Shown: one piece after another, positions 1 to 37,118 of the stretch
Layout: each line of letters opens with the position of its first letter
Position numbering within the stretch: the first letter of the stretch is position 1
From: Noviherbaspirillum denitrificans
GTDB lineage: Bacteria > Pseudomonadota > Gammaproteobacteria > Burkholderiales > Burkholderiaceae_D
DNA: 37,118 nucleotides
NCBI RefSeq assembly: GCF_002211445.1
Contig: NZ_LSTO01000001.1
Coordinates: 3,125,322-3,162,439 of the forward strand
Direction of reading: 5' to 3'
Translations under genes and position numbers: made by a program
Notes under the pieces: generated by a model
The model's input: only the letters and a program-made list of their open reading frames with translations
Told to the model about the DNA's origin: nothing
Databases searched by the model: none

Positions 1-732
1 GTTGACCGGCGATACCGGCGACAGGCGGATGCCGACGCGGTCGGCGCCAATTTCGTCAATCGCGGCTTGCATCACTTCTAGCAGGAAGCGGGCGCGATTT
101 TCGATGCTGCCGCCGTACTGGTCGGTGCGCTTGTTGGATCCGTCGCGCAGGAAGGCGTCGATCAGGTAGCCATGTGCGCCATGGATTTCGATGCCGTCAA
201 AGCCGGCCTTGATCGCGTTGGCCGCGGCGGTGCGGAAATCGTTGACGATGGCTGCGATTTCTTCCGTTGCGAGCGCACGCGGCACTGATGTGTCGACATA
301 ACCGGTACCGGGCACATAGGTCTTGGCCTTGGCGGCAATCGCGGACGGCGCGACCGGTGCCTGGCCGTCGGGCTGGAATGCGCTATGCGACATGCGGCCG
401 GTATGCCAGAGCTGCACGAAGATGCGTCCGCCGCGGCTGTGCACTTCGTCAGTGACTTTTTTCCAGCCGGCGATCTGTTCCTGCGTATGCAGGCCCGGTG
501 TGCTGGCGTATCCCTGCGCGGTGTCGGAGACCTGGGTGGCTTCGGCGATGATCAGGCCGGCGCCGGCACGCTGCGCATAGTATTCGACCGTCATTGCGCC
601 CGGCACGTTGCCAGCCTCCGCGCGGTTGCGCGTCAGCGGCGCCATCGCGATGCGGTTCTTGAGTTGCAGCTTGCCCAAGGCGACCGGCTGGAACAGGACG
701 TCTGCGAGGAATTGCTCGGTTTGTTTGCTCAT
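1..732 (-). CDS. nemA: Old Yellow Enzyme family NADH:flavin oxidoreductase (NemA-like), 3' end cut off
   Basis: Reading the minus strand from the ATG at 732 gives 244 codons, open to the window edge, so the C-terminal part is missing. The protein is an FMN-dependent ene-reductase of the Old Yellow Enzyme family, which reduces activated alkenes, nitrate esters or quinone-like electrophiles with NAD(P)H in the cytoplasm. Visible family marks are the N-terminal FMN-site segment RIAMAPLTRNRA, the segment FVQLWHTGRMSH, the active-site motif IEIHGAHGYLIDAFLRD, and YGGSIENRARF near the truncated end. It lies 40 bp downstream of a TetR-type gene on the same strand, the nemR-nemA arrangement known from Escherichia coli. 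The family call is firm. The symbol rests on that context, since several OYE paralogues share these motifs. Confidence 0.9.
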   Translation of the reverse strand, partial: MSKQTEQFLADVLFQPVALGKLQLKNRIAMAPLTRNRAEAGNVPGAMTVEYYAQRAGAGLIIAEATQVSDTAQGYASTPGLHTQEQIAGWKKVTDEVHSRGGRIFVQLWHTGRMSHSAFQPDGQAPVAPSAIAAKAKTYVPGTGYVDTSVPRALATEEIAAIVNDFRTAAANAIKAGFDGIEIHGAHGYLIDAFLRDGSNKRTDQYGGSIENRARFLLEVMQAAIDEIGADRVGIRLSPVSPVN

Positions 733-772
733 ATTCTCCCTACCTATCTGTTGAGGTGATGGAAGCGGCCGC

Positions 773-1372
773 TCAAGCCGGCCGCAAAAGGTGATTCAGT
801 ACGAGGTTGGTGCTTTCACGCAGGGGCGCGGTGGATTGCTCCACTTTCATGCGCAATATCGCGCCTTCCCACATATCCCAGATCAGCGCCGCGAGCGCCG
901 CCGCATCCATGTCCTGCCGCACTTCGCCGGCTTCCTGCGCGGCACGGATCAGCTTGGCCAGGGACGAGCGCCAGCCTTTCATCGCTGTGGCAAGCCGCTC
1001 GCGGCACAGATCGCTGGCTTCGGACATCTCGGCAGCAAAATTGCCGACGAGGCAGCCCTTCCAGCAGGTGTCCGATTCATGCTTGGCAATCAGTTGTGCA
1101 AAGGCATAGCGGATTGCATCCAGCGGCCCCGGCGGCGCCGCGCTCATCATGTCGATCCAGTTGTTCCGCAAGCCTTCGGCGTACTGGTCAATGATCGTTG
1201 CCGCAAAGACTTCCTTGCTGGCGAAGTGGTTGTAAAACGAACCCTTCGGTACGCCCGCAAGGTCGGTGATCTGCTGGATGCCCGTGGCGTTATAGCCGTG
1301 GGTCAGGAACAGTTCGCGACCGGCGTCGAGTAACTGGTTCGGGGTGGTGGTTTTGCCTGCGATGCGTGCCAT
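773..1372 (-). CDS. nemR: TetR-family repressor, NemR-like
   Basis: This 199-residue protein has an N-terminal TetR helix-turn-helix (about residues 10-55, with GIQQITDLAGVPKGSFYNHFASK) and a helical ligand-binding half. The segment CWKGCLVGNFAAEM at about 103-116 is typical of the NemR/AcuR-like group and contains Cys103 and Cys107; Cys123 follows shortly after. E. coli NemR senses electrophiles and hypochlorite through a cysteine in the equivalent region, so thiol modification is the likely signal here, but that is an inference. The gene sits directly upstream of the ene-reductase on the same strand and probably represses both. A candidate operator lies 10 bp upstream of its start codon, at 1382-1400. 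Confidence 0.88.
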   Translation of the reverse strand: MARIAGKTTTPNQLLDAGRELFLTHGYNATGIQQITDLAGVPKGSFYNHFASKEVFAATIIDQYAEGLRNNWIDMMSAAPPGPLDAIRYAFAQLIAKHESDTCWKGCLVGNFAAEMSEASDLCRERLATAMKGWRSSLAKLIRAAQEAGEVRQDMDAAALAALIWDMWEGAILRMKVEQSTAPLRESTNLVLNHLLRPA

Positions 1373-1381
1373 GGTCGAATT

Positions 1382-1400
1382 ATATGACCAGTCGTCTTAA
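1382..1400. promoter_or_regulatory. Candidate NemR operator (inverted repeat)
   Basis: ATATGAC-CAGTC-GTCTTAA is an imperfect palindrome. The inner GAC/GTC bases match perfectly, and 5 of 7 positions match in each arm. It lies 10 bp upstream of the nemR start codon, where a TetR-family autorepressor usually binds. Assignment is by position and symmetry only. Confidence 0.5.
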
Positions 1401-1525
1401 CAAGTCAAAGAGGCGATTTCGAAAGATTGCTGCAGGGATGGCCTTGGAACTTTTCACGGAAGCTATTGTCATTTTTATATCGTATTCGGCAAGTTTATTT
1501 TCAACAGCGGCGAAGGAACCTGCAC

Positions 1526-1609
1526 ATGAAAATCCTGCTCTGGATCATCGGCATCATCTTCCTGATCGGTTTGCTGGTCGTGACCGGCGTGCTCAAGCTG
1601 ATCTTCTGA
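1526..1609 (+). CDS. 27-residue single-span membrane peptide
   Basis: ATG at 1526 is preceded by AAGGA at 1513-1517 with an 8-base spacer, a good ribosome binding site. The frame encodes 27 residues: MKILLW, a long run of I, L, V, G and F, and a short end LKLIF. Nearly the whole peptide would form one transmembrane helix with a Lys at each end. It stands alone between nemR (divergent) and moeA (convergent, stop 2 bp away). I do not recognise a family and assign no function. An upstream in-frame ATG at 1427 would add 33 residues of low-complexity basic sequence and has no better ribosome binding site, so the short form is preferred. Confidence 0.5.
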   Translation: MKILLWIIGIIFLIGLLVVTGVLKLIF

Positions 1610-1611
1610 AT

Positions 1612-2901
1612 TCAGACCAGCCCCTCGAAGACGACCACGTCAACCATGTCCCCTGCCTTGACCGGGCCCTGGTTGTCACCCAGCACCACCATGCAGTTTG
1701 CTTCCACCATGGAGCGCAGGATGCCGGAGCCCTGCGAACCGGTGATGCGCACCCGCTGCATTCCATCCTCACCGACGAAAAGAATCCCGCGCTGGTACTC
1801 GGTGCGTCCCGGCTTCTTGCGGATGCCGGACTCCGACACAACGCGCAGCATCGGCAGCGGCGCGGCATGCGCACCCATCATGCGCAGCAGCGCGTGGCGG
1901 GCGAAAAAGTAGAAGGTGACCATGACGGCCACCGGGTTACCCGGCAAGCCGAACAGGTAGGCGCTTTTTCCGTTCGACGTCACGCGGCCGAATGCCATTG
2001 GCCGGCCTGGACGCATGCCTATCTTCCAGAACGTCACATCCCCCAGGCTGGCCATGATTTGCTTCGTGTAATCGGCCTCGCCGACCGACACGCCGCCTGT
2101 CGTGATCACTGCGTCGGCGTTTTCGCAGGCAGTCCGGAACGCGGTTTCCAGCGACACCGGGTCGTCCTTGATGACGCCCATGTCGATCAGTTCGCAGCCG
2201 AGCCGGGTCAGCATGCCATGCAAGGTGTATCGGTTGCTGTCGTACACGCAGCCTTCTCCGAGCGACTCGCCGATGGAGCGCAATTCGTCGCCCGTGGAAA
2301 AGAAGGCGACGCGCAGCCGGCGCTGCACCGGGACTTCCGCGATGCCGAGCGACGCCAGAAGCCCGAGGTCGGCGGGGCGCAACAGACGGCCCTTTGCAAG
2401 CGCGGGGTGTCCTGCCTTCAAGTCCTCGCCGCGCAGGCGCCGGTTATCGCCTGCCTTCACTGCATCGGGGGCAAATGTCACGATGCCGGGCGACGATGCC
2501 TGTGTCAATTCCTGCGGGACGACGGTGTCGCAACCGCCCGGCATCGGCGCCCCAGTCATGATACGCGCACACTGTCCCGGTTGGATGGCGTCCTCGCTGC
2601 GGCCGCCGGCAAGGACCGTCGTCACCACTTCCAGCGAAACACGCTCCGTACCCGCCAGCGCCGTGCCCGAAAACGCGTAGCCGTCCATCGCGGAATTGTC
2701 ATGCTGCGGCACGTCGATGGGCGAAATGATGTCACGTGCCAGCACTCGGCCCAGGGCACTGCGCAGTGCCACCATTTCGACTGCCTCGACAGGAGTGACG
2801 AAATCGCGCACGATCTGTTGCGCCTTCTCAACCGGCAAGGCATCGGGATCGTAATCGGAAAAGCAGCCGGTCAGGTCGGCAAGTGTGGAATAGGAGGGCA
2901 T
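1612..2901 (-). CDS. moeA: Molybdopterin molybdenumtransferase MoeA
   Basis: This 429-residue cytoplasmic enzyme inserts molybdate (or tungstate) into adenylylated molybdopterin, a late step of molybdenum cofactor synthesis. Family marks are DVPQHDNSAMDGYAF near residue 70, IMTGAPMPGGCDTVVPQE near 125, the MoCF-fold stretch DAVITTGGVSVGEADY near 270, and GLPGNPVAVMVTFYFF near 335. The length is normal for MoeA. It follows mobA by 12 bp on the same strand, so the two are very probably co-transcribed. Their placement back-to-back with a formate dehydrogenase operon makes that enzyme a likely main customer. Confidence 0.96.
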   Translation of the reverse strand: MPSYSTLADLTGCFSDYDPDALPVEKAQQIVRDFVTPVEAVEMVALRSALGRVLARDIISPIDVPQHDNSAMDGYAFSGTALAGTERVSLEVVTTVLAGGRSEDAIQPGQCARIMTGAPMPGGCDTVVPQELTQASSPGIVTFAPDAVKAGDNRRLRGEDLKAGHPALAKGRLLRPADLGLLASLGIAEVPVQRRLRVAFFSTGDELRSIGESLGEGCVYDSNRYTLHGMLTRLGCELIDMGVIKDDPVSLETAFRTACENADAVITTGGVSVGEADYTKQIMASLGDVTFWKIGMRPGRPMAFGRVTSNGKSAYLFGLPGNPVAVMVTFYFFARHALLRMMGAHAAPLPMLRVVSESGIRKKPGRTEYQRGILFVGEDGMQRVRITGSQGSGILRSMVEANCMVVLGDNQGPVKAGDMVDVVVFEGLV

Positions 2902-2913
2902 GGTGTCTCAGGT

Positions 2914-3504
2914 TTATTCGAAGCGGCGCAACTCATCCACCGTGTTGATATTGCGGAAGGCATCCGCATCCGCAAATGGGACTTCGACGAAACGCAGCGA
3001 GCGATACCAGGTTTCGATCTTCCGCCCGCCACCTTGCAGGTAGGCATCCAGGCTCGCAAGTACGGTGGTCTTCATCAGCGCGAACACCGGATGCGTGCGC
3101 CGCTCATCCTCTTCCGTGACTGCAACCGCAATTTCCGCGTCAGCCGCGTCCAGTGCATCGGCGAGGTTCGCGACCAGGTCCTCAGGCAGAAAAGGCGAGT
3201 CGCACGGCGCAGTGACAAGGTAGGCGGTTTCGCAGTGCGACAACCCGGTCTGCAAGCCGGCGAGCGGCCCTTCGAATCCGCCTAGCTGGTCCGGCCATAC
3301 CGGATAGCCGAAGCCTTCATACGGCCCGATGTTCTGGTTGGCATTGATGAGCAGCGGGCCGACTTGCGGCGCGAGGCGCATGATCACCTGCAGCACCATG
3401 GGCCCGCCGCGGAATGTCTGCAGTCCCTTGTCGACGCCGCCCATCCGGGAGCCGCGGCCGCCAGCGAGCACCAATCCAGTGATCTGTGAAGTTGGGATCG
3501 TCAT
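2914..3504 (-). CDS. mobA: Molybdenum cofactor guanylyltransferase MobA
   Basis: This 196-residue cytoplasmic nucleotidyltransferase attaches GMP to Mo-molybdopterin to make the bis-MGD cofactor used by DMSO-reductase-family enzymes such as formate dehydrogenase. The N-terminal nucleotide-binding signature GLVLAGGRGSRMGGVDKGL starts at residue 10. NANQN, DQLGGFEGPLAGLQTGL and VTAPCDSPFLP follow in the family order. No strong ribosome binding site precedes the ATG at 3504, but the signature so close to the N-terminus leaves little room for another start. The gene is divergent from the formate dehydrogenase accessory genes, with a 222-bp shared upstream region. Confidence 0.95.
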   Translation of the reverse strand: MTIPTSQITGLVLAGGRGSRMGGVDKGLQTFRGGPMVLQVIMRLAPQVGPLLINANQNIGPYEGFGYPVWPDQLGGFEGPLAGLQTGLSHCETAYLVTAPCDSPFLPEDLVANLADALDAADAEIAVAVTEEDERRTHPVFALMKTTVLASLDAYLQGGGRKIETWYRSLRFVEVPFADADAFRNINTVDELRRFE

Positions 3505-3645
3505 CGATATACAAGTTTACTTGGATTCAAAAAATTGTAGACGCCGCCAGTGCAGGCTGTCGATTCGCGCAGCAAGAATAGATGATATTCAGCAACTGTT
3601 GGGTGCATCCCGCCTATCGTGGATCAACTATCTGTAAAGAAAAAC

Positions 3646-3676
3646 TTTACATTCCTGATTTTTGTCGCACTATGAA
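3646..3676 (+). promoter_or_regulatory. Possible sigma70 promoter for the formate dehydrogenase block
   Basis: TTTACA at 3646-3651 (5 of 6 to the -35 consensus) is followed after 19 bases by TATGAA (4 of 6 to the -10), in an AT-rich stretch about 50 bp upstream of the DUF3305 start. The spacing is longer than ideal, so this is a weak call. Confidence 0.3.
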
Positions 3677-3726
3677 AAAACATGTTCCCATAAATTAGAC
3701 AAGCGCAGGAAGCGCTGGCGGAGCAG

Positions 3727-4245
3727 ATGGAGACAGCATTCCTTTCGGTCGCGGTAATGATGCAGTGCACACCGTTGGCCAACCGATGGCAGCCCTTCCA
3801 ATGGAAGCCGATTGAGATCACGGCAGATCCCGTATTGGCCGCCGCCGGCAGCCGCTGCCTGCGTTCCGGTGACGACGGGGCACTCTGGCTGTTCGGCGGT
3901 TTCGACATCAGCCTGTACACCGACGAATCGGAAGGCTACTACCTGAACATCTCGTCCCCTGCCCCCTGCTGGTTCGTGATGTGGAGGATGGAAGTCCGCG
4001 ACGGCCAGGACATTGCTGTGCCGCGGCAAGTTACGCTGTCATACAACGAAGCCGCGCGGCTGATGGATGGCGGCGAACAGGTCGATACCCTGCCCGCTTC
4101 CCCTGCTGTAATCGAACGCTTGTCTGCCTACGTCGCCGAGCATTACCGGCCCGAGCCCAAGAAAAAGCGCCGCAAGCCTTCCTTCGAAGGCGGCGCTGCC
4201 GTCGAGGAAATGGCGCGGGCGGAGGGAGGCGCGCATGGAGGCTGA
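3727..4245 (+). CDS. DUF3305 protein of formate dehydrogenase clusters
   Basis: This 172-residue protein matches the DUF3305 family, which is found almost only beside formate dehydrogenase operons and has no established biochemical role. The family-like parts are the N-terminal NRWQPFQWKPIEI region, the central LYTDESEGYYLNISSPAPCWFV, and WRMEVRDGQDIAVPRQVTLSYNEAARLMDGGEQV. The tail is rich in Lys, Arg and Glu (EPKKKRRKPSFEGG). No signal peptide is visible, so it is probably cytoplasmic and acts in enzyme maturation. GGAG lies only 3 bases from the ATG at 3727. The next ATGs, at 3757 and 3760, are possible alternatives. Its end overlaps the next gene by 11 bp, so the two are translationally coupled. 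Confidence 0.85.
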   Translation: METAFLSVAVMMQCTPLANRWQPFQWKPIEITADPVLAAAGSRCLRSGDDGALWLFGGFDISLYTDESEGYYLNISSPAPCWFVMWRMEVRDGQDIAVPRQVTLSYNEAARLMDGGEQVDTLPASPAVIERLSAYVAEHYRPEPKKKRRKPSFEGGAAVEEMARAEGGAHGG

Positions 4246-4690
4246 AAGCTTTTTCGAGCGCTGGTCCAAGCGCAACGCCGATGCCGCTGCCGAACGGGAG
4301 CTTGCACGGGTGCCGGAGCAGCCGCTTCCGGCGCCGACACTGGATGACGTCGCCCTGCTCACGCCCGATGCAGACTTCTCGCGCTTTGTGGCGCCCGGTG
4401 TCGACGAAACCGTCCGCCGCTCCGCGATGAAAAAGCTGTTTGCCGATCCCCACTTCAATGTGATGGATGGCCTGGATGTCTATATAGAGGATTACCACAG
4501 CTTCACGCCCATTCCCGCAGCAGTCCTGGCCGCGCTCCACCACGCGCAGTCGCTGCTCGACCCGTTTGCGCTGCTGACCCCTCCTGACGAGGCTGCGCAG
4601 GACACCGCCGCCGAGAAAGGCGTGGCCGTAACGGATCACCCACCCAAAGAGGAAGCGCCCAACGATGGCAACCCGGTTCAAAGTCTGTAA
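4235..4690 (+). CDS. DUF3306 protein of formate dehydrogenase clusters
   Basis: This 151-residue protein begins with the family-typical ESFFERWSKRN. It continues with the conserved middle DFSRFVAPGVDETVRRSAMKKLFADPHFNVMDGLDVYIEDY, the diagnostic DUF3306 block, and ends in an acidic, low-complexity tail. It is predicted soluble. DUF3306 genes accompany DUF3305 and a multi-cluster ferredoxin in respiratory formate dehydrogenase loci. The function is not established, and a role in maturation or electron transfer is an inference from context. It overlaps the preceding gene by 11 bp and the following gene by 26 bp, so translation of all three is tightly linked. Confidence 0.87.
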   Translation: MEAESFFERWSKRNADAAAERELARVPEQPLPAPTLDDVALLTPDADFSRFVAPGVDETVRRSAMKKLFADPHFNVMDGLDVYIEDYHSFTPIPAAVLAALHHAQSLLDPFALLTPPDEAAQDTAAEKGVAVTDHPPKEEAPNDGNPVQSL

Positions 4691-6758
4691 CTGCAATCGC
4701 ACCATGCCGCTCGATGCGGCTGCCGGCGTCGCAATCGCGGACGCCGTTGGCGTATCCGCACTGCCCGTTGCCTCCCAGCTATGCCGCAGGGAGGTGGGCG
4801 CCTATCTTGACACGCTGGAGGGCAGCGACCAGGTCGTAGTGGCCTGCACCCAGGAGCGCGCGCTGTTTTCGGAACTGGCCGCGCAGCGCGAGACAGTCGC
4901 ACCGATACGCTTCGTCAACATTCGCGAAACAGGCGGCTGGGGGAAGGAAGCGAGGCAGGCGATGCCGAAAATGGCGGCCTTGCTCGCGGCAGCGGCCCTG
5001 CCCGATCCGGAGCCGGTGCCGTCAGTCGATTACATGTCCGGCGGCAATGTGTTGCTGGTCGGACCATCGACGCGCGTCATGCCGTGGGCCGAACGGCTGG
5101 CGGCGCAACTCGAGGTCAGCATCCTCCTGACCTCGGTGAGCGGAAACGATGTCTTGCTCGAACGCCGTTATCCAGTCTTTTCAGGCAACCGGGTGCGCGT
5201 CGACGGATGGCTGGGCGCCTTCAAGGTCCGTTGGGAACAGGCGAATCCGATCGACCTTGAGTTGTGCACACGCTGCAATGCCTGCATTAACGCCTGCCCG
5301 GAAGACGCGATCGGCCTCGACTACCAGATCAATATGGCGGCGTGCACCGGCCACCGCGACTGCGTGAAAGCCTGTGAAGCGATAGGCGCAATCGACTTTA
5401 CCCGCAGCGCCACCAGCCGCGAGAAGGAATTCGATCTCGTCTTCGACCTGTCTGATCAGCCCCTCATCAGCCTGCACCAGCCGCCGCAAGGATACTTCGC
5501 ACCCGGCGGCGATCCGGTGCGCGAGGCGGAATTCGCGTTGCAGCTGACGCAACTGGTCGGCGAATTCAGCAAGCCCCGGTTCTTTGCGTATAAAGAAAAG
5601 CTGTGCGCCCATGGCCGCAACAAGAAGACCGGTTGCAGCGCCTGCATCGATATCTGCTCGGCCGGCGCGATCAGTTCCGCCGGAGACCACGTTACCGTCA
5701 ATCCACACCTATGCGCCGGCTGCGGCGCGTGCACCACGGTTTGTCCGTCCGGTGCGATGACCTATGCGTACCCGCGCGCGTCCGACCTTGGCCGGAAGCT
5801 GCAGACATTGCTGACTACGTATGCGAAGGCAGGCGGACAGCAGCCGGCCTTGCTGCTGCACAGCGAAGAAAGTGGCGCTGCATTGATCGATGCGCTGGGC
5901 CGGATGGCAGGGACACGCAGTGCGCACGGCGTACCCGCGCGCGTGATCCCCGTTGCGATGCACCATGTTGCCTCTGCGGGAATTGATGTGTGGCTCAGTG
6001 CGCTTGCGTTCGGTGCAAGCAACGTCCTCATCCTGCTGACGGGCGAGGAGGCGCCTCAGTATGTGGACGCGCTGGAACAGCAGGCAGGCATCTCCCGATC
6101 GATTCTTGCCGCTCTCGGGTACGAAGGGAGGCACATCGAACTGCTGCAGGCATCCAGCGCGCTCGAACTCGACACCGAGCTGCAGCGACCGCAACCAGCC
6201 GCCGTGCCGGCCGCCCCGGCCACGTTCCACGTCGACGCGGAAAAGCGCACCACCCTGCGCTTCGCCATCGACCACCTGGTAGCGCATGCGCCAGTTCCCG
6301 CGACCGAAATCGCGCTGCCTGCCGGTTCGCCTTTCGGCGCCGTCGCCGTCAACACCTCGGCCTGCACCCTCTGCATGTCCTGTGTCGGCGCCTGCCCGGA
6401 ATCGGCATTGATCGACAATCCGGCCAAGCCCCAGTTGCGCTTTATTGAAGCGAACTGCGTGCAGTGCGGCTTGTGCGAGAAGACCTGCCCGGAAAACGCA
6501 ATTTCCCTGACCCCGCGTCTCCTGCTCGACAGCCGCGCCAGGGAACGGGTGGTGCTGAATGAAGCGGAGCCTTTCCATTGCATCCGCTGCGGTGCGCCCT
6601 TCGGCACCCTGCAGATGGTGGAGAACATGCTGACCCGGCTTGCGGGCCACGGCGCCTTTGCCGGCAACCTGGACCGCATCAAGATGTGCGGTGACTGCCG
6701 CGTGGTGGACATGATGGAGAACAAGCAGGAAGTAAGCATCCTCGATGTGAAACGGTGA
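4665..6758 (+). CDS. Multi-cluster 4Fe-4S ferredoxin-like protein of the formate dehydrogenase locus
   Basis: This 697-residue soluble protein carries repeated ferredoxin motifs. CTRCNACINACP starts at Cys201, followed by CTGHRDCVKAC. A second pair is CSACIDIC plus CAGCGACTTVCP at about 328-365. A third pair is CTLCMSCVGACP plus CVQCGLCEKTCP at about 567-610. A CxC pair lies at Cys8/Cys10, and a C-terminal CIRCG...CGDC site could bind zinc or another cluster. Up to six [4Fe-4S] clusters are therefore possible. Homologues sit in DUF3305/DUF3306 formate dehydrogenase clusters of betaproteobacteria and Shewanella. The role is undefined and may be electron delivery or cofactor maturation. With no signal peptide it should be cytoplasmic, on the other side of the membrane from the catalytic subunit. 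Confidence 0.88.
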   Translation: MATRFKVCNCNRTMPLDAAAGVAIADAVGVSALPVASQLCRREVGAYLDTLEGSDQVVVACTQERALFSELAAQRETVAPIRFVNIRETGGWGKEARQAMPKMAALLAAAALPDPEPVPSVDYMSGGNVLLVGPSTRVMPWAERLAAQLEVSILLTSVSGNDVLLERRYPVFSGNRVRVDGWLGAFKVRWEQANPIDLELCTRCNACINACPEDAIGLDYQINMAACTGHRDCVKACEAIGAIDFTRSATSREKEFDLVFDLSDQPLISLHQPPQGYFAPGGDPVREAEFALQLTQLVGEFSKPRFFAYKEKLCAHGRNKKTGCSACIDICSAGAISSAGDHVTVNPHLCAGCGACTTVCPSGAMTYAYPRASDLGRKLQTLLTTYAKAGGQQPALLLHSEESGAALIDALGRMAGTRSAHGVPARVIPVAMHHVASAGIDVWLSALAFGASNVLILLTGEEAPQYVDALEQQAGISRSILAALGYEGRHIELLQASSALELDTELQRPQPAAVPAAPATFHVDAEKRTTLRFAIDHLVAHAPVPATEIALPAGSPFGAVAVNTSACTLCMSCVGACPESALIDNPAKPQLRFIEANCVQCGLCEKTCPENAISLTPRLLLDSRARERVVLNEAEPFHCIRCGAPFGTLQMVENMLTRLAGHGAFAGNLDRIKMCGDCRVVDMMENKQEVSILDVKR

Positions 6759-6771
6759 AACGGAAGCGCCA

Positions 6772-7392
6772 ATGACCCTTGCCAGCACCCATACGCTCAA
6801 GTTCGAAGCCCCCGACCGTGGCGAAGAGGCCGCGCGTGCCGATCTGTATCGCCTGCTGGCCGGCCTCTTTTACGGACCGCCGGCGCAGGACCTGCTCGAT
6901 GCCATCGCCCATGCGCCTGCGGCAGGGAACGGCGTCCTCCAGCAGGCATGGAACGACCTCGCCGAGGCATGCGAGGACGCCGATGCGCAGAAAGTCCGCG
7001 ATGAGTACGAGTCGCTTTTCATCGGCGTCGGCAAGCCGGAAATCATGTTGTATGCGTCGTATTACCTGTCGGGCTTCCTGATGGAAAAGCCGCTGGCGGC
7101 GCTGCGCGACGACCTTGTCGCGTTGTCGTTGCAGCGCAGCGAAAGCATGCCCGAGAGCGAAGACCATATTGCCGCCTTATGCGAGGTGATGCGCTACCTG
7201 ATCGAGTCCGACGATGCGGTGCACAACGGGTTAGCCACGCAGAAGCAGTTCTTCAGCACGCACCTGCAGCCTTGGGCGGGCGAGATGTGCGACGTCATCA
7301 TGCATCATCCGCAGGCGGTGTTTTATGCGGAGGTCGCGCGGCTGGCAAAGGAATTTCTTGAAGTCGAAACGCAGGCGTTCGACATGGCTTGA
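6772..7392 (+). CDS. TorD/DmsD-family chaperone for the formate dehydrogenase
   Basis: This 206-residue, all-helical protein has the TorD-family pattern. RADLYRLLAGLFYGPP is near the N-terminus. YESLFIGVGKPEIMLYASYYLSGFLMEKPL, with its central acidic/aromatic stretch, is near residue 80. SEDHIAALCEVMRYLI and FSTHLQPWAGEMCDVI follow. Such proteins bind the Tat signal of a Mo/W-bis-MGD enzyme and hold it back until the cofactor is loaded. Position 13 bp after the ferredoxin gene and just before the Tat-targeted subunits supports a dedicated role (FdhT-like in Shewanella terms). The chaperone family is clear. The client is inferred. Confidence 0.9.
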   Translation: MTLASTHTLKFEAPDRGEEAARADLYRLLAGLFYGPPAQDLLDAIAHAPAAGNGVLQQAWNDLAEACEDADAQKVRDEYESLFIGVGKPEIMLYASYYLSGFLMEKPLAALRDDLVALSLQRSESMPESEDHIAALCEVMRYLIESDDAVHNGLATQKQFFSTHLQPWAGEMCDVIMHHPQAVFYAEVARLAKEFLEVETQAFDMA

Positions 7393-7417
7393 TCGCTTGT
7401 GTGCAATCAATCGCTTG
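7392..7417 (+). repeat. Direct repeat ATCGCTTG upstream of the Tat-protein gene
   Basis: ATCGCTTG occurs at 7392-7399 (straddling the preceding stop) and again at 7410-7417, an 18-bp period, with ATCAA between. The spacing could suit a dimeric regulator, but two 8-mers are thin evidence. Confidence 0.3.
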
Positions 7418-7445
7418 CACCATTTTTGTGCTAACTTGAGTTGAC

Positions 7446-7463
7446 AAGTACCGCAGAGTACTT
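7446..7463. promoter_or_regulatory. Inverted repeat in the leader of the formate dehydrogenase structural genes
   Basis: AAGTAC-CGCAGA-GTACTT is a perfect 6-bp inverted repeat. It overlaps another repeat, ACTTG-AGTTGA-CAAGT (7434-7449), and lies 30 bp upstream of the start codon at 7493. It could be an operator or an mRNA hairpin. Confidence 0.4.
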
Positions 7464-7467
7464 CGCC

Positions 7468-7480
7468 GGTGTACTACACC
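7468..7480. promoter_or_regulatory. Palindrome abutting the ribosome binding site of the Tat-protein gene
   Basis: GGTGTA-C-TACACC is a perfect 13-bp palindrome ending one base before the ribosome binding site AAGGAG at 7481-7486. The one-base loop argues for a protein-binding site rather than an RNA hairpin. Confidence 0.4.
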
Positions 7481-7492
7481 AAGGAGACAACG

Positions 7493-7687
7493 ATGTCCCA
7501 ACAGACCAAGATCGCCCGGAGAACGTTTTTTGCCGTGCTGGGCGGCGCTGCGGCAGCAGGCGTTGCCGCCAAAATTGCTTCCAAGTCCCCTGTACAGGCT
7601 GCACCCGAACCCGCAAAGGAGCCGCAAGGTGACGGGTACCGCCTGACCGACCACATCAAGAAGTATTACCGCACCACAGCCATCTAA
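7493..7687 (+). CDS. Small Tat-signal protein of the formate dehydrogenase region (FdhX-like)
   Basis: The start at 7493 is set by AAGGAG at 7481-7486 with a 6-base spacer. An upstream in-frame ATG at 7469 has no such site. The 64-residue product has a twin-arginine motif, ARRTFFAVLGGAAAAGVAA, followed by a short soluble tail ending DHIKKYYRTTAI. This matches the 'formate dehydrogenase region TAT target' family, small proteins always found just before the catalytic subunit. It is expected in the periplasm or at the membrane. Its role is not established. The preceding 100-bp gap with several inverted repeats suggests that it begins a separately controlled segment. Confidence 0.85.
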   Translation: MSQQTKIARRTFFAVLGGAAAAGVAAKIASKSPVQAAPEPAKEPQGDGYRLTDHIKKYYRTTAI

Positions 7688-7705
7688 CCGCTCAGGGAGA
7701 TGAAC

Positions 7706-10666
7706 ATGCTGTTGACTCGCAAAGGGCAGCCGGGACAGCGCTCGCCCAACCGTTTCAGTGCCAGCCTTGCTGAAAGCCTTTCACGCGCACTGCCGACCAT
7801 GGACAGGCGTACCTTCCTCAAGCGTTCCGGCATCGGTATCGCAGGCGGCGTCGCGATTTCTCAACTGAACCTGATCGAGAAAGCCAGGGCGGCCGAAGAT
7901 AAGCCGGCAGCCGGCGCCAAGGTCGAGGTCAGGCGCACCGTCTGCACCCATTGCTCGGTCGGCTGCGCGGTTGACGCCGTGGTCGAGAACGGCGTTTGGA
8001 CACGGCAGGAGCCGGTTTTCGATTCGCCGATCAACCTCGGCGCCCACTGTGCGAAGGGCGCGGCCTTGCGCGAGCACGGCCACGGCGAGTATCGGCTCAA
8101 GTACCCGATGAAACTGGTCAACGGGAAATACCAGCGCATCAACTGGGACGAGGCGCTCAATGAAATCTCGGCCCGCATGCTCGACATCAGGAAAGCAAGC
8201 GGACCGGACGCGATGTTCTTCATCGGCTCGTCCAAGCACAACAACGAGCAAGCGGCGCTGCTGCGCAAGTGGGTATCGTTCTTCGGCACCAACAACACCG
8301 ACCACCAGGCGCGCATCTGCCACTCGACGACCGTCGCCGGCGTCGCCAATACCTGGGGCTATGGCGCGATGACCAACAGCTACAACGATATGCAGAACGC
8401 CAAGGCGATCATGTATATCGGCTCCAACGCCGCCGAAGCGCATCCGGTCTCAATGCTGCACATGCTGCACGCGAAGGAGAATGGCACCCGGGTGATTGTG
8501 GTCGATCCCCGCTACACCCGCACCGCCGCCAAGTCCGACCAGTACGTCCGCATCCGCTCGGGCTCCGACATCCCCTATCTGTACGGCATGCTGTACCACA
8601 TCTTCCAGAATGGATGGGAAGACAAGAAATACATCAATGACCGCGTGTATGGCATGGACAAGGTCCGCGAGGAAGTCATGAAGTGGACTCCGGACAAGGT
8701 GCAGGAAGCCTGCGGCGTGCCGGAAGCGGAAGTCCGCCAGGCCGCCGAGACGATGGCGAAGAACAAGCCTTCCACCGTGGTCTGGTGCATGGGCCAGACC
8801 CAGCACACGATCGGTAATGCGATGGTGCGCGCCTCGTGCATCCTGCAGCTTGCGCTCGGCAATGTCGGCATTTCCGGCGGCGGCACCAACATCTTCCGCG
8901 GCCACGACAATGTGCAGGGCGCGACCGACGTCGGCCCCAACCCCGACTCCCTGCCCGGCTACTACGGCCTGTCGACCGGCGCCTGGAAGCACTGGGCAAC
9001 GGTGTGGGGCGTGGACTATGAGTGGATCAAGAAGCAGTATGCGTCGCAGGCGATGATGGAAAAGTCGGGTACGACGGTTTCGCGCTGGGTGGACGCTGTG
9101 CTGGAAAAGAATGAATTGATCGACCAGGACCAGAACGTGCGCGGACTGGTGTTCTGGGGCCACGCGCCGAACTCGCAGACGCGCGGCCTGGACATGAAGA
9201 AGGCGCTCGACAAGCTGGACCTGCTGGTCGTGATCGATCCCTACCCGTCGGCGACGGCGGCGATGGCAGCGATGACGGTGGACGGCCAGCAGCTCAACCC
9301 GAACCGCGCGGTCTACCTGTTGCCTGCCGCAACCCAGTTCGAGACGGCAGGATCGGTGACTGCTTCCAACCGTTCGCTGCAATGGCGGGAGAAGGTAATC
9401 GAGCCGCTGTTCGAATCGCGCACCGACCAGATGATCATGTACCAGCTGGCCGAGAAGCTCGGCTTCGGCAAGGAGCTGGTCGCCAAGCTCAAGCTGGTGC
9501 CCGGCAAGGGCGGCATGATGGAGCCGGAGCCGGAATCGATGCTGCGCGAAATCAACCGCGGCACCTGGACTATCGGCTACACCGGGCAGTCACCCGAGCG
9601 GCTGAAGGCGCACATGCGCAACATGCACCTGTTCGATGTGAAGACCCTGAAGTGCAAGGGCGGCAAGGATCCGGCCACCGGCTATGACCTGACAGGCGAT
9701 TACTTCGGCCTGCCGTGGCCGTGCTACGGCACGCCGGAACTCAAGCATCCCGGCTCGGCCAACCTGTACGACACGACCAAGCATGTGATGGATGGCGGCG
9801 GCTGCTTCCGCGCCAACTTCGGCGTCGAACGCGACGGCGTCAACCTGTTGGCGGAGGATGGCGTGCATTCGGTCGGCTCCGACATCACGACCGGCTATCC
9901 GGAATTCGATCACATCCTCCTGAAGAAGCTCGGCTGGTGGGACGACCTGACCGAGGAAGAAAAGAAGGCGGCCGAGGGCAAGAACTGGAAGACCGACCTG
10001 TCCGGCGGCATCCAGCGTGTCTGCCTGAAGGTGCACGGTGTGCATCCCTTCGGCAATGCCAAGGCGCGCGCCCTGGTCTGGAACTTCCCCGATCCTGTTC
10101 CGCTGCACCGCGAACCGCTGTACAGCACCAAGCCGGACCTGGTCGCGAAGTATCCGACGCACGATGACAAGATGGCGTTCTGGCGATTGCCCACGCTGTA
10201 CAAGTCGGTGCAGCAGAAGAACGTCGAAGCCAAGCTGTACGAGAAATTCCCGATCATCCTGACTTCCGGACGTCTGGTCGAGTATGAAGGCGGCGGCGAG
10301 GAAACGCGTTCCAATCCGTGGCTGGCCGAACTGCAGCAGGATTCCTTTGTCGAGATCAACCCGCAGGCCGCCAGCCAGCGCGGTATTCGCAACGGCGAGT
10401 ATGTGGTGGTCAGCACACCGACCGGGGCGCGGTTGAAGGTGAAGGCGCTGGTGACGCCGCGCGTCGGCCCGGATACGGCATTCATGCCCTTCCACTTCTC
10501 GGGCTGGTGGCAGGGCAAGGACCTGCTCCCGTTCTACCCGGAGGGCGCGGCGCCGGTGGTGCGCGGCGAGGCGGTCAATACGGCGACCACCTACGGCTAC
10601 GACTCGGTCACCATGATGCAGGAAACGAAGACCACGATCTGCAATATCGAACGTTTCACCGCCTGA
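7706..10666 (+). CDS. fdhA: Formate dehydrogenase catalytic (alpha) subunit, Tat-exported, Cys-type
   Basis: This is a Mo/W-bis-MGD oxidoreductase of 986 residues from the ATG at 7706. AGGGAG at 7694-7699 sits 6 bases before it, whereas the in-frame ATG at 7700 directly abuts that site. The Tat motif DRRTFLKRSGIGIAGG has its arginines at residues 34-35, after an unusually long leader. The [4Fe-4S] motif CTHCSVGC starts at Cys80, with its last Cys in GAHCAKG. The active-site segment ARICHSTTVAG places Cys205, codon TGC, where selenocysteine occurs in E. coli FdnG, with the conserved His next to it. The C-terminal MGD-binding domain is complete. It should oxidise formate to CO2 in the periplasm and pass electrons to the Fe-S subunit encoded 12 bp downstream. 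Confidence 0.95.
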   Translation: MLLTRKGQPGQRSPNRFSASLAESLSRALPTMDRRTFLKRSGIGIAGGVAISQLNLIEKARAAEDKPAAGAKVEVRRTVCTHCSVGCAVDAVVENGVWTRQEPVFDSPINLGAHCAKGAALREHGHGEYRLKYPMKLVNGKYQRINWDEALNEISARMLDIRKASGPDAMFFIGSSKHNNEQAALLRKWVSFFGTNNTDHQARICHSTTVAGVANTWGYGAMTNSYNDMQNAKAIMYIGSNAAEAHPVSMLHMLHAKENGTRVIVVDPRYTRTAAKSDQYVRIRSGSDIPYLYGMLYHIFQNGWEDKKYINDRVYGMDKVREEVMKWTPDKVQEACGVPEAEVRQAAETMAKNKPSTVVWCMGQTQHTIGNAMVRASCILQLALGNVGISGGGTNIFRGHDNVQGATDVGPNPDSLPGYYGLSTGAWKHWATVWGVDYEWIKKQYASQAMMEKSGTTVSRWVDAVLEKNELIDQDQNVRGLVFWGHAPNSQTRGLDMKKALDKLDLLVVIDPYPSATAAMAAMTVDGQQLNPNRAVYLLPAATQFETAGSVTASNRSLQWREKVIEPLFESRTDQMIMYQLAEKLGFGKELVAKLKLVPGKGGMMEPEPESMLREINRGTWTIGYTGQSPERLKAHMRNMHLFDVKTLKCKGGKDPATGYDLTGDYFGLPWPCYGTPELKHPGSANLYDTTKHVMDGGGCFRANFGVERDGVNLLAEDGVHSVGSDITTGYPEFDHILLKKLGWWDDLTEEEKKAAEGKNWKTDLSGGIQRVCLKVHGVHPFGNAKARALVWNFPDPVPLHREPLYSTKPDLVAKYPTHDDKMAFWRLPTLYKSVQQKNVEAKLYEKFPIILTSGRLVEYEGGGEETRSNPWLAELQQDSFVEINPQAASQRGIRNGEYVVVSTPTGARLKVKALVTPRVGPDTAFMPFHFSGWWQGKDLLPFYPEGAAPVVRGEAVNTATTYGYDSVTMMQETKTTICNIERFTA

Positions 10667-10678
10667 CGGAGTGACGAC

Positions 10679-11305
10679 ATGGCAAGGATGAAATTCATTT
10701 GTGACTCGGAACGCTGCATCGAGTGCAACAGCTGCGCGACTGCGTGCAAGAACGAGAACGAGGTGCCGTGGGGTGTCAACCGCCGGCGCGTGGTCACCAT
10801 CAACGACGGCGTCGTCGGGCAGGAAAAGACCATCTCGGTCGCCTGCATGCATTGTTCCGATGCGCCATGCATGGCGGTCTGCCCGGTCGACTGCTTCTAC
10901 CGCACCGACGAGGGCGTGGTGCTGCACAACAAGGATGCCTGCATCGGCTGCGGTTACTGCTCCTATGCCTGCCCGTTCGGCGCGCCGCAGTTCCCGTCGA
11001 GCGGCACCTTCGGCCTGCGCGGCAAGATGGACAAGTGCACCTTCTGCGCGGGCGGCCCGGAAGAAAACGGCTCGAAAGCGGAATTCGAGAAGTATGGCCG
11101 CAACCGCCTGGCCGAAGGCAAGCTGCCGGCTTGCGCAGAAATGTGCTCGACCAAGGCACTGCTGGGCGGCGATGGCGACGTGGTTGCGGAAATCTTCCGC
11201 ACCCGGGTGATCCATCGCGGCAAGGGCAGCGAGGTATGGGGATGGGGCACCGCCTACGGCAAGGCGCCCAACCAGGCAACCTCACCGACGGGGAAAAAAT
11301 CATGA
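10679..11305 (+). CDS. fdhB: Formate dehydrogenase iron-sulfur (beta) subunit
   Basis: This 208-residue electron-transfer subunit has four cysteine groups: CIECNSCATACKNE at the N-terminus, CMHCSDAPCMAVCP, CIGCGYCSYACPFG, and CTFC with CAEMC. This is the standard set for four [4Fe-4S] clusters of the FdnH/DmsB type. No signal peptide or C-terminal membrane helix is visible, unlike E. coli FdnH, so it is probably carried across the membrane with the Tat-tagged catalytic subunit. GGAG lies 7 bases before the ATG at 10679. The stop overlaps the next start codon (ATGA). Confidence 0.94.
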   Translation: MARMKFICDSERCIECNSCATACKNENEVPWGVNRRRVVTINDGVVGQEKTISVACMHCSDAPCMAVCPVDCFYRTDEGVVLHNKDACIGCGYCSYACPFGAPQFPSSGTFGLRGKMDKCTFCAGGPEENGSKAEFEKYGRNRLAEGKLPACAEMCSTKALLGGDGDVVAEIFRTRVIHRGKGSEVWGWGTAYGKAPNQATSPTGKKS

Positions 11306-11529
11306 AGCGCGCTACCCTGCTCCTCGCATCCGCCACGCTGCTAGTCGCGTGCGGCGAACCCAACCAGTCCAAGTCCACCGGCAACACCAACCGCGGCGAT
11401 ACCGCAGCCTGGCAAGGGGCGAACAACCCGCATGTGGTGAAGGGCTGGAATCCCGGCAACCAGGGAAGCTGGGAAAACCAGATCCGCTCGCGGGGCCAGT
11501 TGCAGAACGAGTACACGAAGACGAATTGA
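11302..11529 (+). CDS. Small lipoprotein within the formate dehydrogenase operon
   Basis: The ATG at 11302 overlaps the preceding stop by 4 bp, and a GGGGA site lies just upstream. The 75-residue product begins MKRATLLLASATLLVACGE, a short lipoprotein signal with lipobox LVAC (Cys17). A polar mature part follows, rich in Asn, Gln and Trp (PHVVKGWNPGNQGSWENQI). It would be membrane-anchored in the periplasm, where the catalytic subunit works. I recognise no family. Its place between the beta and gamma subunit genes suggests an assembly or accessory role, which is inference. Confidence 0.7.
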   Translation: MKRATLLLASATLLVACGEPNQSKSTGNTNRGDTAAWQGANNPHVVKGWNPGNQGSWENQIRSRGQLQNEYTKTN

Positions 11530-11559
11530 GGCGGCGTCCGCCCCAGGAGGGACAACGTG

Positions 11560-12687
11560 ATGAACCGAAGAATTGCCGCCCTGGCCTTTACCGCGATGCT
11601 GGCAGCGTCCGCCGTGAACGCGCAGACGGCGCCTGCACCCGCACCGGCTCCAGCCGCCGCCTTGCCGAATGTAGAGTCGCAGGACATCCTCAAGCAGAAT
11701 CAGGCTGAACGCACGCGCGACCAGCCCGGCAACAATGCGCCGGTATGGCGCGAAGTGGTGAGCGGCGCGCAGCACTATTCCAGCCTCCCGGCGCCGGAAG
11801 CCGGTGTGCTGATCCAGCCCGCTGCCCGCTTCATCGGACAGGACCGCGCGACCACGGCCGGAGAAGCGTGGCGCCGCTACCGCAACGGCCCGCTGACCGC
11901 GATCGGCGCCGGATTCATCCTCGCTGCGCTGGCGATCCTGGCGCTGCTGTACTCTATCTTCGGCAAGATCCGGAACAAGGAAGCGCCGACCGGCCGTCGC
12001 ATCGAACGCTTCACACCTGCCGAGCGCGCGGTGCACTGGACGGTGGCGATCAGCTTTGTCGTGCTGGCCGTCTCCGGACTGGTGATGCTGTTCGGCCGTT
12101 ACATCCTGCTGCCCGTGATCGGCCACACGCTGTTCGGCTGGCTGACCTATGCACTGAAGACCGCGCACAACTTCGTCGGGCCGCTGTTTACCGTCTCGAT
12201 CATCGTGTTCTTCGTCATGTATGTCCGCGACAACGTGCCGGCGGCGTACGACATCCGCTGGCTGATGCGCTTCGGCGGACTATTCGGCGGCAGGGGCGCT
12301 ACGGAACCGAGTTCCGGACGTTTCAATGCCGGTGAAAAGATCTGGTTCTGGGGCGGCCTCGTCGTACTCGGCCTCATCATCAGTGCGTCCGGCTTCGTGC
12401 TCGACATGCTGGTGCCCGGCATCGCCTACACGCGCGCCAATATGCAGCTCACCCACATCATCCACCTGCTGGCGACAACGCTGATGACGGCGGGCGCGCT
12501 TGGGCATATCTACCTCGGCACGCTCGGCATGGAAGGCGCGTACGACGCGATGCGGCACGGTTATGTCGACGACACCTGGGCCAAGGAGCATCACGACCTT
12601 TGGTACGACCAGGTGCAGCGCGGCGAAATTCCGCGCGTTCGTTCGCAGCAAGGTCCGGATGGCACGCCGTCACCTGTCAAGGTATGA
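11560..12687 (+). CDS. fdhC: Formate dehydrogenase cytochrome b (gamma) subunit
   Basis: AGGAGG at 11545-11550 precedes both the ATG at 11560 and a GTG at 11557; the ATG is preferred. The 375-residue protein starts with a cleavable-looking signal (MNRRIAALAFTAMLAASAVNAQ) and a periplasmic, Pro/Ala-rich segment. One helix follows (GPLTAIGAGFILAALAILAL), then the four-helix cytochrome b556 domain from about residue 145. Candidate haem ligands are the His residues in ERAVHWTVAISF, LKTAHNFVGPL and LTHIIHLLATTLM. It should anchor the enzyme and pass electrons to quinone. Compared with the short E. coli FdnI it has a long N-terminal extension, as in other Fdh gamma subunits of this cluster type. 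Confidence 0.93.
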   Translation: MNRRIAALAFTAMLAASAVNAQTAPAPAPAPAAALPNVESQDILKQNQAERTRDQPGNNAPVWREVVSGAQHYSSLPAPEAGVLIQPAARFIGQDRATTAGEAWRRYRNGPLTAIGAGFILAALAILALLYSIFGKIRNKEAPTGRRIERFTPAERAVHWTVAISFVVLAVSGLVMLFGRYILLPVIGHTLFGWLTYALKTAHNFVGPLFTVSIIVFFVMYVRDNVPAAYDIRWLMRFGGLFGGRGATEPSSGRFNAGEKIWFWGGLVVLGLIISASGFVLDMLVPGIAYTRANMQLTHIIHLLATTLMTAGALGHIYLGTLGMEGAYDAMRHGYVDDTWAKEHHDLWYDQVQRGEIPRVRSQQGPDGTPSPVKV

Positions 12688-12698
12688 AGGAGAATCCG

Positions 12699-13025
12699 AT
12701 GCGCATCGCACTCGTATTGACCGCCCTGTTGCTTGGCATGGGCAGCGCCGTCGCCAAGCTGCCGCCGCAATCGCCGGAAGCCGCCGCGACAGCCGCGGCG
12801 GCGAAGGACAAGGCCGCATGGGGTGAAAAGGTTGCCGCCTACAAGCTCTGCCAGGCGCAGGACCGCGTGGCCAAGCAATACCACAAGACCAAGGAGGGCG
12901 CGCCGAAGCAGACGGTGGAAACGCCCGCCTGCGCGGATCCCGGTCCTTATGTGCCAAGCGCAGCAGCGCCTGCTCCTGAGGCGGCCGCACCCGCTGCCCA
13001 GGCCGCCGCCCCGACGAAGAAGTGA
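12699..13025 (+). CDS. Small exported protein with Ala/Pro-rich tail, formate dehydrogenase operon
   Basis: The start at 12699 has AAGGAG just upstream, which overlaps the end of the gamma subunit gene. The 108-residue product has a signal peptide (MRIALVLTALLLGMGSAVA), an Ala/Lys-rich helical stretch, a middle part with two cysteines (YKLCQAQDRV and ETPACADPGPY), and a low-complexity tail of Ala, Pro and Lys. The two Cys may form a disulfide in the periplasm. It is in the same operon, 11 bp after the gamma subunit. I know of no function for it. Confidence 0.72.
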   Translation: MRIALVLTALLLGMGSAVAKLPPQSPEAAATAAAAKDKAAWGEKVAAYKLCQAQDRVAKQYHKTKEGAPKQTVETPACADPGPYVPSAAAPAPEAAAPAAQAAAPTKK

Positions 13026-13052
13026 ACCTGACCAACGAGCCGAAAGCACGCC

Positions 13053-13895
13053 ATGCCCCGCCGCCCGCACATGACCAACGCCAGCGCTCCCCTGACCCGA
13101 GAGGTGGAGGCGATGGATGAGCGCGGGCGCCTGTCCCTGATCTCGATCCCGGCGGAACGGCCGCTCACCGTCTATGTGGACAAGCGGGAACTGGTCACGC
13201 TGATGACGCTGGGCGCCGCGCCCGAAGCGCTGACCCTCGGCTACCTGCGCAACCAGCGGCTGGTCGCCTCGATCGACGAGGTGGAATCGATCACGGTCGA
13301 CTGGGATGTCGATGCGGTCGCGGTGAAGACAGTATCGGGCATCGCCGGCATCGAGGAACGGACTGCGCGCAAGGTCGTCACCACCGGCTGCGGACAGGGA
13401 TCCGTGTTCGGCGGGCTAATGGACGAAATCGACCGCATCGTGTTGCCGCCGGATGCGCGGCTGCGGCAGTCGGTGCTGTACCGCGTGGTCGACACGGTCC
13501 GTACCTACCAGTCCATCTACAAGCAGGCGGGCTCGGTGCACGGTTGCGCGCTGTTCACTGCTGACGGCGAATTGCTCTACTTCATCGAAGACGTGGGCCG
13601 CCACAATGCCGTCGATTCGATCGCCGGCATGATGTGGCTGGACGGTTTGACCGGCGAAGACAAGGTGTTTTACACCACCGGCCGGCTGACGTCCGAAATG
13701 GTGATCAAGGGTGCGCAGATGGGCATCCCCTTCCTGCTGTCGCGCTCCGGCACCACGCAGATGGGGCACATGGTCGCCGAACGGCTTTGCATGACGCTGC
13801 TGGCGCGCTGCACCGGCAAGCACTTCCTCGCGCTGACCGGCAAGGAAAGGCTGATCATGGAAACCCACCTCGCCGACGTGCTGCGCGTCGCCTGA
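13053..13895 (+). CDS. fdhD: FdhD, formate dehydrogenase sulfurtransferase
   Basis: This 280-residue cytoplasmic protein delivers sulfur from a cysteine desulfurase to the Mo/W-bis-MGD cofactor, which formate dehydrogenase needs for activity. Family features are VYVDKRELVTLMTLG, the active-site loop KVVTTGCGQGSVFG at about residue 110, SVHGCALFTADGELLYFIEDVGRHNAVDSI and FLLSRSGTTQMG. The loop has only one of the two cysteines of the E. coli CxxC motif; the second position is Gly. No strong ribosome binding site marks the start, and the ATG at 13071 is equally possible. It follows the small exported-protein gene by 27 bp and precedes the transporter genes by 6 bp. Confidence 0.93.
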   Translation: MPRRPHMTNASAPLTREVEAMDERGRLSLISIPAERPLTVYVDKRELVTLMTLGAAPEALTLGYLRNQRLVASIDEVESITVDWDVDAVAVKTVSGIAGIEERTARKVVTTGCGQGSVFGGLMDEIDRIVLPPDARLRQSVLYRVVDTVRTYQSIYKQAGSVHGCALFTADGELLYFIEDVGRHNAVDSIAGMMWLDGLTGEDKVFYTTGRLTSEMVIKGAQMGIPFLLSRSGTTQMGHMVAERLCMTLLARCTGKHFLALTGKERLIMETHLADVLRVA

Positions 13896-13901
13896 CCGGA
13901 C

Positions 13902-14609
13902 ATGCACCTGATCGACGCCGTCCACGCCGCCTTCTCCCTCCTGTTCTCCGGCGATGCCGAGCTGTGGCGGATCATCTGGGTATCCCTGAAAACCACGCTC
14001 GCCGCGCTCGTCATCGCGACCCCGCTCGCGGTGCTTGCCGGCTATGGCCTCGCCACCCATGCCTTTCGCGGCCGGCGCGTCGTGATCTGGCTGGTGCAGG
14101 CCACGCTGTCGCTGCCGACCGTGCTGGTCGGCCTGCTGCTTTACCTGATGCTGTCGCGCCAGGGGCCGCTGGGCGAGCTGCAGTGGCTGTTTTCGCAAAG
14201 CGGGATCATCGCCGGGCAAGTGCTGATCGCCTTGCCGCTGCTGACCGCCTTCTCGCTCGCCGCCACGCAGGCCGCCGATCCCCGCATTGCGGAGACCGCA
14301 GTCACGCTGGGCGCATCGCGCTGGGAAACCATGCTCACTGTGCTGCATGAAGTCCGCTTCGGCATCATGGCCGCCGTCATCAGCGGCTTCGGCCGCGTGA
14401 TTTCGGAAGTCGGTTGCGCGATCATGATCGGCGGGAATATTGCAGGCCAGACGCGCACCATGACCACCGCCATCGCGCTGCAAACAAGCAAGGGCGAATT
14501 CGCACAGGGCATCGCGCTAGGCATCGTGCTCGTCACGATTGCGTTGCTGATCAATGCCGCGCTCGTGTTTGCACAAGGCGACACCCAGACCGCAGGGAGA
14601 AGCGCATGA
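13902..14609 (+). CDS. tupB: Tungstate ABC transporter permease TupB
   Basis: This 235-residue inner-membrane protein has about five to six hydrophobic helices. The cytoplasmic-loop signature of a binding-protein-dependent permease is visible (EAxxxG form: AETAVTLGASRWETMLTVL, residues about 130-148). The sequence LSLPTVLVGLLLYLMLSRQGPLG is typical of TupB/anion permeases. It shares ATGA with the next gene and lies 6 bp after fdhD. With the ATPase and binding protein that follow it forms a complete importer. Assignment to tungstate rests on the TupA-type binding protein and on the formate dehydrogenase context. Confidence 0.88.
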   Translation: MHLIDAVHAAFSLLFSGDAELWRIIWVSLKTTLAALVIATPLAVLAGYGLATHAFRGRRVVIWLVQATLSLPTVLVGLLLYLMLSRQGPLGELQWLFSQSGIIAGQVLIALPLLTAFSLAATQAADPRIAETAVTLGASRWETMLTVLHEVRFGIMAAVISGFGRVISEVGCAIMIGGNIAGQTRTMTTAIALQTSKGEFAQGIALGIVLVTIALLINAALVFAQGDTQTAGRSA

Positions 14610-15283
14610 CCGCCATGCTCGAGGTGAGCGGCCTGAAGAAGCGGTTCGGCGAACGGCTGCTGTTCGACATCGACCGGCTGGTCTTGCGCCAGGGCGCCGC
14701 CTACACACTGACCGGGCTGAACGGTACCGGCAAAAGCACCCTGTTGCGCATTCTCGCCGGGCTGGAACCCGCCGAGCTGGCATCGGTGCGATTTCTCGAT
14801 ACGCCGGTCACGCTCGCTCCCTACCCCGGCTGCCTGCGCGATGCTGTCGTCTACGTGCATCAGCATCCGGTCATGTTCTCCACCTCGGTCGCCGACAACA
14901 TCGCATACGGCCTGAAGACGCGCGGGCTTGCCGCCGACGAAATCGCACGGCGTGTCGACGCAGCGATGGAATGGGCGGGGGTGGGACACCTGCGCAAGAG
15001 CAAGCCGGCCACGCTCTCCGGTGGCGAAAAGCAGCGCGTCGCACTGGCCCGTGCACATGTGCTCGAGCCACGGCTCCTGTTGCTCGACGAGCCCACCTCG
15101 AACCTTGACGGCGCCGCACGCGAACAGGTGATCGCGCTGATCCCTTCACTCGTCGCGGACGGACGCACGGTCGTCATGGCCTGCCACGACCGCGACCTGA
15201 TTTCCCTGCCCAACGTGGAGCGGTTGAAACTGCGCGACGGCCGCCTGCAGGCGCGCCAGAACCGGCTGCGAAAGGTCATTTGA
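14606..15283 (+). CDS. tupC: Tungstate ABC transporter ATP-binding protein TupC
   Basis: The ATG at 14606 overlaps the permease stop by 4 bp. The 225-residue ATPase has Walker A GLNGTGKST near residue 38, the Q-loop region VVYVHQHPVMFSTSV, signature LSGGEKQRVALARA, Walker B LLLLDEPTSNLD and the H-loop VMACHDRDL. All are intact, so it should energise uptake. The small size, without a C-terminal regulatory domain, agrees with TupC rather than ModC, which has a molybdate-binding C-terminal domain. Confidence 0.9.
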   Translation: MTAMLEVSGLKKRFGERLLFDIDRLVLRQGAAYTLTGLNGTGKSTLLRILAGLEPAELASVRFLDTPVTLAPYPGCLRDAVVYVHQHPVMFSTSVADNIAYGLKTRGLAADEIARRVDAAMEWAGVGHLRKSKPATLSGGEKQRVALARAHVLEPRLLLLDEPTSNLDGAAREQVIALIPSLVADGRTVVMACHDRDLISLPNVERLKLRDGRLQARQNRLRKVI

Positions 15284-15303
15284 TGAAAAGGCATTAACGA
15301 CGG

Positions 15304-16113
15304 ATGAAAACATTCCTGCAGGCCGTGCTGTCCCTTTCCCTGCTGTGGCTTGCGCCGGAAGGACTGGCGCAGCAAGTCCTCAAGCTCTCCACTACCACCA
15401 GCACGGAAAATTCCGGCCTGCTGAATTACCTGCTTCCCGCATTCGAATCGCAATCCGGATTGAAGGTGCAGGTCATCTCGGTCGGCACCGGCAAGGCACT
15501 GGAACTGGCGAAGAACGGCGACGTCGATGTCACGCTGGTCCACGCGCGGCCGGCGGAAGACCAGTTTGTCGCCCAAGGGTACGGCGTGGAGCGGCGCGAC
15601 GTCATGTACAACGACTTCATCATCGTCGGCCCGGCGTCCGATCCGGCCGGCATCAAGGGGACGAAGGATGTGCTCACCGCGTTCCGCAAAATCGTCCAGG
15701 TGAAGGCCCGCTTCATCTCGCGCGGCGACAATTCAGGCACCGACCAGATGGAACAGGCGTACTGGAAGAAGGCCGGGGTCAAGCCGGAGGGCGATGCGTA
15801 TGTGTCCGCCGGCCTCGGCATGGGTGAAGTGCTGAACATGGCTGCGGAGATGAAGGGATACACGCTGACAGACCGCGCCACCTATGTTGCCTACAAGGCC
15901 AGGACAGGACTTGTGATCGCGGTAGAAGGCGACCCCGCCATGTTCAATCCCTACGGCATCATCGCGGTCAATCCTGCGCGCCACAAAGGGGTCAATTTCA
16001 ACGGCGCGATGCAACTGATTCGCTGGATTACATCGGATGCCGGGCAGAAGCGAATCGCTGCGTTCCGTGTCGAAGGCCAGCAGTTGTTCTACCCCGGCGC
16101 CGCGCAGCGGTAA
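15304..16113 (+). CDS. tupA: Tungstate-binding periplasmic protein TupA
   Basis: This 269-residue exported protein has a signal peptide (MKTFLQAVLSLSLLWLAPEGLAQQ). The TupA anion-binding start LKLSTTTSTENSGLLNYLLP follows immediately. Further family segments are VGTGKALELAKNGDVDVTLVHA, the ISRGDNSGTDQMEQAYWK loop and FNPYGIIAVNP. TupA proteins bind tungstate very tightly and prefer it to molybdate. Its location at the end of a formate dehydrogenase operon suggests that the enzyme uses tungsten, or either metal. That is inference and needs metal analysis. Confidence 0.92.
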   Translation: MKTFLQAVLSLSLLWLAPEGLAQQVLKLSTTTSTENSGLLNYLLPAFESQSGLKVQVISVGTGKALELAKNGDVDVTLVHARPAEDQFVAQGYGVERRDVMYNDFIIVGPASDPAGIKGTKDVLTAFRKIVQVKARFISRGDNSGTDQMEQAYWKKAGVKPEGDAYVSAGLGMGEVLNMAAEMKGYTLTDRATYVAYKARTGLVIAVEGDPAMFNPYGIIAVNPARHKGVNFNGAMQLIRWITSDAGQKRIAAFRVEGQQLFYPGAAQR

Positions 16114-16430
16114 GGGCGAACACTTTCCCCAAGGGCGCGCGGAAAATTGCGTGCTTGCTTTGAGCCAACATCATCCGGACTTTTTCTTCTTGAAAAAATT
16201 CCCCGAATCAATCGACTTCGGACCGCATGAAGAGTAGTCTTTTACAAAAATAAAAAAAGTGTCAGCTACTCTTTCTCGGTTTCAATTCAGGGGGAGTCTG
16301 GAACCGGACAGGCGTATCGCGGCGCGATCGCTCATTGCGACATCTACCTTTCCCTCGTGCAGCATGATTTCCGTTCGGCCTGTGCGTCCGGCCGCGTCGT
16401 TGCATTTCAGGCACTGGGGAAGGGGGCATC
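16114..16430. other. 317-bp intergenic region before the DUF4214 lipoprotein
   Basis: No convincing gene is present. The middle (16200-16262) is AT-rich. An 8-bp inverted repeat AAGAGTAG (16230-16237) / CTACTCTT (16266-16273) flanks the run TACAAAAATAAAAAAAGTG. It may be a weak terminator for the transporter operon or a promoter element. AAGGGGG just before 16431 is the ribosome binding site of the next gene. Confidence 0.4.
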
Positions 16431-19184
16431 ATGGACAAAGGTACACGATGGGTGATGGCAATCGCCGTAGCAATCGCGGGCTGTGGAGGCGACTCCGCCG
16501 TCGAGTTATCGGGCAGCGTCCGGCGGGCGACACCTCAGTTTGCGCCGGTCATCGGCACCGATAGTGCCACCTTCTCCGCCCCGCGCGGAAACTACACCAT
16601 CACCCGATCAGGCACAGGCTGGCAGGTCAAGGACAATGCCGGCGGCGACGGCACGACGACACTGACGAACGTGCGCAGCATCAAGTTTTCGGATGTCACT
16701 GTCAACCTCGGGGTGGCTGACAAAGCCGCCAGTATTTCAGCTGCAGACCTCAAGTCGCTGATCGAGCTTTATGTCGCCTTCTTCAACCGCGTCCCCGACG
16801 CGGACGGCCTGTCCTACTGGATCGACCAGTTCAAGGCTGGCCAGACGATCGAACAGATCAGCCAGTCGTTCTATGACGCGGCCGTCCAGTACACCTCGCT
16901 GACCGGGTATTCAAGCGCGATGACCGATGCCGATTTCGTCACCATCATCTACAAGAACGTGCTGGGCCGCTCCCAGCCGGATGCCGATGGCCTGAATTAC
17001 TGGACCACGAGCCTGGCCAACAAGACCGCGACACGCGGCTCGCTGGTCAAGACCATCCTGGCGTCGGCGCATACCTTCAAGAGCGACGCGACCTTCGGTT
17101 ACGTGGCAGACCTGCTCGACAACAAGGCCGACGCGGCCAACTATTTCGCCGTGCAGCAGGGCTTGAACTACAACACGCCGGAAGATTCGATCAGCAAGGG
17201 CATCGCCGTTGCCGCCGCCGTCACCTCGACCGATATCATTGCCGCAGTCAATAAAATGGATGGCACCGATCCATCCTTCAACCTCAACGGACAGACCGTG
17301 TTTTTCGGCACGGCGGCAACCGGCGCACCATTTTCCGGTGCCAGGATCACCTACAGCGATCGCAATGGTGTCGTCGTCGGATCCGGCAACACCTCCACCA
17401 CCGGCAACTACTTCATCACGCTCATTCGGGGCGCCACTCCTCCTTTTGTGGTGCAGGCAGCCCGCGACGACACCAGCCTCTATAGCGTCGCACCTGACAC
17501 GTCCAGCCAGAACATCAACGTCACGCCTGTCACGACCCTGGTCGCTTCGCGCCTGTCACCCTCCGGTGACCCGGCCAGGCTGGCCTCGGAACTGCGCACC
17601 AGCGCGGACCTGGTCTCGACAGCCAAGGTTGCCGCTCGCGTCACTGAGGTAACGACACTGATCCAGCCCGTGCTCGATGCCACCGGCGTCACCGCCAATC
17701 CCCTGACCGCCAAGTTCAGCGCCGACGGCACCGGTATGGACCGCGCACTCGATTCCCTGCTGATCAAGATCACACCCAGCAGCGCCACCAGCACCAATAT
17801 CGAAGTCGCGATCAAGCAGCAGGCGAGCGACGAGGCGCAGCCCGTCGTCGCGCAATTTACGAGCGCCACTACTACCCTGCCCTCGCTTGCCAGCGTCAGC
17901 GCGGCCGTGCTTCCGCCCAGCGGCACGGCGTCGCAAATCGGCGATTTGCTGCAGCGGTTGAACAAGTGCCTTGCCCTGCAAGTGAGCGAGCGCGTAAGCA
18001 CGCCCAACGTCAACCCTTCCACCGCGGACGCAATCAAGGCGTCGGCTTGCAAGGACGTCTTCTACGGCAACGATCCGACCACCTACAAGCATAACGGCAG
18101 GCGTGTGGGCACCGGGCCAAGGACGCAGTTGAACGCAATCTTCACCACTGACGGCACCGGCATGATCTTCGATCGTGGCTTCTATGTCTTTTCCCGCACC
18201 AATGGCGATATCGTGTTCGCCTTTCGCAATACGCAAACGACCGGCGACTCGGGCACCGGCGCCTTCGTTGCAAGGTTGACCGCGAGCGATGGCAAGCTGC
18301 GCCTGATCGGCAACCAGTATGCGTATGACGGCGGTGTCAATGCGTACCATCAGTTGCGCGAATTCGTGAACCAGCCCAATTCCACCTACTACAGCACCGG
18401 TTACACCTTCAACGTGGCCAATGACGGCACGCTGTCCAAGGTGGTGGTCACGTCGCCCACCGGCCAGCAATTCACGCTGCTCTCCAATAGCGGCAGCAGC
18501 AACATGACACTGGCAATCAATGGCTTGCCCAGCGGGACGAACTTCCTGCGCATGCGCAGCGTCTACGCGAGCGCCACCAATACCGGCAACCCTGCCACAG
18601 CCGAGAAGCACCTGGTGTTCAATCCGACCGCACTGACGGATGCGGACCTGGTTGCCATCCCGCAGCAAAGCACCTGGAAGTTCGACTATTACCTGAAAGG
18701 GAACACCGGCACGACGCCGAATGCAACGCAGACCTACAAGACGCTTGCCCGTGCGCTGAGCATCGACGAATTGCGCACCAAGCCGATTGCCGCGCTTCAG
18801 CCTGGGGTAGTCACCGACATCATCGGCGCCAGCAAGGCGACCGGTTTTGTCGCACTGGAAGGCTTCAAGGCGGAAGACATGGACATCGATTGGATCGTAC
18901 CGCCGGGTGCCTTGCCGCCCACCCAGGTCAAGGTATTCTCGAGCCGCAAAAACGCGACCACAGGCGTTTCCGAGTCGTTTGACGACGCGGCCAACTTTGG
19001 TTCGACGCAACGATCGGCGCTCGTTCCTTGCACGTTGCAGTCCGCGACCGACACACATTGCATCAACGTCGGCGGCGTTCTGGTCTATGCGCCCGGCGTC
19101 GTCCTGAATGGCCTGCACCTTTGGGTGCGGGACTACGACCTCCGCGAATTCGCGCATTTCTATGCGACGTACTATCTGCAGTGA
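16431..19184 (+). CDS. Large DUF4214-domain lipoprotein
   Basis: This 917-residue protein begins with a short lipoprotein signal whose lipobox IAGC places Cys18, followed by GGDS. Residues about 43-97 (SATFSAPRGNYTITRSG to IKFSDVTVNL) form the short module that often precedes DUF4214 in Oxalobacteraceae proteins. Two DUF4214 repeats follow, marked by LYVAFFNRVPDADGLSYWI and IYKNVLGRSQPDADGLNYW. A carboxypeptidase-like or Ig-like beta domain lies at about 290-350 (GAPFSGARITYSDRNG), and the remaining C-terminal half is unrecognised, beta-rich and contains a few Cys pairs. DUF4214 is linked to surface and S-layer-associated proteins. A role at the cell envelope is likely, but the substrate is unknown. 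It appears monocistronic, with a strong hairpin right after its stop. Confidence 0.8.
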   Translation: MDKGTRWVMAIAVAIAGCGGDSAVELSGSVRRATPQFAPVIGTDSATFSAPRGNYTITRSGTGWQVKDNAGGDGTTTLTNVRSIKFSDVTVNLGVADKAASISAADLKSLIELYVAFFNRVPDADGLSYWIDQFKAGQTIEQISQSFYDAAVQYTSLTGYSSAMTDADFVTIIYKNVLGRSQPDADGLNYWTTSLANKTATRGSLVKTILASAHTFKSDATFGYVADLLDNKADAANYFAVQQGLNYNTPEDSISKGIAVAAAVTSTDIIAAVNKMDGTDPSFNLNGQTVFFGTAATGAPFSGARITYSDRNGVVVGSGNTSTTGNYFITLIRGATPPFVVQAARDDTSLYSVAPDTSSQNINVTPVTTLVASRLSPSGDPARLASELRTSADLVSTAKVAARVTEVTTLIQPVLDATGVTANPLTAKFSADGTGMDRALDSLLIKITPSSATSTNIEVAIKQQASDEAQPVVAQFTSATTTLPSLASVSAAVLPPSGTASQIGDLLQRLNKCLALQVSERVSTPNVNPSTADAIKASACKDVFYGNDPTTYKHNGRRVGTGPRTQLNAIFTTDGTGMIFDRGFYVFSRTNGDIVFAFRNTQTTGDSGTGAFVARLTASDGKLRLIGNQYAYDGGVNAYHQLREFVNQPNSTYYSTGYTFNVANDGTLSKVVVTSPTGQQFTLLSNSGSSNMTLAINGLPSGTNFLRMRSVYASATNTGNPATAEKHLVFNPTALTDADLVAIPQQSTWKFDYYLKGNTGTTPNATQTYKTLARALSIDELRTKPIAALQPGVVTDIIGASKATGFVALEGFKAEDMDIDWIVPPGALPPTQVKVFSSRKNATTGVSESFDDAANFGSTQRSALVPCTLQSATDTHCINVGGVLVYAPGVVLNGLHLWVRDYDLREFAHFYATYYLQ

Positions 19185-19191
19185 ACCAAGG

Positions 19192-19211
19192 CAGGGGAGA
19201 ATACTCCCCTG
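19192..19211 (+). terminator. Hairpin after the DUF4214 gene
   Basis: CAGGGGAG-AATA-CTCCCCTG is a perfect 8-bp stem with a 4-base loop, 8 bp after the stop codon. No run of T follows, so it may work with Rho or as an mRNA-stabilising end. Confidence 0.65.
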
Positions 19212-19382
19212 TGGCGGCATGGCATACCGGTGTCGTTCGCACGGTCTGGGCGGCATGGATTCACCCTTCGCGATACAGCGGCGATGCATATTTGGACGAA
19301 TTGAGTGGTATTGTTCTATGGTTCCTGTGTTTCTACGCAATAACGCCGGGCATACCAGTCAAATCTTCGAAAGAAAAGAGCC

Positions 19383-19817
19383 ATGCCAAATATCGCCAAC
19401 GTGCTGAAAAGTGAAATCACCCGCATCGTACGCAAAGAACTCCGCAGCGAATCTGCTGCGACGAAGAAGGCCATGTCGTCCTATCGCTCGCAAATCGCCC
19501 AGCTCAAACGCCAGGTGAAGGCGCTTGAACAGCAGCTGAAGAAAACCTCCAAGGCCGAGAGGAAGACGGCAGCTCTGGAACAGCCGGAAGATGAAACCGG
19601 TGGTTCGAGCATTCGGTTCAGCGCCAAGGGTCTTGTGGCGCAGCGCAAGAGGCTGGACCTGTCGGTCGTGGCCGCTGCCAAGATCCTGGGCGTCTCGGGC
19701 CAGTCGGTTGCGAATTGGGAATCCGGAAAGACCCGGCCCCGCGAGTCGCAGCTCGTCGCAATTGCAGCTCTGCGGAAGATGGGAAAGAAGGACGTGGCGG
19801 CGAAGCTGGCTTCGTAG
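19383..19817 (+). CDS. XRE-family DNA-binding protein with N-terminal coiled coil
   Basis: This 144-residue protein has a basic N-terminus (residues 8-30) and a strong heptad pattern at about 33-60 (SQIAQLKRQVKALEQQLKK). A linker and a helix-turn-helix at about 82-130 follow: GLVAQRKRLDLSVVAAAKILGVSGQSVANWESGKTRPR, a clear Cro/C1-type domain. The coiled coil should drive dimerisation. It stands alone, convergent with the lipoprotein gene that follows, so no target is suggested by context. Confidence 0.85.
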   Translation: MPNIANVLKSEITRIVRKELRSESAATKKAMSSYRSQIAQLKRQVKALEQQLKKTSKAERKTAALEQPEDETGGSSIRFSAKGLVAQRKRLDLSVVAAAKILGVSGQSVANWESGKTRPRESQLVAIAALRKMGKKDVAAKLAS

Positions 19818-19820
19818 TCC

Positions 19821-19845
19821 GCAGGGCGCGCCTTGCGCCCCCTGC
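19821..19845. terminator. Hairpin between two convergent genes
   Basis: GCAGGGCGC-GCCTT-GCGCCCcCTGC is a 9-bp stem with one bulged C, located 3 bp after the XRE stop and just before the convergent lipoprotein stop. It is a plausible shared transcription end. Confidence 0.55.
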
Positions 19846-19850
19846 TTGCC

Positions 19851-20210
19851 TTACTTCCCGGTGCCTGTCGTTTCCGGCACCGAATGATTGTTCACCTGCC
19901 CGGAATGGGGCATCGTTCCCTGTTCCTGCTGCTTCTGCAAGGCCGATGGATTGGCCTGCGTCGGTGTATTCGCATCCCCGCTGTTACCCTTGGTATCCGC
20001 TGACGCTGTCACTGGCGGCACCGCGGCATCGGACGGCGGCATCTTATCTGCAGGCAAGGCAACCGATCCGCCCGGCGGCGCCGGCGACACTGCCGGTGAT
20101 GAACCCGGTGTCGGGTCCGCAGCCGATGTCTTCGGTTCCGGGGTTTTCTGGCAGGCCGACAGCAGCGCAAGCGCAAGTCCGGCGACCAGTGCAGTGGTAG
20201 TGGTCCTCAT
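19851..20210 (-). CDS. Pro/Ala/Ser-rich lipoprotein
   Basis: This 119-residue protein begins with a lipoprotein signal, MRTTTTALVAGLALALLSAC, with lipobox LSAC (Cys20). The mature part is low in complexity, rich in Pro, Ala, Ser, Thr and Gln, with no predicted fold and no recognised domain. It is probably an envelope-anchored disordered protein. It is divergent from the MFS gene. No function can be given. Confidence 0.7.
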   Translation of the reverse strand: MRTTTTALVAGLALALLSACQKTPEPKTSAADPTPGSSPAVSPAPPGGSVALPADKMPPSDAAVPPVTASADTKGNSGDANTPTQANPSALQKQQEQGTMPHSGQVNNHSVPETTGTGK

Positions 20211-20386
20211 GAATCTCTCCTCGGAAAAGTGCGGTCTGCGATTGGCGGAACTATTCCCGCTCTTGCCGCAATTCTTTTTTGACTGAAGTTAAAGGCCGAG
20301 GGTTCATGCGGATGACGCTGCGCAATCTGCAGATGTTTCCTTTATCCGCGAAAATACAGGGGCAGGACCATTCATAAAGACAACCC

Positions 20387-21598
20387 ATGAGCAGCCCCCT
20401 GGCCGATTACCCGGCCTTCCGCAATTTCTTCCTGAGCCGCGTCGCGACCACCATGGCCAACCAGATGATGATGGTGGTTGTTGCCTGGCAGATGTACGAC
20501 CTCACGAACAACGCCTACGACCTCGGCATGGTGGGGCTGGCGCAATTCCTGCCGGCACTGGCGCTGGTACTCGTCACCGGCCAGGCGGCGGACCGCTACG
20601 ACCGGCGCCGGGTGCTGGCCGCCTGTCTCGCCGGGCAGCTGCTGGTCAGCGCGCTGCTCCTTGCCGGCACGTTCGGCGGCTGGCTGAACCGTGACTTCAT
20701 CCTGCTGGCTTCGGTCGCGCTTGGCACCGCCAAGGCGTTCCAGATGCCAACCCAGCAGGCGCTGGGCCCCTTGCTGGTGCCGCCCTTTGAATTGCCGCGC
20801 GCGCTGGCACTGAGTTCCGCCGGCACCCAATTCGCCATCATCATCGGCCCGGCGGCCGGCGGCTTCCTGTACGTCGGCGGAGCCAAAGTGGTGTACGGCG
20901 TGACCGCAATCCTGTTCCTGCTGGCGATCGTTGCCGTGCTCCTCATCCATCTAGAGCGCGCGCCCGCCCCGCGCGAGCCGGTGAGCCTGCAGACGCTGTT
21001 CGCAGGCATCGGCTTCATCTGGCGGCGCAAGGAAGTGCTCGGCGCGATTTCGCTCGACCTGTTCGCGGTGCTGCTCGGCGGCGCAACCGCGCTGCTGCCG
21101 ATCTTCGCCCGCGACATCCTCCATGTCGGTCCCTGGGGCCTGGGCGTGCTGCGCTCCGCGCCGGCGGCCGGTGCGCTGCTGGTATCGCTGTACCTCGCGC
21201 GGCATCCGATCCATCGCAAGGCGGGTAAGGTGATGTTCGGCGCGGTGGCACTGTACGGCGTGGCGACGCTGGTCTTCGCGTTGTCGGCGTCGTTCTGGGT
21301 TTCGCTCGCGGCGCTGGCGCTGACCGGCGCCTTCGACATGGTGAGCGTGGTGATCCGGCAATCGCTGGTACAGCTCGACACGCCGGACGAAATGCGCGGC
21401 CGGGTCAGCGCGGTCAACTCGATCTTCATCGGGGCGTCCAACCAGCTCGGCGAATTCGAGTCCGGCTTGACCGCCGCATGGTTCGGCGCAGTGACAGCGG
21501 TGCTGATCGGCGGCGCCGGCACACTGCTGATTGTCGCGGCGTGGATGAAACTGTTTCCGTCGCTGGTAGCGCGTGAGCAGCTGGCTGCCGGACAGTAG
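20387..21598 (+). CDS. MFS transporter, EntS/MFS_3-type
   Basis: This 403-residue inner-membrane protein should have 12 helices. The major-facilitator loop motif TGQAADRYDRRRVLAACL lies between helices 2 and 3, and a related FARD...HPIHRKAGKV segment lies in the second half. LDTPDEMRGRVSAVNSIFIGASNQLGEFESG is the signature of the MFS_3 group, which includes the enterobactin exporter EntS and macrolide exporters. The substrate cannot be read from the sequence. No siderophore synthesis gene is in the window, so a siderophore role is unsupported. It appears monocistronic. Confidence 0.85.
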   Translation: MSSPLADYPAFRNFFLSRVATTMANQMMMVVVAWQMYDLTNNAYDLGMVGLAQFLPALALVLVTGQAADRYDRRRVLAACLAGQLLVSALLLAGTFGGWLNRDFILLASVALGTAKAFQMPTQQALGPLLVPPFELPRALALSSAGTQFAIIIGPAAGGFLYVGGAKVVYGVTAILFLLAIVAVLLIHLERAPAPREPVSLQTLFAGIGFIWRRKEVLGAISLDLFAVLLGGATALLPIFARDILHVGPWGLGVLRSAPAAGALLVSLYLARHPIHRKAGKVMFGAVALYGVATLVFALSASFWVSLAALALTGAFDMVSVVIRQSLVQLDTPDEMRGRVSAVNSIFIGASNQLGEFESGLTAAWFGAVTAVLIGGAGTLLIVAAWMKLFPSLVAREQLAAGQ

Positions 21599-21611
21599 GG
21601 GGCCGCGTATC

Positions 21612-21628
21612 GGTGCGCAGGGCGCACC
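21612..21628. terminator. Hairpin between MFS and GGDEF-EAL genes
   Basis: GGTGCGC-AGG-GCGCACC is a perfect 7-bp stem with a 3-base loop in the 49-bp gap between two convergent stops. CCTACG follows. Similar GGTGCGC/GCGCACC elements are common between genes in proteobacteria, so it may also be a REP-like unit. Confidence 0.55.
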
Positions 21629-21647
21629 CTACGAATCTATTCAAGGC

Positions 21648-24600
21648 TCATGAAACGAAGACAGCCGCACCGGGCAGGCAAGCCTTTCCTTCGCGCGCCC
21701 GGTACCACTCCTCGAACACTTCGCCGGACAGCGGCTTGCACACGTGATAGCCCTGCGCGTGGCTGCAGCCGTGGCTGCGCAGGTAGCTGAGCGCGCTTTC
21801 CGATTCGATGCCCTCGGCGATGACTTCGAGCTTGAGCGTGCGTCCCAGCGCAATCACCGCCTCGGTAATGGCCCGGCTTGCGGAGTCATGCTCGATGCGC
21901 TGCACGAACGACTTGTCGACCTTGATCTTGTTGATTGGCAGGCGGGACAGGTAGTTCAGGCTGGAATACCCGGTGCCGAAGTCGTCCAGCGAAATCTTGA
22001 TGCCCATCTCCTGCAGCCGGCGCAGGACATCGATGGCGCGGTCCAGGTTTTCCATCAGCGCGGTTTCCGTCAGCTCGACCTGCAGCGCACCCATCCCGAC
22101 TTCCTCATCCTCGAGCAGGCTGGCGAACTGCTCGGCAAAGTCATCATGCCGGAACTGCACGGCCGATACATTCACGGCGATCGGAATCGGCGGCAAGCCC
22201 CGTTCGCACCATTCCTTGTGCTGCCGGCACGCCTCGCAGATCACCCATTCCCCGAGCCGCGCGATCTGGCCGGTCGCCTCCGCAATCGGCACGAAGAGAT
22301 CCGGGCCGACGTGGCTGTTCGGCCACCGCAACAGTGCTTCCACGCCGGTCAGCTGTGCGGTGTGCATGTCGACGACCGGCTGGTAATGCAGTTCGAAATC
22401 GCTGCGGCTCAACGCGGACTTCAGTTGTTCTTCGATCCGCGATTGCTGCCTAGCCTTGGCCGCCAGCTCTTCCGAATAGAATTGCACGCCGTTGCGGCCC
22501 ACCTGCTTGGCCCGGTACAGCGCCGCATCGGCATGGCTCATCAGCGTCTCCAGGTCCTGGCCGTCCCGCGGATACACACTGATGCCGATCGAGGTGGAAA
22601 GCGTCAGTTCCAGGCCGTGTACATAGTATGCGCGGCTGATCTCCCACAGCAGGTGTCGGGCCACATCGCCGGCCTGCGCGTCATCGTGGATTTCCGACAG
22701 CAGGATGAGGAATTCGTCGCCGCCGAGGCGGAAGACGCTGTCGGCGCCGCGTATCGTTTCCGTCAACCGCTTGGCAACCTGCTTCAGCACTTCGTCGCCG
22801 ACCTGGTGGCCATAGTTGTCGTTGATCGGCTTGAAGCGGTCGAGGTCGAAGTAGAGGACGGCGGTGTGCTTATGCGCGCGCCGGACGCCGCTGAAAATGC
22901 GTGCCGCGCATTCGAACAGCAATCCGCGGTTCGGCAGGCCGGTCAGCGGGTCATGCAGCGAGGTCTGCCGGATACGCTCTTCCGCGCGCTTCCGTTCACT
23001 GATATCGAGCACGAATGCGACGAGGTCCCTGCTCTGGTCGATGACCGCGCAGGTGATCAGCACCGGCACCCGCGTGCCGTCGCAGCGAAGCAGCTCTTTT
23101 TCATAGAGTCCGGATACGCCATAAGCCTGCGCGTCCGCTATGGCCTTGGCATCGGACATGCTGTGCTCCGCAGTTGTCTGCACATCCCAGCGCAGCCGTC
23201 CGGCTGCGACATCTTCGCTGTTCGCACCGAGGATGCGCAAGTATGCCGCGTTCGCTTCCAGCACGCGGCCGTCTATCGTGCCCCGCGCGACGCCGATCGG
23301 ATTGGCTTCGACGATCAGCTGCAATTGCCGTTCGCGGGCCCGCAGCGCTTCTTCCACCCGCTTCTGTGCGGTGATATCCAGCGTTGTTCCGATGAACCTG
23401 ACCGGCATGCCCTTGCCGTCGAAATACACCCTGCCCCTTGCTTCGATCCACCGTTCCACCCCGTCTTCAATCCCGACCGTCCGGTATTCGGTCTGGTAGT
23501 GCCCGGATGCGCCGGGGCGCATCACCTCGCGCACGATCTTTTCGATTCGGGCACGATCGTCGGGGTGCAGCCCCGCGACAAACACATCGTAGCCGGTCGC
23601 GGCGTTGGCCGAGAGCCCGAAATGGCGCTTCATTTCCGTATTCCACTCCGCGCGCCCGGTTTGCGGATAAAAATCGAACATGCCGAGCCCGGTCGCATTG
23701 ATGGCGCGCTCGAGGCTTTCCTTGTTCTTCTGAAGCTCGGCCTCCGCCCGCTTCCTGTCATCGATCGATTTCACGATCGAGATGAAGTATTGGGGTACGC
23801 CCTGGCTGTCGCGCACCAGGGAGACGCTCAGCGTGCTCCATACCACCTCGCCGCTCCTGTGCAGGAAGCGCTTGTCGATCGCGTATGACGACATTTCGCC
23901 GGCCAGCACGCGGTGCATCAGCGCCAGGTCGGCATCGATGTCGTCGGGATGGGTGATGTCCTGGAAGGTCAGCGAAAGCAACTCGTCCTTGCCATAGCCG
24001 ACAATATCGCACAAGGTTTCGTTGACCCGCAGCAAGCGGCCATCCGGCCCGATGTGGGCAATGCCGACCGATGCCCGCTCGAATGTCGCCCGGAAATCCC
24101 TGTTGGCCTGCTCGAGATCGTCTGTGCGCGCGGCAACAAGCCGCTCGAGTTCGATCGATAGCGCCCGCAGCTGTTCTTCCTCGCGATGCCGCAGCGTCAT
24201 GTCGCGTATCGAGGCGGCGACAAGCAGGACGCTGCCGGTGTCGACCGGCTTCAGGTTGATCTCGGCGGGGAATTCCGAGCCGTCTGCCCGCAATGCCGGC
24301 AGCACAGCCTTGGTGCCGGCAGAAGTGCGCAGTTCGGGCCGGCACAAAAATTGGTGGCGCTGCGCAGTGTGGCGTGCGTGGAATCGCTCCGGTATCAACT
24401 GTTCGACCGACATGCCGAGAAGGCGGTCGCGCGTATAACCGAACATTTTTTCGGCCAGCTCATTCACCAGCACGATCTTGCCGTCCGGTCCCGTGACCAG
24501 CATGGCGTCAGGGACAAAATCCAGCAAGGCCGCAAAGCATTGCTGCCATGCAATCGGTTCAGTGGAACTTGCTAAAGGGGAAGTGGCAAGCGTCAAGCCC

Positions 24601-24668
24601 GCATCCTGCCCGGATACGGACCCTGAGCGGGCACTGCCGGCGCGCCCTTTCCTCGATTTTTGATCCAT
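21648..24668 (-). CDS. Four-PAS diguanylate cyclase/phosphodiesterase (PAS-GGDEF-EAL)
   Basis: The protein is 1006 residues from the ATG at 24668, with a GAGAG site just upstream. The open frame continues to 25226, but that part reads through non-coding sequence and into the next gene. Four PAS domains start at about residues 45, 180, 310 and 440 (for example DFVPDAMLVTGPDGKIVLVNE). A GGDEF domain has intact LGGDEF and an RGAD inhibitory site 5 residues before it. An EAL domain has intact VEALLRW, VELTETALMEN, SLDDFGTGYSSLNYL, KVDKSF and AEGIES. Both catalytic sites look competent, so it may make and degrade cyclic di-GMP under PAS control. No signal peptide or membrane helix is seen. The downstream neighbour is convergent. 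Confidence 0.93.
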   Translation of the reverse strand: MDQKSRKGRAGSARSGSVSGQDAGLTLATSPLASSTEPIAWQQCFAALLDFVPDAMLVTGPDGKIVLVNELAEKMFGYTRDRLLGMSVEQLIPERFHARHTAQRHQFLCRPELRTSAGTKAVLPALRADGSEFPAEINLKPVDTGSVLLVAASIRDMTLRHREEEQLRALSIELERLVAARTDDLEQANRDFRATFERASVGIAHIGPDGRLLRVNETLCDIVGYGKDELLSLTFQDITHPDDIDADLALMHRVLAGEMSSYAIDKRFLHRSGEVVWSTLSVSLVRDSQGVPQYFISIVKSIDDRKRAEAELQKNKESLERAINATGLGMFDFYPQTGRAEWNTEMKRHFGLSANAATGYDVFVAGLHPDDRARIEKIVREVMRPGASGHYQTEYRTVGIEDGVERWIEARGRVYFDGKGMPVRFIGTTLDITAQKRVEEALRARERQLQLIVEANPIGVARGTIDGRVLEANAAYLRILGANSEDVAAGRLRWDVQTTAEHSMSDAKAIADAQAYGVSGLYEKELLRCDGTRVPVLITCAVIDQSRDLVAFVLDISERKRAEERIRQTSLHDPLTGLPNRGLLFECAARIFSGVRRAHKHTAVLYFDLDRFKPINDNYGHQVGDEVLKQVAKRLTETIRGADSVFRLGGDEFLILLSEIHDDAQAGDVARHLLWEISRAYYVHGLELTLSTSIGISVYPRDGQDLETLMSHADAALYRAKQVGRNGVQFYSEELAAKARQQSRIEEQLKSALSRSDFELHYQPVVDMHTAQLTGVEALLRWPNSHVGPDLFVPIAEATGQIARLGEWVICEACRQHKEWCERGLPPIPIAVNVSAVQFRHDDFAEQFASLLEDEEVGMGALQVELTETALMENLDRAIDVLRRLQEMGIKISLDDFGTGYSSLNYLSRLPINKIKVDKSFVQRIEHDSASRAITEAVIALGRTLKLEVIAEGIESESALSYLRSHGCSHAQGYHVCKPLSGEVFEEWYRAREGKACLPGAAVFVS

Positions 24669-25066
24669 GCCACTCTCATGACGTTTCCAGCACGGATGCT
24701 GCAATGAAGATATGACTGCATGAAGAGCGGCAAGGTTCATTACCGCTATTGCGGATCCGGCGGTTGCGGCGATCTTCTTCAGCTCACGCGGGATACGCCT
24801 TGCCGGCGTGAAAGATGAGAGTGCCTTCCTGCTATGTGGCTCACGGCGGTGATCTCGGCCATGATGTCGGTGACGCGCCTCACGCTCTCGACGATTTCCT
24901 GCATCGTCTGCCCGGCCGCGCCGACCAACCTGCTTCATGACTTCGGTCAGTTGCTGTTGATGGCCATCTTTGCCTTCAAGGATGATAATTCCTCGGACTG
25001 CAATGCCGATGTCACTCACTTCGCCGCAACGGTTTGAATTCCTGTTGCGTGCCGGGCCGTTTATCG
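24669..25066. other. 398-bp intergenic stretch holding a chemoreceptor remnant
   Basis: Between the PAS-GGDEF-EAL start and the thioredoxin-like stop I see no intact gene. The only recognisable content is a short methyl-accepting chemotaxis protein fragment at 24836-24928, minus strand. The remaining 300 bp show no clear motif. Confidence 0.6.
24836..24928 (-). pseudogene. Fragment of a methyl-accepting chemotaxis protein signalling domain
   Basis: One minus-strand frame encodes 31 residues containing TMQEIVESVRRVTDIMAEI, an obvious match to the conserved cytoplasmic signalling hairpin of chemoreceptors (compare TMxxIVxxVxRVTDIMxEI in Tar and Tsr). The match begins after an in-frame stop a few codons upstream and dissolves into unrelated sequence after AVSH. 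There is no start codon, and no other receptor part is nearby. It is a relic left by deletion or recombination. Confidence 0.75.
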
Positions 25067-25594
25067 TTAGTGCACCGCGCGAACTTTCGCAGCCGAAGAT
25101 CGGCGGCCTTCCGCTGCAAAAGAACCTGCATGTTCCGCCGCGAGCTCTCTGGTCACGAGCCCTGAATGCGCAACAACCTTGCCGTCCCTGCCAAACCAGT
25201 ATGAACGCGGCAGCTCGCCACGCCATTTCGGATCGATCGCGTAGCGCAACTGCTCTTCCGGCGCCGGGCCAAAGGCCCAGGCTTTACCCGCGAGGCCGTG
25301 CGCGGACAGCTTCTTGCCGATCAGCTTCGCCGTTTCCGCATCGCCTGCCGGGTCGGTCGCGATAGTCACCACGTCCAGTCCATGCTTCCGCTTTGCCTCG
25401 GCCAATGCCTCGAAGCTCGGCCCGCAATACGCGCAGTCGAGCGACCAGACCAGCACGACAAAAGGCTTGCCCTGCCTGCTCGCCACGATCTCCCTGAACG
25501 AATCCGGGCCGAAGGCGCTGATGGAATCCGACGCCTGCGCCGTTCCGAGATGCCAGAGCAGCGCGGCAACTGCTGCAAGGATTGCCCGTTTCAT
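25067..25594 (-). CDS. Exported thioredoxin-fold (TlpA-like) protein
   Basis: This 175-residue protein has a signal peptide (MKRAILAAVAALLWHLGTAQAS) and a thioredoxin fold: VVLVWSLDCAYCGPSFEALAEAKRK carries the redox motif CAYC at about residue 55. A likely cis-proline sits in ELPRSYWFGRDGKVV. It should act in the periplasm as a thiol-disulfide or metal-handling protein. The ATG at 25594 overlaps the stop of the beta-propeller gene by 4 bp, so the two are translationally coupled. The start shown is the only one that gives a signal peptide. The longer open frame upstream lies within the propeller gene. Confidence 0.85.
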   Translation of the reverse strand: MKRAILAAVAALLWHLGTAQASDSISAFGPDSFREIVASRQGKPFVVLVWSLDCAYCGPSFEALAEAKRKHGLDVVTIATDPAGDAETAKLIGKKLSAHGLAGKAWAFGPAPEEQLRYAIDPKWRGELPRSYWFGRDGKVVAHSGLVTRELAAEHAGSFAAEGRRSSAAKVRAVH

Positions 25595-26808
25595 GCCTTT
25601 TCCTTCCACAACGGAATGACGCGTATCCCTTCTTCTTGCGTGCGCCAGACGAGAACGATGCCACCGGGGGAATCGATGAGGTAAGGACTGTCTGAGTTGG
25701 CCGTCGTGCGCGCCGCTTCCATTTGCGTCCACGTGCTGCCGCCGTCGTCCGACAGTCTCGTAAAGACCGCGGTCGATTTGCCGTCGAATTCCTTCCACGC
25801 GATGGCGACCTGCTTGCCGCGCGCAAGGATGTCCGGGTGGGAGGTCTGGCCGCCATTGCCGAGCAGTTCCGGCTTGCCGCCGCCCGCGCCATAGAGGGAG
25901 CCGCTCATATCCCCTTCTATGCCGTTGAACCACACCTGGTGCCGCTTGCCGTCATTGCCATAAGCGACCGACGGGCCGTGGTGGGGGCAGGCATCGACGC
26001 GCCAGTCGTCGAAGGTCACGCGGGTGATTTCCGAGGCGACGCCCCTGACGCCGAGTTCGGCGAGCGCGTGGTCTCGGATATTGGGCGCGAAGACATGGCG
26101 CCAGACGGCAACCGGTACGCCTTCCGGGTTGAGTGACAAGCCGATGCGGCAGCATTCGCAGGTATGGTCGGCGACCTTGTAATCGCCGGTGAAGCTTTCT
26201 CCGCGGTCGTGCGACACCGCGTAGTACAACGCGGATCCGGTGTACTTTTCATTGCGCTGTTTTGCCTGCAGCGCGTCGCGGCCATCAATCCACGCAATTG
26301 TGATGCGGCCGTCCTTGTCCACGATCATCGACTCGAAGCTGTGCACGGTGTGGTCGCGGTTTGCATGCACGGTAACCGGCTCGGAGAAGGTCTTTCCGCC
26401 GTCGAGCGAGCGCACGAAACGGATGTTGCCGATGTGCGGCCTAGCGACCGTGCTGGTATAGCTGATGTAGATTTCGCCCTTGCCGCCAATGGCGATATGC
26501 GGCCGCGCTTCGCCGCTGGCAGCGACAGGCTCGGGCGCTTTCTGTATGCGTGCAGCGTCGGTCCAGGTTATGCCCATGTCCGGCGAGCTGCGGAGCACGA
26601 CATATTGCCCGGCGCTGTCGGTTTCCTTCGTGACCACCCACAACCGTCCATCCTTGTCGAACGCCGCTCCCGTTCCCAGGTCGCGCGATGCGGTCTTGCT
26701 GTCATGGACATGCTTGCCTTGGGCAAAGGTCGCCGGTGTTACGGCGAATAGCGTAATCACACCAAGAACAGCGCCGATCCGAGTCAGGAAATGTCGTGTG
26801 GAATGCAT
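25591..26808 (-). CDS. Exported sialidase-like BNR beta-propeller with Cys/His motifs
   Basis: This 405-residue protein has a signal peptide (residues 1-29, ending TPATFAQG). BNR/Asp-box repeats are visible (SPDMGITWTD, SLDGGKTFSEP, SHDRGESFTGD, SDDGGSTWTQ), which form a sialidase-type six-bladed propeller. The catalytic set of true sialidases is not evident. Instead there are two striking motifs, DHTCECCRIGL at about 210 and RVDACPHHGPSV at about 258, that look like a metal or cofactor site. It starts 6 bp after the TonB receptor stop and overlaps the thioredoxin-like gene. A periplasmic partner of the receptor is the best inference. An exo-sialidase label from a database would be misleading here. 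Confidence 0.82.
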   Translation of the reverse strand: MHSTRHFLTRIGAVLGVITLFAVTPATFAQGKHVHDSKTASRDLGTGAAFDKDGRLWVVTKETDSAGQYVVLRSSPDMGITWTDAARIQKAPEPVAASGEARPHIAIGGKGEIYISYTSTVARPHIGNIRFVRSLDGGKTFSEPVTVHANRDHTVHSFESMIVDKDGRITIAWIDGRDALQAKQRNEKYTGSALYYAVSHDRGESFTGDYKVADHTCECCRIGLSLNPEGVPVAVWRHVFAPNIRDHALAELGVRGVASEITRVTFDDWRVDACPHHGPSVAYGNDGKRHQVWFNGIEGDMSGSLYGAGGGKPELLGNGGQTSHPDILARGKQVAIAWKEFDGKSTAVFTRLSDDGGSTWTQMEAARTTANSDSPYLIDSPGGIVLVWRTQEEGIRVIPLWKEKA

Positions 26809-26814
26809 GGCCGC

Positions 26815-29112
26815 TCACATGTCGAACTTCAGTTCCGCGACGTAGGTACGCTGCGGATACGGATGGAATGCCCAGTACTTGTAATTGTTCAGGTTATCGA
26901 TGCCGAATGCCGCTGACCATTGCCTGGCGATCTGGTAGCGCACCCGGACATCGGTCACGAAATACTTGCTGAAGCCCAGGTAGCTGAAGCCGTTGGTGTC
27001 GCTGTTGTCGAGCTGGCCGTACTGGGTGCCACTATAGCGTGCACCGAGCGAATACGCCCAGTTGGCATCAGGCTTGTAGGTGGCGAGCGCGGTGGCGCGC
27101 CACTTCGGCACGCGCGGCTGGCGCTTGCCCACGCTTGCCGGATTGCCGCTGTTGGCGGTGATGACTGAATCCGCATAGGTCAGGCTGCCGTTGAGTTCCA
27201 GCCCGGTGACGCCGACATCCGATGCCAGGAACGCCAGTTCGAGTCCGTTGGTACGGACCTTATCCACGTTCTGCACGGTACTGACCGTGGCCGACAGCGG
27301 CTGCGAATACAGCGCGTCGCGGGTGCGCTCGAAGAACAGCGTGGCGCGGACCATGCCATTGGGCAGCATGCGCTCGGCGCTGAGTTCGGTCGTCCAGGAC
27401 TTTTCCGGCTTCAGGTCGGGATCGGTATTGATGATCTCGTTGCCGCTGATCGAACCCTGGTACAGCTCGCCGACCGTCGGCATGCGTACCGCGCGTCCGG
27501 TCGATGCCTTGAGCACCAGGTCCGGGCTGGCCTGGAAGGCGATCGCCGCTTTCGGCGAAATGAAATTTTCGTCGCGCGTGGTGCCGAAGGGCAAAATGCG
27601 GGCGGCATTGCCGAGTTCGCCGCCCCAGGCGCGCCACATTTCATAGCGGCCGCCGAGGGTGGTTTTCCAGTCCTGCGCGAACTGCCAGGTGTCTTGCGCA
27701 TACAGGCTGCGCAGCTGCGCGTTGCCGTTGAATGCGGAAAATCGCAGGCCCGCATCGCCATTGATCCAGTCGGCCGTGTTGCTGACCAGCGTACGCAGCT
27801 TGTATTCCTCCTGCTGTACGCCGAAGTCGACCACATGCGCGCCGACACCCTTGGCGCTTCCTGTCGGCCGCCAGGTCCCGCGCACGCTCAGGGTATTCCA
27901 GCCGGTGCCATCCATGTCGGTGATGCGTCCCGCGCCGCCATTGAAGGCTGCCGGCAGCACCGCGGTCGGTGCGCGCGCGATGTCCTTCTGGTAATCGTAC
28001 AGGCTGGCCGCCACTTCCCAGTCGAACATGCCCTTGGTGTTTGTCTTGACCGACAGGCCGTGCATCACATGCTGGATATCATTGCGGCTCGGGGCAAAGG
28101 CGAGGCTGGGCGAATCCAGCTTGTACTGGCGGTCACCGATCACCACATCGCCGGCATAGACAGGATTGCCGGCCGCATCGCGCAGGTAGCTTTCGACGCC
28201 GCCGGTCGTGTTGTTGTGCCACAGGCCGAGCGTATAGCTGGCGCGAATGGTGGGGGAAAAGTCATAGGCCAGCTTGAGCTTCGCGTGGTCCTGTACCGTG
28301 TGATATTTCGTCGTGGTACCAAGGATCCACCAGTCGCGTTCCTGGTGGTTTTTCGCGCCGATGGCGCCGGTCACCACCGGCGTGCCGGCAGCCGGGTTAG
28401 CACCGTCGGACACCAGGCGGTTGGCGATCACCATCGGCTGGCCGGCGCTGTCGAGGCGATTGAGGTTGAACCACCAGGAAAACGCGCCGCTACGGTTGCC
28501 GGCCGACACACTCGCCTGCTTGGCGGAATCGCGTTCGCTGGTGCCGTAGAGATCGAAGTCCTGACTCGAATAGCCCAGCTTGGCGTGTGCCTCGAACCTG
28601 ATGGGCATGCGCGTCACGTAATCAACCACGGCGCCGACGGAATTGCCCGGATAGGCCGCCGAAAAAGGTCCGTACAGCACATCGACGCGTTCGATTTCCT
28701 CCGGCGTCACCAGCCCCCAGCGCGGCGCGAAAGTCGCCCCGTTGCCGAGGAAATTCGACAGCAGGATGCCGTCGGCAAACACCATCGAGCGGGCGCTGTT
28801 GCCGGTGCCCGACGCGCGCGTGGACAAAACCGCGTGGTTGAAGTCGCCGATATAGCGCTTGCGGACCAGCAGGCTGGGCAGGTATTTCAGCGCATCTTCG
28901 CTGTCGGTGGCGTTAACGGTCACTTCGACCTGCTTGCCGGTAACGCCTTCGATCGTGGTCGGAATCTGGGTTGGCAAGGATGTCGGCTGACCGCCGATCA
29001 CAGTGACCGTACCGAGTGTCTTGACGGGGGCTTCATGGGACTGCTGGGCAAATGCGCCGGCGGACAGTGCTCCGAGCAATGCTGCGTAGAGCGGCTTGCA
29101 GCGCGGGATCAT
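26815..29112 (-). CDS. TonB-dependent outer-membrane receptor
   Basis: The ATG at 29112 gives 765 residues with a signal peptide (MIPRCKPLYAALLGALSAGAFAQQ). The open frame extends to 29427 without a signal and into the divergent kinase gene, so the shorter start is chosen. A TonB-box-like LGTVTVIG follows at about 33-40. The plug domain is at about 45-165 (DALKYLPSLLVRKRYIGD, GPFSAAYPGNSVGAVVDYVTR), then a 22-strand-type barrel with RAVRMPTVGELYQG and NTDPDLKPEKSWTTELS. It ends YVAELKFDM, with the usual terminal aromatic two residues in. The ligand is unknown. No siderophore or vitamin B12 genes are nearby. It is the first gene of a three-gene operon with the propeller and the thioredoxin-like protein. 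Confidence 0.92.
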   Translation of the reverse strand: MIPRCKPLYAALLGALSAGAFAQQSHEAPVKTLGTVTVIGGQPTSLPTQIPTTIEGVTGKQVEVTVNATDSEDALKYLPSLLVRKRYIGDFNHAVLSTRASGTGNSARSMVFADGILLSNFLGNGATFAPRWGLVTPEEIERVDVLYGPFSAAYPGNSVGAVVDYVTRMPIRFEAHAKLGYSSQDFDLYGTSERDSAKQASVSAGNRSGAFSWWFNLNRLDSAGQPMVIANRLVSDGANPAAGTPVVTGAIGAKNHQERDWWILGTTTKYHTVQDHAKLKLAYDFSPTIRASYTLGLWHNNTTGGVESYLRDAAGNPVYAGDVVIGDRQYKLDSPSLAFAPSRNDIQHVMHGLSVKTNTKGMFDWEVAASLYDYQKDIARAPTAVLPAAFNGGAGRITDMDGTGWNTLSVRGTWRPTGSAKGVGAHVVDFGVQQEEYKLRTLVSNTADWINGDAGLRFSAFNGNAQLRSLYAQDTWQFAQDWKTTLGGRYEMWRAWGGELGNAARILPFGTTRDENFISPKAAIAFQASPDLVLKASTGRAVRMPTVGELYQGSISGNEIINTDPDLKPEKSWTTELSAERMLPNGMVRATLFFERTRDALYSQPLSATVSTVQNVDKVRTNGLELAFLASDVGVTGLELNGSLTYADSVITANSGNPASVGKRQPRVPKWRATALATYKPDANWAYSLGARYSGTQYGQLDNSDTNGFSYLGFSKYFVTDVRVRYQIARQWSAAFGIDNLNNYKYWAFHPYPQRTYVAELKFDM

Positions 29113-29179
29113 TCTTCGACTTCCTTTTATCGTGTTGGCATTTTGGGAAAGGATAGAGAAGATTGCATGCCACGGTAAT

Positions 29180-29194
29180 GCGACATAATGTCGC
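29180..29194. promoter_or_regulatory. Perfect palindrome resembling the RegA/RegR box
   Basis: GCGACAT-A-ATGTCGC is a perfect 15-bp palindrome in the 133-bp region between the TonB receptor and regB starts. The RegR box from Bradyrhizobium, as I recall it, is GNG(A/G)C(A/G)TTNNGNCGC. The site fits every specified position except one (A for the second T). Since regA lies next door, binding by RegA is a reasonable inference. Confidence 0.6.
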
Positions 29195-29233
29195 ACCCCC
29201 TCTGTACGGCACGGAAACTGTTGTCCGCGCCGA

Positions 29234-29239
29234 TATAAT
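29234..29239 (+). promoter_or_regulatory. Consensus -10 element (TATAAT) before regB
   Basis: TATAAT ends 6 bp before the regB ATG, so transcription would begin at or next to the start codon. No good -35 lies at the usual distance (ACGGAA at 29211-29216), as expected if an activator helps. Confidence 0.5.
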
Positions 29240-29245
29240 CGAGAC

Positions 29246-30514
29246 ATGCGAATTCCCTTGATCTTCAAGCCCTTGCCCCAGCACGAGGCACTCGGCCGGC
29301 TGGCGTGGATGCGCGCGATTGCGCTCACGTTCGAGGCAATCGGCGTGGCCATGGCTGTGTTGTGGCTGGAGGTGCACCTGGAGGTCGAACCGGTGCTTGT
29401 GGTCATGGCACTGCTGGCGGCATTCAACGGCTGGACGTGGCGGCGCCTGCAAAATCCGCAACCGGTAGGCGATACCGGCCTGTTTTTCCAGCTGCTGGTC
29501 GATATCGCCGCCTTGTCGGCGCTGCTCTACCTGACCGGCGGCGCAACCAACCCCTTCGTGTCGCTTTACCTGCCCGCCCTCGCCGTCGCCGCCGCCATCC
29601 TGCCGTGGAGCCATGCGCTGGTGCTGGCCATCGTTTCGCTGGCCGCGTACTCGGCGATGATGTCCAACTACGTGCCCATCCATGTCATGGATCACGAGAT
29701 GGCGATGAGCTATCACCTGGTGGGCATGTGGATCAACTTTGCGCTGTCCGCCGCCCTGATCACCTGGTTCGTCGGGCGCCGCTCGCGCCTGTTGCGTGAA
29801 AAGGATGCACAGCTGGCAATGGCGCGCGAGCAACACTTGAAGAGCGAACAGATGATCGCGCTGGGCACGCAGGCTGCACGCACTGCCCACGAAATGGGCA
29901 CGCCCCTGTCGACCATCGCGCTGATCGCCGGCGACCTGCGGCATGACTTTGCACGGGATCCGGCGCTCGCCGCCTACCAGGAAGACATCGCGACTATCGA
30001 AGCGCAGATCGCGCTCTGCAAGGCGTCCCTCGACCGCATGGGCGACAAGGCCGGCGAGGATGCGGCCTCACAGGACGATCCTGTCGACGTGGCAGGCTGG
30101 CTGGCGGAATTCATCGAGAAATGGCGGGTACGCTGCCCCGCGACGCGACTGAAACTATCGGTGGCGGCCGAAGGGGCGCAAGTGCGCCACGCCCACGATC
30201 TTGGTCAAGTCCTGCTGATCCTGCTCGACAATGCGGCACACGCCGTGTCGCAGGCCGACTCTGTCGTCAGTGTCTACCTGACCGTCGAGGCCCGCTTCGC
30301 CGTTATTCGCATCGCCGATCAGGGGCCGGGTATTTCCGCGGAACTGCTTCCCCGCCTCGGCAGCGAGCAAGTGACCAGCACGTCGGGCGGGCAAGGAATC
30401 GGCTTGACGCTCGCGTTCGCCACCGCCCGCCAGATGGGCGGACGCATTGTCCTTTCATCCGAACCCGGCGCCGGCACCACGGCGACCCTCACGGTGCCGC
30501 TGCATGAAGCCTAA
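29246..30514 (+). CDS. regB: RegB/PrrB-type redox sensor histidine kinase
   Basis: This 422-residue kinase has about six N-terminal helices (residues 20-175) including GGATNPF at 98-104, the ubiquinone-binding heptapeptide typical of RegB. The H-box AARTAHEMGTPLSTIALIAGDL carries His215. Cys258, 43 residues after it, may match the redox-active Cys265 of Rhodobacter capsulatus RegB. The ATPase domain has LLILLDNAAHAV (N-box), ADQGPGIS (G1), and GGQGIGLTLAFATARQMGG (G2). RegB autophosphorylates when the quinone pool is reduced and passes the phosphate to RegA, encoded next with an 11-bp overlap. The window's formate dehydrogenase and the divergent TonB operon are possible targets. Confidence 0.93.
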   Translation: MRIPLIFKPLPQHEALGRLAWMRAIALTFEAIGVAMAVLWLEVHLEVEPVLVVMALLAAFNGWTWRRLQNPQPVGDTGLFFQLLVDIAALSALLYLTGGATNPFVSLYLPALAVAAAILPWSHALVLAIVSLAAYSAMMSNYVPIHVMDHEMAMSYHLVGMWINFALSAALITWFVGRRSRLLREKDAQLAMAREQHLKSEQMIALGTQAARTAHEMGTPLSTIALIAGDLRHDFARDPALAAYQEDIATIEAQIALCKASLDRMGDKAGEDAASQDDPVDVAGWLAEFIEKWRVRCPATRLKLSVAAEGAQVRHAHDLGQVLLILLDNAAHAVSQADSVVSVYLTVEARFAVIRIADQGPGISAELLPRLGSEQVTSTSGGQGIGLTLAFATARQMGGRIVLSSEPGAGTTATLTVPLHEA

Positions 30515-31043
30515 GATTCTCATCCTCGACGACGACGACGTATTCTCGGCCACGCTCGCGCGTTCACTGGAGCGCAGGGGTCTTGAAGCGACGGTGGCGC
30601 ATACCGGAGACGACGCACTCCAGGCTGCGACCCGCACCGCGTTCGATTACGCGACCATCGACCTGCATCTCGCCGAAGACTCCGGCCTGCAGTGGATCGC
30701 ACCCTTGCGCGCCGCCCTGCCCCACGCACGCCTGTTGGTACTGACCGGTTACGCCAGCATCGCCACGACCGTCCAGGCCATCAAGCTCGGCGCGGACGAC
30801 TACCTTGCCAAACCGGTGAATGTCGACTCCATCCTGTCTGCGCTGCAGTTCAAGACCGGAGCGGAGCTGGCGTTGCCGGGGGCGGAGGAAATGACGCCGC
30901 TGACCGTCGACCGGCTTGAATGGGAACACATCCAGCGGGTGTTGGCTGAGCACCAGGGGAATATTTCTTCGACCGCGCGGGCATTGAACATGCACCGGCG
31001 CACGCTGCAGAGGAAGTTGGGGAAGAAGCCGGTGGGGAAGTAG
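30504..31043 (+). CDS. regA: RegA/PrrA-type response regulator
   Basis: From the ATG at 30504 the protein has 179 residues, the normal RegA size. An upstream start at 30447 would lie well inside regB. The receiver domain has the acidic cluster LDDDD at 9-13, phospho-acceptor Asp53 in TIDLHL, a Thr in VLTGYAS and Lys in LAKPVN. The C-terminal Fis-type helix-turn-helix reads NISSTARALNMHRRTLQRKL, almost the invariant RegA recognition helix. It overlaps regB by 11 bp and is co-translated with it. In related bacteria RegA controls respiration, hydrogenase, nitrogen fixation and formate-linked genes. Confidence 0.95.
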   Translation: MKPKILILDDDDVFSATLARSLERRGLEATVAHTGDDALQAATRTAFDYATIDLHLAEDSGLQWIAPLRAALPHARLLVLTGYASIATTVQAIKLGADDYLAKPVNVDSILSALQFKTGAELALPGAEEMTPLTVDRLEWEHIQRVLAEHQGNISSTARALNMHRRTLQRKLGKKPVGK

Positions 31044-31052
31044 GAAAAGGCG

Positions 31053-31334
31053 TCAGACCGGCCAGTCGCGGTTCACCAGTTCCGCCAGCAGGACGCCGGC
31101 GCCAAAAATGATCGTACCCAATGCCACTTCCGGCAAGCCCGCAATGGCGCTCAGTGCCCCGGCCGACACGATTGCCATGCCGACCAGTTGCGCCAGCGGA
31201 TGACGGCCGGTTGCTTCGGCTTTCCTGTTCGCATCCGGATTGCCGTCCCGCGCCAGCAGGTTCAGGAATTCCGGGCACTGTCCGCACTCCTCGTAATTGA
31301 AACTGGGGATGCTTATACACTCTTCACATTGCAT
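31053..31334 (-). CDS. Small membrane protein with N-terminal CxxC motifs
   Basis: This 93-residue protein starts MQCEEC, then YEECGQCPEFLNLL. Two CxxC pairs within the first 20 residues suggest a zinc or iron site. The second half has two hydrophobic stretches (QLVGMAIVSAGALSAIAG and ALGTIIFGAGVLLAEL) that could form two membrane helices. A good ribosome binding site, GGGAGGTG, lies 7 bases before the ATG. It is convergent with regA (9 bp apart). An FNR-like box lies about 125 bp upstream. I do not recognise the family. Confidence 0.65.
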   Translation of the reverse strand: MQCEECISIPSFNYEECGQCPEFLNLLARDGNPDANRKAEATGRHPLAQLVGMAIVSAGALSAIAGLPEVALGTIIFGAGVLLAELVNRDWPV

Positions 31335-31456
31335 GATTCACCTCCCGCTCCTGCCGCAGATATTCCTGCGGCGATACCGGGCACACTTCCAAGACTGCAA
31401 TTTCAGCATCTTGTCCGGGCTTTTTCCACGCACTTACAATTTCGGACCTGATTTGC

Positions 31457-31470
31457 TTGACCTGAATTAA
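31457..31470. promoter_or_regulatory. FNR/ANR-like box upstream of the CxxC membrane protein
   Basis: TTGAC-CTGA-ATTAA matches 8 of 10 defined bases of the FNR consensus TTGAT-N4-ATCAA. The 13-mer GCTTGACCTGAAT around it is repeated exactly at 36241-36253. It is placed to control the minus-strand gene that starts at 31334. Confidence 0.4.
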
Positions 31471-31486
31471 AGAAAATATTGCCGCA

Positions 31487-31499
31487 GGAAAAGTTTTCC
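31487..31499. repeat. Palindrome after the LysR gene
   Basis: GGAAAA-G-TTTTCC is a perfect 13-bp palindrome 7 bp downstream of the minus-strand LysR stop codon. It may be part of a transcription end or a protein site. It sits 16 bp from the FNR-like box. Confidence 0.3.
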
Positions 31500-31505
31500 C
31501 CGGGC

Positions 31506-32426
31506 TTAAGTATCTACGGACACGTTCAACAGCCGCTGCAGCGCCGGTTTCTTTTGCATGCGATCGATCCACCATTTCAGCGCCTCGCCCTCTTCGCCGG
31601 TCCGCCACGCCAGGTAAAACGTTTCCGCCGGCTTGCCTTCCTCCACCTTTTTTTCGACCAGCAAGCCCGCTTCGATGCCGTGGCGTGCCCAGGGCTCCGG
31701 CAGGAAGCCGAAACCGGTGCCGGCCACCTGGAACTGGAACTTGGTTCGCATGTCCGGCACGGTCAGCACGTCCTGTCCGAACAGAAGTCCGACCGTACGC
31801 ACGGGCAACCGGCGCGCCGAATCCGCCACCGAAATCGCGCGATGCGCATGCAAGTCATCCTTGGTCAATACGCGGGATAGCTTTGCCAGCGGATGGGAGG
31901 GCGCGACCGTGAAGACAAACGGCACCTGTCCAAGCGGCAGTGCCGTATACCCGCCGCCGGAAGGTCCCTCCCCCGCTGCACCGACCAGCAGGTCCACCCG
32001 GCGGTCGATCAACGCTTCCCAGGTCCCGGACAGTGACTCCTGCGTGATGCGCAGGCGCGTCTGGTCGGCGCAGGCGTAGAACTCGGCAATATCCTCGTTC
32101 AGCCCGATGGGGGATAGGAGCGAATCGACGCCGATCACGAATTCCGTTTCCCAGCCGGAAGACACGCGCCGCACCCGGCATTCAAGGTCACTCGCCGCCT
32201 TGAGCAGGTGCCGCCCTTCCTTGAGCAGCTCGCGGCCGGCAGCGGTCAATGCGACTTTCGGGCCATTGCGCTCGAACAGCTGCACCCCGAGGTCCTCCTC
32301 CAGCTTGTTGACGGTGTACGAAATGGTCGACGGCACCCGGAACAACTCTTTCCCCGCACCGGCGAAGGAGCCGCGGCGGTCGATGGCATCGATGATTTCC
32401 AGCGCATCCAGGCTCAGCTTAAGCAT
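31506..32426 (-). CDS. LysR-family regulator divergent from pirin
   Basis: This 306-residue regulator has the ATG at 32426. A TTG at 32453 would add nine residues but is less likely. It has an N-terminal winged helix (FAGAGKELFRVPSTISYTVNKLEEDLGVQLFERNG, residues about 17-52) and the usual effector-binding domain (EFVIGVDSLLSPIGLNEDI onward; DRRVDLLVGAAG). Length and layout are normal. It is divergent from the pirin gene over 158 bp, the standard arrangement for a LysR regulator and its target. An 11-bp motif appears in inverted orientation at both ends of that gap. The ligand is unknown. Confidence 0.9.
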   Translation of the reverse strand: MLKLSLDALEIIDAIDRRGSFAGAGKELFRVPSTISYTVNKLEEDLGVQLFERNGPKVALTAAGRELLKEGRHLLKAASDLECRVRRVSSGWETEFVIGVDSLLSPIGLNEDIAEFYACADQTRLRITQESLSGTWEALIDRRVDLLVGAAGEGPSGGGYTALPLGQVPFVFTVAPSHPLAKLSRVLTKDDLHAHRAISVADSARRLPVRTVGLLFGQDVLTVPDMRTKFQFQVAGTGFGFLPEPWARHGIEAGLLVEKKVEEGKPAETFYLAWRTGEEGEALKWWIDRMQKKPALQRLLNVSVDT

Positions 32427-32436
32427 TCGAAAATTT
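32426..32436. promoter_or_regulatory. Left copy of an 11-bp inverted motif (LysR start)
   Basis: TTCGAAAATTT here is the exact reverse complement of AAATTTTCGAA at 32553-32563. This copy touches the LysR start codon, which would suit autoregulation. A related GGCAAATTTTCC lies between them at 32449-32460. Confidence 0.45.
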
Positions 32437-32552
32437 CGATCATAGATTGGCAAATTTTCCGTTTTTGTTTCCGGCGGTTCGTCCCCATAATAACTCCTGT
32501 GGCAGCGTATGAGGGATGTTATTTTTGAACCCGCTCGGCGCAGATGCTTTCA

Positions 32553-32563
32553 AAATTTTCGAA
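32553..32563. promoter_or_regulatory. Right copy of the 11-bp inverted motif (pirin leader)
   Basis: AAATTTTCGAA lies 22 bp upstream of the pirin start, just before its ribosome binding site. It is the exact inverse of the copy at the LysR start. It could be a binding site for the LysR regulator. Confidence 0.45.
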
Positions 32564-32584
32564 CGTACTACAGGAGGATTGAAC

Positions 32585-33283
32585 ATGCTTCAGATTCGCA
32601 AGGCTGGTGAACGCGGTGCCGTCGACTTTGGCTGGCTGCAATCGAACCACAGTTTTTCGTTCGGACACTATTACGATCCGGAGCACACCGGCTTCGGCCC
32701 GCTGATCGTGATCAACGACGACCGGGTCGAGGCTGGTGCGGGATTCGATACGCACGGCCACCGCAACATGGAAATCGTTTCCTATGTGCTGAGCGGTTCG
32801 CTGCAGCACAAGGACAGCATGGGCAACGGCTCCGTGCTGCGCTATGGCGATGTCCAGCGGATGAGCGCCGGCACCGGCGTGCTGCACAGCGAGTACAACC
32901 CGTCGAAGACCGAACCGGTGCATTTCCTGCAGATCTGGATCCAGCCCAATGTGCAGAACATTGCACCCAGCTACGAGGAAAAGCATTTCGACACGCCGTC
33001 GAAGACCGGCCAGCTGCGCCTGATCGTGTCGCCGGACGGCCGTGAGGGTTCGGTCAAGGTGCACCAGGACGCCTTGGTCTACGCATCCATCCTCAATGGT
33101 GACGATGCGCAGAAGTATGAACTCGCCGAGGGACGCCGCGCCTATGTGCATGTCATCCGCGGACGCGTCAGCGTCAACGGTGTCGCGTTGTCGACCGGCG
33201 ATGCATTGAAGGTCAGCAACGAAGACCTGGTCACGCTGGCCCAGGCCGAAGCTGCCGAGGTACTGCTGTTCGATTTGCCGTAA
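32585..33283 (+). CDS. Pirin-family protein (YhhW-like)
   Basis: AGGAGG at 32573-32578 fixes the start at 32585, giving 232 residues. The N-terminal cupin carries the full pirin metal set, His57 and His59 (FDTHGHRNMEIVSY), His101 and Glu103 (GVLHSEYN), as in the E. coli quercetinase YhhW. The C-terminal cupin begins near residue 150. Pirins are iron proteins of mixed roles: quercetin dioxygenase activity, or regulation by protein binding. Which applies here cannot be told. It is followed after 20 bp by a small gene on the same strand, probably one transcript. Confidence 0.92.
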   Translation: MLQIRKAGERGAVDFGWLQSNHSFSFGHYYDPEHTGFGPLIVINDDRVEAGAGFDTHGHRNMEIVSYVLSGSLQHKDSMGNGSVLRYGDVQRMSAGTGVLHSEYNPSKTEPVHFLQIWIQPNVQNIAPSYEEKHFDTPSKTGQLRLIVSPDGREGSVKVHQDALVYASILNGDDAQKYELAEGRRAYVHVIRGRVSVNGVALSTGDALKVSNEDLVTLAQAEAAEVLLFDLP

Positions 33284-33303
33284 TTTTTTTACTGGAGGTT
33301 GGC

Positions 33304-33720
33304 ATGAATACGTTGCACCATCCCGTCATCGACACCGTGGACACCCGCAAGGCGCTTCTCAACCTTTCCCGGTCGCTGCGCCGCCTGCACCAGGCGCTGG
33401 TGCAGCTTGCGCGCCGCGCGTACGAGAAGGAATGGGGCGCAGTCGATTCCGGCCAGCTGCTCCAGCTGCTGACGCGGCATCCGGACTTCGACTGGCTGCA
33501 TGCGCTCAGCGAACTGATGGTCGACATCGACGAGATCCTCGACCTCGACCAGTTGACCGCGCGCGACCTGAAGACGGCGCACGACGCGGTCGAACAGTTG
33601 CTGACGCTCCAGGAAGGCAACGTGACCGGCTTTTCGTCGCGCTACTTCGCCGCGCTGCATGACGATCCTGCGATCGTGATTGCGCATGTCGATGTGCTGC
33701 GGGCGCTGCAGGACAAGTAA
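33304..33720 (+). CDS. Uncharacterised helical protein downstream of pirin
   Basis: This 138-residue protein is preceded by a good GGAGG site. It is soluble and mostly helical, with a heptad-like stretch LLNLSRSLRRLHQALVQLARR at 18-38, then DWLHALSELMVDIDEILD and an all-polar end. No cysteines and no known motif are seen. It probably shares the pirin transcript and LysR control. No family is recognised and no function is proposed. Confidence 0.75.
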   Translation: MNTLHHPVIDTVDTRKALLNLSRSLRRLHQALVQLARRAYEKEWGAVDSGQLLQLLTRHPDFDWLHALSELMVDIDEILDLDQLTARDLKTAHDAVEQLLTLQEGNVTGFSSRYFAALHDDPAIVIAHVDVLRALQDK

Positions 33721-33757
33721 GGTCTCCTGCGCCTTCCTGATCGCGACGGATGCATGA

Positions 33758-35365
33758 CTATGGGCGTGTCCGGTCAATCCGGCTGACACACCGGCGAAAA
33801 GCAAGATCGCACGCCGCAGACAGCTGGCCTTGGTCCGGATGCCCGTCCATGTCGACGGAAAAGACAGATCCGGACTCTTCGGCACCCAGTGGCTCCGCGC
33901 TCCTGATCTGCTGCAACAGCACATGCGTGTCGGCGTCGGAGGGATCCTGATTCTCGCGCGAGCGCTTCTCCAGCCGCTCGCGCATCGCGGCTTCGTTGGC
34001 GTGGATATCGACAATCAGGAATGGAACGCCCAGTTCCCTTGCCAGTCCGGAAAACATGGACCTCTGTTCCGCGCGCAGAAATGCGGCATCGACGATAACG
34101 GGGAGGTGTGCTTCCGCAATGACATAGCGGGCGATATCCCGCAAGCGTTCGTAGGTATGTCGTGTGGCGATGCTGCTGTACAGAGGATCGTTGTCCGGGA
34201 CTGGCTGGCGCGCTTGCATGCTGCGGTTGTACAAGCGCTTCCTTTCAATGTCGGAACGCAGCATGATTGCGCCGCTTCGCTCGGCAAATGCGCTTGCGAA
34301 CGTCGATTTTCCTGACCCTGAAAAGCCATGCGTAACAACGATTGCGCGCCATTCCGGCCGCGCAATATCGATGGCCGATTCAAGATACCGTACGGCGGTC
34401 GCCATGCTCGCCGCCCTTCCCTCGCCTGACAATTGCGATGCCGCCAGCAGGGCGACCTTGCAGCGAACCAGCGCGTGATGAACCTGGTAGTACGCAAAAA
34501 CGGCGAGGCCGTCGTAGTCGCCGGTTTGCGCGAGGTACTTGTTCAACAACCTTGCAGAAAGCGTCTTCTCGCCACGGAACCTCAGGTCCATCGAAGCAAA
34601 GGCAATATCATTCATGACATCGATCCAGCGCAGCGCACTGCTGAACTCGATGGAGTCAAAGACTTCAACTTTCCCGCCCAGGGTCAGGATGTTGCTGCAG
34701 TGGAGGTCGCCGTGACACTCGCGCACCGCCCCTTGCCGCTTGCGCCGCTCGAAGTGCATGGCAAGCCGGGAGCGCTGCTTCGCATCCCAGCCTCGCAGGA
34801 CGCCCATCCGTTCACGCGAGGTTCCATCGTCGAGAAGTGCGTCGAGTTCCTTGAACGTGTCATCCGCCGTGCCAAAGATAACGTCGGCAGTGCCCCAGGG
34901 GGAGCCGGCCACAGCGATGTCAGCTGCGCCGTGAAAGCGGGCAACTTTCGCGGCCAGCGCGTCTATCTCCTGCCTGGATAACACTCCATCTGCGATCCGG
35001 GCCGTCCACAGCGCCTCCTGGGGAAAACGCTGCATCTTGACCGCGAATTCGATCGCCGCGCCGGCGCCGTCCAGGACGGGATGACGCGTCGTCCCGGTGA
35101 TCGCCATCACGCCGAGATAAAGGTCCGGCGCGAGGCGGCGTCCCAGCCTGCACTCTTCTTCGCAATAAAAGCGGCGCATGGCAACGGGAGTAAAGTCCAG
35201 AAATGGAAAGCGTACCGGCTTCTTGAATTTATAGGCATAGGGGCCGGCCAGGACAACGCGCGAGATATGCGTTTCGATGAACGAAACGTCGAGGCCGCCA
35301 CGCTGCCATGCCGCGGCCAGCTCCTGGACAAGCGCATGTTGAGCAAGGTCGGCATCTTGGCGCAT
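33758..35365 (-). CDS. Aminoglycoside-phosphotransferase-like / AAA ATPase fusion
   Basis: GAGGTG upstream favours the ATG at 35365 over a GTG at 35371, giving 535 residues. The first ~330 residues form a kinase-like fold with the catalytic loop RECHGDLHCSNIL near residue 217 and metal site VFDSIEF. The second part is a P-loop kinase/ATPase with Walker A GFSGSGKST near 347. The same architecture occurs in mycobacterial Rv2004c, a member of the DosR dormancy regulon, and in many proteobacteria near Hsp20 and universal stress genes. The substrate is unknown, and antibiotic resistance should not be assumed. It lies 85 bp downstream of hsp20 on the same strand, with a strong hairpin between. Confidence 0.88.
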   Translation of the reverse strand: MRQDADLAQHALVQELAAAWQRGGLDVSFIETHISRVVLAGPYAYKFKKPVRFPFLDFTPVAMRRFYCEEECRLGRRLAPDLYLGVMAITGTTRHPVLDGAGAAIEFAVKMQRFPQEALWTARIADGVLSRQEIDALAAKVARFHGAADIAVAGSPWGTADVIFGTADDTFKELDALLDDGTSRERMGVLRGWDAKQRSRLAMHFERRKRQGAVRECHGDLHCSNILTLGGKVEVFDSIEFSSALRWIDVMNDIAFASMDLRFRGEKTLSARLLNKYLAQTGDYDGLAVFAYYQVHHALVRCKVALLAASQLSGEGRAASMATAVRYLESAIDIARPEWRAIVVTHGFSGSGKSTFASAFAERSGAIMLRSDIERKRLYNRSMQARQPVPDNDPLYSSIATRHTYERLRDIARYVIAEAHLPVIVDAAFLRAEQRSMFSGLARELGVPFLIVDIHANEAAMRERLEKRSRENQDPSDADTHVLLQQIRSAEPLGAEESGSVFSVDMDGHPDQGQLSAACDLAFRRCVSRIDRTRP

Positions 35366-35400
35366 TTTCACCTCAGCGCGAAATCAACGCCCATACGGCC

Positions 35401-35426
35401 GCAAGCGCCCTGCACAGGGCGCTTGC
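35401..35426 (-). terminator. 12-bp hairpin between hsp20 and the kinase/AAA gene
   Basis: GCAAGCGCCCTG-CA-CAGGGCGCTTGC is a perfect 12-bp inverted repeat (effectively an 11-bp stem with a 4-base loop), 25 bp downstream of the hsp20 stop. No T-run follows on the minus strand. It may end most hsp20 transcripts and let a fraction continue into the next gene, or protect the mRNA end. Confidence 0.65.
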
Positions 35427-35450
35427 AATTTCGTGGAACAAGCGCAAGAC

Positions 35451-35900
35451 CTACTTCACTGCAATTTGCCTGCGTTCGGTACCGGCCTTCTTCGGCAGCG
35501 ACAGGCTCAAAACGCCGTCGCTGTAGCTCGCCGACGCCTTTGCATCATCCACATCCTGCGGCAATGTAAAGCTGCGTTGCTGGTGCCCGTAATAGCGCTC
35601 GCTGCGGACGACATTGCCGTTGCTCTTCTCCTCCTTCTCACGCTTGCACTCCGCCGAAATGCTGACCCGGTTGCCTTCCACTGCGATCTTGATATCTTCC
35701 TTCTTCATCCCCGGAAGATCCGCTTTCACCAGGTAGGCGTCATCCGCCTCCTCGACATCGAGACGTATGCGCGGTTCGGGCTCAAGGCCGCGCAGGGACG
35801 GCGTGACGGAGAATTCGCGGAACAGGTCGTCAATGTTCCGGAAGGGATCGAGGCGCATCATCTCGTTGATGGGATCGAAGCGCATGAGATTGCCAGCCAT
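35451..35900 (-). CDS. Hsp20 small heat-shock protein
   Basis: AGGAGG, 5 bases before the ATG at 35900, fixes the start. An upstream ATG at 35939 lacks such a site. The 149-residue chaperone has an alpha-crystallin domain from about residue 43 (IRLDVEEADDAYLVKADLPG) through RSFTLPQ and the conserved GVLSLSLPKK. The short C-terminal tail RRQIAVK holds the IxV-type motif. It holds unfolding proteins in the cytoplasm in an ATP-independent way. The leader carries an inverted repeat, and an FNR-like box lies 150 bp upstream. No sigma32-type promoter is obvious. Confidence 0.94.
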   Translation of the reverse strand: MAGNLMRFDPINEMMRLDPFRNIDDLFREFSVTPSLRGLEPEPRIRLDVEEADDAYLVKADLPGMKKEDIKIAVEGNRVSISAECKREKEEKSNGNVVRSERYYGHQQRSFTLPQDVDDAKASASYSDGVLSLSLPKKAGTERRQIAVK

Positions 35901-35932
35901 TTGAACCTCCTGTGATTTGTGATGATCAACAA

Positions 35933-35947
35933 GGGACAAGGTGTCCC
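35933..35947. promoter_or_regulatory. Inverted repeat in the hsp20 leader
   Basis: GGGACA-AGG-TGTCCC is a perfect 6-bp inverted repeat 33 bp upstream of the hsp20 start. It may be an operator or an mRNA hairpin. It does not pair with the AGGAGG site, so it is not an obvious ROSE or fourU thermometer. Confidence 0.4.
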
Positions 35948-36049
35948 GCCAAAATCAGCCGACCCGCGACTTGAATAAAGCCTGAATTCCTCCTGTTCCA
36001 CAGTCACATTCAGGATATTCGCAGGCGATGACACCTCCAAGAAGTGCGT

Positions 36050-36063
36050 TTGACTCAGATCAG
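36050..36063. promoter_or_regulatory. FNR/ANR-like box, hsp20 side
   Basis: TTGAC-TCAG-ATCAG matches 8 of 10 bases of TTGAT-N4-ATCAA. It lies 150 bp upstream of hsp20. No good -10 element is found at exactly the class II distance, so the placement is only suggestive. Confidence 0.45.
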
Positions 36064-36242
36064 GTGATGCCGAATTTCTCGATTGCGTGGAAGAAATTCA
36101 TGTATGGCGGAAAGAATGCTTGGGCCGGCGTGGCCGGTAACCATGTTCCATCGTACAACGCGGCATCCTTCCGAGGTTTTTCTATAGGTCACAATCCTTC
36201 AAGGCGGGAATCGCCAAGGACATGCTGGTGAACGGATTTCGC

Positions 36243-36256
36243 TTGACCTGAATCAT
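36243..36256. promoter_or_regulatory. FNR/ANR-like box, CBS-BON side
   Basis: TTGAC-CTGA-ATCAT matches 8 of 10 bases of the FNR consensus. AATAGT at 36277-36282 (4 of 6 to a -10) sits where a -10 should be if the box is centred near -41, about 85 bp before the CBS-BON start. Confidence 0.5.
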
Positions 36257-36338
36257 GGAAGACCGGATGTCCTCGCAATAGTCTGCCTTCATCCGCATCA
36301 CCGGCTTCCCGGACTACACCGCGGCAAGGAGATGAACG

Positions 36339-37070
36339 ATGAAGGCATCCGATATCATGACTCAACCGGTAATTACCATTCGCCACGATGCATCCCTCCA
36401 GGAGGCGGTACGACTCATGCTGAGCAGAGGGATCAGCGGCGTGCCGGTTGTCGACCATGTGGGGAAGCCACTCGGAATGCTGTCCGAAGGCGACCTGCTG
36501 CGGCGCGCGGAAACCGGAACGGAGCGCACGCGTCCGCGCTGGATCGCCTTTCTGGCGGGCTCGGGCACGCTGGCGGATGAGTATGTCCATAGCCACAGCA
36601 GGCATGTACGCGACCTCATGTCCACGCCGTTGATCTCGGTGCCCCAGGATGCGCCGCTGGAGTCCGTTGTCTCGATGATGGAAGAACACCGCATCAAGCA
36701 TGTCCCGGTAATGGACAGCGGGCGCCTGGCGGGAATGATCACGCGCGCGAACCTGATGCAGGCGCTCATGCATTTCTCTTCCGGATTTTCAGGGCCGGGT
36801 CCCACGGACGCGGACCTGAGGCAGCGCGTTCTCGAAGAATTGAAAGGCACGCCTTGGGGCGACAAGGGTTACATCAACGTGATCGTCAAGTATGGCGTCG
36901 TGCACCTGCAGGGCATCGTGACCGATGCGCGAGAACGCGATGCGCTGCGAGTGGCGGTGGAAAACATCCCCGGCGTGCATGCCGTGATGAATCGAGTCGA
37001 ATGGTGCGACATGACGTCAGGGACTGTCATTCCGTTTCCGGACGAACGGCTCGAAGTGCCGCCGCCCTGA
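36339..37070 (+). CDS. CBS-CBS-BON domain protein
   Basis: This 243-residue protein is preceded by AAGGAG. The first CBS domain (MKASDIMTQPVITIRHDASLQ..., GVPVVDHVGKPLGMLSEGDLL) and the second (RDLMSTPLISVPQDAPLE, HVPVMDSGRLAGMITRANLM) form an adenosyl-binding pair. A BON domain follows from about residue 155 (VIVKYGVVHLQGIVTDARERDALRVAVENIPGVHAV). It is soluble. Such proteins sense adenine nucleotides or NAD-type ligands and occur in hypoxia and stress gene sets; the CBS part recalls mycobacterial Hrp1. It is divergent from hsp20 and probably co-regulated with it. Confidence 0.92.
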   Translation: MKASDIMTQPVITIRHDASLQEAVRLMLSRGISGVPVVDHVGKPLGMLSEGDLLRRAETGTERTRPRWIAFLAGSGTLADEYVHSHSRHVRDLMSTPLISVPQDAPLESVVSMMEEHRIKHVPVMDSGRLAGMITRANLMQALMHFSSGFSGPGPTDADLRQRVLEELKGTPWGDKGYINVIVKYGVVHLQGIVTDARERDALRVAVENIPGVHAVMNRVEWCDMTSGTVIPFPDERLEVPPP

Positions 37071-37118
37071 GCATTCCAGGATTGCGCGGAACAGTCTGTC
37101 CGCCGGGTCAGACCGCCT

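Follow-up and report, generated by a model that had tools for sequence, protein, structure and literature searches.

A candidate copper-acquisition operon of Noviherbaspirillum denitrificans encoding a TonB-dependent receptor, a Cys/His β-propeller and a ResA/TlpA-like protein

The 37,118-nucleotide stretch of the Noviherbaspirillum denitrificans genome analysed here (the window) carries a compact set of three genes, encoding a TonB-dependent outer-membrane receptor, an exported β-propeller with invariant cysteines and an exported ResA/TlpA-like thioredoxin-fold protein, which we interpret, with a probability of about 0.7, as a copper-acquisition operon feeding haem-copper oxidases. As judged from sequence comparison, the set is common to many environmental bacteria and constitutes a conserved system; copper is its likely substrate, and we infer the chemistry by which the propeller and the thioredoxin-like protein would handle the metal.

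Little is known of copper acquisition in Gram-negative bacteria, or of the path of the metal from the outer-membrane receptor to the chaperones of the oxidases. The propeller family, which is specific and widespread, is a candidate for the periplasmic step lacking in this picture, and its site is defined well enough for mutagenesis. If this assignment is correct, the annotation of such propellers as 'sialidase family protein' is misleading, and a redox regulator of the RegB/RegA type would be linked not only to the oxidases but also to the supply of copper.

Organization of the operon and its receptor

The genes for the receptor (26815..29112; 765 residues), the propeller (25591..26808; 405 residues) and the thioredoxin-like protein (25067..25594; 175 residues) lie head to tail on the minus strand, with a gap of 6 bp between the first two and an overlap of 4 bp between the last two, just as in an earlier interpretation of the same DNA made from its letters alone (the sequence-only reading). 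The product assignments of that reading were likewise borne out by Pfam, by a family profile and by structural models. The receptor matches Plug and TonB_dep_Rec_b-barrel over cut-off and the propeller matches BNR_2 (37.8 bits against a cut-off of 31.4); export of the propeller, through a signal peptide, and of the third protein was judged by eye. The strings DHTCECCRIGL and DACPHHGPSV are present in the propeller and CAYC (C54 and C57) in the third protein. Since a Pfam scan of 26 open reading frames in the window returned no copper family, the role of copper is argued from the relatives of the operon.

An intergenic region of 133 bp (29113..29245) separates the operon from two divergent plus-strand genes, for a RegB-like sensor kinase (29246..30514; GGxxNPF motif by eye) and a RegA-like Fis-type response regulator (30447..31043), the true start of the latter probably lying downstream of 30447. 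The sequence-only reading had described a redox two-component system here; its divergent placement stands and RegB (NF033792, 171 bits) and RegA (NF033791, 169 bits) are the best-scoring families, but both scores fall below the NCBIfam equivalog cut-offs of 350 and 250. A second RegA-like gene of this genome is located near a cytochrome oxidase cluster. No DUF2946/CruR-type leader gene was found on reading the sequence between 29112 and the divergent kinase, and the sole DUF2946 match of the genome at E 0.001 (C1:2294750) is unlinked and marginal (24.2 bits, cut-off 23.7).

The receptor has 35 relatives at related loci, with which it shares 23-51% identity. The receptors that accompany the propeller form at least three classes, and the window receptor belongs to class A. 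In a profile of the 36 class A receptors the closest solved chains are PhuR, the colicin I receptor and PqqU/YncD; five solved chains are reached at E<=1e-30 and CrtA (9rvq) is absent from those five, leaving membership of the window receptor in the CrtA group unproven. The class B profile reaches 9rvq at 2.4e-43, with PqqU at the top rank. TIGR01778 is absent from the 22 NCBIfam matches of the window receptor (E 0.1), and the receptors of the Duganella/Pseudoduganella loci L039 and L040 have this TonB-copper family as their best match (166 and 158 bits, below the cut-off of 472). Because the receptors fall into several classes, the ligand may differ between them. Two histidines are moderately conserved in class A (28/36 and 31/36).

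The propeller site and its thioredoxin-like partner

The AlphaFold2 model of the propeller (mean pLDDT 89.2) displays seven blades by our own strand count. C217, C219 and C220 of the CxCC motif and C274 of the CPHH motif are invariant in all 45 aligned propeller sequences, which also conserve H156 (40/45), H277 (42/45) and H276 (35/45, with Glu or Asp in the other ten). In a whole-protein search independent of the motif, CxCC was found at 37/37 loci and CP at 36/37, the only exception being L112, whose propeller is partial; at the sequence level, the conservation of both motifs is not a matter of chance. With blade positions taken from the secondary structure of the model rather than from its coordinates, an offset of 57 residues aligns C217 with C274, C219 with H276 and C220 with H277, while an offset of 63 aligns C219 with H156 (model strand limits). 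In this confident model, CxCC and CPHH thus lie at matching places on two blades that adjoin each other and, for this reason, the four cysteines should meet in space, which argues against distant structural disulfides. This agrees with the structure check proposed in the sequence-only reading, the predicted spatial contact following from modelled secondary structure.

The BNR/Asp-box propeller of GH33 sialidases is present (BNR_2 over cut-off, conserved Asp-box residues). Sialidases have six blades, against the seven counted here. No RIP string, as in the (F/Y)RIP motif of sialidases, was seen by eye. The sialidase label is a fold label only. A sialidase or sugar-uptake function was rejected because the PDB sequence matches are short, none extending across the Cys motifs, and no recurring sugar gene was noticed.

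The thioredoxin-like protein (model pLDDT 91.1) keeps C54 and C57 in 41/41 sequences and has the features of ResA/TlpA-type proteins, namely export (by eye) and a thioredoxin fold with CxxC. All its Pfam matches are below threshold (AhpC-TSA, 16.3 of 26 bits) and the curated ResA-like, TraF-like, DsbE and TlpA models score 13-17 bits, far under their equivalog cut-offs; the family profile and the model group it with StoA/ResA/TlpA, and the nearest solved folds are ResA and MPT53, ahead of CcmG and TlpA. Passages of PMC7558416 describe the reduction by TlpA of the copper-binding cysteines of oxidase subunit II.

Conservation and copper context in relatives

Across 84 compared loci, a thioredoxin gene lies within 400 bp of the propeller at 75, a receptor gene within 1300 bp at 72 and both at 66, so the three families do co-occur. 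The sample comprises the window, 46 loci from a seed search, one of whose six seeds (ADHTCECC) biases them towards the CxCC motif, and 37 loci from 36 of the 40 propeller genomes of the order; besides the genome under study, G187, G195 and G159 were omitted as representing the same contigs as seed-search loci (the G159 propeller is identical, L122). Some of the propellers are more than 90% alike (L102/L103, L104/L106, L039/L041 and L056/L057/L078), and receptors were assigned by a local profile with BLAST expansion, not each by Pfam. The thioredoxin gene is missing beside the propeller at nine loci, and this holds for L070, L073, L075, L079 and L113 even though their propellers are nearly complete and the sequence continues for 2-7 kb past them. 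Missing partner genes partly reflect truncation, since some loci end near the propeller (for example L065, L071, L074 and L091) or hold partial propellers (L084 and L112). Apparent propeller–thioredoxin fusions were dismissed, the long joined frames being overlapping reading frames by coordinates. The fetched stretches contain TonB in 31, ExbB in 24 and ExbD in 21 of the 84 cases. The propeller occurs in 40/300 genomes of the order (E<=1e-20) and 17/398 of the phylum (E<=1e-15), the own genome counted in each, and is found in several classes of the phylum and in genomes of about 1.3 Mb.

DUF2946 is the family of CruR, a leader that senses copper. A gene of this family is found upstream of the propeller at 27/84 loci: 23 by a local profile, all on the same strand as the propeller, and four (L086, L088, L117 and L118) added by Pfam's model. 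Of the 23, five were scanned by Pfam in the correct frame and all five were confirmed, as was L142; a scan of L061:3886-4383 gave no family, the match there being in another frame. Pfam's DUF2946 model has 22 matches in the 40 genomes with a propeller, and 11 of these are located on the propeller strand, 2.4-3.9 kb upstream of its gene. The RegB-like match, present at 9/84 loci including the window's own, never overlaps with DUF2946 (P = 0.047 for 9 versus 23 loci and P = 0.024 for 9 versus 27, relatedness ignored), which is only suggestive of mutual exclusion. According to the CutF study (PMC9973294), genes for the detoxification of heavy metals are frequently preceded by DUF2946, and a copper oxidase requires CutF for its copper-dependent production; in Caulobacter, one such gene sits with zinc/cadmium efflux genes, as noted in passages of PMC4176598. 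The family marks neither uptake nor copper alone.

PCuAC is encoded at 6/84 loci and at six of 12 further loci (L142-L146 and L151; the first five placed only as belonging to the same phylum, with L142 taken to be from another of its classes), and the gene order of L142 is DUF2946, receptor, propeller, thioredoxin, PCuAC, DUF1775 (YcnI-type) and CopCD. Distant CxCC propellers, annotated only as 'sialidase family protein' and retaining CxCC and CP where checked, occur in plasmid copper-resistance islands in all three records opened of 61 plasmid records; all three islands carry genes for TolC, a copper oxidase, a copper-binding protein, an azurin-type protein and a cytochrome c, two a P-type ATPase and one CusA. 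The independent neighbours of the relatives (DUF2946/CruR-type genes, PCuAC, DUF1775, CopCD, a TIGR01778-like receptor and resistance islands) support the suspicion of copper raised in the sequence-only reading.

Proposed role, alternatives and known systems

In the proposed mechanism, the receptor would bring chelated copper through the outer membrane, many relatives encoding TonB-ExbB-ExbD alongside, and the periplasmic propeller would bind the metal where its central channel opens. The putative site there combines CxCC of one blade and CPHH of the next with His156, one blade before CxCC, and Glu100, two blades before it, all at equivalent positions. The ResA/TlpA-like protein would keep the propeller cysteines reduced and perhaps supply electrons for conversion of Cu(II) to Cu(I), and copper would then pass to PCuAC/Sco-type chaperones and hence to haem-copper oxidases. 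Expression may be set by copper or by respiratory state, through a DUF2946 leader in some lineages and, in the window operon, probably by the adjacent RegB/RegA-like pair.

Were the operon protective, the propeller would capture or oxidize surplus periplasmic copper and the receptor would be secondary, an unlikely reading. It would suit the distant CxCC propellers of plasmid copper-resistance (efflux) islands, for which an incomplete gene table lists no receptor gene, and the DUF2946 genes that head detoxification operons in parts of PMC9973294; in the close family, however, the receptor is adjacent at 72/84 loci and TonB-ExbB-ExbD genes are common, which points to import. Furthermore, the company of PCuAC, YcnI and CopCD fits copper supply, and in B. 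pertussis copper shuts off the receptor operon that CruR heads (PMC9426467). The import of a different ligand, whether another metal or a compound resembling haem, a siderophore or a quinone, with the propeller as its periplasmic binding protein, also appears improbable: the solved chains nearest to the class A and class B receptors are PhuR and the PQQ transporter PqqU/YncD, respectively, structural comparison of the propeller yields E. coli YncE as one of the matches (Z 23.5) and a DUF2946 gene accompanies zinc genes in Caulobacter (PMC4176598, in part), but similarity among TonB receptors is a weak guide to their ligand. Copper genes recur, whereas genes for haem, siderophores or PQQ were not noticed to recur among the neighbours examined, some of them unassigned, and invariant thiols together with a thiol reductase fit a thiophilic metal.

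It is likewise unlikely that the four cysteines form plain disulfides, with the thioredoxin-like protein acting as a folding helper and the propeller as a lectin or enzyme unrelated to metals. The best structural matches are indeed sugar-binding PLL lectins, CylK and glycan lyases, and the presence of exactly four cysteines in 26/45 aligned stretches would permit two disulfides. However, the adjacent cysteines of CxCC offer poor geometry for two structural disulfides, His and Glu at equivalent positions of neighbouring blades are conserved along with them, and a distant member found with copper-resistance genes still has CxCC and CP, though not H276 and H277. In addition, ResA/TlpA-type proteins reduce and do not isomerize.

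Under the copper-acquisition reading, the propeller is apparently an undescribed kind of copper handler. We tentatively consider the bolder possibility of a new copper-protein class, in which a seven-bladed propeller with four cysteines and several histidines (CxCC and CPHH) at its channel mouth might bind a CopG-like copper–thiolate cluster, strip copper from the imported chelate and reduce it with electrons from the ResA/TlpA-like partner, the same scaffold having been recruited into uptake operons and plasmid resistance islands.

The YncD(PqqU)-YncE system of E. coli resembles the operon in combining a TonB receptor with a periplasmic propeller of matching fold, YncE having seven blades and its gene adjoining yncD; the ligand there is PQQ and, to our knowledge, YncE has no CxCC site. 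OprC/NosA (TIGR01778) are TonB copper receptors to which those of the Duganella/Pseudoduganella operons are similar, unlike the window receptor, which has no TIGR01778 match at E 0.1. The genes of Bradyrhizobium pcuABCDE other than those for PcuB and PcuC are taken here with their commonly held identities. L142 shares with that operon DUF2946, receptor, PCuAC, DUF1775 and CopCD in this order, but has propeller and thioredoxin-like genes between receptor and PCuAC, and the window operon keeps only receptor, propeller and thioredoxin-like gene. PcuB is the receptor, PcuC is also named and deletion of pcuB in B. japonicum gave no detectable phenotype, according to PMC12617631; this last result weighs against the copper-acquisition reading.

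The sequence-only reading had proposed an undescribed system. TonB-dependent copper-uptake operons are already known as a kind from passages of PMC12914433 and PMC9426467, so the new part is the propeller–thioredoxin pair together with the receptor class. The words 'propeller' and 'sialidase' are absent from the main texts of PMC12914433, PMC9426467 and PMC13038864; the text of PMC9426467 names AhpC_TSA genes and no propeller, sialidase or BNR, and the titles and abstract openings searched describe no propeller with copper, whereas Fig. 7 or the tables of PMC9426467, beyond that scope, may contain one. As described in parts of the same three papers, cruR-crtA-crpH of B. pertussis (CrtA/BfrG) likewise places a TonB receptor in a copper-acquisition operon, and the likeness extends to a link to haem-copper oxidases and to the DUF2946 gene upstream at 27/84 loci. 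The window operon differs in lacking a DUF2946 leader and a PepSY_TM gene, in having the propeller and the thioredoxin-like protein in place of CrpH and apparently in its class A receptor, whose profile does not place it near CrtA.

CopG, in which CxCC and two Met residues hold a tetranuclear copper cluster (PMC7558416), shares with the propeller the CxCC motif, a periplasmic location and an association with copper gene clusters. The fold of CopG is that of thioredoxin and its ligands include Met, whereas here CxCC is carried by a propeller, with the fourth Cys and His on neighbouring blades; a thioredoxin domain with CxCC is absent from the operon, whose thioredoxin-fold partner has CxxC only. 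The resemblance between CopG and the propeller is one of convergence, not of membership.

The operon and its conservation

The operon lies on the minus strand and encodes a TonB-dependent receptor of 765 residues (29112-26815), an exported BNR propeller of 405 residues (26808-25591) and an exported thioredoxin-fold protein of 175 residues containing a CAYC motif (25594-25067), with a 6 bp gap between the first two genes and a 4 bp overlap between the last two; re-reading of the ORFs and motifs showed the sequence-only reading to be correct in both respects. A RegB/RegA-like pair (29246-31043), named from its best family matches, which are nonetheless under the curated cut-offs, is divergent from the operon. 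A long minus-strand ORF with PAS, GGDEF and EAL domains occupies 21648-25226; counted from its first ATG it would overlap the thioredoxin gene, so translation probably begins further downstream. The genes at 1612-16113 (MoeA, a MobA-like protein, a multi-Fe4S protein, DUF3305/DUF3306, a Nitrate_red_del-type chaperone, a formate-dehydrogenase-like molybdopterin oxidoreductase, cytochrome b561, FdhD and a PBP/ABC transporter labelled by eye as tungstate type) possibly form a tungsten/molybdenum formate dehydrogenase locus.

Of 300 genomes of the order, 40 have the propeller by whole-protein search, and of 398 genomes of the phylum, 17 have it by profile search; both figures include the own genome. 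Across the 84 loci compared (the window, 46 and 37 others), 75 have a same-strand thioredoxin gene no more than 400 bp from the propeller gene, and 72 have a same-strand receptor gene no more than 1300 bp from it. That the three families would recur together, as the earlier reading proposed checking, is borne out by the 66 loci that hold all three; the 37 loci found without a motif seed gave 34, 35 and 32 for thioredoxin, receptor and both, respectively. The trio is a system and not an accident. Among the nine loci lacking a thioredoxin gene, two stop just past the propeller (L074 and L091), two carry partial propellers (L084 and L112) and five truly lack the gene nearby (L070, L073, L075, L079 and L113). 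TonB, ExbB and ExbD genes occur in 31, 24 and 21 of the 84 fetched stretches. The partial propeller L112:7027-7680 (218 residues) belongs to genome G107, where the second copy was broken across two frames in the genome search and the intact copy is L111. Genomes of ~1.3 Mb that are 99% complete retain the propeller (L104, L106, L108 and L113, in G222, G252, G155 and G244, respectively), which argues for a strong need for it.

The propeller is partnered by receptors of at least three classes. Class A, to which the receptor of the window belongs (36 aligned), has PhuR, the colicin I receptor and PqqU as its nearest solved chains, while PqqU/YncD is the nearest solved relative of class B (26 aligned). 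At two Duganella/Pseudoduganella loci (L039 and L040) the receptor gene lies downstream of the propeller-thioredoxin pair, and its product scores best against TIGR01778, the family of TonB-dependent copper receptors, at 166 and 158 bits, under the cut-off of 472. The receptor is exchangeable and the propeller is not; different receptors serving one propeller-thioredoxin pair suggests that this pair defines the cargo.

The propeller site

An AlphaFold2 model of the propeller, built from 45 sequences, has a mean pLDDT of 89.2 (93 and 82 for the two motif blocks) and, by our count, seven blades; among solved structures, the closest folds are those of PLL lectins, CylK and glycan lyases (Z 29.6 to 25). 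The four cysteines of CxCC and CPHH are present in 45/45 aligned sequences, 26 of the 45 aligned stretches containing exactly four; His290 is found in 44/45, His277 in 42/45, Glu100 in 41/45, His156 and His324 in 40/45 each, and His276 in 35/45, the remaining ten having Glu or Asp. Blade equivalences, taken from the strand limits of the model and not from atomic coordinates, place blades 4 and 5 at an offset of 57 residues (strands A 223/280, B 232/289), matching Cys217 to Cys274, Cys219 to His276 and Cys220 to His277; His156 falls at the Cys219 position with an offset of 63 between blades 3 and 4 (strand B 169/232), as does Glu100 with 119 between blades 2 and 4. Cys217, Cys219, Cys220, Cys274, His276, His277, His156 and Glu100 would all lie at the innermost strands or immediately ahead of them, at a single channel mouth. 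Ideal seven-bladed geometry would put equivalent atoms of neighbouring blades 0.87 r apart, or ~5-9 Å for r of 6-10 Å. A shared Cys/His copper site in the propeller is likely; a CopG-like copper cluster that also reduces copper is a distinctly more doubtful proposal.

Distant propellers, ~25% identical, were found in copper-resistance islands on Roseobacteraceae plasmids in all three cases examined of 61 matched records. They appear as 'Sialidase family protein' (L123:8025-9266, L156:6980-8221 and L157:7004-8245), and each gene directly follows a cytochrome c gene. The L123 protein, the only island member translated, retains CTCC and CP and has lost both CPHH histidines. CxCC and CP are also retained in a divergent second subfamily (L148:7016-8164 and L153:3239-4336; SCACC/CPH or TCDCC/CPVNGP) with receptor genes near; genome G480 holds both subfamilies (L147 and L148).

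Regulators and evidence on copper

A RegB-like gene occurs at 9/84 loci (a partial match at L076), and in seven of the nine (the window, L049, L054, L058, L085, L087 and L110) the RegB/RegA pair and the receptor gene are divergently oriented; at L149, outside the 84, a kinase and a Fis-type regulator stand in line. The RegA family model at E 0.001 is unspecific, since it matches 93 places in the own genome and 12/14 control genomes. Two matches, including that of the window, score well above the rest (169 and 160 bits, against 93 for the next) and are still under the cut-off of 250. The second RegA-like gene (C1:771798) follows a kinase judged RegB-like by eye and has a cytochrome oxidase cluster nearby; this pair spans L154:10457-12314 (C1 ~770.5-772.3 kb). 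The redox pair is thus duplicated, with one copy beside the oxidase cluster and the other adjoining the proposed copper supply, and the RegB/RegA-like pair may regulate the operon. The single PCuAC match in the own genome lies ~4 kb from another oxidase gene.

The copper-sensing leader peptide CruR belongs to the DUF2946 family. A local profile detected this family at 23/84 loci, always upstream of the propeller on the same strand; the Pfam model adds L086, L088, L117 and L118, giving 27/84, confirms L059, L080, L042, L083 and L081 as well as the further locus L142, and misses L109, one of the 23. In the 40 propeller genomes the Pfam model gave 22 matches in 18 genomes; for 11 of these, the propeller gene follows 2.4 to 3.9 kb downstream on the same strand, after the receptor gene. 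No locus has both RegB and DUF2946 (P = 0.047 for 23 loci and 0.024 for 27, uncorrected). PCuAC copper-chaperone genes occur at 6/84 loci and at six of 12 further loci (L142-L146 and L151). These copper neighbours, like the copper-resistance genes, belong to relatives, whereas the window has none of them: a Pfam scan found no copper family among its 26 ORFs. In addition, DUF2946 genes often stand upstream of heavy-metal detoxification genes (PMC9973294) and, in Caulobacter, together with zinc/cadmium efflux genes (PMC4176598); these points count against copper as the cargo. Copper is nevertheless the most likely cargo, and the earlier suspicion of copper is well supported by evidence outside the window, namely DUF2946, PCuAC with L142 and the copper-resistance islands. 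We put the probability of copper acquisition by the trio at roughly 0.7.

Comparison with known copper systems

The gene order at L142 is DUF2946, receptor, propeller, thioredoxin, PCuAC, DUF1775 (YcnI-type) and CopC-CopD, a layout that we take to be that of the copper-starvation operon pcuABCDE with two extra genes inserted. The thioredoxin-like protein matches StoA, TlpA and ResA by profile, and its model matches ResA and MPT53, then CcmG and TlpA, mostly members of the reducing extracytoplasmic branch. TlpA is known to reduce the cysteines that ligate copper in oxidase subunit II ahead of metal insertion, and the CxCC that CopG shares with the propeller forms, together with two methionines, the copper-cluster motif of CopG (PMC7558416). 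Taken together, these points support a propeller that would carry a thiol copper site held reduced by its dedicated thioredoxin-like partner. As a system, the trio would be a variant of TonB-dependent copper acquisition, in which the CxCC propeller is, within the literature searched, an undescribed part.
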